A stretch of DNA of 64,000 nucleotides from Diabrotica undecimpunctata (taxonomy: Eukaryota; Arthropoda; Insecta; Coleoptera; Chrysomelidae). The DNA lies in contig NC_092806.1 of assembly GCF_040954645.1 (NCBI RefSeq), forward strand, positions 162,622,328 to 162,686,327, given 5' to 3'. A program made the translations under genes and the position numbers. The notes beneath the pieces were generated by a model. The model had not been told where the DNA came from, did no database searches, and worked only from the letters and a program-made list of their open reading frames with translations. This document shows positions 1 to 64,000 of this stretch, in pieces; the first letter of the stretch is position 1; the number at the start of each line of letters is the position of its first letter.

Positions 1-3000
1 TGATGACTAGAAACGAATTGATCGAGAGTAGTGAATCGATGTGAAGAATCACTATTTCGTGACGCTACCCGTGACGCTAGTTCCGTGACGCTTGCCTCAG
101 CATTTTACTATATAGAGAAAAACTAATACAACGCCAGTTTCGCCAGTAGATATAGAAGCTTCCCTTTAAAACCCATTTTTCAAGAATTAAAAAAAATGTT
201 ATTTTTAATGTGAAAATAATTAGTTTTTTGCTATTATTTTAAATTAGTAATTGTTGCAAATCATGTTCACCTTCTACTATCAATTTCAATGGACTGTCTG
301 TTTGTATATTATCCTGATGATTTATTCCAGTTTTATTAGGCCCCGCTGTAGAAAGAAAACGGGTGTATTCAGACAAAATACATTAAAGTCCCGTATTTAT
401 TTTCAATGGTTCCTCATATAATAATCAAACTGGTGGTATTAAAACAAATTATCGAAATTGACTGTTATTGTCGTTTCTGACGATTATTTTTCTTCGGTTT
501 GAAAATACAAATCGTCTCCGGTTGAATTAGGGAATGCAAACTTGGTGATATGTATGTTTGTTATCGTGTTGCACAGTGGACTAATCTACGCGGAAGATAG
601 TTAAGTTTTAATTATAGGTGTAAACTGACGTAAAGACCTCACAAAGAGATACAAATATAAATTATATGTAACAAGAATCTCGAAAAAGTCTTCTGATTAC
701 GACAATTAATTATAAATTAGTACTTTAACTGTGTTGTTATCCAGGAATTACAACTTTACCCCAGAAAATATTCTTAAAGATAATATTTTATTCTAGTATT
801 ATATATATTCAGCCAGTCTTCCAGTTTAATGGATGGAGAATAAAGTACTGGTCTTTTTAGGCTTTTTGTTGCTTGCCATAGAGAGTACTCAGTGCTGCTA
901 TCATCCGTCAACTGTCTTAGGCAAGAACTGATATTCATTTTTTATTTTTTGAATCTCTCTTTTAAGTTTTTGGCTAGCATTGTTCAAATTTATTTAATCT
1001 TGAGGAGCTCTGGTTTGTTGCCACCTTCTTCCTAGTTTTCTTTTCTCTTTAATTAACTTTTTAATTTATTTCGGGTAGTTGTTTCCTTTTACTTTTGATT
1101 TTAGGGTAGGAATGCTTTCCCATGCTGATTTTTGTATATTTTGAACAACTAACTCTTGTTCTTCATCTAACTGTTCAGTTTTTTTTAAAGGGTACTATTA
1201 ATTCAATTCTATATTCAAGGATTAATCTAAAACATTCCCAGTCTGTTAGTTTATTTTTTAGGAATAGATTATACTCATTTCTAATTATTTGTATGCAAGT
1301 GAAATTTAAAAACAAAACACTAATAAAGAGCCTGTATGAAACTTAATAATTTTTCCATTTTAATGTAAATTATACAATGACGAATTCTGCCAATCAGACA
1401 ACACATCAAGAAAATATATTTAGATACAACGAACGTATCTGTTTATCTAAAAAAGCACACTTTTTATTGATTTGTCAGAGATTATTTTCGAGATTTACGA
1501 AGAAACTATCCAGACTCCGCGCTGTGTATGGACCAGACAGTGTTTACAGAACGGGTCACATATTTTTGTATCCAGTTTACCGCAGTTGAAACAGATAGAT
1601 TAAATTCGTTAGAAAACGGCATTTTTGGCTTAATTTTAGATTACTTTCAAAACAAAATGTTCCATAAAACAAAGTATTAATAAAAATTAATCGATTTATC
1701 GTAAGACCCCAATCATTTAAGAATTATTTATCATTTGTACTAGGTCTAGAGTTTAACATGGTTCTGAAACCATTTTCGCATTGGAAATCGAAAAAAAAAA
1801 TGTAAATTTTATTACAATTTATTGCGGTTTAATTTGGGAATGCCACCAACTTTGGTCTTTTACAATTTTTCTCGATGGCTCTGTAGTATTAGAGAATAAT
1901 AATAATTAACGGCTTAGTACGTTAAGACATTAATATTTTTGCATAACATTTAGTTCCGGGCTTTGTGTAAATAAAAACAATCAGTATGGAATAAATCTTC
2001 ATAATAAGACGATTTATATCGAATCGAAAAACAAAATGATCTCCAAAGATAACGAGAAACTCAGAGTTTTAAGGTTTTAAGAAACAATAATATTATGTTT
2101 TGTATAATATGCACTGTATTATCCCGCCATATTACTGCGGAAAGGGCTTCTTTCGCCAAACGAAAGCCGTTCTCTCATTTCGCTGCGGCGACGGCGATTT
2201 TCCATCGTCTTTATTTTTCCGTGAGTTTGCAGGAAATGGCGTTTCCGGGATTTCATCGCAGGAAAAACACCAAGTTCCGACTTCCTCAATTACAATTTTA
2301 AATGTGGGAGAAGCATGATGAAATAAATCAAGTAAACCATGATAAAAGGGGGAGACTTGTGTTGAATTTATTAAGGAAAAACATCAAATAAACTCGAATT
2401 TTCGTTAAAACAAGAACGGGTATTCCACAATTTTTATGTTATAAGGGATAATATCGTGCTTACTGATTTTTAAAAGTTTTTCAAATTTAGTACAATATTA
2501 AGTCTCGTTTGAATTCTAACCTTAAAAGAAAAATATATGCATTAGTTGTTTTTATCAAGCCATTGACAATTGTTGTGAAATTGAATGCGACGTTGACGGG
2601 AAGGTCAGCAATTTATCCATTCTTCAAATTTCATTTCATGAAATGACAGATATAATTTGGCATTGCCAAGATGAAGATTATATAGGTACGTATATTTTGC
2701 AAACAAGAAATTTGCAATTAAATTTAAAAATAATATTCTGATATAGTTGCGGTAATCTTATATTGTAGAACGCTTTAAACGGATGGTTTCACAATGCACG
2801 GTTATTCTCCTACAAGAATTACTAAAACAACATCTACCATAATTGATTATATTGTGATCATGAAGCAGTATATACCAAGTTTAACACTCTTACCAAAAAA
2901 CTCGAAACCCAACGTTTAGGTAGGATTTTTTCCGCTCAAAACTTTCGTAAATTCCAAAATTTTTGCTTGACTATCCGACTTTCCCTCTATGGACGTGGAC

Positions 3001-3169
3001 TATAATTTCAGTGATTTGTTAAAATAGGCTTGTCTGTATTTTCAATGAGGCATTTCCTTTAATTACAATTAAGTCAAAACATCATAAATGCGTTCACTAC
3101 TGTACATCAAGAAATTTACTACCAAAGTCTTTGTCACTGAATATATCTCCAAGTAGAGAGGAACATATC
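1..3169. other. AT-rich sequence without a recognised gene
   Basis: No recognisable exon. A 32-codon ORF with a hydrophobic start lies at 833-931. A GC-richer patch at about 2130-2290 is open in two frames but matches nothing I know. Three copies of CGTGACGCT start at 58, 70 and 84. Confidence 0.4.
833..931 (+). CDS. Possible 32-residue ORF with signal-peptide-like start
   Basis: The ATG at 833 opens MENKVLVFLGFLLLAIESTQ followed by a Cys-Cys pair, ending at TGA 929-931. A charged start, a hydrophobic stretch and a polar end look like a secretory leader. There is no homology I recognise and no obvious splice donor. Chance is a serious alternative. Confidence 0.15.
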   Translation: MENKVLVFLGFLLLAIESTQCCYHPSTVLGKN

Positions 3170-3199
3170 TAAAACTTATGAAAACAGCTAAAAAAATAT

Positions 3200-4338
3200 A
3201 CTATTAGAATCGTCTGGGAAGCTCTAAAAATGTTGCAAGAGAAACTTGGTCCATAATAAACGATATTCAAAACAAAACTAACACAGCTCAAACATTTTCT
3301 CTTCCAAACCCTGAAAATTTAAATGAATAGTTAACGTTAATGTGAGTAGAAAATAACATCAATTATTTTGCCATAACAAGATCCTATATCCTATCTCCCC
3401 TATTCAAAAAAGGTCTCGAATTCATTCTTTATAAGACCAGTTGATAAATCTGAACTGATTCAAATAATCAGTGGTATCAAAAGCAAATCTTCCTGTAATT
3501 CTGATGGAATATCCATAAAAAACTTTTTAAGTCTCCCAAAAAATGTGTTGGAAGTCCTGGTCTCACTAATTAACGATTCCTTTGAAAAGGTATATTTCCA
3601 GAGTTCCTAAAGACAGCCATTATTATTCCTCTTCACAACTATAGACCTATTTTGAATTGGTTCCAATCTTACTTAAGGAATAGAAAGCAACTAGTTAGAG
3701 CAAATGATATTTGTCACAAGTCACAAAAACATTATATGTGGAGTACCACAAGGTTCAGTATTGGATCCTTTACTTTTTGCTATCTTTATAAATGACATCA
3801 CTTAAACAACTTAACTAACTTAAACAACTTAAAAATCGATGGAAAATTTTTTCTTTTTGTTGATACCAGTATTAATTGGAGGAACTCTAAAATTGCAACT
3901 CTTCATGCAATTATAACTTCTGATCTACTTAAAATAAAAACCTGGTCCGACTCTAATTTACTCTCTTTTAACGTAGATAAGACAGTAGCGTTATCCTATA
4001 ATGCAGCTCTTCAACTCTTGCTTCTTAATAACAGATAGATTAGTATCGTTGATTCTGTAAAATATCTTGGTATTTTAATAGACAGCAACCTTAAATGGTC
4101 CCTTCATATCGATTTGTTAAGTAAAAAATTAGCCTTAGCCTGCTATGCAATAAGATCTGTTTCAAAGGAAATCAATTTAGCATCTTCCAAAATAACATAT
4201 TTTTGTTTGTTCGAGTCTCATCTTCTATATGGCCTTCCTTTTTGGGGTTCTAGTACAGTTGACCAATCCGATGTTATTTTTAAATTACAAAAAAGAGCAA
4301 TACAATTACACAATAAAACTTTGATTAGGTACTATTAA
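3200..4338 (+). pseudogene. Jockey-like non-LTR retrotransposon, decayed reverse transcriptase
   Basis: Broken reading frames, read in order, give the pattern of a non-LTR retrotransposon polymerase. There is a stretch before the RT, then [20 protein letters not shown] near 3738-3800 (usual motif [13 protein letters not shown]). The thumb follows (SVKYLGILIDSNLKWSLHI near 4050-4110), then HLLYGLPFWGSS near 4220-4250. The palm box with the catalytic FADD has become LFVDTS, and several stops and frameshifts interrupt it. A dead, 5'-truncated copy. The clade assignment rests on motif style. Confidence 0.75.
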
Positions 4339-6618
4339 ATTTTAGCGATTTTTAGCAAAAAATTATTTTCATCTGCTCCACAATCCTCATGAGCCCATCG
4401 GCAACATTTTCTCCATTGCTCCCCTCTTTATCAGAAGAATACAAACATCCACAAAGAAGGCATTTTGTATCATCGTCCATGTCGTCGCTACTGTCGTGGA
4501 GAGAAATTTTATCATCTTCTTCATCGTTTGTTTCACTAACATAATATTTTTCTCTTTATTTTGGTTTGATTTGGATTTCACTTTGGGTGGTTTTCCTTTT
4601 GCTGTTAGGACTCCTTTATCCATACCTCCACCTAAAACGTTTCTCTCTGTCGTTATTTTCCTATTTCTTTAAGTATTTTTCTTGTTTTTAGCGTTTATAA
4701 GATTTCGGCTTGAATTAGATCGCATTGTTGTGTACAACTGTTTCTGGGCTACAGATGCTGATTTTTCCAGCAATATTCTTATTTAGTTTTGCTTTATAGA
4801 GTGTGTATGTGGTTAAATCCGCTTTGCAAATTCTGTCTGGCTTAGAGTGGTCCTTACGGGTAGTCGTGGAAGCAAGACTATGTCTTCTGGGCTGATGAAT
4901 ACCTTGCCCAGAACCGCTACAGAATAGTTGTGGTTCAGCTTGGGATGGACCTCCTTCTGGAAGTAGATTTGCAGAGTCCGCGATGTGAATAGGGAAGTCC
5001 TGATCACTAAAAACATGTTTGTTCGGTGGGTATAAATCTGTCCTTTTGAAACTGTTGTTGTTTAATTGTGGCAGCGTCCAAGTGCTGCATTTTGTGACTT
5101 AAGTGAGGGGGGCAGGCAGACGATGCTCACATTGTTATTTCGTGCACGGTTTATTGGGTCCACGTTTCTCCTATGGCTATTATCTCTGTCGAGGACAAGG
5201 CCCTGGGTTATCTTTTGAGATAAGGAACCAGTGGGTGTTCCGTTCCGAAAGTACTTCATAGTTCTTCTCAAATTTCTGTTTTGTTTAAACATCTTTTCTT
5301 CTGTTTGTTAAAATTGACTAAAAGCAATCTTGAACATTTCTTCGTATTCCATGGAAGTCTTTCATTTCAAGGTTGCAAACTGGGATTTACCAACTGTAAA
5401 CTCCTATCTTTTATATTTATATTATGATGTGTTCTGACTGAACTACCAGAAATGGTAGTGAGTTACTTCTTTGTAGTTGATGTCCAAGATCATCTACATA
5501 CCACCATTATCAGTTTGAAACATGCCACAAGAAAATATTTTTACATGAAAATCAGTAAATTAAAAAATCAGTAAATAATCAATAAATGAAATTTTTGACA
5601 ACCAACTGCCAAAAAAACTATCAAATTGTCAGTTTTTGTCAAAATATTATTTATATGAATATTTACGATGTTATGTAGAAAATTGAGAAAATTTAGTGAT
5701 TTGTGCAGAAATTATTCGAGTATGAAAGTGTAGGATGTTTTATTAATATAGACAATGAATAATAATCCACATTTGTATAACAGAAAACAGTTTGGAGTTT
5801 TGTATCAATTTTGGTTTGCATAACTTTTTCTAGACCATAAGCTTTTTCACATTTTTGGTATTCACAGTTTTATATAATTTATATTACAATTCTACCTCTC
5901 ATAGTTTAGGTGCCACATCCAGATTAAAACTTAATAATTGTTCAAAATGAACTTTTGTTTTTGTGAGGAACATTCCTTAGAAAATTGTTGACTATAATCA
6001 CATATTATGTCTTTAAGCGAATCTGTAAGAAATATAAACAATATTTTGTCTGCTGTAACCTAATTCTGCAACCGATTTTTCCACTTGCTCACAATATTCG
6101 CAGATTCTTGAACATTTTTAACTCTTCGTTGTGATTTCCAGTGCTGGGATAGCATTATCATATTATTAATAAGATAATGATCTATGGCTTTATTTTCAAA
6201 TTAAAAAATATCCTTATCGTATAATAAGTTAAAAGAATGTCCTTATTCACTATATTTTTTCATTCCGACTCTAAAGATTTTCCTGTTCAATTAAAAAATA
6301 TTCTATTAAATTTGATCTTTAAAAGTAATGTGCTTTCTTATAAAACATACGAAAGATATATTTAGTATTTTTATTAGTATTCGTTACGACTTTTACCTAT
6401 GAAAAACAGTGAAATATACTTCATTTTTTTTTTCTAATTCTTTGTCTTAACTAAAAACATGATATTATTATTTCTACAGCCTGCCAAACTTCAACAATTA
6501 GTAAAAATAGATGACATCTAATAAAGACCTTACCAAATATCAAACTAAAGTTACCAGGCTCCATCTAGGTTTAATACCTTTCAAACCAAAAACCAACTAC
6601 ATATATCTTACTTTTTAG
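4339..6618. other. Non-coding DNA upstream of the first visible CYB5R exon
   Basis: Apart from the block at 4387-5300 this is AT-rich sequence without a recognised exon. I looked for a CYB5R first exon ending in one base of a split codon before gt and could not find one I trust. Confidence 0.35.
4387..5300. other. Unrecognised stretch with antisense open frames
   Basis: Short - strand frames at 4387-4623, 4813-5016 and 5062-5292. A GC-richer block at about 4830-5250 could be a transposon relic. No domain was recognised. Confidence 0.25.
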
Positions 6619-6744
6619 ATTCAGTAAAAAGATTATTGGTAGATCCGAAGATAAGATATAACTTGACATTACATAAAAAAGTTAATGCGAATCATAATGT
6701 AAGGATTTTTACTTTTAAGCTACCCGAAGATGACATGGTATTAG
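6619..6744 (+). CDS. CYB5R: CYB5R exon a (start of FAD domain)
   Basis: Preceded by ctttttag and followed by gtatta. It begins with two bases of a split codon and ends with one. The translation includes LLVDPKIRYNL and VRIFTFKLPEDDMVLG, matching the family pattern of DPxxKYxL followed by RxFRFxLPxxxHxLG. The final G of the glycine codon is completed by the next exon. Confidence 0.85.
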
Positions 6745-9700
6745 GTATTAGTTTTTATTATACAGATTCTGCGTGATCTCATTTTCTTCCTTTTCACAAA
6801 CTTTTCTCTTATATTCTTTTGTAGTTTGTTATTGAACGAGTTGTTTTTCTGGCATTGACCACTCCCTCTCTTCTTGTGTCGTCACATTTAAGTCAGGTCC
6901 TAACCTCCTCCAGCATCCGCGTCCAAACATCTCTTTCCTGGTCTGCTCCTCTCTCCAGTTATCCAAACTGAATATATCTTTTTACTTTGTCTATTCCCCT
7001 CTTCTTTGGTGTTTCCACTGCCTGATGTTCCATATTAGTTCCACTGAGGGTTCTACTAGATGTTCTATTATTATCCATTTTTTAAAGTGACCTAACCTAA
7101 CCTAACCTAACCTAACCTAAACTATTACTCTACTTGTTGGTTCTGGATATTTCATCTTGCTTTATATTTACGAATATAAGTTTTCAGCTTGTTTAAAAGA
7201 TTGTGAATTAGAACGATTATTTTAGGCCATTCGTGTGGACAACACTGTTCGTTTTATGCCAATATTGGAGGAGAAACTGTTTCAAGAACTTATACCCCAA
7301 CATCAATTTGTTCTACAAGAGGATATGCTGAATTTATGATAAAGGTAAAGCGGAGTATATCGCCATCTTGGTGCGTGGATTAGGTATCTCAAAATTTTAA
7401 CTTTCTAAATATTATACAAACGGGGAGTTTTCTTTTGTTTTCTTTTTTATCCAATTATTCATTTGGTCGAACCCTATTATTAGTAGTTTTTTGCTGTACT
7501 TACTTTAATCAGTTTCTTGCAGAGAAGACTGTATGGTCATTCTCAAACGTAACAAGGAAATTATATTTTAAATTCGGTGGATCATAATCGTACAAAATAA
7601 TAGAAAGTTGTACTCAAATATTTCGTACATCCCAAGTGGTCCATTTTTTTCAACAATTGATGTTATTTTATTGGAACTTTATTGATATTATTCTAATATA
7701 AAAGTGCCATAAACAAAAAGTGCATTTGTTAGAGGCGTTAGAAGAGTTAGAGCGTAAAGTCGAGGTGGTAGTGCATTTTATCACTTTCTATAATGCACAA
7801 AAATTACTAAAATTTATATATGGTCCTTGTTGTTGACTAGTTCTTACATTTGCAAAAACGAGTTACCCAGTTCTTGCATCTCTATCACTATAAGCAACAA
7901 ATATTTCAGTGACCCATTTATTTTTCTTAGATTTATTTTAAAAACGAAGATCCGAAATATCCAGCTGGTGGTAAAATGTCACAGTATTTGGAGAGTCTGA
8001 AAATTGGCGATGTAATTAAAGTATCTAATCCTTCTGGTAAAGTTATTTATAAGGGAGGAGGTAGACTCTATATAACACATAAAAGTGGGACAGCTGTAGT
8101 AGACACCAAAAAACTTGGATTTATTGTAGGTAAGGAATTTTTAGTGTCCGAATATTTTGTTTGTATATTATTTTCTCATCCATGTAATATTATTTCCTTT
8201 TTACTTCTGTATTTATTTTTTTCTATTGCTGCTTTATTTTTAAGGTGTCTCTATCGTTTCACAAAAGTTTTCGATGATGCTGATTTTTCATTTTAGTTTA
8301 TTTTTTGATGATGTCTTGATTTCACCCAGCCTTGTCATGGGATGACTATTAAACCATCACTATTGAATTTCCTGTCAATACAAATCCGTGGTGGTTTCTA
8401 TTCTAGCGTTTAATTGGATTCCTAATTTCCTGTCTCGCTAGCAACTTAGTTTGTACCATACTTTTTCAATGTCTTCTACCTATTATCTTAAAGTGTGATT
8501 CTTTTTCATTAGAGCTTGCTGATCATAATGGTAAATCTTTATCTCTGTCTTCACAATTGTGAAGTGTACCGTTTCTGGTCTTATGCCTCAATGTTCTGTG
8601 TGAGATATTTATCAAAACTTGTATGATACTCTAGAAAGTTAAAACGACACTTCGTCTAATGAATGATCATCAATTACTAGCTGTGTCCAAGGCCACATCC
8701 GTAAGCGTTGTATCAGTCGAGTAAGAATGATTACTTCTAAATGTAACTTTTTCTTTTCCCAGCATTAATTTTTTAATTTTTAAATAATTGAAAACATAAT
8801 TTCCTCTAGATAGTCTAGGAGAAAGTCATAAGTGACCAATAAATCTTTCTTGAATATTTCAATGCATCATTGTTACATCAAACGCTTTAATGCGTTTCCT
8901 GCTGTGCATTTCTTATATCAATTTATTATTGTTGCATTTCTGGAATAAAATATATCAATCATTTAAAGAAAATCCCTTTCCACCTTTCTTTTGACGTGAC
9001 AACGTCTTAAATTAGGTTGTGGCTCGGAGTCATTCATGAAAAAGTGTAACGCCCGCTCACGTCTGTTACAGTGAGTCACCGAACGAGAGAGAGGCCCGCC
9101 GGACCGGCGAATGCCTTGCGTCTCTCTCCCACTCAAACATGATCGGTCCGCTGCGCGCGCAGCACTAGAGAATTAGGCGCGTTTAATCGGTGCGTGCTTC
9201 CGTGCTTGTGTCTCTGTCAGTGTTGTTCCGTCTACCGATTTTTCGGTAGATCTACTGAATTTGATTCCTATCTACCGATCTACCGAACTGCCCCTTGAAT
9301 CTACCTAATTTTAAAACAAATATCACAATGAGTTGAAAATAAATTCGGATAATACACTTTATCTTTTTATTTCTGTTACCATCAAAAAACTTTTCAGTGT
9401 AACCTAATACTTGGTATTTTTAATACGTTTGTATTAAAATTCATTTGATATACCCCGAGATTTAAGTTCGTAATTTTATACCTAATAATAACATATTGTA
9501 TAAACATCATTCCGTAATCATAATCATTCACACACGTCTCTTCAATTCTCAAAGAATCTCAAGTATCAAGTGATAAATTATTAGCTAAATGACGGTATGT
9601 GTGCTGTCGGTTTTCTTTGACTGTCGACTTAATCCATTAGCAGATAATGGTTGTTACATCTATTTGAACCAGAACGTTTTAACTTTCTGTAAATATTATG

Positions 9701-10087
9701 ACCTATAACTATTTCTCAAAATATTATTAAACCTTATTTGTATCATAATAGCTGATGTGAGCATTTGGTCCCAATAATTTGATTCTTTATTTATTAAACA
9801 AAATTCAATGAATTATGGTTATTTCTAATAATTAGTTCAGCATAATTATTTAAGGTCTTTAACTTTTGAACCATTAAGTCGCCACCATAATGGGAAACTT
9901 TTCTATTTTTAGTTTTATGGAAAAAGTTATTCTTTCTAAAAAGTTCTGAATGATCTAAAACTTATATTTTTTGACAAACCTCGTGTATATGGCTCAAAAA
10001 ATTTAATTGATGATTGATTTTAGGTTTTAGGTCATAAAACTAAAAAAAAATTCCATTATGGTGTTCACTTAATTGGACGCACTGTAT

Positions 10088-10166
<79 letters not shown>

Positions 10167-13100
10167 ATGCTATTTAAATTGTACGATTTACCTTTGATCG
10201 TGGATTCAAAATATTTTCCAATTGGCGTCCTAATCGGGATAGGTAATATGACCTGAATAAAATACATAGAATTTCAACTGAACTATATGTAAGATGTCCT
10301 TTATTTTAATGAAATTTTACATAACAATCAATCCTGTAATATTTGCAATATACTAACTTTAAATATATGAGAAGTTGTTTTCTATCATGGACCCAAATGT
10401 TATTTTACATTGATTTTTAATATGTGTTATAACTAAGCTCTTTTTATAATTCCTTTTTTTTTTAAGTGATCGCAAAATTAACTGTCTCTATTATTTATTC
10501 AATTTATTTAATTAATAAATGAAAATCACACTCCGGCTCTAATGAAATTTGACTGACCTTTCCTTCTCTGCCGTTGCAATTCTATGGCCACGCCACAACA
10601 AAAAAATCCTTTCTCTGCTTCTGCTCCTATTGTGGTCCAGATGACGTACACCTTTCTCCTATCTGTCCTTGTATCTCCAAATGTTTCCGGCTTCGTCTGC
10701 TATTAATATTCTTAGGCCCTTTGGTTTTCTATCTCTCTGTACCCCGTTCCTCACACTGGTCAGCTTTTACACCGCAAATAAACACACCCGGTAAATTACG
10801 TCTTCGGGACTTCAAACAAACACAAATCACAAAGCTCCTTCCTTCTTGGACGACGAAAACTGACTAACTAACTTTTTTTTCTCTCTCCTATCTCATAGCC
10901 AAAATCAACCTCCTTGCATTCAAAAATTGACCAATAAAAATCATCCACCTCTTGTGACGTATATCCTTACCACCCAACTCTCTCTATAAAACGTCATTCG
11001 GGTTATTCCAGAAAACAAACTTCTTTAATTATTCTAACTAAATCTATCTGTTTTACAAATATTTCTTACTAATAGCTACAAACGATACCTGTTTCTCAAT
11101 TCAATGTCTTTTGTTAATAAACTTTTACCGATATAATCTTTCGGGGAGAAAACCACCGCAAATCCCGGTCTATTGTTCAAAACTTTCTATATACACTTTT
11201 ATTCCGGGTAAAACCATTCCACAATCACCGACTTATTTAAATTTCTTATCGTTAATATTTGAAAGTCTTGTCTCTGAGGCCTAATGAACAATTCTTCGAA
11301 CAACTTAAAATACATATTTTGTCTTATACAGGATGTTTGAAAATTCATATGCCCGTGTCTTTATGAAATATCAATAATTTTAATTTTTATTTAAGTAATA
11401 AAATTTGTATATCGGTTTTATTGCTTATGGACATTCAAAAGTACAACAAATCCCCGCCTTTGTAATCGATAAAATTTATCAATTTATGCAACTAAATTTT
11501 CTCGAGGCAAAATAAACGCACTTCCTGTATGCTATCTGTACTTATGCTACGTATTATCCTATCCTACTATCTACTTTATACAAATTTAAATCTTCATTCG
11601 TGATATTTATATACATCATGGATATTATAAATACCTCTGATCTTTTCAGAATCCATATGTTTCAACTCATAGCTGTTTACTCCATCTTCGTTGTTTACTA
11701 TGTATGGCCCTTCGAAAACAGGCATCAATTTTGCGCAAATACCGGTCTGAAGATTTGACACTCTTAATGCTCTTACCATTACTTTGTCACCCTTTTGGAA
11801 AGTTACTGGTCTTCGTTTCCTATTATGACCCTGTCTCTGGATGTATTTCTCATTGCTTCTTCTTAATCTCCTCTGAACGGTTTCTATAACCTGTCGATAC
11901 TCTCTTTGTTCTGGATCTTCCCACGGTCTTATCGGCATGACGCCTTTCATGATGTATTCTGGTGTTTCTTTCGTTACTGTACTTGGCATGGAATTTAGGT
12001 ACATCTCTATTTCTCCCAATTTTCTGTCCCATCGCCGATGTTGACCATCCGTTGCAATACGAAGAAATTTCGTTACCTCTTGTATAAATCGCTCAGAAGG
12101 ATTACTTTGGGGATGCCTGATGCTTACAAAGTTCGTCTCGATTCCCCGTTCTCTAAGCTGTCCCTTGAAACGATCATTTCGAAAGTACGTTGCATTGTCT
12201 AGTAAAATTTTTCTTGGGGTTCCTACCGTAGCGATGAAATTGTCTATTTTTCTCAATATTTCTTCCCCTTTTGTGGTGCGGCAACTATATAATTTTACGT
12301 ATTTTGAGAACACATCCACCATCACCAGAATATGCTTGTTCCTTTGCGTGGTCACAATTAGATCGCTTAACATGTCGATGGCTATAATGTCCAGGTTGTT
12401 CCGGGATACAATGCTCTTTGCAATATTTTCGTTTTTAAAATTCCTGCTCTTGTATTTCTGGCATACTTCGCATTTCTGTGTGATCTCTTTTGCAATGCGG
12501 TAATCTTGTCGACTGATGTAGTTTTCCCTAAATACAAGCCATACCTTTCTACTGCCAATATGTCCATTTTCCTCGTGTAGTTTCTTGATGATTCTTTCTG
12601 CCAATGTCGGTGTCACTAAATATAATTCCTTTCCGTCTATTCTCTTAAAAAATATCTCGTTTTCTAGCTCTGCTCTTCTCTTTTCTCTTTCTTCTAGGCC
12701 TTCCTGGTCGGTCCTTATCTCATTTAACGAAAATATCCCTTCGTCTTGTGTCAGTATATTCAATCCCACATGTAATGTAATTGTCTCCTTTTTTCCTGTA
12801 TCTTCGTCCCGTGTTAAAGCGTCAGCTATTATGTTGTCTTTCCCTTTGATGTATCGAAATTGGAAATCATACTCTTGTAAGAGCAGAATGCCTCTGTGTA
12901 TTCTGTTATTTACCAATCGATTCTTCATGATGTGTATCAATGCTGCATGATCCGTTTCGATGGTGAATTTAGCTCCCAATAAGTAAAACCTTAATTTGTT
13001 TACGCAAAATAGTACACTGGCGAATTCCAACTCGGTGACACTGTATTTTCTCTCATGTGTTTTAGTCACTCGAGATATAAAACATATCGGAACCTCTTGG

Positions 13101-16100
13101 CCGTTTTGTATTTGCGACAACACTCCTGCAAATTTCTGTATCGACGCATCCGTACGGAGTATAAACGGCAAATTGTAAATAGGGTGATATATTTTTGTTC
13201 CTTTAGCAAATTCTTGTTTCAATATTTTGAAAGCTTCCTCCTGTTCTTCTTTCCAATTCCATTTTGTCCCTTTCTTTAACAATTTTATTAAAGGAATTTC
13301 TTTTTGGCTTAAATCGGGAATTAATTTCTTGAAATAATTTATCGTACCGAGAAACCCTCGCAATGTTTTTAGATTTGTTGGTCTTGGGTATTCGTCGATG
13401 AGCTTTACTCTGTCCTCGGCTAGACTTACAGTTTCGGTGTCAAGTTTGAAACCCAAATAAATCACTTCCTTTTGAAAAAATTGACATTTTTCAATGTTTA
13501 GTTTTAATCCCGCTGTGTCCAATTCTTTCAAAATTATTTTGATATGTTCCACATGACTCTGCATATCTTGTGAAAAAATTAATAAATCGTCGATGTAATG
13601 GACGATGAACTCTTCATGGTGATTCAAAATGGTATGCAAAGCTCGTACAAGTGCTGCACAGGCGCTTTGTAATCCAAACGGAACTACCTTAAATCGGTAT
13701 ACTATACCATCAATTGAAAAGGCAGTGTAGTTTCTACACTTTTCAGCCAAAGGTATTAACCAAAAACTATGCTTTAGATCAATTTTTGAGAAAATATGTG
13801 ATCCCGTGATCCTTCCAAAAATGGCCTCGATATTTAACGGTGATTCATATTGTGATACTGTGTGTTGGTTGATATTTCGGGCATCTAAACAGAGTCTTAA
13901 CTCTCCACTGCTCTTCTTCACTATCACAATTGGGTTAATATAGGGTGAGTCACATCTCTCAATGATTTGATCTTCCAACATTTTTTTGATTTCTTGCTTT
14001 ACTTCTTGCCGATACTTATAAGGAATTGGATAAGTCTTCGATCGAAAATTTCTCAAGTTTTTCACCTCAAATGAGTGCTCGTATTTTGTGGCCACTCGGT
14101 TTTCCTCATTTATCAGCGTTTCATAGTCTCTTAAAATTATACGCAAATCATTTTCTTTGCCTTCTCCACATATCAATTTTTTGTCTCTCCCATCAAATTT
14201 TTCGCACATATTCACCGTGTACTCCGTGTCTTCTTCAAACACCACTGTCTCCATTGTGTCCTCTTCATTTTCCTTTGTTTTTTTTTTTGTTGGGCTCGTC
14301 TCTTCTTTTGAGGAATCCCAAGTTTTGCTTTTATTTCTTGTCAAAATTTTTCCATCTTCTTCTCCTGAGCTCGTCTCATCTTTTGAGGAATCCCAGGTTT
14401 TTTTTTCTTTGATCTTTTTCAGACCTTTTCCCCTCTTTCTTCCTTTTCCTTTCTTCGTCGCCAGGTTCATTTCCACCGTTTGTTCTTTCTCTGATTCGTC
14501 CGTAATTTGTTTCTCTTGTTGCTTATCCTGTTCTTCTTCTTTTTCCTTGGTTATTTTCATCGTATTGGTTTTGAAGTCGATCACTACATGTTTTTCCGTT
14601 AATTCGTCAACGCCTACAATCATGTCATGTGACATATTCGGCATTATTACACATTGAAGTGCATACATATTTTTTTTCAATCGTACCATTACTCGTATAC
14701 CTTCATTTATTGTTGCCAATGTCCGTTTATTTGCGCCCACTAAATTCACCCTAGGTATTTTATAAATTAGACTTGTTAAATTTACTTCTTCGATTAATTT
14801 TCTGTTGACCAGTGTTATTTCAGAGCCTGTGTCTATCATAATTTTAATTGGTTTCTCATTTATAAATCCATCCACAAATTTTAAATTAACTCCATTTCTC
14901 TTTTCATTGTTTCCTGCCAGTTTAATAAATTCCTTGGGGTGACAAAAAATTCCTGTTTGTTTCTTCGTTTTTAGTGAGCGCCTTCTTGAAAACACGCCTG
15001 TTGTTCTTCTGTGTTTTCTCTCCCGTCATCTTCTCTCTCATATTCATTTTCTTCTCTTTGCATATTATTTATTTCTCTTCTGTTCTCTTTTGGTCTATCA
15101 TTCCCGTATCGATTACCGCGAGATTCCTGTTCATTCCGTGGGTTATTGTATCTGTTTCCTTGGTATGGGCGGTTATTTCTACTCTGATTTTCCCGATCCC
15201 TGTTTTCATTCCATCTCTGGGTTCTGGGTTCATAATTCTCTCTTCCGTTCGGTCTATTTTCATATCCCCGTCTAGGTATGAATTCTCGTCTTGTATAATC
15301 TCTTCTAAAATTTTGACCTCTATCTCTATATTCTTGGTTTTCTCTTTGTCTATAATTTTCTTGCGGTCTTCTTTCTCTTCTTTCATGCCTACGTGATTCT
15401 CTCATTTGCAAAAATTGACATAAGCTGTCAATGTCCTTGTAATTTTGGAGATTTATGTGGTCTTCCAAGGTATCTTCAAAATGTCGCGATATCAACTCGA
15501 CCAATTGTTCTGATGAATAATTATATTGCAAATGTTTTGCATTATTATAGAGTTGTAATGCGTACATCTTTTCTGATACGCCCATCCTCTCATGGTATTT
15601 TCCATTTTGTAACTCTTTATTTACTTGTAGTTGCTGGATTTTTCCCCCGAAATAATTTAAGAATCTTCTCTCAAAATCTTGCCAATTGTCCAATTCTTCT
15701 TCCTTGCTGACAAACCAAAGATTTGCCTCTTCTGTGAGATGGTTTCTGATGGTTTCCTTTGCTGTTGCAAACGGTCCTATGTATTTGACTTTTTCCTTTA
15801 GGTTATTTATAAAAGGCACTGGGTGTATTTTCCTTATATCCCCGCCAAATCGTACTTTTACGTCTTCTGTGCTATGTACAATGACTTCCTTTCTTTCTAC
15901 TCCTCTTATCTCCATCTCTGCAATTTGTTTAAATCTCCTTTCCGTTTCTTTCCGGTCTTCTTGTAGCGCATTTTCAAATTTTATTTCTATCTGTTCTAAT
16001 TCCCTTTTTTGCATACTCTGAATATCCTTCATTTTAGTTTCGATTTCTTCTCTCTGCAATTCTATTTTCCTCTCTGTTTCTTCCCTACTTCTTTCTAAAC

Positions 16101-18201
16101 AGACTTTTATTTCGTTTTCATATTTGTCCATACGCGTTTCCATTTTTTGTTCCATTTTTCTTTGGTTTTCTTCCAAATTGTCCAATTTTTGTTCCGTTCT
16201 TTGTTGTGATTCATCCATTATGTGTTTTGTTTCCAGTTGATTTTTATCCATTTTTTGTGACGATTCTTGTATTTGTTGTGTCTGTATTTGCATCATAGCT
16301 AATAATTTTTCTAACATCCCTGTTTCTTTTCTTTCCTCCATTATTGTAGCATTTCCTTCATTATCCGATCCTTCATCAATAATTGTTTCCTCTTCTATCT
16401 TATCCTCTTTCCTTTCTTGCGTTTTGCTTTGACTCCTTGTGGTCGACATGTTCGTTAGATTATTTATCCCCGCCAAATATGAAACTTTGAAATTTGTGCA
16501 ATAATTTCCCCGCCAAATATAAAATTCTACTGGTCTGTTGCAACAAACGGGACTTTTCCTGTTCAAATGTAATAACTCTTGAGTACGAGTATCAAATTTC
16601 AATATCCCACAAATAAATCAAATGGTAAAATATCAAATGTCAAAATCAATCAAATCATTCAAGTATGGTAAAATTATCAAATTTAAATATCACACAAATA
16701 AATCAATTATGGTAACCTATAAATTGTCAATATCACGAATAAATCAATTATGGTAAATTGTATCTTAAAAAAAATATATAATCTTTATGTCCTCAATTTT
16801 TACATAATATTTCACTTTATCCCCGGCATATAAACTTTCAAATATCTGCTCGTCTACTCCTATCCTTTCAAATTTGCCAACTAGAAATATTTTTCAAAGC
16901 TTTACACGTTGGGGGCCATTTTGTTATGCTATTTAAATTGTACGATTTACCTTTGATCGTGGATTCAAAATATTTTCCAATTGGCGTCCTAATCGGGATA
17001 GGTAATATGACCTGAATAAAATACATAGAATTTCAACTGAACTATATGTAAGATGTCCTTTATTTTAATGAAATTTTACATAACAATCAATCCTGTAATA
17101 TTTGCAATATACTAACTTTAAATATATGAGAAGTTGTTTTCTATCATGGACCCAAATGTTATTTTACATTGATTTTTAATATGTGTTATAACTAAGCTCT
17201 TTTTATAATTCCTTTTTTTTTTAAGTGATCGCAAAATTAACTGTCTCTATTATTTATTCAATTTATTTAATTAATAAATGAAAATCACACTCCGGCTCTA
17301 ATGAAATTTGACTGACCTTTCCTTCTCTGCCGTTGCAATTCTATGGCCACGCCACAACAAAAAAATCCTTTCTCTGCTTCTGCTCCTATTGTGGTCCAGA
17401 TGACGTACACCTTTCTCCTATCTGTCCTTGTATCTCCAAATGTTTCCGGCTTCGTCTGCTATTAATATTCTTAGGCCCTTTGGTTTTCTATCTCTCTGTA
17501 CCCCGTTCCTCACACTGGTCAGCTTTTACACCGCAAATAAACACACCCGGTAAATTACGTCTTCGGGACTTCAAACAAACACAAATCACAAAGCTCCTTC
17601 CTTCTTGGACGACGAAAACTGACTAACTAACTTTTTTTTCTCTCTCCTATCTCATAGCCAAAATCAACCTCCTTGCATTCAAAAATTGACCAATAAAAAT
17701 CATCCACCTCTTGTGACGTATATCCTTACCACCCAACTCTCTCTATAAAACGTCATTCGGGTTATTCCAGAAAACAAACTTCTTTAATTATTCTAACTAA
17801 ATCTATCTGTTTTACAAATATTTCTTACTAATAGCTACAAACGATACCTGTTTCTCAATTCAATGTCTTTTGTTAATAAACTTTTACCGATATAATCTTT
17901 CGGGGAGAAAACCACCGCAAATCCCGGTCTATTGTTCAAAACTTTCTATATACACTTTTATTCCGGGTAAAACCATTCCACAATCACCGACTTATTTAAA
18001 TTTCTTATCGATAATATTTGAAAGTCTTGTCTCTGAGGCCTAATGAACAATTCTTCGAACAACTTAAAATACATATTTTGTCTTATACAGGATGTTTGAA
18101 AATTCATATGCCCGTGTCTTTATGAAATATCAATAATTTTAATTTTTATTTAAGTAATAAAATTTGTATATCGGTTTTATTGCTTATGGACATTCAAAAG
18201 T

Positions 18202-18276
<75 letters not shown>

Positions 18277-19190
18277 ACGTCATTGCATATGATCTACCGA
18301 AATCTACCGAATTTTGCCGAAGGCATCTCCCGATATTGGATAAGCTCCACGGAACATCACTGGTCTCTGTCTTTCTCGAGCGTTCTTGGCGTTCAAGACA
18401 CATTACAGCAGAAACACTTCCTTTCATTTCATATTTCTCCTATCATCGTCCTATCCTCAACAAAATCACTCAAATAAAAATTAGTTAAGTTTAAGTTTAC
18501 ATGTACAATGTTTTAGTAAACAAAATATATTTCTATAGTTAAAATTTGTGCAATTCTTATTTTCATTCAATTCCTTGTTCCTATTGTGCAATTTAATAAT
18601 ATTCATATCAATAAATATTCTACCGAGAAAAAGACGTTGTCACGTAAAATCTTCGCCCGTAAAACCGACTTTACAGGCAACCGATTTTTTTTTTGTGAGT
18701 AAAGCAATTCAATTTGTCAAAATTACATCTTACGACCTCTAATGATTAATATTTCTACAGGTGGAATTGGAATTACCCCTGTAATACAAATGTTGAGGAC
18801 AATAATCATCGACCCTGAAGACCACATATACTGTACTCTAATATATGCTTCCAAAACGGAAGCAGACATTATTTGCAAAGAAGAATTAAACGACATGGCT
18901 AAAAAAATGGAGGGCGGCCGGTTAAAAATCTGGCACACACTAGAAGAGCCTCCTCCTGGTAATTTTTTCTTATCCAATTCCAACTTATTTTATCACTTAT
19001 CACACATTTTATTTTAGACTGGCGATTCGGCAAAGGGTTCGTTTCAAAAGATATGCTGAGAGATCATCTTTTTCCACCAGGTCCAGAATCGTTAAATTTG
19101 CTATCGGGACCTTGGCCGATGCTTCAAGCTTTGGCAAAACAATTAATCGATCTGGGTTATAGCAAACAAATGTATACTAGATATTTTTGA
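6619..19190 (+). CDS. CYB5R: NADH-cytochrome b5 reductase, five 3' exons (5' end missing)
   Basis: Join 6619-6744, 7226-7344, 7931-8129, 18761-18958, 19018-19190: about 270 residues plus stop. Family members use FAD to pass electrons from NADH to membrane cytochrome b5 for fatty-acid desaturation and related lipid reactions, usually on the ER or mitochondrial outer membrane. Seen: FAD-domain RTYTP, the family signature GGKMSQYLESLKIGD, NADH-domain GGIGITP, and a C terminus LGYSKQMYTRYF resembling CYB5R1/3. Every internal exon edge has ag/gt, and the split codons join in frame. Odd: the family CGPPPM motif near the C terminus reads SGPWPM, and GGTGITP reads GGIGITP, so cofactor binding may differ; a divergent paralogue is possible. 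The first exon (start codon, membrane anchor) was not found and may lie upstream. The 10.6 kb third visible intron is filled with nested mobile DNA. Confidence 0.9.
7091..7120 (+). repeat. (CCTAA)6 interstitial telomere-like repeat
   Basis: Six perfect copies of CCTAA, the complement of the arthropod telomere unit TTAGG, in the intron between CYB5R exons a and b. Confidence 0.9.
7226..7344 (+). CDS. CYB5R: CYB5R exon b (FAD-binding motif)
   Basis: The acceptor is attttag and the donor gtaaag. It encodes HSCGQHCSF, then GGETVSRTYTPTS, the RxYTxxS flavin-binding motif, and ends GYAEFMIK. The region usually written GLPVGQHI is diverged here (GHSCGQHC). Confidence 0.9.
7931..8129 (+). CDS. CYB5R: CYB5R exon c (linker, family signature)
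   Basis: The acceptor is ttcttag and the donor gtaagg. It reads IYFKNEDPKYPAGGKMSQYL and onward; AGGKMSQYLESLKIGD is nearly invariant in the family. It ends KLGFIV plus one base, which the next exon completes to glycine. A naive ORF call starting at the internal ATG (7976) and running into the intron would be wrong. Confidence 0.93.
9871..10075. mobile_element. Small palindromic MITE
   Basis: CACCATAATGG at 9883-9893 is inverted at 10053-10063. The similarity continues inward (TTTTTAGTTTTATG and its complement) and outward (TTAAGT on both sides). About 205 bp, non-coding. Confidence 0.6.
10090..10162. repeat. (TA)n microsatellite, left part
   Basis: A run of TA dinucleotides interrupted by the gypsy insertion; the run resumes at 18208. 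Confidence 0.95.
10163..11448 (-). repeat. 3' LTR of the gypsy element
   Basis: On the + strand it starts TGTTATGC and ends GTACAACA. Being on the - strand, this left copy is the downstream LTR. The 97-codon + strand frame inside it recurs in the other LTR and is not taken as a gene. Confidence 0.95.
11449..11462 (-). promoter_or_regulatory. Candidate polypurine tract
   Basis: Directly inside the 3' LTR the - strand reads CAAAGGCGGGGATT, purine-rich except for a C. This is the expected place for plus-strand priming. Confidence 0.6.
11594..14995 (-). CDS. pol: Pol polyprotein of the gypsy element
   Basis: 1,133 residues when read from 14995, where the codon is GTG rather than ATG; the frame is open to 15025. 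Expression therefore most likely needs a -1 frameshift from gag. Domains in order: aspartic protease with DTGS at 55-58; a charged linker (150-250) with a repeated KTWDSSK(D/E)ETS at 199-209 and 224-234; reverse transcriptase with the catalytic D near 406 and YIDD at 467-470; RNase H with TDAS at 615-618 and ADALTRD near 724; integrase with zinc site H807, H812, C842, C845 and acidic triad D874, D933, E968. All key residues are present and there are no stops, so the element could be active. No env follows. Confidence 0.93.
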   Translation of the reverse strand: MFSRRRSLKTKKQTGIFCHPKEFIKLAGNNEKRNGVNLKFVDGFINEKPIKIMIDTGSEITLVNRKLIEEVNLTSLIYKIPRVNLVGANKRTLATINEGIRVMVRLKKNMYALQCVIMPNMSHDMIVGVDELTEKHVVIDFKTNTMKITKEKEEEQDKQQEKQITDESEKEQTVEMNLATKKGKGRKRGKGLKKIKEKKTWDSSKDETSSGEEDGKILTRNKSKTWDSSKEETSPTKKKTKENEEDTMETVVFEEDTEYTVNMCEKFDGRDKKLICGEGKENDLRIILRDYETLINEENRVATKYEHSFEVKNLRNFRSKTYPIPYKYRQEVKQEIKKMLEDQIIERCDSPYINPIVIVKKSSGELRLCLDARNINQHTVSQYESPLNIEAIFGRITGSHIFSKIDLKHSFWLIPLAEKCRNYTAFSIDGIVYRFKVVPFGLQSACAALVRALHTILNHHEEFIVHYIDDLLIFSQDMQSHVEHIKIILKELDTAGLKLNIEKCQFFQKEVIYLGFKLDTETVSLAEDRVKLIDEYPRPTNLKTLRGFLGTINYFKKLIPDLSQKEIPLIKLLKKGTKWNWKEEQEEAFKILKQEFAKGTKIYHPIYNLPFILRTDASIQKFAGVLSQIQNGQEVPICFISRVTKTHERKYSVTELEFASVLFCVNKLRFYLLGAKFTIETDHAALIHIMKNRLVNNRIHRGILLLQEYDFQFRYIKGKDNIIADALTRDEDTGKKETITLHVGLNILTQDEGIFSLNEIRTDQEGLEEREKRRAELENEIFFKRIDGKELYLVTPTLAERIIKKLHEENGHIGSRKVWLVFRENYISRQDYRIAKEITQKCEVCQKYKSRNFKNENIAKSIVSRNNLDIIAIDMLSDLIVTTQRNKHILVMVDVFSKYVKLYSCRTTKGEEILRKIDNFIATVGTPRKILLDNATYFRNDRFKGQLRERGIETNFVSIRHPQSNPSERFIQEVTKFLRIATDGQHRRWDRKLGEIEMYLNSMPSTVTKETPEYIMKGVMPIRPWEDPEQREYRQVIETVQRRLRRSNEKYIQRQGHNRKRRPVTFQKGDKVMVRALRVSNLQTGICAKLMPVFEGPYIVNNEDGVNSYELKHMDSEKIRGIYNIHDVYKYHE
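14971..16449 (-). CDS. gag: Gag polyprotein of the gypsy element
   Basis: 492 residues from the ATG at 16449 (MSTTRSQSK). The frame is open further upstream to 16602 but without a better ATG. Structural protein that packages element RNA in cytoplasmic particles. Seen: an acidic start, a long coiled coil of Glu/Lys/Gln heptads (about residues 45-185), a capsid-like part with NWQDFERRFLNYF (about 195-360), and an Arg/Asn/Gly-rich basic tail (about 365-470) with no CCHC zinc knuckle, so RNA binding probably uses the basic tail. The end overlaps pol by 25 bases or more, in a different frame. The frame is intact. Confidence 0.9.
   Translation of the reverse strand: MSTTRSQSKTQERKEDKIEEETIIDEGSDNEGNATIMEERKETGMLEKLLAMMQIQTQQIQESSQKMDKNQLETKHIMDESQQRTEQKLDNLEENQRKMEQKMETRMDKYENEIKVCLERSREETERKIELQREEIETKMKDIQSMQKRELEQIEIKFENALQEDRKETERRFKQIAEMEIRGVERKEVIVHSTEDVKVRFGGDIRKIHPVPFINNLKEKVKYIGPFATAKETIRNHLTEEANLWFVSKEEELDNWQDFERRFLNYFGGKIQQLQVNKELQNGKYHERMGVSEKMYALQLYNNAKHLQYNYSSEQLVELISRHFEDTLEDHINLQNYKDIDSLCQFLQMRESRRHERRERRPQENYRQRENQEYRDRGQNFRRDYTRREFIPRRGYENRPNGRENYEPRTQRWNENRDRENQSRNNRPYQGNRYNNPRNEQESRGNRYGNDRPKENRREINNMQREENEYEREDDGRENTEEQQACFQEGAH
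16905..16918 (-). promoter_or_regulatory. Candidate primer binding site
   Basis: Three bases inside the 5' LTR the - strand reads TGGCCCCCAACGTG. It starts TGG, as expected for pairing with a tRNA CCA end. I cannot assign the tRNA. Confidence 0.6.
16922..18207 (-). repeat. 5' LTR of the gypsy element
   Basis: Same length and ends as the left copy. It should hold the promoter that drives the - strand transcript of gag and pol. Confidence 0.95.
18208..18272. repeat. (TA)n microsatellite, right part
   Basis: Continuation of the TA run beyond the gypsy element. The repeat hides the exact target-site duplication, but ATAT flanks both ends. Confidence 0.95.
18761..18958 (+). CDS. CYB5R: CYB5R exon d (NADH-binding domain)
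   Basis: The acceptor is tttctacag and the donor gtaattt. It starts inside the glycine codon left open by the previous exon and reads GGIGITPVIQMLRTII, then DPEDHIYCTLIYASKTEADI, ending WHTLEEPPP plus one base. This matches the family GGTGITPMLQ...DPxD...LLFANQTExDI and the KLWxTLDxPP end. Confidence 0.93.
19018..19190 (+). CDS. CYB5R: CYB5R last exon (C terminus, stop TGA)
   Basis: The acceptor is attttag. The first two bases complete an aspartate, giving DWRFGKGFVSKDMLRDHLFP, as in the family W(D/A)Y(G/S)KGFV...MIRDHLP. Then comes LLSGPWPMLQ (the family has CGPPPM) and the end LGYSKQMYTRYF. TGA is at 19188-19190; an AATAAA is at 19393-19398. Confidence 0.92.
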
Positions 19191-20599
19191 ATAAATTTTA
19201 TCAACATATCAGTGAAGCATTAATATAATTAAGATTTGTGATTTTTATACAATATGAACAAAGACACTTGGTTACAAAAATTCGAAGGGTTGAATAGTTT
19301 GCATATCATTAAAATATCACTTTGGACATTTTATTTTAATTTTTCGTAATAAGCTTTTTGATTTTGTAAGTCTATCTTTTTTAAAAAATGGTAATAAAGT
19401 ATGGGTGAATATGTTTGATATAGAGACCTTTAAAAGACATTAGAATAGGTGCGAAAAATGAAATCAATAGTAGATTTAAAAACATCAAGTCAGGTAACAA
19501 AAAAGAAGTACTTATGACTTGATTAAGAATTCTTTCTAAAATTATTCATTTGGATAGTTCTTCCATAGAAGAGATCGAAAATTGATGAAAGTGGAGAAGA
19601 AATCAGCACCTTCTAAAAACAAAAATTGACTGTAATATGTGATTAGTACACTGAATGAAGAAGCGTCCCTTAAAGGTTTTGTTTCTGGTTTTTCTCTATT
19701 TTTTTAGAATCATTTAATCATTTTATCCTCTAAATCATTCTTAATAATAATTCCATCATGTCAACATAATACTCTTTGTTTTTCTGCTCCACCTTTGAGG
19801 CTTTTTTCTTTAAGAGCTTGTGTCCAATCTTTCAGTTTTTGCTCTAAATCTGTAGAAATGTGCCCTATTTAGTCCAGTCGTCACAGAGTTAACCCCTAAA
19901 AATCAGACGAACAAGCTGAATTTTGCCGAGAATATTAATTTTGGAACCCCAAAAAGATGCATAGAGTTTACCACTTTTATCCCCAGGGTTACCGCTAAAA
20001 CCCACGTCGCAAGGGGGTAAAAACACAAAAAAACGATTTATCAAGAATCTGTACAACGAAGAAAAAAATGTTTCAAATAAAAAATGTAGCCGAGATAATT
20101 TTAAACAAAAATGTATAGAAGCATTAAAATTCAAATTATTAAAATGTTTGGACTGTCAATTGCTTTTTTTATTTTATTTCGTTATTTCAGTTTAGTATAA
20201 GACATAGATTTTTTATTTAGTTTGATATTTCTTCATGAAAAAATTTCTGAACGTACCATTAATATTTGTCAGTAAACCAATATGTTGTTCATTTTGTTTG
20301 TGACTCTAGGATAAAGAGAACAACAGTTACAAAAAGAACAACAGTTCAACACTAAAGCATTGGCCGAAATAGTTCGTACAAATTTTTCGCAATTAAATCA
20401 ATAGATCTGTGAACAATAGATCTGGTCGAATTTACTTCCTTGATGCTCCAGGAGGGACAGAAAAAACGTTCCTTATTTTGTCATTGTCATTGGCGAGCAT
20501 TCAACTTTATTACAAAGCGGATGAAATGCTACCTTAAAATTACCACTGAACAAGCAAATCAATGAAACACCAGTTTGTAAACTCTGCCTAGAGGTTATG
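19191..20599. other. CYB5R 3' flank, no gene
   Basis: 3' untranslated region and intergenic AT-rich DNA. A block at 19880-20140 is open on the - strand only by chance, as far as I can tell. Confidence 0.4.
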
Positions 20600-21395
20600 A
20601 GCGCGAAGACTGGGCGAATTGAGTAGCTCAGAAGCCGCGTTCATACCCACAGCCGGTTCCAAGCCCGGATAAAAGACGAGAGTTGATGGGCCAAGTTAGC
20701 ATCCTACCCATTGTAAAAGAAAACAAGGCTCAAAGAACCGGTATATAGCCTCGGAACCAGACGGAACCTAAGATGACGAACCACGCAAATAAAAGGTAAA
20801 CGAGAAGGAAAATAAGCACACAATCAAATTAGCAACATGGACCATTACTTCTTTCAACAACAAAGACCAAGAGATAATAGACGAACTGATAAATAAAAAC
20901 ATAATGACATTTGTGCAATTCAAGAAACCAAGAAGAAAAGGCCAAAGAGATTATAACCAATATTTTCTAGTATGCAGTGGAGTACAGAAAGAAGATCGAG
21001 CACGAGCAGGTGTAGGTATACTTGTCCATCAAAAATTTAAAAATAACACAAATAACTGCCGTTGTATCTCCGAAAGAATAATACATATGAACATCACAAT
21101 GGACTACCAAAAACTAAATGTCATATCTATCTATAGCCCCGAGGACTGCAAACCTAAGGAGGAACGAGAGGCATTCTACGAACAATTGCAAACCATCCTG
21201 GATGAAATACCTCATGAAGAACCCTTCAGAGGATAGAATAGTACGAATCGCACGAGATAAATCACCAAATGGACGGAGAAGTATTGGCAGAGCAAGAAAA
21301 AGATGGTGCGATAATTCAAACAATTTAGGAGGCTAATATTGAAGGAGAAACACGTTTAAAACCTACAGACAAGAAGAAAGAAGAAGAAGAAGACT
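20600..21395 (+). pseudogene. RTE-like retrotransposon with large internal deletion
   Basis: The 5' part (about 20838-21230) encodes the start of an apurinic-type endonuclease (ATWTITSFNNKDQEIIDEL, then ARAGVGILVHQKF and LNVISIYSPEDCK). At about 21232 it jumps straight to the C-terminal tail (SPNGRRSIGRARKRWCDN) and ends in a GAA-rich tail (21366-21392). The whole reverse transcriptase is missing. The same tail occurs at 22900-23040. Could be a non-autonomous derivative or a single deletion. Confidence 0.7.
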
Positions 21396-21399
21396 TTAA

Positions 21400-22409
21400 A
21401 ACAAATAATAGTTTTAATTTGTTGCTTCAAGAATTTGTTTCTTCAATTTTTATGTATTGGTGACTAAATTGCTTTAAAATAAATATTGTTTGACTTTGTA
21501 TGTTGGTTTATTTAAATTCTCTTGAAACATAATGAAATGTCAGATGATTTCTTATCCGTTCTTTTCAAACTTTACAAATTAAATCTAAAAATGACAAGTA
21601 ATAATAAAAATTAAAAATAATGCGTTACTTCTATCTAAGAATTTATTACTTTATAAATTCAACTGCTACAAAAACAAAAAATGTACAGGCCAAACCTTCA
21701 AAATGCTCACGTCCAATAAATTCTTGGTGAATCATAAGGATGTACCTTTTCTACAAAATGTGTCAAATCAGATCTAAAAATAAAAAGGAAGTACTTAAAA
21801 ATCAATTAGTATCCAACCAGTGCCGCTGTCGTTATAATAACGAATTAAAATAAGAGTACGGTATAATACACCTGGTGGGATGATACTATTAGTACCGCCT
21901 TTATTATTGATTTCGTATGTTATACTACTAAGTTAGCAAATATAGAGCTGACATAAATTTATTATCTTAAACAACTGGTAATCACACTAATGATACAGAA
22001 CTGTGTTAGCGGAGGAGGACTATAAAGTAACTAAAAGTGAAGACTATCTATATTAACATTCACAGCAAAACAAATCCAATAAGATATGAAACACGTCGGA
22101 ATTTCATTTTTCTTCCATTGCATAATTGGTAAAAGTTCAACTATTCTGAAGTGATAACTCGCCTAAGATCTCCGTTGTTCATTTCTTCATGATAGTCACA
22201 GGTTTTCTTTGATTCAAACAAAAGTAAACTCTCCGTGAGAAATCAATTTACACTACCAATATGGGTATAAGTATAAATGAGACCCTTAGCGGTTGGTTCC
22301 TTTAGACCAGTTTAATGTCCTTGTACAAATGATTCTTAACCAGTTATTATATTTTCATCTTTCCAAATTCTTCCTACAGACTGACCTTCATTAATTTGCG
22401 TTTTATCTA
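21400..22409. other. Intergenic, nothing recognised
   Basis: AT-rich, no motif or long frame. Confidence 0.4.
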
Positions 22410-23045
22410 AATAATAAATTTTTATCGCCGAGACAGAAGACGAGCTCCGAAGATTAACACATATCTTGTCTATGATGTAAAATCGAAATTGATGGGAAAA
22501 TAAAAAAAGGGAGCAAGGTTTAGATATCTGGGAATAGATATAACTAGTTACGGGGATGTTGAAGAAGAAGTACGACAACAAAGCTTAAAAGCAAGTAAAG
22601 CCACGGGATCCCTTAATGGCATAATCTGGAAGAACAAACACCTAAGACAAGACTACATAAACAAGAATCTATAAAGCAGCAATTAGACCTATATTAACAT
22701 ACACGGCAGAGACACGACCTGACACATCTAAAACGAGACGACCACTACAAACAACAGAGATGAAAATACTTCGACGAATATCAGGTAAGAAGTGAAAACA
22801 TAAGAAGAGCATGCAATATAGAAGACATAAATGGATGGGTGACAAAACGGAAACAGGAATGGAACGAACACATTAGTAGAATGGCAGAGCATAGCATAGT
22901 ACGAATAGCACAAGATAAGTCGCCAAATGGACGAAGAAGTATTGGCAGACCAAGAAAAAGATGGTGCGATAATTTAAACAATTTAGTAGGCTAATATTGA
23001 AGAAGAAATAGGCTTTAAAGCCTACATACAAGAAGGAAGACCAGT
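22410..23045 (+). pseudogene. RTE-like retrotransposon, C-terminal fragment
   Basis: Frames give AAIRPILTYTAETRPDT, then LRRISG, then KQEWNEHISRMAE and SPNGRRSIGRPRKRWCDN, the usual order after the reverse transcriptase. Same family as 20600-21395, less mutated in the tail; frameshifts earlier. Confidence 0.75.
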
Positions 23046-24479
23046 TTGCAATATTGCCAAAATAGCGCAATAACGAAGATTTTACAGGTATGCAAATTAC
23101 TCGTTTGAGACGAATGTATATACGATGGTCCACAAGAGGTCATTTTAGATATTGGACAGAACTTTGAAAGATACTTGTGACAACTAAAACATTTTTGGTG
23201 TAGGCATGAGATCTATTGTCAGGCAATTTTCGTCAATTATTCGTCTTACAATTATTCCCTGATCAATTGTTACGGACAATTAAACACATGCCGAAATTTA
23301 TCCAATTTGTGACGGCACGTAAAGTCGTTCCGATCGTCAACTAACATGCGAGTGTTTTTGCAACAAGATCAAAGTGCAATGTTTTTGAATCAGTTGTTAG
23401 GACATTGGAAATGGAAAAATCGCTATTGACACCGCGACCAAATTCATCACATTACCCACAGCTTTGTTACTTCACAGACTCAAAAGAGGAGCTTATTCGG
23501 CGTATTTTTCCAGATACAGCGCAACAGTTCAATAAACAGAAATATTGGAGACAAAAAATACAGATGTCGATAATATTAATGTGACGATTCAGAATTTTCT
23601 TCCAGAAAGTTGTTCTCGTTCAAATCAGTTGACACAGTTATAAACCAGAATGACGTAGTCAATTATTCCACAGTTTTTGAATTCATTGGAATTACCTGGA
23701 TTCCCACTCACAATTTACAATTAAACGTATGTAGGATCAGTTGTCCTTATACTGCGCAAGATTAATCAATCTCGACTGTGCAATATTACGAGACTGATTG
23801 TGACTGTGAAAACGCTAATGAATAGTGTCATTGAGACAATTGATTTCATCCAGCTACGTTACAATGGGGTGAAAAATAAAACGCTTTATGTAAATTCACA
23901 GGTACCTATATTTTCATAATTTTTAAATAAATAATATACAGACGCAACTTACGCTAATATTTATAATAATTATTGAAACATCTACATATATTACAAACGT
24001 TTATTTACAATTCATGTGAATACCAAATGCCCTTTCATACTTTTTGATAATATTTCGAACCCTTCTGTTCAAACATAGTTTGAGTATCTTTTGAGTAAGA
24101 TATCGATGGTGTTCTTTAACAATCTTTTAACATTGTTTAGAATATAAAAAAATATATCTAAATTTTGTTTCTCAAACGTACAAAAAATAAGAAAACTAAT
24201 GTATGGGAAGAGACAGATAACAAATAAATTTATTCAATAATTTTCGAGATGAGTGGTGAAACAGATAATAATAAATAAAGAAAGAAAAGTATCTTATACT
24301 ATTACAGTTGACGGATATACTATCCGCTAGAAATCAGTTGGATATACTATCATATACAATAGAATAGAATATAATAAATGATATCATATAAGGGAGTAAT
24401 GTTTGATATTATTTATGGACGATCTATTTCGTCTATTGAAATAAAAAATATTGCAAACGGTATAACTTTTAAGTAATTA
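23046..24479. other. Possible unidentified retroelement remnant and AT-rich DNA
   Basis: 23100-23760 is less AT-rich. It has broken frames such as EVILDIGQNFERYL and NVTIQNFLPESCSRSNQLTQ that feel like old coding sequence, but I cannot name the family. The rest is empty. Confidence 0.25.
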
Positions 24480-25575
24480 ATATTCCTAAACCTCAAATAG
24501 TAATAGAAGAAATACCAAAGACCACAAGAGAAGAAATTGAAGAAATAATAAAAGATATAAAAATCAAAAAAGCCCCGCGGAGTGCGGCATTGTGGCAGGG
24601 AACTTAAAATATGGAAAAGAGGCCTAAAAAAACCAACTTAGTGAGCTAATACTAGAAGTGTGGGATGCCGAGGAAATGCCTCAAGAATGGAATAAGTCGA
24701 TTATAATTCCTATACACAAAACGGGAGATAGAACTGAATGTGCAAACTATAGAGGAATATCCTTATTAGAGGTAATCTATAAACTGATCGCCATACTAAT
24801 TAAAAAACGATTAGAAATATATGTAGAGAAGAATCTAGGAGACTACCATGGAGGATTTCGGAAAGGAAGATCAACAACCGATGAAATTTTTATGCTAAAA
24901 CAAATCCTGATCAATTGTTATGAATACAAAATTTCAGCACAAGTACTTTTCATTGATTAGAAAGCCGCCTACGATACAATAGACAGAAACAAATTAATAG
25001 AAACGCTAAAAGAAGTACCAGAAAAAATAGTAAGATTGGTAAAAATGACAATTAGACAAACCATTTGTGGTGTGAAATACAACGGTAGAGTCTCTTAAGA
25101 ATTCGAAGTGAAAAAAGGTGTTCGCCAAGGAGACCCGTTGTCTACATTGCTATTCAATATAGTTCTAGAAAAAATTGTAAGGGTTAGTGGAATAAAGAGG
25201 TCCAGCACTATTTTGTACAAAGAGCACTAATGCTTAGCATACGCTGATGATGTGGTTCTCATTGCAAGAAATGGAAAAGAACTGGGTTCTTTTCGGGAAA
25301 GCTCTAAAATGTGACTGAAAGTTAATATTAATAAATCGAAGTACATGGAAATCTCGTGTTAAAAAGGAATAAACACCAGAGTATCCTTAAAACTGAAATC
25401 AATTTGAGACTGACCAAGAGCAACAGATGTGCTGGAACCATGAGTAAAATAATTAAGCTCTAAGATCAAGAAAGAAATGGAGAAATGTAGTGATAGAAGA
25501 TGTCATAGAGATGGGAATCAGAGATTGGAAGCTGATAGCTAAGAACAGAAAAAGATGGAAATTATCCATCCAGCA
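24480..25575 (+). pseudogene. Non-LTR reverse transcriptase, decayed
   Basis: Frame 24658-24960 gives MPQEWNKSIIIPIHKTGDRT, CANYRGISLLEVIYKL, GGFRKGRSTTDEIF and VLFID, then a stop where the catalytic aspartate box continues (KAAYDTIDR). VRQGDPLST follows at about 25110 and YADDVVLIA at about 25235. The tail includes DVIEMGIRDWKLIAKNRKRW. All reverse transcriptase motifs are traceable, but stops and frameshifts break the frame. Confidence 0.8.
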
Positions 25576-25905
25576 ATGATGTTAAAGGCCTGTTAACGTT
25601 GTACATTAACGTTGTACGTTAACTTTTAATTAATTTTAATACTTTATTAGATCCATTTTTAGGCATGGGTCTCCCTAGTCTTTCCAATGAATTTTATTCA
25701 GTGCTATTGTCATCTATTTAATTGTTAGCATTATAAGCTCTACTTTTTAGTTCAGAGTTTTAGTTTATTTTGTTTTTCTTCTTTCAGCATCGCGATTAAG
25801 TTTTTCAGACATTAATTTTAGATTTGTTTTTGTCTCAACTATCAGAAATACACCATCAGCAAAAATTTTTGGACATATCGTGTCTTTATTGTTAGTTAGT
25901 TTTTA

Positions 25906-26688
25906 TACTAACACCACGTCATAATTAATTCGTTCTATTACTCAGTTTGTTTTTTCAATTATTTTCTAATGCATCTATTATGACCTAATATAATATACAG
26001 TTAGAGAATACGATCAATAACAGGGGAGCAATAATTTCGAATAATTTCAAGTGTTCAAATAGTAACAAAATCATTCAGCTGTCTTATACAAATTTAAAAG
26101 TGTTCATGATTTTTCATGCAAGCTGCATTTAGAACAAAATATCAGTTCAAAGTATTACCTGTGTCTTTATTACTAACACCACGTCATAATTAATTCGTTC
26201 TATTACTCAGTTTGTTTTTTCAATTATTTTCTAATGCATCTATTATGGCCTAATATAATATACAGTTAGAGAATACGATCAATAACAGGGGAGCAATAAT
26301 TTCGAATAATTTCAAGTGTTCAAATAGTAACAAAATCATTCAGCTGTCTTATACAAATTTAAAAGTGTTCATGATTTTTCATGCAAGCTGCATTTAGAAC
26401 AAAATATCAGTTCAAAGTATTACCTGTGTCTTTATTACTAACACCACGTCATAATTAATTCGTTCTATTACTCAGTTTGTTTTTTCAATTATTTTCTAAT
26501 GCATCTATTATGGCCTAATATAATATACAGTTAGAGAATACGATCAATAACAGGGGAGCAATAATTTCGAATAATTTCAAGTGTTCAAATAGTAACAAAA
26601 TCATTCAGCTGTTTTATACAAATTTAAAAGTGTTCATGATTTTTCATGCAAGCTGCATTTAGAATAAAATATCAGTTCAAAGTATTAC
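25906..26688 (+). repeat. 265-bp tandem repeat, three copies
   Basis: Copies start at 25906, 26171 and 26436 (TACTAACACCACGTC). The first two are 265 bp and the last about 253 bp. They differ at only a few bases (for example tatgacct against tatggcct). Non-coding. A partial unit edge (TGTCTTTATT) lies just upstream at 25881. Confidence 0.95.
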
Positions 26689-28369
26689 CAACTAGTCAAC
26701 ACTTCTGAAATATACCTTGAAGGACATCCGGCAAATTGTTGCTATAAATACTAGATCAATATTTAAATGCATTGAAATATTTTATGGAAAATAGCCAAAA
26801 AACGATTGAAATAAAAGACAGGCTGGAATTTTTACAACCTATTTATGACAAACCTAATGAACTTGGCTACTTGATATAATACATAAATTTTTCTTTATTA
26901 AAATCTAATTTTTTATCACAAAAATAAAGTCAGTGCCTGGATAAGATATTAGCGAGTACATGTAGTATGATGTTATTGTTGTGTATCGATGTGTTTAGTG
27001 GATAAAATAAATAATCTAAGCTTATAACAGAATTTTTTCTATTAAAAATAAAAATAATTTTACAAATACATAAAATTGGTAATAAAGGAATGATCATCAA
27101 ATCAAATTGGACATGATAAAAGTAATGAATAAAAATTATGACTTTTTTGTGGATTCGAATTTCTATCTACAGATTGTTGCAAATTGCAAATAGCTTACTA
27201 AAACAATCACTAAAGCTGCACTAGAAAACTTTTTCAAAAGCGGACTTTCCTAATCGCAAATACACCGTTTAATTGTAATATAAATATTGAATTAAAAATA
27301 GTATCCACACTTGAGCCACCGATATTTTTAGTTTTTAGTTGAAACCTATCAAAATATTGGCAGATTGTAATAAAGAAAACGATGGCTGTTTAGCGAGATT
27401 TATTACTTTAATATATACAAATGCGTGGAAGCGTTTAAACAAATTTTTGGGAAAATACAAACGGTTTGAGTGTCGGGTTAGGATTGCAAGAAATTTATTG
27501 GTTTGGCGGTGAAATAGTCATATTTTACGTAGAACGATTTCTGGAATAACCAAACTGCGTTTGACATGCATACATTTAGAATGCATGGAATCTAAAGATT
27601 TCCCCAGTTGAAGAATCAGCCAAAAATTATTAATACAAGACACAAAAAACCCAAAATTTATACAGGATCTTTACGCAATATATTCATATTGAAGATTGTA
27701 TCACGAGAGTTAAAAGTGAAACTTTTTTACAGAACTTTTATGCTATATAAAGGAAAATAAAAAATCTATCTAGACATCATATGTCACATTTTTGTAAAGT
27801 ATTGTTTATACACGTGGTTTAAAATCCCACATGCAATAATAAGATAACAAAATCGGTTAAGTCATATACGAGGTTTGTCAAAAACATTATGAGCATTTAC
27901 TGTTATAAACTTAGAGAATATTTCAATAGCAGTAGGCGATGAAATTTTAGATCCTCCTCACTAAAAATTATTTGACATTTGACATTCACATGACAAGAGT
28001 CATGTGAAGTTTGTTCATACTGTTCGATATGTTAATAGATTTGTTAATATGTAATTATCATTATAACTGTTATTATTATATAAAAAAAAAACAAAAATAT
28101 CACGCCAAAAACCTTAACGTACATCGATAAAGTTAGCAAAATACATCAGTTATTATCAAGGTTTTAACAGTAACTATGGACTGTAGGAAGTCTAGCTTAT
28201 GATCATAGTATCAACTTTGCCAGTAATCCTCCATTACCATTGGTGTTTTGATAAACATTTACTTCATCAAAATGAAAATCAAGAATTATTTAGCAACTTT
28301 GCCAGTAGAAAAACCATGATTATAAGCTCGACTTTTTTCCCACACCACGACATAGATTATGCCTGGTGG
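26689..28369. other. Intergenic, one perfect hairpin
   Basis: AT-rich. A perfect 10-bp inverted repeat TTCACATGAC/GTCATGTGAA with a 4-base loop is at 27985-28008. No gene seen. Confidence 0.4.
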
Positions 28370-30010
28370 AACAACCGCCAACCAAATTGATCAGGTCTTA
28401 ATAGACACAAGGGTCGCAACAAGATGTGAAGAGCTGAATAGGAGCATGCTGCGGATCTGACCATCTCCTAGTACAGATAAAATACATATGCAGAATTCAG
28501 AGAAACAGGAGGGACAGACAGAAACAAACAACAGTACAACTAGATATACAAAAATTGAGACAAATAAAGAAAGAAAGGCAAAAAAAACAAAAAGAGAATC
28601 GTTCAATGATGAGTGTAAAAGGCCATACAGACAAAGAGAAATATATAGAAAGAAGTACCAGAAAAAGAAGAGCATGCTACGAAGATGTAAGACGGAGCGC
28701 CGATAAAATATGCCCTGCGGAGAAAAGAAAATACGAAAACATTAATATCTAAAAAATGAAAGAAAATCTCCAAAGCAACAATATAAGAGAAGCATATAGA
28801 TATCTATGCAATTTAAGAGAACACACCCCGAACAAATCTATGCAGAAATCAAAAGGGGCAAATAACCAGTGATCTAAAAGAAATAAAATCAGTTTGGAAA
28901 ACACCTATTTCCAAACTCTCCTAGCAACGCAAGAAAATGAAAAGCATATGGACATGAATCACACTAATGGAGAGACCGAAAATATAGAAGCCCCGACGAT
29001 GGAAGAGGTAAAACAAGCAATACGAGCACAATAGAATAACAAGACTCCATTTTGACAACGTCCCCTAAGAGATATGTAAATTAGGTGGATAACATCTAGT
29101 AGGACAAATGCATATGCTTATGAACAAGATTTGGAATGATGAAAGAATCTCTAGCGACGGGAAAACCCGGTAGATGCCCAATCTATAAAAAACAGGATAA
29201 ACTGATATGCAAAAATCATCGCGGCATAAGCCTCTTGTGCACAGCGTACAAAGTTTTAACTTACATACTAAACAAACAACTTCAACAACTAACTGAAAAT
29301 ATTGTCGGGGAAAATCAAACCGGTTTCCGACAAGAAAGATCTATTCACAGTGAAAGAAATTCTAAACAAATTGTGGAAATACGGCATTGACTTCCACAAC
29401 ATATTCATAGATTTCGAACAGGCTTACTACTCAATTAATAGACAAAAAATATATTAAATATTGCACAGCTTTAACATCCCTCATATACACAATGGGTATA
29501 ACAATGGACATGGAGTACAAAGTGAGCTCATCGGAAGAGGTAATCTCCTAACAAATAAATCAACACAGATCGCCGCCTATGAAGATGACATTAGTGTTAT
29601 ATCTCGCAGAACAAAGAGGCGGCAGAAATATATTCACAATTAAAAACGGATAAAAGAGACCGAACTAGACATAAATATTAAAAAGACAAAAGAGACAGGC
29701 AAGAGCTAGAGGAAACAGACGCACAGTTGACTTAGAAAGTTTCGTGTATGTGTGAGTTGCATTAAACATGGATGTAACAGAAGAAGCAGAAATTCAAAGA
29801 ACAATAGTAAAGGGAAACAAGGCTTACTTTACACTCGCCCATGTGTTCCGTTGCAAAACACACACTGGAGATCGAAAATCAAGGTCTACAAAATTATGAG
29901 AAGACCAATAGTACGTTATGAACCGGCAAGGTTGGAAGCATAGTTTGGAGGAGGCTAAGGTTCGATTTGGGTTGTAGCGCCATTGGAGAGATAGAGTGGT
30001 GGTCTGCACA
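28370..30010 (+). pseudogene. Non-LTR retrotransposon, decayed copy
   Basis: Starts in the end of the endonuclease (NQIDQVLIDTRVATRCEELN, about 28384). A basic linker follows (FNDECKRPYRQREIYRKKYQ), then RT pieces [20 protein letters not shown] and [12 protein letters not shown] (about 29208-29345). The tail is at 29880-30010. Many stops. The order of parts is that of an RTE-like element. Confidence 0.7.
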
Positions 30011-30174
30011 AAGAAAATACTGATAAGTTTTGATTTGTCTTCACGCGCAACTGGGAATGTGTTTGATGTAGTAAATAAAATACAACGAGATAGAAGAACA
30101 CTGTACTGTCTTTACAAATAAAAAACAAACTCTACCTTGGGTTAGTTCGTGGGTAGATTAGTAACTTACAAACT

Positions 30175-30480
30175 ACCATAGCCGGGACAAAGGAGGCAGG
30201 AACAGACTGACGACATGTAAAAAAACCATTGTCAAATTGCCAAAACAACCGATAGACAGCCTCGGATGAGGACTAAAAACCGAAACCGAACGATGAAAAG
30301 AAAACGGATAATGAGTACAGGTACGTGGAATGTACATGAGATATCCATAAGATAAATGATACAGCCAAATTTTAAGAATTAAGAGTGCTTAGGGAACCGA
30401 CATGTAACAGCCATCATTACCTTCTTAAAGCAAAACATAGTACAAGAAAAAACGTTAAGGCTCTCGTTAAAAGAAATTAA
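30175..30480 (+). pseudogene. 5' fragment of an RTE-like element
   Basis: The sequence leading to MSTGTWNVHE resembles the leader and endonuclease start seen at 20740-20900. Truncated after about 300 bases. Confidence 0.5.
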
Positions 30481-31219
30481 ACCCAATTTTTAAAAAAATG
30501 TGTTAATATAGAAAGAAAATTTTATTTGGTTGTACAATAGATTACTAGATGAAAAGTTGTAGAAAAACATACGTTTGATAGCTTGAAAGCACAATATCAA
30601 CACTTTAAAGGCAGTACACTCTTTGCTGCAGAGGAAGCGCTACGACCACAAGAAAAAAATAAAAAAAAATAGAAAACCGAATTGATAGATTGAAGATATT
30701 GAAAAATACATAGAAGATTAAAAGCCGAAATACGAAAAATTTATAGATTAAAAAAAAGAACATAAAATCCAGTTTAAGGAAGCACAATCGAAAGATCACC
30801 CAGAAAAAAACGGAGCTTGGAAAGAAACTGGACGAAAATAAACAAGTATCTAAGAAGAAAAAGGAGTAGTGGAAGTTTTAGTCTTCTAAAAAATATTCGC
30901 ATGACAACACCAAAAGATATTTTATCCAAAATTTCACACGAGACAAGAGATTATTTAAGATCCATTAACGAAGCAGCAGAGTTTAGAGGGAAACAAATTA
31001 ACCAAACTACAAAGAATATATTTCCTGTGATTAATTTTACCTATAAGAGAACGCTAGAGGAATTCATTACAGAAAAAACTATTTAAGGAAAAAAAAGCAA
31101 TAGTACTATTAAACAGGGTACTATAGGGTAAAAATGTAAGCAAAGAAAACAAAATAGTAAAAAGCATAATCACACATAGCTCAGAAGTATGAGCTATTAA
31201 AGGAAAAAAATATAAAAAT
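30481..31219. other. AT-rich DNA, no recognised gene
   Basis: One 89-codon + strand frame (30817-31086) shows no domain that I know. Confidence 0.3.
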
Positions 31220-31510
31220 GTTATAAGCAACAGCAATGGACAGGTAAATCAAGTAAGACACACAATAACCGATGAAATATAAGAAAAAACAGTTAATCTG
31301 GTTTGGCCATGTACAAAAAATGCCGATATAAAACTTACATTAGAAAATGGACAATAGAGGTGAAAGAAAGAAAGACGCGAAAGATCCCAACGATGTTGGA
31401 GAAGCCGAGCAGACAAAGATTTGAAAGAAGAAGGCATAAACGAGGGTGATTGAAATGATAGAGATGTCTGGTGATACGAAATTGGAAGATGCAGATCGTT
31501 TTAAACTCAT
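31220..31510 (+). pseudogene. Non-LTR retrotransposon C-terminal fragment
   Basis: Pieces such as LIWFGHVQKM, RKIPTMLEKPSRQRF and EEGINEGD match the region after the reverse transcriptase (FGHVQRM...RRGRPR...GxEGDWNDR). Frameshifted. Confidence 0.55.
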
Positions 31511-32539
31511 GTTATGTATATAAAATCTTTGTACGTTGGTTATTAAAAATTTTATCACCTACTGTTTATATCGGATCAACTTTTAAAATGCAGTTCGCAA
31601 GGTATGAAAATGGTATAGGGAACAACAATAATTGAACAATCTACAATTATTTTCCCAGGCGCTTATCAATTTTTATAATACCCCATGTTGCATGTGTTGT
31701 TAAATATTTAACTTTCTGGAAGTAAATATTCAGCACACATACTTTCAGAAATTAGCTACAATAAACTAATAGAATATTTTGCAGTAACGTGAGATTTGTG
31801 ACTTTTGTCAACGAATTTGGTAAAACGTAAAGATATCTATATTGTCATTAACACTTAGCTTGTTAGGTATTTTTTACTAGCTAGTTACATAATGAAAAAG
31901 TAAAATGAAACAACAAAATGAAATATTTATAATTCGGTATTTAATTTGTCAATCAAAAAGGAGAACTATCAAAGCAATGTTTTCAGTTTAATTATAATCA
32001 AAGTCAAGTCAGAATCAATCCAATATAATTTGTCCAGAACAATATTTATATGACTAATATTTATTTGATCTGCAACTAGACATCGTAAGATAATTGCTAA
32101 ATATTTTATGGTCTAAAACAAAATGAAGGAAGAAAAATTCTCTGCATTTGTAAAACAAATGCAGAGAAATGTTTTATACTTACAGAAAACAAATGGGAAA
32201 TGATCAAATTTGTATTAAATATCGTATAGTCTATATTCGCCTACTATCAATGAAAACTTTTTCCTTGTCTGTTTAGTCTTTTTCAGATAATATAGATATC
32301 TTTATCTTAATCTTCATCGTCTCATTAATGTCTGTACAGATTGGTCCCAAAAAATTTCTTTCGTAAATATAATTACGTAGCAGCTTGATGGTACAATTCA
32401 TATCTCTTGTTGTACAGCTGGTTCCTAAAAAACTGATACAACTCTTAAAGCGTAATTTGGAGACAATTGAGCAGTGTATTTTAAAGGATCATAGCGAACC
32501 GTTTTAACGTAAGCAGATTAAGTATTAAGATCATACGGT
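31511..32539. other. Intergenic, nothing recognised
   Basis: AT-rich without long frames. A 14-base inverted pair ATTTGTAAAACAAAT near 32150 is local only. Confidence 0.35.
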
Positions 32540-32579
32540 TTTGGAGAGATTAGAAGAAAATAGATATGCTACAATGCTA

Positions 32580-33710
32580 TAGATATGATAGAAAAATGCA
32601 CCGAGTATAATGTTCCAATTCATATGGCGTTCGTCGATTTCCATAAAGCATTCGATTCCATCGAATTATGGGCAGTGCTTAAAACTCTAGAAAACGCACG
32701 TGTAGATTCAAGATACACTAACATAATTAAAAACATATATGAAAATACCACCATGCAGATACAGCTGGACGAAAGCACCAAAACTAATCCCATAAGACTA
32801 CAACGGGGAGTAAGACAAGGAGACACCATCTCTTCCAAACTATTTACCCCTGCTCTAGAAGACATTTTTAAGAAACTAGAATGGAACAACAAGGGTATCA
32901 ACGTCGACGGATCATACTTAAACCACTTGAGATTCGCAGATGACATAGTTTTAATAGCCGATAATATCCAGGAACTAAATGATATGTTACAACAATTGAA
33001 TGCAGTTTCAGGAGCGGTAGGCTTAAAAATGAACTACAATAAAACAAAAATACTGAGCCGAGACCAGACAACTATAACAATACAAAATCATACCTTAGAA
33101 AATGTTGAACACTATGTATATCTAGGTCATGCCATCAAACTGGGAAAACCAAATCAAGATGCTGAAATTAAAAGAACACAACTGGCATGGAGCGCTTTCG
33201 GGAAACTTGCATATATCTTGAAAACACCTCCATTCCTGTAAACTAGCAAAAAAGTGTATAACACATGCATACTACCAGTTTGTACCTACGGCTTGGAGAC
33301 AGTACCCCTTAACAAAAAATCTGCTAAAAATTTAGAAACAACGCAAAGAACAACGGAACGAATCATGCTTGGAATATCACTAAGAGACAAGATTAGAAAC
33401 ACCGAGATAAGACATAGAACGAAGATTGGGGATATTGTGGAAGAAATTACAAAAATGAAATAGCGCTGGGCAGGTCACGCAGCCCGATATTATGACAACA
33501 GGTGGACACGGAGAATTCTAGAATGGAGACCAAGGACGACAACAAGAAGCATGGGAAGATCTCAAAAAAGATGGGTAGATGACATAAGAGCAGTGGCAGG
33601 CCAACAGTGGATTAGATTGGCGCAATATAGAGAAAGATGGAAGCAATTGGGAGAGACCTACCTTCAGTAGTGGATGGAAAATGATTTACAAAGAAGAAGA
33701 AGAGAATCCT
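32580..33710 (+). pseudogene. 5'-truncated non-LTR retrotransposon with nearly intact reverse transcriptase
   Basis: One frame runs from 32585 to 33670 with only two internal stops (33239-33241 and 33461-33463). It holds AFVDFHKAFDS (catalytic box A), RLQRGVRQGDTISSKLF (box B) and LRFADDIVLIAD (box C with the DD pair). The thumb YVYLGHAIKL follows, then LPVCTYGLETVPL and a tail with RWAGHAARY and GRSQKRWVDDIRA, ending in a GAA-rich tract at 33693. Among the fragments in this window it is the best preserved. It lacks the endonuclease, so it is dead. Confidence 0.88.
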
Positions 33711-34300
33711 TTTGAAGATGTGAAAACTGCAAGAATTATGTCACAGTTTCCGAGAAGAAAGACAACAACTTGGCGCAGAATTAAAGCATCGCGTCTTAGG
33801 TACCGAACTGTACAAAAAAAGAAGTTCTTACCATAACAGAAGCAATAAAGACTTATATTTGCTTTAAACTATCAGCTACAAAATCAACATTTTTGAGACA
33901 GGGTAGGTAATATTTACAGATAAAATTTTTCAATCTTCTAAAAAGGGCAAAATTTGGGTTTATAGACCAGATAATAATAGATTTAATTCTCTATATATGT
34001 TGATAGATATCAAGCAGCTGCTCATTTTAGCGCCAATGTATGGGGATGGATTTCATCTAGAGGAATGAGAATGGTATGACGTATTGATGGCAGGTTTGTT
34101 GGGCAGACTTATCTGAATATTCTAGAAAACATGTTTCCCAGTGTACAACAGTTATCAGTGTCCAGAAAATAATTTTATCCTCCAACAAGATAATTGTTCT
34201 GTTCACACTGCAACTATAATAAACCAGTGGCTCCAGAATAACAGCATCGAAGCTACACTCCAGATTGAAACCCAATCGAGAGTATTCGCAAATAACAAGG
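33711..34300 (+). pseudogene. Tc1-like transposase relic
   Basis: Frames give RRKTTTWRRIKASRLRYRT (helix-turn-helix like), then VWGWISSRGM, VGQTYLNILENMFPS, LQQDNCSVHTA and the mutated end LQIETQS in place of the usual PDLNPIE. The order is that of Tc1/mariner transposases. Several stops. Confidence 0.7.
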
Positions 34301-34353
34301 GAAGGAATTCTGTAATTTGATGTAAGATATTATTTGCTGGAAATAAAGAAAAT

Positions 34354-34720
34354 TCTGAAACGGACTTTTCTTTTCATCTCAGAATTTCTTTTTTTTTTTT
34401 CTCAGAATTATTTCACAAATAACAAACACCTCGAAGTGAACACTTCGCCGTTCACTTATCAGTTGCTTGAAATAAATAAAACTCTAAGAGACTTGGAATT
34501 ATTTCACAAATTGTCGAACGGACAAAGGGCGTCGCTATATCACTAACAGTCAAGAATAAATAGAAGTCTGAAGGGACTTATTTCACAAAAGGCAACAATC
34601 CAAAGTGAGTACTTTGCTGTTTGAATCGTTATTGTCTAAATAAGTAAAAGTCTGAAAAAGGCTTAGAATTATTTCGCAATTCATGAAACAAAGTTTCAAC
34701 GCTCTGCCGGTATTTCTACG
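34354..34720 (+). repeat. Degenerate ~84-bp tandem repeat with hairpins
   Basis: Unit boundary TCTGAAnnGGACTT followed by ATTTCACAAA recurs at about 34354, 34483, 34567 and 34651 (the last two steps are 84 bp). Each unit has its own short perfect hairpin: CGAAGTG/CACTTCG (34432-34447), TTGTC/GACAA (34511-34525), CAAAGT/ACTTTG (34601-34616), TGAAAC/GTTTCA (34684-34698). No coding sense. Confidence 0.7.
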
Positions 34721-36071
34721 CATTGAGAAAAATAGTATCGATTGCACATCGAGACTGGAGGAACCGACATCTCTGTTTAACAATCGAGGTGCCTTCTGAG
34801 CATAGAGTACTCCTGAACCTTTATGTAAGATATATATTTAAATGTAAGAAATTTCGAATTTGTAAAGTACCCTATATTGCCAGTAGCACCCCGTTGATAG
34901 GTAAACTTCTTGCTGATGACAATCCAGACTATACTAATTTCTCAAATAATAAGAAGATGGAACAAAGAGTCTTCGTTCCTCTTCTCGAGCGGCGGCTGGT
35001 AATCATCCAGTAATCTCAGATATTGTGGGGACGAATCCACCGTAAGACAAGAGATTATTTTTAAAATGAGCACTTTTTTGCTTCTGCGAAAAACTATAAC
35101 AGTTGGCTTATTATTGCAGATCAAGACTGATGATAGTTAAACCTATATTCATCGATATTATGTCGTATAATTTAATATTTTTACCCAAGTTGTTTTCAGT
35201 TCAAACCCACCCACTGCTTGATGTTACAGTTATTAGCGTATTTATTTCAAAGTTCACTGAAGATGAACTAATTAGTTTGAAAACGTCCGTTCTGAACAAA
35301 AAATCAACTATTGTAATCCATTTGGATTTTTGATTTAATTTTTAAATTAAAAATATACCAATTACAACAGAAGTTTTCACTGCGATGTAAAAGTTTTTTA
35401 ATTACTATCATGGTTTACAGCCATCTCCCAGTGACTATCCCATTTTAAGCATAAAGGAGAATTACAAAAGGAAGCGTCTAGTCTATTCCGCTAAGAGTCC
35501 TTGTGAAGTCCAAGAATATTCCCAGAAAAATGTTTAAAATGTACAAAAAAAAACAAAAATAAGGTTTACAAATGATAAAAAATATAAACATTGGACATGA
35601 GAAGAACAATGCATAGAACAGAAAAAATAATAAAAAAAATTTATTAAGGAAGTGTACTAAAATAGAATAGTTTTGTATTTCGTATTTTTTGGTACTACGC
35701 AATAATTGTGTTTTAGAATGTAAAAGGTTAATTTTAAATTCTAGGTATATCGGTTGAACTATTTTAATCAATTAACAAACAAGCTCGAAAATAGCAAAAC
35801 ATGTTCCAAAAAGAGATATAAAATCACTTTTTCTTCCTTAAATTTCAGTTTAATGTTAATAAATAACTTTTTGGGCCAACTGTACTGATTTATGTTTCAA
35901 ATCACAGATTTTTAAGTTTATTTGAAGAAATCCACCTCCCCACTTTCCCCCGTAAAAAACCTAACAAAAATTGCACACAAATTTCTCGAAAACCTTATAT
36001 ACGTTTCGTGCTAACCACCCATAATCATCAGTCTTCGTTATTTACATATTTACATCTAGTATTCCATACCC
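34721..36071. other. Intergenic region downstream of croc
   Basis: No gene recognised. On the - strand a polyadenylation signal AATAAA at 35922-35917 lies about 150 bases after the croc stop and could end its mRNA. Confidence 0.4.
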
Positions 36072-36334
36072 TCAGTACTTCTGCCCCACACAATCCGATT
36101 GATAGTATGCGGCAGTGGTGCGATAGTTTGGCGGGCTAGGAGTAACGCCGGGATGCCTGAATCCCGCCAGTTGGCAGGAGGGGGCGGCACTGTTGTCGAA
36201 AATGATGTCTCGGTAGCTGGTGGCCGACTCCGGGGAGGTTTCAGGGCTGTACCAAGGGCTGTAACGAGGGGCGGCTTCGTCCGCTATACTGTATTGGTGT
36301 TGCGGAGTAGCCGACGGACAGTAGGAGTACATTC
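36072..36334 (-). CDS. croc: croc exon 2 (C terminus)
   Basis: The acceptor is ttgtttcag. It encodes [16 protein letters not shown], a Pro/Ser/Tyr-rich part with [14 protein letters not shown], and the end [11 protein letters not shown], stop at 36074-36072. The GC-richer base use contrasts with its surroundings, as expected for an exon. Confidence 0.92.
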
Positions 36335-39300
36335 CTGAAACAAGTAATTCATTTTAATGCAAAATATTGATCTATATATCGTCAGTTTTCTTTTTATTCT
36401 ACTCGAGTGTTCATTATAGATAGCTGGACAAAAATCTCGCATAGGTATATAAAAAATATCTTATAAAAGCGTAGATGGAAAACATTACTAAAATAGAATA
36501 TATTAATGATTTGTGAAATTGATCAAAGCTACCAAAATCTATTGCTTTTCACAAACATTTCATCATACAAAATTACCATTTTATTTGTAACAATAACTTC
36601 ACATATTCAAATCAATATTCTAAATATTCTGTTTTTCTACTTTTGAGTTCAACTATATTTCCTAAAAAAAAAGAGTTTTCAAATTTCTTGGAAATCGTAG
36701 GTACATTGGTCAATTTTAAGATTCTTTTTATTGTATTGGTATAATACACATGTCCCCAACATATGCTGACATGAACAGCTATTTCATATTTTTAGTTTGG
36801 TTTTGACGAATATAAAAGTTTTGACGTTTTTTTTGTGCTATCGAAAAAATGGATAGAAATATCTGTGTTAAAATTCTTGTCTGTTTATTGGCACAATTCT
36901 AGTGAAGGTTGTCACTCTATCTTTTTGCAATTTGCAGATACTTCTACCGCTTGGCGATTTATCTCCTGCTATTTTGACAGATCTATTCTCCTTCTACGTA
37001 CGTCAGTGACGTAGCCAGGGGGTCCGGACACCCCTAGAAACATCAAATAATGATGAAATTGGACAATTTTATTTTAAACTTAAAATATTTTGATTTTTCT
37101 GAAGATTATTGTGAAGATGCAAATCGAATATTATTTATTGTTCTATTCACAAAACCTTCTTAGGAAGTAACGTCTCTTAAACTATTTTAAATAGTGTTCA
37201 GATACTGCTTTTTGACAGTATTTGGATGACTTTTCAGATTGTATTTTAAATGAGCATAGAACATTTTATAACTAACACTTATTTTTTAAATCTTTTAAAT
37301 ATACATAGTAAAAATATAGTAATAATCTTTAAACATTTATGAGCCTAGGAGGAAATTTAATCTTTTAAAATAGTCATTCAATTAATAATTGAATCATCAG
37401 CCATTTAAGTTTCCTTCAAATGAATTAAATAAAAAAATTGAAATTCCAGTCAAGTTAGGTAGGCAGATAGTGTTGGTTGTCATCCTCTAAAAAGAAAGAT
37501 CATCTTGCCGTCTGTTATCCTGCTGCAAAGTATGCTTCATATTTTAGAATTAAGCTTTTGGAGCAGAAAAATGTTATCACGAAAAAACGATGGAATTGAG
37601 CAATCGAAAAATTTGATAATCACAATAATCTTTAATCGAAACAGCTTATTAAGAGCAGATTTCATTATTTCATTATGACAAAGAAAGTAGAAGATATATC
37701 TAGTCAATTAAATAGTCAACTAGCAAAAGAACTCGAAGAAAATAAAAAAGGGTTAAGACCTATAGAAACAAATATATTATGCTGTGAAAATGAACTTTTT
37801 TAAGAGGCGATGACAATGGCAAACCCGTAACTTAAAAACACGAAAAAAAGGTGAAAAGTTAACTGGTGAAAACATCGCAAAATCTATTTTAGAATAAATA
37901 ACGAAACTTGAATTGGACATGAATGATTGTGTAGCCCAGATAATATGATGGTGCCTCTGGTATTAGTGGCAAGAATAAGGGTAGCCTAACCAAAATACAT
38001 GAGTTGTTCCCTTTTGTAATTTAAGTTCATTGTACCAGTCACAGATTCAATCTTGTATTGTGCACTATTATGTCAGTGACTAATGTAAGAAACTGTTTAG
38101 ATATTACCAATCAAGTAAATAATTCTTTCAGAAAAAAATACTAATGTTACCAAGGCTCTTAAAGATGCACAGTTCAGACTGTAATAAGAAAAGGTTTAGT
38201 AGCTTGTGCGAGACTAGGTTATAGAACGTCAAACTAGTGTAGAGTTGTTTGAAGCTAAGCTATTTTTATCAGCCTTGGAGAAATTTCTCAATCTGGTCTC
38301 GAAAGCTCGGGACCAGTTTTATATCAAGCGATAGAAAAAAGCAGTTTCTAAATTTCCCTCTTGGTTTGTGAAAAGACGTTCAGCGTTACCTTTTCATTAT
38401 CCATATTTATTCAAAGTGTTTCTTCCAATTTCGTTAGTCGCTGTTAAATGTAGCAAAGATATTATCTCTACACTTAAAGATTTTAAAAAAATCCGAAATT
38501 GAAATTCCAAGGATTAATAAGTGATAGACTGGTAGAGATAATCATCCAACAACTTCAATTTAAGAATATTTTAGGTATCAACGTTCATTATATGTTTAGA
38601 CAAGCTAATTCAAAAATTAAGGCATTTTGACTGTATTACAAATACTCCTTGCTTGTTTGCATCTCCTGATAAAACCAATCAACTATCTCCATATTTTGAA
38701 GATAAATGTTCTCTAGCATTACTTTTAAATGCAAATTAAATTTTGAAAGTAGATTCTTTCTCCCAAATACTGTTTTTCAAATAGGCACTAATTCTCACAT
38801 ACCCACATATTCATTAGTGATACTTACAAAAATACTTTATCAGGCAGGATCATTCTAATGTCATAATTTTTCTGTTCAAGTTTTTTTGTTAATGACAAAC
38901 TACTCCTTACTCAAAAAATATGTTAAAAAGACTAAGTATTCTTGTTATAAAATCATTTATTTTTTAAAATAATTAAATAGTTTATTAGTGGATTGAATTT
39001 CTAAATGTCTCGTGGGGATTGAATCTCCAAATCTTTACATCTATTCAAAACTGTTTTACAGAAAAGTTTTAAATCTCTTCATAAATAAGCTAAGAACGGC
39101 TAAACCCTTCTACGCAAGGATTAAAAGCTACTTAAATCAATTAAACTACACGTTCCCAGAATGCTTTCCCTCCCAATCGTCCTCAATTCCTCCATGGCAA
39201 ATAAAGAACCCTCAGTACTTAACCCACCTCATTTCTTTCGACAAACATTCAACAAACCCATAGTTAATCAAATACGCCTTCAATGATACCTTCACAACTA

Positions 39301-42300
39301 TACAAGGATTATACACATATATACACGTATATACAGATCGGTTTACGTTTACAGAGAAAAGCAGAAATAGATTGAGATGCTCAAAGAAGCATCTATTGTG
39401 TGGCAGAAAAATTATAATAAACCTCAAAGAAAAATTTATATAAACACACCATATATGTCAACTATGATGTACAGAACTGAATGTTGGCAGTTAACAGAAA
39501 AGGAAAATGAATGGATGTGGAGGAAATAAGAATTCTTAGATCGATAAGTGGTGTGACAAAAAAGAATAAAATTAAAAATTGATATACTGGGAAGCGTAGG
39601 AGCAGCATCGATTGATGACAAAAGAAAAGAGAATTAGTTAAGATAGATGGCTTGTCTGATAATTATCCAATATGAAGAATTGTTTGCAAGTTCCTGCAAG
39701 GCAAAGACAATGATGAACCCTCCTTTGTTGTCACGTGTCTTGTCTATGTGAGATATACGTATATTTCGCTGTATCTACCAGGAACATTTCGTGTATATTT
39801 CTACTTTTATAATATCGTTAATTATTACCTCTTCCTGTATTCTCTGTTTGATTATATTTGTAGTAAATACTATTGTTTTGCTTTAATTTTTCCTTTTGAG
39901 ATGTTATTTCTTTCGTTTTCTATTCTTACCAGGCTACGATCGCTGTCAGTATTAGATTGATTGGTTAGTGTTATTAATTTTATAACAAACTGTTATGAAG
40001 ACAGAGTGATTTCTTTTGATAGAGCAAAATCACCGAAACTATACTAAAAAATGTTTTTTCTTCTTGATGGTATTAGTAATTTCTTCATAAAGCGTATTCA
40101 TACTTTTTAATCATATCACTTGTGGTATCATATATAGTATTTATAAAGTCAGTTGAAACATTTCACTCCGACGAGATTTATAAGGGCAGTTCAATATTAC
40201 ATTTACCGGTAATCAAGTTAAAGTATAAATAACACTCGTCAATGTTTCAAACGTATTTGAACAATCCCCGTACTTCATTGGAAAGAGATAGAAGCAAGAG
40301 AGAATGAAAGATACATCCCATCAAATAAATATTGGACAATGATATGTTATTCAAAATCACCAATATTTAACGGACTACTTGGAGGTTCGGTTCCAGCCGG
40401 CGGCGATGGTGTACAGATAAGAAACGCTGTTGATTCATGCCAGTGCTGTACAGCTAAAATGTTTATTATTTTACGAAGTATAATAACTGTTTTAAATCAT
40501 TATACTGTCAATATGGCCTATTGCCATTATATATAAATTATTTTTGTTGCTAAATATGACATGTTAAAAACTTTTTTATACACTTATGTACTTTACGACA
40601 GTTTTAAGTAATTAAAATTGTCCTTATTCTGTTCTTCATTAATCTATATTTGAATATAAAAATAAATGATGCGCCCATGTCTGGTAATATGATATTATTC
40701 TTTTAATGTTTGTCCGCAACCAGTTTTTTGGGTGTTTCAACTGACTTTATAAATACTATACCTTCATTTTTAGTCCCTATGAGACATTTAACCGATGAAA
40801 ACCAAACCATCATTTAATCCACATCTAACATAATAATATACATCCTTCAATTAAATACTTATCATTTAACTAACAACAATAATTATTTGCGAACCAAAAA
40901 TTCAGGAAATCAACATTTAACTTTCATAAATATGTATATAATTCGAAATGTATTCCGTAACATGGAACGAAAATCTCCATTTAAATAAGTTATGTAAGTA
41001 TTGTTGATGGATTCATTAAAACTTTTCGTATTCAATATTATAATCGAATCAGAAAAGGGTTTGGGGATTAAGAAGGAAGAAAACAGGAAACAATTGTGGG
41101 GAAGCTTTTGTATGATTAATGGGTGGTATATATCTACAAGGTACGATCTATCAGTCGTTCAAGCTGAATGGAAGTCCCATACAATCTACATTATTTATGT
41201 AAAATTTAAGATTTTTTTTATTGGGGCAGAGGTACTATGTCTCCCGATCAGTTAGAATTATAAATACATTTTCTAAGGAGAGGAAAAATATGTATGGAAT
41301 ATAAGATACATGTACAAACCAGTAAATAATTACAAATAATAATATATGATCTCAATATACTCTACGCTACTTACGGGAGGTCAGTAGACAAAATAGAAAT
41401 GGATGTAGTTCTTTTTTTAGGATAATAGAGTTCTATTTTTCTACCAAAGAAAATACATATATTATAAATATACTAAAACCACTAGTCAAGGTCCATTTTG
41501 TGATCAATGCCTCTCTTTCTAGAAACTGGTGTCATCTACTAGGTAACAGGTAACTGAATTGACTCACTTGCTCGTTATAGAAACTCGGTGAAAGCAGTAA
41601 ATCAATAAACAAACGAAGAAACACCAACAAATTACAAAATTTTGGCAGGAAAATGTGAGATTTAAAAAACATGGCAAACGATGGAATAATATAAGGAATA
41701 ACCACCATACTAGAAGAACATATAAAATGAATACCAAATAAAGGGAAAAGTATTGATTAAAACTGGGAGGAAGTCTAAAAAACCTATTAAAGAATGTTTA
41801 GAAAACAAACATGAGTGCAGTAAGAATAGGAAAACAGCAATGATGATGACAAGGGCGATATTGAACCTCATGGACGAAAACAGTGAAGACAAAAATAAAG
41901 AACAAATGCACAAAAACATAAAGGACCTAATTAAAACAATTTTCTCAAAACCTAGTATTGCGGTCGTCCAGTACTTCTTCTACCAATTGGTGATTTATCT
42001 TTTACTATTTTGATCATGCCCCCATGTGGGGTACGGGCCACCAAAGAAGAATATCTTCACAGTTTCTCCTGCTTGTCGTAAACGGCGACTAAATGGAGCA
42101 GTACTCCTGCTCTTCTAAACTCTAATTCCTATTCTCAAACTCCTGATGGAACCCTATACTTGTCCCTGACGACATACCTATACGACAAGAGAATACTCTC
42201 AGATATGCAGACTATACAATACTCCTTGCAGACAGCCGAAAAGAGCTGCAAATTTCGGTTGATCGCACTACGCAGTACTGCGGGAGGTATGGAATGACTC

Positions 42301-45300
42301 TGAACACAAAAAAAAAACAAAAATCATGATTGTCAGTATGAACAAGACTTAAGACGAAACAATCTACGTTAACGGAAAAGCTTTTGAAAAATGCGAAAAG
42401 AAATTATAACTAAAGTATTGAGATGTTACCTATTCTCTGCTTTTTATATGGAATTGAAGCCTGGACAATGACTGACGCAACTGAAAAAATACCTGCCATA
42501 CATATTTCCTTTTGCAGACCATAAAAATCATGTTCCATTTCTTCAAAAACAGTTCCCATTGATGATTTTGCATGTGTTTCGTTTCTTTTTGTTTCTCAAG
42601 TAATAAAAGTTATATGGATAAATGAATACATATGATAATGGAAACATAATTTTTGCATCAGATTATACACGGAGGTATCAAAAGGAAACGTCGTATCAGA
42701 AGAGGAAAATTATTATTAATGATAAACGAACGATACATAAAGTTAAAGATGAATTACCACCGAGTTAAAAATCTATCTGGAAAACAAAAAATTAAATAGA
42801 CAGTTAACAAAAAACTCCGGTTTTTGGCATGTTTGGAAATATTTTAGGTTAATATTAACAAAAGTACAAGCTGAATATAGCCACAAATGTCAACCATGGA
42901 ACAAAATATTTCGATTTGGCAGTGTTGGCATGTTTTTATAATGTATATTATATGGTTCAAATATAAAGAGAAAAAAAATTTAAAAAGTACATTTTGATTA
43001 TACTATTTTATGAATTCTGCAATTTTTAATTTATATAAAACAAAAACTAGTAAATATTTGTTTGTTTTGAGATTAATTGCAGTTAATTATTAGACATTTT
43101 TTGGCAATTGCCCTTTAATAGATTAGCGGATACATTTGTCAATACTTGCCAGATTACAACAGATGTTCGCAATTACTGTAGAAGAGACAAATATTTACTC
43201 GTTTTTGTTTTATATAAATTAAAAATTGCAGAATTCATAAAACAATATAATCAAAATGTACTTTTTAAAAGCTTTCTCTCTTTATATTTGCAATATACAA
43301 CATATACATTATAAAAACATCTCAATACTGCCAAACCGAAATATGTTGTTCCATAGTTGACATTTGCGGCTATATTCAGCTTGTACTTTCGTTAATGTTA
43401 ACCAGATTTTATACTGAAGAATGAAAAATGCAGAATATACTAGAGTACTTATGTCTCACAAGACCCTGTGACAATAATAATATAGAGGAAGATATTATCT
43501 AAAGTACTAAAGCTGAAATGCTGAAATATGGAGGCATAAGGATTATATCCTTTATACGAGTGTTGAAATAGAACCAGGAGAGGACATTCCAGATGAGTGG
43601 AATATATCATGCATGTCCTCATTTTTCAAAAAAGGTGACAAAAGGTCAACAGATAACGATAAAGGGACTAGTATAATGCATTCAACAGCAAGAATCTTTT
43701 TCACAGTTATAAAAGAAAACATAGAAGAACACATGAACCATTATGGTGAAGCCGGATTCCAAAAAGCCAGATCATGTCTAAATAATATATTCATCAAGAG
43801 ACAAGTGAAAAATATTAAAACAAAACAACAAAGAAAAAATATTAAAATACATATTATGACTTTTATCGACTTGGAAAAAGCATACGATAGTGTGCCCAGG
43901 AATCAACTATGGCAAGAAGCAATTAAAAGAATGCATGTTTAGAGAGAAATGAGGAATTTAACACAAAGGCTGCGATCAAGTTGTCAAGTCATGTTTTACC
44001 ATTTCATTCTATTTGATCAGCCCTCGTAGAACAATTTTTCAGAATTTAAATGTGATGGCCCCTTTCAAATTATACCCCCTTGTGAACCAATTAGTTCCGT
44101 TCCTATTGATATGCTTTCTTATTAAAAGTCCTGTCATCTCTGGAATTTATTTTTTTCGTGGAATTTTGCATATTTCTCGTATCTTTTCTGATTCATTTCT
44201 TTGTCAATATTTTAGTCTTGTGTGCATGATTTTTCTTTCCATTGATCTTTAGTCCAGCAAATTTCCAGATCCAATACATAAGTATTCGGTCTTGCACATA
44301 TTTATCTTGAGTCCCCATAGCTCCATATTCTTTCTTTAATTTCCTTATCATATATTCCATGTCTTCCCCGTCTTGTACAAGGTGATTTGATCGTTTGCGA
44401 AAAGTAGTGAATGTAAAATATTTTCTTGTACTTCTATGCCCATTGTTCCGCATTTTCTATAGCATCTTTTCAAAGCGTAATCTATATGTTAAAAAATGTT
44501 GGTGATAGACTACTACATTCCTGTTTGAGGTCTTTTGTTGCAGTGATTGTTTTTGTTATTTGATTGCCTAGCTGTAGTGTTCTATGTGTTGTTCTATTTT
44601 TTCTTTTATAACTGAAAAGAGATTCTTGCTATTGAAGGCATTACACTGATCTCTCATTTGCTGACCTTTTGTCACCTGTTTTGAAAATGGAGGACATATA
44701 CTTATGATATATTCCACTCATCTGGAATCTTCTCTCCTGCTTTGAAACTATTAAGTAATACTCATATAAAGGATACGATCCATGCACATCCATATTTCAG
44801 CAGTTCCATTTTTATGTTCCCTGGTCCTAGCGCTTTGTTGATTTTAGCGTGCTTCACTGCTTTAGTTATATTTATCTTCTTCTATGATTTCGACATCCTC
44901 CGTTATTATTGTCACAGGGTCTTGTGAGATATATTCCGGTCTATTCTCCTGCAATATCCACTCCACATTTTTCGTTCTTCTTGAGCCCTATTCTTTGCTT
45001 CACTTGTCCGAATGTAGGATAAATAATGTAGGGAATAAAGTAACATATTCTTCCCGTATTCCTGAGGTTCTGTCGTTTAGTCATTTATGAAACGTATTAT
45101 CAAGTATTATTTTTACTTTTAAATGTATTAAAAAATAGTTTATGAAAGTATAAAATTCACACCCTCGAAAAATATAAAAATATTAAGTATAATAAATATA
45201 GTATGCTTAAAGTGTATTGTATACTTGGTAACTAAACAAAATAATTTGTTTTGAATAATATAGATTTGCCTATATATACATAGAGATGAAAATATATCAA

Positions 45301-47227
45301 TATTAGCGAAAACAAACACAAAGGATACTGGTTAGTTTGCCACTGAGACCTATTAATTAAGCAATATAGTCACAAAATAACTGTAAAGTTTATTTTTGAC
45401 TTTAAATACCACAAAATGAAGATTAAAATTAAATAATGTCTAACGAACCAAGGTCTGTAAGCCTCTGTTTTTTCACTGTCATTCTCCTTTAAACCGGCAT
45501 AGCATAAGGTAAGGAAATGTGTGGCACAAATAATTAAAAGAATGCAAAGAAAGATAAAAAATGTACTTTAGAAAGATACGAACATACCTTCTGAAGAAAT
45601 GAAGAGGCAACACTAAAAAGCCAAGTAACTTCAAAATGTTAAAAAAAAAGCCAAGAAATTAACATTGACAGCTAAATAATAGTAGGGCCGTATACGGTAA
45701 AATTATTATTATTATATTTTGAAAAAACTATTTTTTACAGATAATAAATGGTGCATGCACATTGTGTGCTATATTATTTTCATATTTGATAATAATTCGA
45801 CAATCTTTACTAATAACACCATCACTGATCTTTCTTATTTGTTCACAATTGGAACAACTATCTCATATTTACAAATAAAAACACCATAAAACAATGTATT
45901 TAAAGTAAACTGAAGTTAAAACTAACTTAAACTAACTTGATAATTTGATCGTTTTGTGTAAATGGTAGAAGAAATCAGAATGATATCGTTGTCGTGTCGT
46001 ACCGATGATATAAATCCACATATTCATAGATATAAATATCTTTTAAACACAACTTCAACAAAGACTACTTATATGTGGTAATTAGTAAAACTAAAAAGAA
46101 ATAAAACTGTGCCTTAGAACTTATATATTATTATACTGAAGACATGAAGAACGATAATTAACAATACTGTGATGACAGAAAGAGATATTAACGTACCTAG
46201 TGAAGAAATCAAAAGTGCCCAACAAATCTAGAAAAAGCCATGACAAGCTACCAGGAGAATAAAGGCAACAAAACAATCGTATGGCCCTCGTATAGTAAAA
46301 CGATTTATTGTACATTGAAATGTTTATAAAATAATCGTATGGCCCTCGTATAGTAAAACGATTTATTGTACATTGAAATGTTTATAAGAGTTTTTTAAAG
46401 CATCTGTACATACCTCCTGAAGAATGCAGTCTTGCCGAATTACTGTAACTAATTGCCTGTTCTCTACTGGTCATCAAACTGTCCACACTAAAAGCCGCCG
46501 CACTGTCCATAGCCTGCAGACTTGCCGTAACGTCACTCATTACATGTTCCTGATGAACTATCACCGATTTAGGATCGCCATATTTCGTACTCATACAGTG
46601 GCTCAGTTCGGTGTTGGGTTCTCTTTTCGGCTTGCATTCTAACTTGCTTTTGATATCTTCTAAAGGCTTTTCCTCGCGTTTGTTTATAGGAGAATCGGAC
46701 TGGATTTGCTGTCTTTTCAGCTGTTCTTCTTTTTCTCGAAGAGCGTCTTTTTTCTTGAAGCGCCTACGTCTTCTAAGGTACGAACCGTTGTCGAACATAT
46801 TGTAGGAATCGGGATCGAGGGTCCAGTAACTACCTTTGCCCGGTTTTTTATCGTCTCTAGGAACCTTCACAAAGCATTCGTTTAGACTTAAATTGTGCCT
46901 AATGGAATTCTGCCAGCCCTGTTTGTTTTCTCTGTAGTAAGGAAATCGTTCCATGATGAATTGGTAGATGCCGTTTAGAGTTATCTTTTTATCTTGTGCG
47001 TTCTGTATAGCCATCGCGATCAGAGCTATGTAGCTGTAAGGAGGTTTTACCATGTCTTTGGCAGTGCTTAGGGGGTGTTGCTGGTGGTGCCATGGCGAAG
47101 GATACCCGTACCGGGAGTACTGCTCGTACGCGTACGGATTCGATGCGGTTATAGCTGCCGAAGCCGAACTACTGTAGCTGCTGTAGCGGTTGTAAGCCGT
47201 CGGATGCTCAGAAAATATAGTATGCAT
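36072..47227 (-). CDS. croc: Forkhead transcription factor FoxC (crocodile)
   Basis: Join of 47227-46414 and 36334-36072 on the - strand: 358 residues. FoxC proteins are nuclear DNA-binding regulators; fly crocodile acts in head patterning and mesoderm. The forkhead domain is at residues 61-155, with recognition helix [13 protein letters not shown] (107-119) and a basic wing [10 protein letters not shown]. An eh1-like FSVDSLM (246-252) suggests binding of Groucho-type corepressors. The start MHTIFSEH resembles fly croc (MHTLFSD). The donor GAG|gtatgt and acceptor tttcag|GA make a phase-1 junction that restores GGMYSYCPS, and the C terminus ends SDCVGQKY. The 10,079-bp intron holds a hAT relic, a foldback element and several retrotransposon pieces. 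Stopping at the genomic stop after the donor (46382) would wrongly add CFKKLL. Confidence 0.95.
36335..37003. other. croc intron, proximal part
   Basis: AT-rich, no element recognised. Confidence 0.5.
37004..38760 (+). pseudogene. hAT-type element with ZMYM/DUF4371-like transposase relic
   Basis: Begins CAGTGACGTAGCCAGGGGG, a typical hAT end. Inside, broken frames give [49 protein letters not shown] and FPF, the usual order (LRGHDD..., then DGASGVSG...) of these transposases, which are often mistaken for host zinc-finger MYM genes. Many stops; the far inverted repeat was not found. Confidence 0.65.
38970..39370 (+). pseudogene. I/Jockey-like retrotransposon fragment (post-RT region)
   Basis: Frame 39012-39263 has [20 protein letters not shown] and IPPWQIKNP, then [11 protein letters not shown], followed near 39320 by HVYTDRF, which resembles the RNase H start YTDGSK. 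This is the linker to RNase H of such elements. Confidence 0.5.
39380..39670 (+). pseudogene. RTE-like retrotransposon C-terminal fragment
   Basis: [17 protein letters not shown] followed by [20 protein letters not shown] and LRWLV matches the usual YGSECWxLT...RGSVGVAxIxDKxRENRLRWFGH. Broken by stops. Confidence 0.65.
39671..41579. other. croc intron, no element recognised
   Basis: AT-rich with short chance frames only. Confidence 0.4.
41580..42480 (+). pseudogene. Decayed reverse transcriptase fragment
   Basis: At 42155-42330 the frame reads [20 protein letters not shown], then [13 protein letters not shown] and [10 protein letters not shown]. The catalytic YADD has become YADY. The earlier part (41753-42013) is open but not recognised. 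Confidence 0.65.
42850..43403. mobile_element. Foldback element with ~210-bp inverted arms
   Basis: The left arm (42850 to about 43060, TTAATATTAACAAAAGTAC...) is inverted in the right arm (about 43189-43403, ...GTACTTTCGTTAATGTTAA), with a spacer of about 130 bp. Long matching blocks include GTACAAGCTGAATATAG, TTGATTATACTATTTTATGA-like and ACAAAAACTAG. Non-coding. No clear target duplication; TTAA at both ends is suggestive only. Confidence 0.85.
43440..43950 (+). pseudogene. RTE-like reverse transcriptase fragment, copy 1
   Basis: 43613-43942 reads [20 protein letters not shown], then [17 protein letters not shown] and [20 protein letters not shown] boxes up to the first catalytic aspartate. 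It ends abruptly near a second, inverted copy. Confidence 0.8.
43990..44940 (-). pseudogene. RTE-like reverse transcriptase fragment, copy 2 (inverted)
   Basis: The reverse complement matches the same family as 43440-43950. The shared leader [18 protein letters not shown] and EWNISXV start at about 44930, then RT palm pieces [20 protein letters not shown] (44193-44453; the FADDQ box is mutated). Copy 1 and copy 2 are arranged tail to tail. Confidence 0.7.
44941..46274. other. croc intron with a two-copy dispersed repeat
   Basis: A diverged repeat occurs at about 45525-45715 and 46170-46330 (shared: CATACCTTCTGAAGAAAT-like start, AAAAGCCA, and GGCC(G/CTCG)TATA...GTAAAA). No coding content. 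Confidence 0.4.
46275..46387. repeat. 58-bp tandem duplication beside the croc splice donor
   Basis: AATCGTATGGCCCTCGTATA starts at 46275 and again at 46333; the two copies are virtually identical. It ends 26 bases inside the intron from the exon 1 donor. Confidence 0.9.
46414..47227 (-). CDS. croc: croc exon 1 (start, forkhead domain, eh1-like motif)
   Basis: ATG at 47227-47225 in an AACATAATG context. It encodes the Tyr/Ser/Ala-rich N terminus, the forkhead domain and a basic/acidic linker, and ends SARLHSSG plus one base before gtatgt. Confidence 0.95.
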
Positions 47228-47479
47228 TATGTTTTTTCACTAGTTGTTTGTATAAACACAACCCGCAGCGAAAGAAAATAAACAAAACTTGGGCAAGTTG
47301 TAATCGAAAAGTGTCAGGAGTTTTCTAAAAGGAAAACACCAACTGTTATTTCAACAGTACGTTACGTTTTGTGTTTTCATTCCAATCAATCTTCCAAAAA
47401 CAAGTCGGAGCTCACTTAATATTATGATACACAACATAGGGTGGTTTACACAGAGATTAAGTAAAAACAGTGTATGTTG

Positions 47480-47720
47480 CTTCTTGCCGAGACACAATGT
47501 TACTAGTGAAAACAGTCCTCTCGCTAGGGCAGGGGAACCAAGCAATTAAAGCGGTTATATGCGCGATTCAGTTAACTCTCGCCACTCCCTCGCTTCGCCC
47601 CACCAATCTCATTCATCGTACCGCGACGCTCCACCCTCTTTTACTAATGCACCATGACAGCGACTCGACGCCTAGTCACCGCCCAGCGCTTATTTTTTTG
47701 CTAGGCAAAAAGATCGCTCT
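47480..47720 (-). promoter_or_regulatory. Likely croc promoter region
   Basis: GC- and CpG-richer than all surrounding DNA, 250-500 bases upstream of the croc ATG. On the - strand GCGCATATAACCGC (about 47559-47572) offers a TATA-like box. The start site was not determined. Confidence 0.4.
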
Positions 47721-47883
47721 GCAAGTGGAAATATTATATCAATAAACCCCTCGTAGAAATTATTCTAAGGCTTTTACTTTATTTTTACCAACACAAAAGT
47801 TTTGTGTACGTTACGAGAAGGGACACGGTCGAAAGACAATGGAGAGCTGGCTGGCAGCTTAATGAAGATTGGGAGGTTGGGCA

Positions 47884-47989
47884 GTTCAGTTCGTGTTAGC
47901 TGACGGCAACGCGGGAAAAAGTGTTTTTGATGAACAAACTGTTGGTTTTTATCTGTCGGATTAAACGTTGTGATCTGTCATACCAAGGT
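47884..47989 (+). other. Possible divergent 5' untranslated exon
   Basis: TTCAGTTCGTG at 47883 matches the arthropod initiator TCAGT. About 105 bases later CCAAG|gtaagat is a near-perfect splice donor. No ORF in between. It could be the first exon of a + strand gene or lncRNA sharing the croc promoter. Confidence 0.3.
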
Positions 47990-48959
47990 AAGATTTTAAA
48001 ATTAACCCTGCTGTAAAATAAAAGAATCATATTTAAACAATAAAATGTGCCTTAAAGGTATCTTTCAACTTTTAATTATTATTATCGATTAATTAAATAA
48101 ACAATTATTTAACAATAGTAAATCTAGATAAAAATGAAATATTAGACTAGGTACCTATAAAAATACCTTTTTATTTTCCAATATTTTTTATTTATATCTA
48201 AATTATAATCTATTCTTCAGATAAAGCGCCTAAAATAACACTAAATCGAGTGGTGTTCTTGATAATGGTCTCAAGCTGTTTTATAGAACCTTCAGGTATT
48301 GGTTTTCATTTAATCTTTGTTTGTGGATGTAGATCTTGTCTTTACCTCCAGTTTATATCCAGTGCAGTTGAAGCACATCTTTATCCAGCATGTTTCCTAA
48401 GGTCATAGTCTATCTGATCTCCCTTCGTTTTTCTGCTCTTTTGTTATTACCTATGGCTACCAATATCTTAGGTGTTAGGTATTTACTCCAAATGTAGTGA
48501 TTTTGTCGAATAATGACCTACAAATTTTCTTAGTTGTTTACCTTGTAACATATCTCACATTTGGCGTTTTTTACATTAATTCATTTTTTGTTTATGTTGC
48601 AGTGGTATTCTGTGATGAGTGACGCAAGGGATGCATCAGTCCAATTAAATTTCTCTACAAATTTCTATCTTGTAGCATATCAATATTAATCACCTTAACT
48701 ACCTAGGTATAAGAAATCTATAAGAACCTATGTTCTTCCATTTTGCATAAATTACATTCCTTTCAGATTTATTTTGGAATCTTTCTCACAACACACCACT
48801 CATTTCCTTTGATTTCATCTATCCCGCCCCAATTCTATATAAGGATCTCCATCTACTTCCCAATTATTTTATAATACCGATCCCAGAGCTTCTGCAGTTA
48901 TCATATTTTTGGTGTATTTTGGTTTGTATTATTTTGAAAAGGATTTTCATGGCGTGGCA
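47990..48959. other. No gene recognised
   Basis: AT-rich; would be an intron if the exon at 47884-47989 is real. Confidence 0.35.
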
Positions 48960-49345
48960 CATGATGCTTATACTCCGTTTGAAAATTGTGGATAGCAGAC
49001 ATTTGTGCCTATAGAGAAAGAAGAATAATTTGTTGGAGAAGACGATATTCTAAGAGCAATTCGAGAACTAAGAAGAGAGACAGTTTACCTGAAATACAGA
49101 AAACCAAGACACAAAAATACATGGATTCACTATCAACAAAAGATCTATGCAGAGGAAGAACAAATGACACTAGAATCGGAAACACCAGAAATTACCACAA
49201 ATGAAGAAGTTAATATAAATAAACAGAAAGTTCGAAAAACACTTGAAAAGCTGAAGAATGGAAAATCTGCAGGTAAAGACAGAATACCAAATGAATTACT
49301 GAAATTATGTAAAAGAGCAATGACAGAAAAATTCTTCTTCTTCTA
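48960..49345 (+). pseudogene. RTE-like linker and start of reverse transcriptase
   Basis: Reads TPEITTNEEVNINKQKVRKT, then LKNGKSAGKDRIPNELLKL, the segment just before RT box 1 (usual NGKAPGPDGIPNE). It is cut by the inverted element starting at 49336. Confidence 0.75.
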
Positions 49346-51500
49346 GTGTCGACTCCACTAATGAAGGTTGGCTATAACCATTGCAAATTCGTCTCTATCT
49401 TCTGCTTGTCTTAAAAGCGTCTGCCTGTTCTCCAGTAACTCGGTCCAGTCCCGAATGTTTTTCAGTCAGTATATTTGTCTTCTGCCAGGATCCCTTCTTC
49501 CTCTGATTTTACCCTTCATAATCAGCTGCAATTATTGATACGTCTTATTTCTAAGTATATGTCCCAAATATGCTGTCTTTCTCCTTTTAATGGTCGTCTC
49601 TTTCCATACAATATCGAATTTGCAGATTAAGACTTTGGTTACCTAGAAATTTCCTCATCTTCAAAAATACTGCTTTTAATGGCTCTATTCTTGATCGAAT
49701 TTCTGATTTCGTATTTAGATCTTCAGTAATTATACTCCAAAGTACTTCATTTTGTCCACTTCTTCAATATCTTCATTTTTCATCGGAATCCTTATTATGA
49801 CTTTATCCTTCTTACTGATAACCCTGGTTTTTGGTTTCTTTATGTTTATTGTTAAACCAAACTGTTCTCCAGTATAACAAATTGTGTTTAGTAGCGTCTG
49901 CAGGTCTTTCTCTTTCTTTCATTCTAATTGATATTTTCACCATTTATCTTGATCCCTTCTGTACAATTTTCAAGTGCTTGTGTAAATAACTCTTTGGAGA
50001 TAGAGATTTCTCATAGCCTATAAATGCGACGAAAAGATCGTTTTGTTGGTCTCGACATTTTTGGGCAAGAGTTGTGAAACTATAAAAAACTTCTACCGTT
50101 CCGAAGCCATTACGAATGCCAAACTGTCTATTACTCATATCCGCTTCACACTTTCTGAATATTCTTGCATGTATAACCTTTCAAAATTTTTCAATAGTTG
50201 TGACAAAGCTGATGAATCTATAGTCATTACGATAGTAGCAGATAGATAGTAGATGTTTATTGTTTTTGTTAATTAACCGGTTAGTTGTGTTTGTTGGTGA
50301 TTTTTTAGATAATTCTCTGACTCTCTGACTTTTCCAATGAACATGTTTTTCCTGCAATTCTTCTATTTCCATTAGCCTTTTTCTTAGCCTTTTTTATTTT
50401 GTTCCTTATTAATGTATGTTTTTCTTTGTATTTATTTGGGTTTATGTTTCTATATTTTCTTCGTTGTTTCATGATTTCCAGTATTTCTTGAGTCATCCAA
50501 TGTTTTCGGCTTTCTTCTTTCTTTTGTAGAATTTCGTTCCTGTGTCTTTATAACTGAATCTTTGATTTTGCTCCACATAATGTTCACATTCTCAGTGTTT
50601 TTCATTTCGAATGTTAATCTTTTTATCTCTTGATTTATACAAGTTTATCTCAAACTACTAAGAATTCACCTTAGAACTTTTGGATGTTATTATCTTTTTT
50701 ACCCTCAATTTGATTTTTGAGACCAGGAGGTTACGGTCTGGTGTTATATCTGCTTCAGGGTAAGTCTTAACGCTTATAATGGAATTTCTGAATCTAAGAT
50801 TGGTTAGTATAAAGTCAATCTGATTTCTAATGAAATTTTGTTTGTTATCTTGTGGTGACCTCCAGATATACAGTCTACGGGATGGTAATTGAAACCATGT
50901 GTTCACAATCGCCAGGTTTTCTTCTTGACAAAATTGAAGCAATCTATCGCCTCTCGCATTTCTTGTTCCTAAACCATAATCATCGCCAATTTTTATTGTT
51001 AGTTCTTCCTTCCTGGTGTATTGTAAAAGTTGTTTGAGTTGTGTATAAAAATGTTTTATTTCAGCTTCTGATTTATCTGCAGTTGGAGCATACACGTGCA
51101 CCATACTAATGTTCACTGGTTTACCCTGTATTTGTAATAACAGCATTCTATCCGAAAAGGGAACAAAATTTACAACGATTGTTTGGATTCCCCTGTAGAT
51201 AATTATCCCAACTCCCTATAGATGATCTCGTTTTATCATGGACAATGTTTACCGGAACCAGGCCAGCGCATTTGGCTTATGCCTAGTATTTCTAGGTTCA
51301 GTCTTAGGTGCAGTTCCTGAATCGTGTTTTGCGTTTTTCCTTGTTCAAACAAGCTCCTCGCATTTCATGTCCCGAAAATTAAAAAGGATTTGTTCTCTAT
51401 ATAGTTATTTGCAACATTCGGGTGGCTCCTCCTCGCGAGAATTCGAATCATCCCTCGACCAGTACAGGTTCACCGCGGACTAGGGGTCATGTGATTGACT
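49336..51500 (-). pseudogene. RTE-like retrotransposon, near full span with deletions
   Basis: Read 5' to 3' on the - strand. The endonuclease is at 51146-50658 (NISMVHVYAPTADKSEAE, RRLYIWRSPQDNKQNFIRNQ and IDFILTNLRF; the usual DxN metal-binding GDFN is GDDY). A linker MTQEILEIMKQRRKYRN is at 50496. A piece of the RT is at 50138-49944 (QFGIRNGFGTVEVFYSFTTL, FVAFIGYEKS with the catalytic D changed to G). Then come the thumb and tail (about 49900-49350) and TTCTTCTTCTTC, the reverse of a GAA tail, at 49336. Much of the palm is lost. Confidence 0.8.
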
Positions 51501-51599
51501 GTATTGTGTGGCATTGTTATTGCTCTAGGGGAAATCTGACGATCTTTAATGTAGGTAGTGGTTTCCGGACCTCCTTATGACTTATGTCGTTGACTTTGG

Positions 51600-51990
51600 G
51601 ACCAGTGTAAGACCAATATGCATTAGAAACAAGAGCCAACACAGTCACAACACAAAGACTACTGGCAACGGTAGAGATGAGATTACTGAGAAGAATTACA
51701 GGAAATATGCTGGGAAATCGAAAGAGAAGTGAAGACATTAGAAGAAAATGTAACGTACAGTGTATAAACGAATGCACACTAAACAGAAAAAAAGAATGGA
51801 ATAACCACATAAGCAGAATGGGGGAGACCCATGTAGTTAAAATAGTAAGAAATAAATTACCAATCGGTAGAAGAAGTATTGGACGACCGCGCAAAAGATG
51901 GAGTGACAAATTTCCATGCAGGTATCAGTCCGCCAATGAACAAGCAGAATTACTTATAAAGAGGACGAAGAAGATGAAAATGCAGAAAAA
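51600..51990 (+). pseudogene. RTE-like C-terminal fragment
   Basis: ETRANTVTTQRLLATVEMRL, CNVQCINECTLNRKKEWNNH and GRRSIGRPRKRWSDKF; the same family tail as 22410-23045. The frame is open from 51677 to 52003. Confidence 0.8.
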
Positions 51991-53340
51991 TTTTTTATCT
52001 TAATTAAACATGGATTAATGAAGATAATTTTTTAAGAAATATTGAAACTGGTGAACCGGTTTAAACTCTACGAAATACTAGTACGAAGAATTGCACGTAT
52101 GTGCATCTTATAATGTATTGTATTCCAAGTTTGTCGAAGTGTTTAAAAATTCTTTTAAAAAGCTGAGACAAGAACTATTTTGATATTTATAACTTTCTGC
52201 ATTGAATAGTCCTGTATTAAGACCATTGCAATCATCTACTACAAAAACTGTTCCACCATTCCTTTTCAAATCGAGAACAAGCGCAACTTATAATCTATTC
52301 AATACGGAGTAGGGACAGCTGACTTGTAAATAATATGTTTTGGGAGAAACTAGATGGCAGAAGAGCTGTAGCAATAACCAGGAAAAGAGATGAAAGAGAA
52401 TTAAAAAAAAATGGAGGTAAGATAGTGGGAAATAGTGGCAGAGCAAAGTTGTAACACCTGTGATGAAGATGATGATCCCGATTTTTATGAGCTGCAATCG
52501 TTCGTCTTGGGATAGAAAATCTAAACAAAGATTCCCTTTGGTTTCGGAACAGTGATTACACTTTATCGTCTCGATTACTCATCAACAACTGTAATTATTA
52601 AATCTAATGTCTTGCGATCATATAATAATGCTTTTTTAGATTCTAATTATGTGAACAAAACCAGAAAAAATACCAAAATATCGTAAGAACCAATAAATTG
52701 TAATTTTATACGTGTTTATGCAAAAATTTTGTCCATAAAATTATATGAAGACCTAAACCGATGATTATTTGTTTTAACATTTACAAACTAATTCATTAAA
52801 ATTTAACAATTATTCATAGAAATTGATATAATATATTATGTAATTTACCACTTACCCAAACTACAATTAATCATTAATTGATTGTAAATTAATTATCAAA
52901 TAATTAAATAATAATTAAAGTTTTAATGAAGGATAAATCAAATCGAATAAATTTTAATGGAATTAATTGTTTTGGTATTTTAAATAGATACAAAATAGAG
53001 AAAGTTACATGCGTTATCTATACAACTCTTATATTGTTAAAATAGTGTATGCTATAGTAGAAGCCATAGTTAGAATGCAGTTTTGGTCTTGGGGCGCGCA
53101 GCGATGCCGCTCATGTCGGTACAGTGGTAGGTGTGTGGTAGTTTGGCGATAAACTGAGAAATCATGACCGTACGCACTTCGTTTCAAAAATCTTCACTCA
53201 TAAATTTAACTGAGTTGAATACGAGAATAAACAAAAAAAATCAAATTTTATAAAAATGCCTGTACACATAAAATATCTAATACCTCGTAAATACTTATAT
53301 AGATAGATACAAAAAAAATGCAAGTAGTTTATCCTATACG
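51991..53340. other. Intergenic, AT-rich
   Basis: No gene recognised. A GC-richer spot at about 53090-53170 stands out but has no known motif. Confidence 0.4.
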
Positions 53341-53356
53341 ACACGATACACACACA

Positions 53357-53427
<71 letters not shown>

Positions 53428-53452
53428 ATATATATATATATATACACATATA
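53357..53452. repeat. (TA)n microsatellite
   Basis: About 95 bases of TA repeat with rare interruptions, directly upstream of the ribozyme-bearing sequence. Confidence 0.95.
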
Positions 53453-53879
53453 TTTTCTCTTTCTGTTCTCTTTTTGTTTTTAGATGGCGTAGTTACGTCC
53501 GCATATAGTTATTTTGATAACTATTGTCTAGGAGGGGAGAGATTTTTGTTTTGGTTCAGAGCAGTGGCTATACCGTTCTGACGAGACCTAAAGAGGTCGA
53601 AATACGTATAAGCGGTTGTCGCTGCCCTGTATCAAAATAAAAATCTAATACCGTCATTATGTTTTATTACTTACTTCGTTTGGAGTACCAGAAACTGAAT
53701 TCACTACGAATTTTGACCAGGATGAACGGCATGTGAAATGCAATTTTAGATTCCCTTGCCGAGTAATTTATCCAGCTGTTTGTTTCGCAAATTTTCGGAA
53801 ACACAGTGGTAAAAATTTGAATTCGATTTCGCTAGGCAGAAATCGTTTGATTTCTCTTTTTTTATTTCTTGTTAATTAT
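53453..53879 (+). mobile_element. Probable element around the hammerhead ribozyme, borders unknown
   Basis: Between the TA repeat and about 53880 the base composition is less AT-rich than the neighbourhood. No ORF of a Penelope-type reverse transcriptase was seen. A retrozyme-like or truncated Penelope-like sequence is inferred only from the ribozyme. Confidence 0.35.
53564..53625 (+). ncRNA. Hammerhead ribozyme, type I
   Basis: Self-cleaving RNA motif. The core CUGACGA (53578-53584) is followed by helix II, GACCU/AGGUC with loop AAAG (53585-53598), then GAA (53599-53601). Helix III is AUA/UAU with a 2-base loop CG (53602-53609), and the cleavage triplet AUA ends at 53610, so the cut is predicted between 53610 and 53611. 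Helix I is open: ACCGUU (53572-53577) pairs with AGCGGU (53611-53616). After an internal loop (UAU against UGUC), GUGGC (53564-53568) pairs with GCUGC (53621-53625). All invariant core bases are present. AUACGUAU is self-complementary, as in ribozymes that work as dimers. Such motifs are known in Penelope-like elements, retrozymes and insect satellites; the host element is not identified. Confidence 0.88.
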
Positions 53880-54930
53880 CCATATCTAAATCGTCTTCAT
53901 CCTTTGAATCATCTCCTAATTTAACTATCATCGGTTCAATATCTGGTTCAATATCTTCCTTCAAATTGTCCACCGCAAACATTTATTGTTCTACTTTCTT
54001 GAAGTGGTTCACATAATTATGCCACTGCTCTTTAGATACGCGTTGGTAAGCGTCTTTTATCAACCGATCTACCGTTTTTTCTTTAAAATCGACGTTGTTT
54101 GAAGCTACATACCCTTTCACTTGACTCCATACCATCTCAAGCGGGTTCAGCTAGCAATGGTAAGGCGGCAGTCACAAAATCTTAATTCCATATTTTTCTG
54201 CAATTATTTCAATTTTGTTCTTGTCGTACTTGTCTCTAAATGCGGCCACAGTATCCAGTAATTCACTTTTTAGGTAATCTTCCTCGAAGAAAATGTTCTT
54301 TTCTATATGATTTTATATAAAGGCCAATCCTTGATTTACCTTTTGTTCCACAATTTTTTCGGGAATCAAATTTGCAGGAGTGGTATGACGCCTTATCCAA
54401 AACGATAATGTTTTCTTTGTCTTTCAGCAAGTTTGGAATTAACGTCTTCTCAAACGATTCTTCATATATATCCCTGTCCATTTCTTCGTGGTAATCTGCG
54501 GTTCTCTTCTTTGCCAAGAGAGTTAATTCGGCCCATGCCACAAAAGCAGTTTTGCTCCAAGCATGAACAAACCGAGGACCTCTTTGAGTTGGAGCTTTCA
54601 GTTCAGTAGTGTCCCTCTATTCCTTTTTGACTAAAGCACCGAGGTTAGTCCAAGACTCATTGGTATAAACAAGGTTTACATTATTCTTCTTCCGTAATTT
54701 TTTTATTTTTTTTTTATTTGTCTGAGGTACTTGTGTCTTCAGGATATGATACCTTTTCTTTTTATCATTAGTTTATCATTATCGAATCTCAACCTCTCTT
54801 ACCTTATTCAAAACCCATGTCATTTAGTAGCCTACGAAATGTGGTTTTTGAAAAAGCTGGTAGATCCTCATCATCCTTTACTCTGTTCATTATGCTATGT
54901 GCTATAGCACTACTATGCTAATATATGAGA
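53880..54930 (-). pseudogene. IS630/Tc1-like DDE transposase, copy A
   Basis: On the - strand: MGFE near 54815, WTNLGALVKK (usual DESW region), RGPRF, then MAWAELTLLAKKRTADYHEE, FEKTLIPNLLKDKENIIVLD and KASYHS (catalytic DNAxYHS). The 3' part matches the motif HCELNPIEMVWSQVKGYVAS in broken form. The same family as 60826-61860, with different damage. Confidence 0.75.
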
Positions 54931-55770
54931 CATGGTTATAAGCAAGATACACCAAACCAAAAGCTGATTTCTTTTGTTCTTATCATTTATTGACATAACA
55001 TTTTAATAAGTAGTCCATTAAAATGTCTTTATCTGATCCATGATCAAAAGATCAAGGATCATTTGTAAGGTGATTGGTAATTCATATACAGAGCAATTAG
55101 AATTTCAGCATAAATAAGTACACAAAGGAAAATTGTTATTGCCAGATGGGAAAACAATAAACCAGATCGACCAGGACTAGTCAAAAAAGATCCACCACAC
55201 TCAAAAGGTAGGTAATCGAATTAATTAAAAATGCTATCAATCCCTAGATCATAAGATTCAGCATAATAACAGGCAAAATGCTATAGAAATCACCTAGAAA
55301 AGTAATCATGAAACTCACAAACCTCATAAATGCAGCATTCAGGCTACAGTATATACCAGTACCTACTGCGGAAAACTATACTTTACAACAACTACTATAC
55401 AATATTGTTCTGAAGCTATTTTCTTGTGGAAATAATTAACTACTATAATTACTAACTACTATACAAACTATAATTGATATAAAACTATTTCTCCATATTA
55501 GTTTGATTCCCCCATTCATGATTCCGATAAACATTAAATATAATAGATGGAATATATCGTATAACAAATATTATAGAAGAAAATAGAATATACTCAACTA
55601 TATTCGTAGACATTGTAAAAGTATTTCATAAACAACCCTTTATGGTTAAAGAAAAAAGCGAATACTCTGATTAAAGGAGTTCCCCAAGACAGTGTTCTAG
55701 AATCAATACTATATTTATTATATACCTATGACATTTCTGCTACTGAAAATGTATGTTTTTTAGTTGTCTC
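54931..55770 (+). pseudogene. Jockey-like reverse transcriptase scraps
   Basis: VIMKLTNLINAAFRLQYIPV (about 55306-55365) and GVPQDSVLESILYLLYTYDI (about 55676-55735; usual [21 protein letters not shown]) are conserved Jockey boxes. The intervening sequence is badly decayed, and 54931-55240 is unrecognised. Confidence 0.65.
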
Positions 55771-55820
55771 TCTCTCTCTCTCACTTTCCCTCTCTCTCTC
55801 TTTCTCTCTCTCTCTCTCTT
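55767..55820. repeat. (CT)n-rich microsatellite
   Basis: CT repeat with few interruptions. Confidence 0.9.
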
Positions 55821-55829
55821 GTCATTACC

Positions 55830-56570
55830 CCCTTACTGAGTATTCTGATTTCCTCTTATATTCAAAACAAATTTTCTCCATTGGTCCCTATCTTTAACTG
55901 TTCTAAGGGTTTTGCAGAATGTGTAAACCGCTGAATTCTGAGTTTGGTCTGGTTGGTGATCATCCTCTTGATCAACGCCGGAACGTTTCCAGAAATAATT
56001 TCTCCAAATTATCGTCACCTCTGCGAACCACGTGACCAAAGAACTGTAGAATTCACTGAAGACGTGTTGTGGACACCCTTTCACCACCCATTAAAATGTC
56101 AAGTTGGTTCAGAAATGTAACGTTTGCCCCATGGGCTGTGTAATGTATGCGCAGCATTCATTTTCAACGTTACCTCGGCGGTAAGGCAACAATTTTTTGG
56201 ATTCTTGTATACGAAGAGTTCAAGTTTCTGCCCCGTATAGAATTATTGAGAATACAAGTGCATTCACCAGTCTCATCTTAACTTTTGAGAGGTAGATCTG
56301 TCTTTCCAAACTTTATTCAGGCGACTCATCGCATTTTAGGCAATACCAATGTGTCTCCGAACTTTTGCTTCGCAGTTCCCATCGTTAGTTATACAAGATT
56401 CGAGATACTTGAAGCTATTTATTATCTGGTATTTCTGAATGTGGTTAGTCAGCTGAATAGTGTTGAATTTGACTATCACCATTATTTTCGTCTTACCATT
56501 ATTAATTTTAAGACGAACTTTATTGCTTTTTCACTCAACTCTTCGCAGGAGATCTATAACATTTCTTGTT
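55830..56570 (-). pseudogene. RTE-like retrotransposon thumb and tail
   Basis: On the - strand: NGKTKIMVIVKFN-like, SFKYLESCITNDGNCEAKVR, MSRLNKVWKDR, MRLVNALVFSIILYGAETWT, NVTFLNQLDILMGG, FGHVVRRGDDNLEKL and RPRGRSPTR-like. Order and motifs match the end of RTE-like ORF2. Frameshifted. Confidence 0.75.
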
Positions 56571-57699
56571 TAAAAAATTTTATTTAAATAATCCTTTAAA
56601 AAATCTGTAATAATATAAAAGAACCTTTTCTTACTAATGCTCATAACAGTCACTATTATTCAAGTCATCCAACTCTGCCCAATAGCATTCCTCACCTAAC
56701 CTTTTCTCCTTCCAAATCATACGCTTCCACTATTACTAGAATTAAAATTCATAATAGTTGCTTTCCCCATCCATTTAAAACACATGGGATCATACAAAGA
56801 GTTATTATCCAAATTGTACAAACTACACATTGCGGGTCCAGCTAATATATTATGTTTAATTAAATAAATTTAATGTAAAATTAAGATTCTATTTGTCATA
56901 CAACAACCATATAGCTATGATTAAAACCGGTGCAAGTCAAGTCAACAGATTCTTCCTAGTCTTCGTGATCGCCCTGTATAATCAAAAGCTCAACGTAATA
57001 CAGTAGCGAAAGAAAAATCGTTAAGACTGTTTTGTCGGCAGCCGCCTTAGGAAAAATTGGATTAACTTTGGGCTGGCTCTTACATATATCCCTCTCACCC
57101 CCTAAACCCCAAAAAGGCACACATCGATATTCTCCCACCACCCGACCCTCTTTGTTATTACAGTCTACGGAAGCCACACATCTTCTCACATGCCTTGTAT
57201 TATATTTGTTCCCGGTCTGTTCTTTCCTGTCAATCAGTTTTCTATCCCGCAGGCATTTTGGCAATTCAAAAATCTATTTATTTTGTCTATTGTATGTGTT
57301 TCGATATTAACGATTCTTTTTTATATCGCTTTTTCGATTCAGTACCAAATTAGCAAATATATATTTGTCAAATTATTTGTAAAATATGTGTAAGTTTAAT
57401 TTTATTATACTTACATCGAAGAATTTAAAAATATATATAATTATTTTGTCTTCTAACAAGTTTTTTATGGTTTTAGCAATTAGCGTTTTAATGAATCTCT
57501 TATTACTGACTATTATCAGTTAAATGAATTACATTTATTAACTAAATCATTGGTATTTACCATCTTTATAATATAGTAGTTCTGCAAATTCAAATTTGTG
57601 TTTTCTTCTTCTGCTGTGATTTATCTCTTGCTATTTTGACCACAATAGTCTCCCCCATTCTGTTTATGTGGTTAATCCATTTTTCTCTATTAAGTGTCC
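56571..57699. other. No gene recognised
   Basis: A GC-richer block (57000-57250) has a 102-codon - strand frame (56956-57264) with several Cys and basic residues. It matches no family I can name and may be an old element. Confidence 0.3.
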
Positions 57700-57724
57700 A
57701 TTCGTTTGTAAGCCGCATAAAATA

Positions 57725-57830
57725 TGCTCAGAAAAAAATACCTGTGGGATGGGAAGCGTGATGGGACAGATAAAAAAGAGCGGGACAGGGACAGAACAAG
57801 AGTCCCGCTCACGCTGTCCCGTATGATACC
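57725..57830. repeat. GC-rich inverted-repeat cluster
   Basis: GAGCGGGAC and GTCCCGCTC form a perfect 9-bp stem. GGGACAG occurs twice and CTGTCCC once nearby. Possibly the end of a DNA transposon. Confidence 0.5.
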
Positions 57831-57929
57831 CTAATAACCGGCATGTGTAAGTTCAAGGTGTTTTATTTCCATTACTTGTTTAATAGTATGCCATCAATTT
57901 TTATTTTACAGCTGATTGGTTCTTTGCTG

Positions 57930-58180
57930 ATTACTATTGTTTTAGTTTTCTGAGTTAATTGTCATATTAAATTCTTTTGCTCTTATGTTAAATCTGTGGA
58001 CCAGTCTTTGCAAACTATCTATATCTTGGGCTATCAATATTGCGTCGTCTGCGTAACAGAGTATTTCTACTTCTTTGTTTCCCATTCTATATTTTCCTTC
58101 TTTGTTGACACTTTTCATAATTTCATCCATGATTAAATACCGACGTCTACAGTTGATTCCACAAGGCAAGATTGAGTGTA
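57930..58180 (-). pseudogene. RTE-like reverse transcriptase palm fragment
   Basis: 57942-58169 on the - strand reads EVEILCYADDAILIAQDIDS, then LQRLVHRFNIRAKEFNM. The catalytic YADD is intact, but only about 75 residues remain. Confidence 0.85.
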
Positions 58181-58340
58181 AGAGAGGCCCTGGTCGTAGA
58201 CATATATCCTGGCTGGCCCATATTGGGAAATGGACTGGTCTAACGTCAACTGATCTTATTTCAAGCTGCTGTGAATAGAATAAGATGGGTCAATGTGGTT
58301 GCCACCATCACTAGAAGAATAGGCACTTTTAGAAGAAGAT
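58150..58340 (+). pseudogene. RTE-like tail fragment
   Basis: GKIECKRGPGRRHISWLAHI, then GLTSTDLIS and NKMGQ-like end; the usual GKRGPGRRxISWLxNLRxW motif. It abuts the inverted palm fragment. Confidence 0.75.
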
Positions 58341-58690
58341 TAACATAGATTAAAATACATTACAGAAGCCATTATGAGAGAATAACAGCACGTTTACCTA
58401 CTGTACTAAGAAGTCATCCCAATAGAATAAAAGAGTATATTCAATGTTTGTTAGATGCCTTGTTAATCATGATACTGTGAAAGCATATCTTCATAGATTT
58501 AATTTAAGTAAAACAGAACTTTGCGATTGTAATGGTAACACTGACGATATCAATCATTGGATGTTCGGGTGCAGATATAATGATGCTGCTATTAAGCATC
58601 TATTGGAAAATCTGATAAAAGAACAAATACCTCTTTCTTAGTTTGAATCTTCTATTTTACATATCTCTCATCGTAATATTTGACCTAACC
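58341..58690 (+). pseudogene. I/R1-like retrotransposon C-terminal zinc-like region
   Basis: 58444-58641 reads KAYLHRFNLSKTELCDCNGN, then DDINHWMFGCRYN, the C-x-C...H-x(4)-C pattern common at the end of such ORF2 proteins. Confidence 0.65.
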
Positions 58691-59156
58691 AAATTTTTGG
58701 TGATATTTAAAAAAGATTAAAAGAAAAATTTAGGACGGAATGTGTAATGTGAATGTATAAATCTAGCTTTGTTCCCGCTGTCCATCCTTATGTTACATAT
58801 TTACCTCCTAGCCGTTGCCTGTCTTGTGTTGTAATAAAGTCGCTATGAAAGGCACCTTAGCGTGAAAATTATCCCTATATCGTGTAATCCCTTGTTGGTA
58901 CTAAATATTCACTTTAAGTAGGTTAGCTCCCTAAATGTAACGAATGAAAGTATGGTTTTTTGTCAATCTACTGATTCTTGTGATACTGATGTTTACAATA
59001 TATTTTTAATTTACCTCTAGCCAAAGTACTATTTTGTTAACAAATGCAATAGGTCAATATATCATTAACAAATTCAAGTAGTCAAATACATTATCGTGGC
59101 TGAATGGATCAAGTTATCCAAAGCCCTTAATAAAATAAAAAAACTGCACGTTTTCC
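58691..59156. other. No gene recognised
   Basis: Possibly the 3' tail of the preceding retroelement (up to about 58890), then AT-rich DNA. Confidence 0.35.
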
Positions 59157-59590
59157 AAAAAAATCGGTTTCCTGTAAAGTCGGTTTTACGGGCGAATATT
59201 TTACGTGACAACGTCTTTTTCTCGGTAGAATATTTATTGATATGAATATTATTAAATTGCACAATAGGAACAAGGAATTGAATGAAAATAAGAATTGCAC
59301 AAATTTTAACTATAGAAATATATTTTGTTTACTAAAACATTGTACATGTAAACTTAAACTTAACTAATTTCTATTTGAGTGATTTTCACCGATTCAACGC
59401 GCCTAATTCTCTAGTGCTGCGCGCGCAGCGGACCGATCATGTTTGAGTGGGAGAGAGACGCAAGGCATTCGCCGGTCCGGCGGGCCTCTCTCTCGTTCGG
59501 TGACTCATCGTAACAGACGTGAGCGGGCGTTACACTTTTTCATGAATGACTCCGAGCCACAACCTAATTTAAGACGTTGTCACGTCAAAA
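59157..59590 (-). mobile_element. Deletion derivative of the CYB5R-intron element
   Basis: The reverse complement equals 8992 to about 9195 joined directly to about 18462-18694, with few mismatches. The inverted ACGTGACAACGTCTT is present at both ends (59202 and 59586). 434 bp, non-coding. Confidence 0.9.
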
Positions 59591-60329
59591 AAAAGGCAAA
59601 AAACGCATAGATTTTGAAAAACCATTAGACAGAGTCGATTAATACAAACCATTTAAAATTATAGAAAACACCTAATTGGAACAATCGGAACGATTAAAAC
59701 AAAGATATGACTCTAGAATCCAAATGTTCGTGCTTAACGATCTCAAAATACAAATTAAACGTTTAAATTTATTTCATGCATTTCAAGATGTAAATCAAAA
59801 AGTCAAAAATACATTATTTTTACTTAAAATGTTAATTTATTCTCATTAAATACATTAGATAATACAAGTAATTCAAACATATATTCGTTCCAGATGATCC
59901 TTCTTGCGGGCGATTATGTGAGTATATTTTTATAAACTAGGTATATTTTAATAGTTCTATTCCCTAGTCCTATTTCCAAATAGATTACCTACATTTTCTT
60001 TTTAAGTCGTGATTATAAGTTGAAAAGAAAAATGTATGTCGATTAGAAAGAGACAAATATTATTGATGTATTTTTATAATTTATGTATTTTTGTGTACAG
60101 AGCAGCCCAAGGAAGTTGAGACACAATCAACAAAAGAATCGTGGGAGCTCTGTAGACCATAAATATTGACTTAATCATATTAGAAATTACAAAAAATGGA
60201 AATTAAATATTAAAACTTATGCATGAATGTTTAGTCCAACTTTTATTATTCTTTGTTTTTTTCTTATGAGAATTATCCAACATTGATAAAATGATGATCA
60301 GCCTTTAATGAGATGGATCTTAATAAAGT
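59591..60329. other. No gene recognised
   Basis: AT-rich. Confidence 0.4.
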
Positions 60330-60825
60330 AGAAGCAGACAGAGAAAGATCTTAATAAATTAAAAGGCGACAGGAAAAAATTTGATTCGAAAGACAAGATA
60401 AAAGAAATTGCAGGAGCAAAAAAGGAGAACAGCTAAAAAAGCAATTGGAAAATATAAAAGAATCCTACATAAACTAAGAGAAAAAATTTCTACCAAGCAA
60501 CTAAGAAATTCAAAGAAATAAAAGGAATAATACAAAGTATTGCAGAAACAAAGAAGGTTTACTTCTAAGAGAAACTACAAAATAATTAAACAGATGGATG
60601 GAGTATTTTGAAGATCTATTAGAAACAGGCCAACAAGAGAACCTGTAGAGAAATGAGAATTGGCAGGAAGATTAAACAGGGACTTGCGAGGAATTAACTC
60701 ACTCTAAATGAAATAATGAAATTAAATATATGGACGCAATATAGACGCATAGACGCTTTTGAAATGTGGATATGGAGACAATTGCTTCGAATTCCATACA
60801 CGGCTCGCCTTACAAACATCTCGAT
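60330..60825 (+). pseudogene. RTE-like fragments interrupted by a DNA transposon
   Basis: RWMEYFEDLLETGQQEN-like (about 60592) is the linker before RT. TQYRRIDAFEMWIWRQLLRI and PYTARLTNIS (about 60732-60822) are the post-RT region. It stops exactly where the transposase relic on the other strand begins. Confidence 0.65.
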
Positions 60826-61860
60826 TCTATAATTGTGCCACTGCTCTTAAGATATGCGTTGGTAAGCTTCTTTTATCAACCGATCTACCGTTTTTCCTTT
60901 ACAATCGACGTTGTTTGAAGCCACATACCTTTTCACTTGACTCCACACCATCCTAATCCGGTTCAGTTCGCAATGGTAAGGCGGCAGTCTCAAAAATCTT
61001 AACGTTTCCGTTTTTGTACTTGTTGTATTCGCCTCTAACTGCGGTCGCATTATCCAGTAATTCACTTTTTAGGTAATCTTCCTCGAAGAAAAAGTTAGCC
61101 AATCCTTGATTTGCCTTTTGTTCCACAATTTTTTTCGGTATATCCAAAACGGCAACGTATTCTTTGTCTTTCCGAAAGTTTGAAATTAACGTCTCAAACC
61201 ATTCTTCCTATAGATCATCGTCCATTTTGTCGTTGTAATCAGTGGTTCCGTTCTTGGCCAAGACTGTAAATTCGGCCCATGCCACAAAACCATTTTCGCC
61301 TCCAGCATGAAGAAAAACAAACCGAGGACCTCTTTGGGTTGGACCTTTTAGTCCAGTACAGAGCCCTTTTATGAAGGCTTCTCGTGAATTATTGATCCTT
61401 GTGTCCCTCCATTCGTTTTTGACTGAAGCACCGACGTTAATCCAAGACTAATCGTTATAAACAAGGTTTACATTATCCTTCTTCCTCAATGTTTTTATTT
61501 GTCTGCAGAATATGATATCTTTTCTTTCCGTCATTATCAAATCTCGACCTCTTTTACCATATTCAAAACCCATGTAATTCAGTAGCCTACCAAATGTGGT
61601 TTTTGAAAAAGCTGGTAGGTCCTCATCATTCTTCAATCTGTCTGTTCATTATGCTGTCAACGGTTCGTGGTATGTTTTAAAAAAAAAAAAAAAATCATGT
61701 ACAATTTTCCTTATCCGAGATTTCACTCCCTTATCGTAAGTATTCTCACGTGAATTTGACTGGAAACTGTTTTTCTTCCCCTTTTGTATCGGTTTCAGTT
61801 CTCCTTGCTGGACTTCTTCGCGGATGTCATAATAAATTTTGCTCACTCATCACATTTTAC
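60826..61860 (-). pseudogene. IS630/Tc1-like DDE transposase, copy B
   Basis: Starts MSKIYYDIREEVQQGELKP (61846). Then LPAFSKTTFGRLLNYMGFEY, a DESW region mutated to a stop (YND*SWINVGASVK), RGPRFVFLHAGGENGFVAWA, EEDYLKSELLDNATA, then CELNRIRMVWSQVKRYVASN and KTVDRLIKEAYQ. Same family and orientation as copy A. Several stops and frameshifts, so inactive. Confidence 0.8.
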
Positions 61861-62334
61861 GTTTTACTTGTACACTAAGAGTCATACTCTGTTTTAAATT
61901 CAAGCCAGATACTGGCAACGGCTCCATGATGTAGATACTTTCATCCGCTTCCGAAAATGAAACGGAACTAAGCTTTCATAGTTTTTGCAAGTTATTGGTC
62001 TAATGGCCAGTACCCAAATCGACAAAGAGACATGTTTGCTTTGCGTGGCCAATGGGGATTAAAACCGATTCGCTCCTACCAATGACTTTATAATGATCTT
62101 TCTTTTCCAAAGAATGTGTTTACAATGGAAGCTATTGAAAATTGATAAATATAGATAAGCTATCGGCAATGAGTTTTTGATATATTTTACTTTTTTCTAT
62201 AGTGTTTTTCTTCATGTTCTTCGACAATGTAACTCTCTTATTTATAATCGATAATTTAATCATGCTGTAGTTGAAACAATAATGATTGTCTAACTGTTTA
62301 CTCTAGAATTTTAAAGTTCTTCGGTTATATTCAT
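61861..62334. other. No gene recognised
   Basis: AT-rich flank of the transposase copy. Confidence 0.4.
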
Positions 62335-62545
62335 CCAGTTATTACAAAATGGAGCAGTTGGTGGACCAAGGAAGGCCTCAGAGTCAACGACAACGCGGCA
62401 GGTCTCCACAGCGATGGCCAGACATCACGAAAAAGCTTCTCAACAAGCAGTATGCTGAGATAGTACATGTAACAGATGACCGCGACCAATGGAAAAGTAT
62501 CATTGATCAGACTATTTAAACTGCCGAAGCTCAATGATGAACCAC
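62335..62545 (+). pseudogene. Retrotransposon C-terminal fragment
   Basis: EGRPQSQRQRGRSPQRWPDI, then DDRDQWKSIIDQTI, the usual RGRPPxRWxDD...AxDRxxWR end motif. Confidence 0.6.
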
Positions 62546-64000
62546 AACACATCTGCCAAGATGGTAATGACTATGATGATGAAGGGACCTAAAAAATAAC
62601 TAGAGGGCAAGGGGCAAGGGAAAGTGGTATCCCAGCTGAGATTTTTTAAGGAAGGCGGCGAAAGAATTTAAGAAAGAATATTTCACTTAACATTAGTAGT
62701 TTGTTAAAATGAGAAAATGCCTGAAACAATGGAATAGCGGTCTTATTTGTCAATCTACAAAATAAACTGAGTGGGTTATTTCTATTTACAAATTTAGTAA
62801 TTGCCATACGAATTTTCTTAACTTTACCTGTGACAGTAGTTTGTAGGGAAAGAAGTGTTTCGAAACTTAAAATAATAAAAAACTATGTACGATCCACAAT
62901 CGGACAAAAAAAGGCTTTCAGGCTTATTCATCATTAGTATTAAAAAATATATTTCAGAAAATACAGGTGTTTGAAATTTTTAAAAAATTTGCTTTAAAAA
63001 AATCTAGAAAGTCAAAGTTTATAAATTAAATAAACTCTGTATAGGTACTTCTTACATTTTGGATTTTTTTAACGTAAAATTATTTTAACTTTTTGATTTA
63101 GAAATGCTTTGGGGAAGGTTAGGTTTGGGGAGGGCGGCCAAATTACTCTCGCATTTAGACGGCAGATGCTCTAGGAACGGCTCTGATCTTTATTTTTATG
63201 TACTAATCTATTTAGAGATAAACTAATAATTTATAAGAGACGAACAAATAATTGTATATGATCTTATTTGTCCGCTGTTGCTTAAAAAAGTTCTATATTT
63301 TTTTGGACAGTGTAGATAACAGTAAAGTTTGTATGAAATTTTGAATTCATTCAACCGTAAATCCCAAAAGTTTACCTGCTCTCCCGATTAGTTAATCAAT
63401 ACAGGTCTTCGATTTGACACGGTACTTTGTCCATCACACCCTCAACATCTCGAAATGTTTACTTAATATCGAGAGGTTAATTGTAGTTGGCTCCTCTTTT
63501 CATGCTCCTGGACCCGCACCTCTACTCATCGCCTTAGAATTTACGACGGAATTGTGGAATGAATGAGGTGAATGGCAAATTTAATTACGGGGCGAAAATC
63601 GCCTGAAATAATATTTGGACAGACGATGCTCGGGTTGGATGCCAATTCGAGCCTTTTGTTTGTCTAAAGAAAGAAGAAAATATGGAATTTTAAATTGTTT
63701 ATGTTCGTTCTCGGGTACCTAGCGGAAGGTGTAACGATTTTGATGTGTTGAAAAATGATCGTGTTTAAAATTTTCTACAATCGATCGATACGAAAAGGAG
63801 TAATATTATCTGTTGCTTAATAATTACATATTTAATTAACAGAATATTTAAGTGTTTGAAAATATTTCAAATCTTTATTTGTTTTACCAGGGTAACTTCT
63901 TCTCAGATGATATTCCAGCTTAGATGACTTCATAGCGTTATTGCTAAAACCTTTGTTGCATAAAAGGCGCAAAAACATTGTGGAAAACATGTGTAATTGG
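62546..64000. other. No gene recognised
   Basis: AT-rich. A short GC-richer patch at 63110-63190 has no known motif. Confidence 0.4.

Follow-up and report, generated by a model that had tools for sequence, protein, structure and literature searches.

Plant LTR retrozymes are reportedly non-autonomous elements with a hammerhead ribozyme and a circular RNA, features shared with the model proposed here for a small repeat of the leaf beetle Diabrotica undecimpunctata. They differ from it in having a type III hammerhead, LTRs and target duplications of 4 bp, according to the accessible text of Cervera and de la Pena 2020 (PMC7229834). The beetle repeat resembles the metazoan non-LTR retrozymes of the same source, which consist of tandem repeats of 150-450 bp (about 350-390 bp in mussel) with a type I hammerhead and which occur in thousands of copies with target duplications of more than 4 bp; low GC content and the lack of LTRs, PBS and PPT also characterise that group. 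It differs from them in its outward-facing arrays, its fixed pair of start sites and its target motif, none of which is described in the accessible parts of that report, where the mobilising element was left open; insertion ends of this kind are likewise not described for animal retrozymes in the accessible parts of PMC7761336. The W-element repeats of schistosomes are similar by description, being hammerhead-bearing repeats with a possible target duplication noted for one element in the text available (PMC8490949).

There is also a likeness to Penelope elements with minimal hammerheads, as described in the accessible parts of the reports on Poseidon of Anolis (PMC11167929) and on the rotifer Adineta (PMC3846280) and as seen in one Penelope family of the beetle itself (family A), all of which have inverted head-to-head copies and, as judged from a tail that is optional at one of the inverted ends, two reverse-transcription start sites shortly past the hammerhead. 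In vitro, the Anolis Penelope protein cuts both target strands, mostly at ATT, and starts reverse transcription internally at two sites (PMC11167929, accessible text). In Adineta, a tail is optional on one of the two inverted pLTRs and the duplications are 8-10 bp long, and this optional-tail pattern is explained by the two start sites of the Anolis enzyme, as far as the accessible parts of PMC3846280 and PMC11167929 go. Unlike Penelope elements, the beetle repeat does not encode a protein of this kind; its helix I is complete, its helix III is longer than that of family A, its start sites are about 200 nt apart and its targets are other than (AT)n.

The hammerhead ribozyme

The window is the whole stretch of 64,000 nucleotides that was analysed, and all positions refer to it unless a locus is named. 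The following features were assigned to the repeat and its ribozyme.

53466..53861, plus strand: copy of the retrozyme unit, about 386 bp, roughly one lap that begins and ends at start site 2 (supported by the alignment of 20 loci and by the tandem repeat length near 386 bp)
53561..53625, plus strand: hammerhead ribozyme of type I, with the lower and upper parts of helix I (pairing of core and helices, Rfam, folding z-score)
53578..53584, plus strand: catalytic core CUGACGA (CTGACGA in DNA; sequence pairing and Rfam)
53585-53589/53594-53598, plus strand: helix II, 5 bp, with an AAAG loop (pairing)
53599-53601, plus strand: GAA (sequence)
53602..53609, plus strand: helix III, 3 bp with a 2-nt CG loop, self-complementary ATACGTAT (AUACGUAU), the A15.1-U16.1 stretch (sequence and pairing)
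between 53610 and 53611, plus strand: predicted self-cleavage point, with A53610 as H17 (homology to the hammerhead core)

A sequence-only reading had proposed a complete type I hammerhead at this place, and every piece that it named was located, including the palindromic minimal helix III of 3 bp with a 2-base loop; the cut that it predicted between 53610 and 53611 is the position expected from homology to the core. The invariant core, the three helices and the open helix I that define type I (Rfam RF00163) are all present. Its lower helix I of 6 bp (53572-53577/53611-53616) stands as proposed, and the upper part, given there as 5 bp, is 6 bp long and extends to 53561/53625, with an internal loop between the two parts. 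The Rfam model Hammerhead_1 matched 53572-53616 over its full length with 32.6 bits (E 3.1e-6 in the 601 bases searched), so that the suggested covariance-model check returned a type I match that lies 1.4 bits below the gathering score of 34 bits, and for this reason an Rfam scan of the whole window at the gathering threshold lists nothing. A descriptor of the core and three helices, run on the window and 22 further loci (L029-L050), gave the window hammerhead as its single match. The 78-nt stretch has a folding z-score of -4.3, none of 200 shuffles being equally stable. The hammerhead of the window is real.

The Rfam consensus itself carries a ACGCGCGU palindrome at the position of helix III, and a short helix III is therefore ordinary for the hammerhead family. 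For the monomer, nearest-neighbour energies favour a mispaired core, which is also what the minimum-energy fold of the 78-nt stretch contains. A double-hammerhead dimer is predicted at -46.1 kcal/mol, which is better than two monomers without helix III (-35.8) but loses to two misfolded monomers (-50.6) and to the best two-strand fold (-56.0). It is plausible that the hammerhead would act as a dimer. Vertebrate retrozymes need dimers, and most invertebrate retrozymes cleave efficiently, according to the accessible text of PMC7229834. Among 31 non-seed segments the mean pairwise difference was 0.034 in the hammerhead and 0.028-0.050 elsewhere in the unit; the ribozyme is not clearly better conserved than the remaining unit in these copies, and its conservation is for that reason not used as an argument here. 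At two loci (L071 and L072) H17 is C instead of A, a change compatible with hammerhead cleavage and common to both arms of each locus.

The retrozyme unit and its copies

With no more than two mismatches allowed, the 38-nt hammerhead core occurs 1643 times (805 + 838) in the 1.74-Gb genome, whereas its reversed pattern, searched in the same genome as a control, occurs 0 times; related copies are thus present. A second probe from a different part of the unit gave 1325 first-look candidates and the core 1378, with 40 scored for each. The copies are dispersed across ten contigs (C1-C10) as short arrays. All 43 loci analysed (20 + 8 + 10 + 5, with L051-L055 picked for opposite strands and L027 and L028 for close copies) contain pieces of the unit, which recurs about every 386 bp, and 14 tandem units of 386-390 bp, measured from cut to cut, were found among 38 of them. 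The units repeat head to tail, and single-orientation arrays reach about four units (L020). The window copy, from 53466 to about 53861, is a single lap in which about 10 bp of the unit are present at both ends, and a clear target duplication was not seen around it. GC content at 52-54 kb of the window is 0.30. Segments from different loci diverge by about 4.2% and those of one locus by 3.8%, from which the copies look like one burst from a near-uniform source followed by decay.

The carrier of the ribozyme is most likely a non-coding, non-autonomous non-LTR retrozyme of 386 bp, with at least about 1600 hammerhead copies, and the tie to animal retrozymes and Penelope-like elements that had been suggested from the sequence holds in this form. 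Its unit falls within the 150-450 bp of tandem repeats with a type I hammerhead that mark metazoan non-LTR retrozymes, and it has their many dispersed copies and their duplications of more than 4 bp. Two Penelope protein queries gave no match in the window at E 1e-4; for this reason, and because the unit is only 386 bp long, the retrozyme is not a Penelope-like element itself. A search of phage and viral collections gave no match.

Insertion footprint

A target duplication of at least 12 bp was found at 15 of 38 loci, compared with 4 of 1406 mismatched flank pairs, and at 19 oriented sites its length was 12 bp (11 sites), 13 bp (7) or 14 bp (1). Both orientations occur at 24 of the 43 loci (20 of 38 and 4 of 5), five of which (L051-L055) had been chosen beforehand for opposite strands, and the minus copy always lies to the left and the plus copy to the right, which places the 3' ends outward. 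The same order was seen in six opposite-strand pairs within 2 kb among the matches listed, which are L028 and L051-L055 again. The outer ends of the other copies fall into two types, and these correspond to two putative sites of the unit.

53650..53662 (end at about 53661), plus strand: inferred reverse-transcription start site 1, ...CCGTCATTATG then TTTTATT, where other copies have their type 1 outer end
53850..53867 (end at about 53861), plus strand: inferred reverse-transcription start site 2, ...GATTTCTCTTTTT, where other copies have their type 2 outer end, scattered somewhat along the T-run

Site 1 lies 51 nt past the predicted ribozyme cut and site 2 about 251 nt past it. By boundary positions, both ends could be typed in 18 of the 24 two-orientation loci (14 + 4), and in every one of the 18 the two ends differ in type; in the others one end is untyped (L009, L021, L051, L060) or the element extends past the analysed stretch (L059, L061). 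When loci are instead taken by a duplication of at least 11 bp, there are 23, or 22 after L024 is dropped for a repeat inside the element, and 21 of the 43 loci fall outside this set. One end of each type is present in 18 of these 22 loci, four are incomplete and none has two ends alike. Sixteen of the 18 were typed by script (at least 6 matching nt) and two by alignment, namely L068, with one substitution in the end match, and L072, with an end cut short. The type 1 end of L012, L014 and L062 is reduced to 6 nt that lie directly at the junction or no more than 2 nt from it, and in a random control 72 of 4000 flanks matched site 1 equally well anywhere in their last 12 nt. The four incomplete loci have a 4-nt remnant only (L067) or a single typed end (L026, L057, L063); in L026 and L057 the duplication itself is doubtful. 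A counter-example is L015, which has a 9-bp duplication and a type 1 end and in which a type 2 end is not visible.

Among the 18 single-orientation loci (of 38), ends at site 1 are present in six (L011, L015, L023, L024, L027, L063) and ends at site 2 in eleven, and one locus (L010) is interrupted by a contig end. Some single-orientation loci hide a tiny opposite end (L012, L014, L062 and L067, and also L073), and two-ended insertion may for this reason be the rule. The duplications of the 19 oriented sites lie within a target motif AAN-[12-13 bp]-NTT, where position -3 is A in 14 of them and position -2 in 16, and where T occupies +1 in 17 and +2 in 13; this symmetric motif is read as a cut just before NTT on each target strand. 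The insertions have the inverted head-to-head copies, the variable 5' ends and the two 3' ends, one on each side, by which Penelope-type insertion is recognised. No description of fixed paired insertion ends for animal retrozymes was found in the titles and abstracts of a literature search that lay largely outside subscription journals.

A probable common template for both arms

Plain divergence was tried as a test for a shared template and rejected, as the within-locus and between-locus values given above are uninformative; the sharing of rare variants was adopted for that reason. Rare variants are common to opposite arms in 52 of 283 ordered comparisons and are shared between loci in 654 of 37113, a difference of about ten times between sets of comparisons that are not independent of one another, and with L051 and L061 left out the sharing between opposite arms is 22 of 149. 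Gene conversion between the arms could give equal sharing, and a common template is the simpler explanation.

The 14 cut-to-cut units folded as circles at a mean of -114.5 kcal/mol, and one circular unit reached -120.3 kcal/mol, compared with a mean of -83.7 (sd 5.9) for 60 single-nucleotide shuffles. Both end motifs could be located in eight of the 14 units and the other six were dropped. In these eight units the start sites are predicted to be unusually unpaired (83rd-99th and 91st-98th percentile) and to lie 13-24 steps apart in the structure graph in seven units and 47 in L024, compared with means of 48-64 at equal separation; as the units are near-identical, this amounts to one prediction and not eight.

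Proposed insertion cycle and alternatives

It is probable, when taken jointly with the identification of the carrier as a retrozyme, that Penelope-type machinery reverse-transcribes one retrozyme RNA, itself probably circular, into both target strands. The copies, their ends and duplications, the target motif, the opposite polarity and the shared variants of the arms are directly read from the genome, and the cycle that would produce them may run as follows. Transcripts of tandem copies would cleave themselves at the hammerhead, and the monomers would be closed into circles. A Penelope-type reverse transcriptase with a GIY-YIG endonuclease would place one nick in each target strand, immediately before NTT and 12-13 bp from the nick in the other strand. 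A single retrozyme RNA would then be the template for both free 3' ends, with synthesis from site 1 for one end and from site 2 for the other. Reverse transcription would cover anything from a fraction of a lap up to about four laps, and the joining of the two cDNAs in mid-element would leave outward-facing arrays between the 12-13 bp duplications. More tentatively, and with slightly less than even confidence, one circular RNA may be used at once by a dimer of the Penelope-type protein, with one protomer starting at site 1 and the other at site 2 on opposite strands, and with both sites unpaired and close together in the folded circle. The element would then be an RNA that carries its own pair of start points for a two-strand insertion, which would account for the lack of typed insertions with matching ends. 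Counted against a Penelope reading is the distance of about 200 nt between the start sites, compared with a Penelope tail of 30-40 bp.

U runs stop Pol III, and as site 2 reads CTCTTTTT, the same Penelope machinery could have used a linear multimeric template with site 2 as its 3' end, so that only site 1 would reflect internal priming and circles would play no part. The Anolis protein supports such a template, as it inserts in vitro without ribozyme cleavage, uses unprocessed RNA and still inserts hammerhead mutants according to the accessible text of PMC11167929, a result that is counted against the cycle proposed above. However, arrays pass through site 2 for about four units in L020, and the U run thus does not end every template; in addition, published metazoan retrozymes accumulate as circles (PMC7229834, accessible text). 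A linear template is regarded as unlikely.

LINEs also produce variable duplications and 5' inversions, and mobilisation by a LINE instead of Penelope machinery, in which twin priming and 5' inversion would accompany target-primed reverse transcription, would yield elements that look similar in these respects. In twin priming, however, the outer end of the inverted piece falls at an arbitrary internal place, whereas in 18 of the 22 insertions one outer end lies at each of the two fixed sites. Both strands show the target motif symmetrically, and no poly-A tail was seen at the outer ends examined, the type 2 ends running into T stretches of varying length. Although LINEs were left open as the mobiliser in the accessible text of PMC7229834, their involvement here appears decidedly improbable. 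An ordinary satellite DNA that carries the hammerhead as a passenger and has multiplied through unequal exchange and segmental duplication would fit the tandem arrays of about 386 bp and a ribozyme not clearly more conserved than its neighbouring parts, but it is very hard to reconcile with short arrays dispersed on contigs C1-C10, many of which have a duplicated target, end at fixed sites and contain inverted arms.

Penelope-like elements of the genome

Copies with a GIY-YIG domain are numerous, with at least 73 matches at E <= 0.001 among the 150 scored of 6687 candidates. The Penelope sample comprised 12 loci (L039-L050) of three families, with reverse transcriptase and endonuclease domains in L039 and L040 (the reverse transcriptase of L039 being 0.6 bits below the cut-off) and outward-facing copies in nine of the 12 (L039, L041-L047, L050). 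The three families lie mostly inside (AT)n repeats and the retrozymes with clear duplications do not, for which reason the Penelope partner of the retrozyme could be another family. Comparison of the retrozyme unit with the 12 loci gave similarity limited to short chance matches.

Family A has a minimal hammerhead, CTGATGA...GAAATATT, in its pseudo-LTR, spotted by eye in an alignment. A count by eye puts the end of the element 68 nt past the predicted cut, and the tail adds about 40 nt; one tailed and one untailed end are present in both loci where both ends are seen (L042 and L047). This agrees with the pattern of the rotifer elements, and the retrozyme follows the like rule with two sites of its own. 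Rfam models found no hammerhead in eight Penelope loci and the descriptor found none in all 12; as the hammerhead of family A was found only by eye, the descriptor evidently misses minimal forms. Families B and C contain motif-like hammerhead stretches, seen by eye only. In one family A locus a mir-981 gene (L042, 6430-6507, 62.6 bits) lies a few kb from the Penelope-like insertion.

Other features of the window

An LTR retrotransposon at 10159-18208 has a minus-strand open reading frame for protease, reverse transcriptase, RNase H and integrase (Pfam) and two LTRs of 1.29 kb that are 99.8% identical, from which its insertion appears to be recent. The flanks around it (8983-9192 and 18462-18691) together match a contiguous 440-bp stretch at 59157-59596 with 98-99% identity, as if the region had been inserted into a copy of another repeat. 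Three head-to-tail units of 265 bp at 25899-26689, about 98-99% identical, may be another small tandem mobile element; this array was considered as a ribozyme carrier and rejected, with no Rfam match within it and a sub-threshold snoRNA match beside it only. Two related degraded repeat copies (54013-54608 and 60829-61358) are 81-84% identical, and the retrozyme lies about 150 bp upstream of the first; their minus-strand frames look transposase-like by eye, and the two pieces tried gave no Pfam match. The stretch 46385-47227 holds a forkhead exon (crocodile/FoxC) that shares 88% identity with a Diorhabda gene, and the other best named protein matches in the window are to proteins of leaf beetles and other beetles, which points to a host near Chrysomelidae, most likely a leaf beetle.

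Implications

The 386-bp unit is a new addition to the metazoan non-LTR retrozymes, and its insertion footprint points to Penelope-type two-strand priming. As for what mobilises animal retrozymes, their repeats show no conserved motif that would tell, according to the accessible text of PMC7761336. The footprint described here, with two fixed start sites, one per strand, a symmetric motif and a duplication of 12-13 bp, matches the known behaviour of Penelope enzymes. It offers a concrete and testable model of how small self-cleaving circular RNAs may be turned into DNA, as well as a clean collection of insertions in which target-primed reverse transcription on two strands can be studied.
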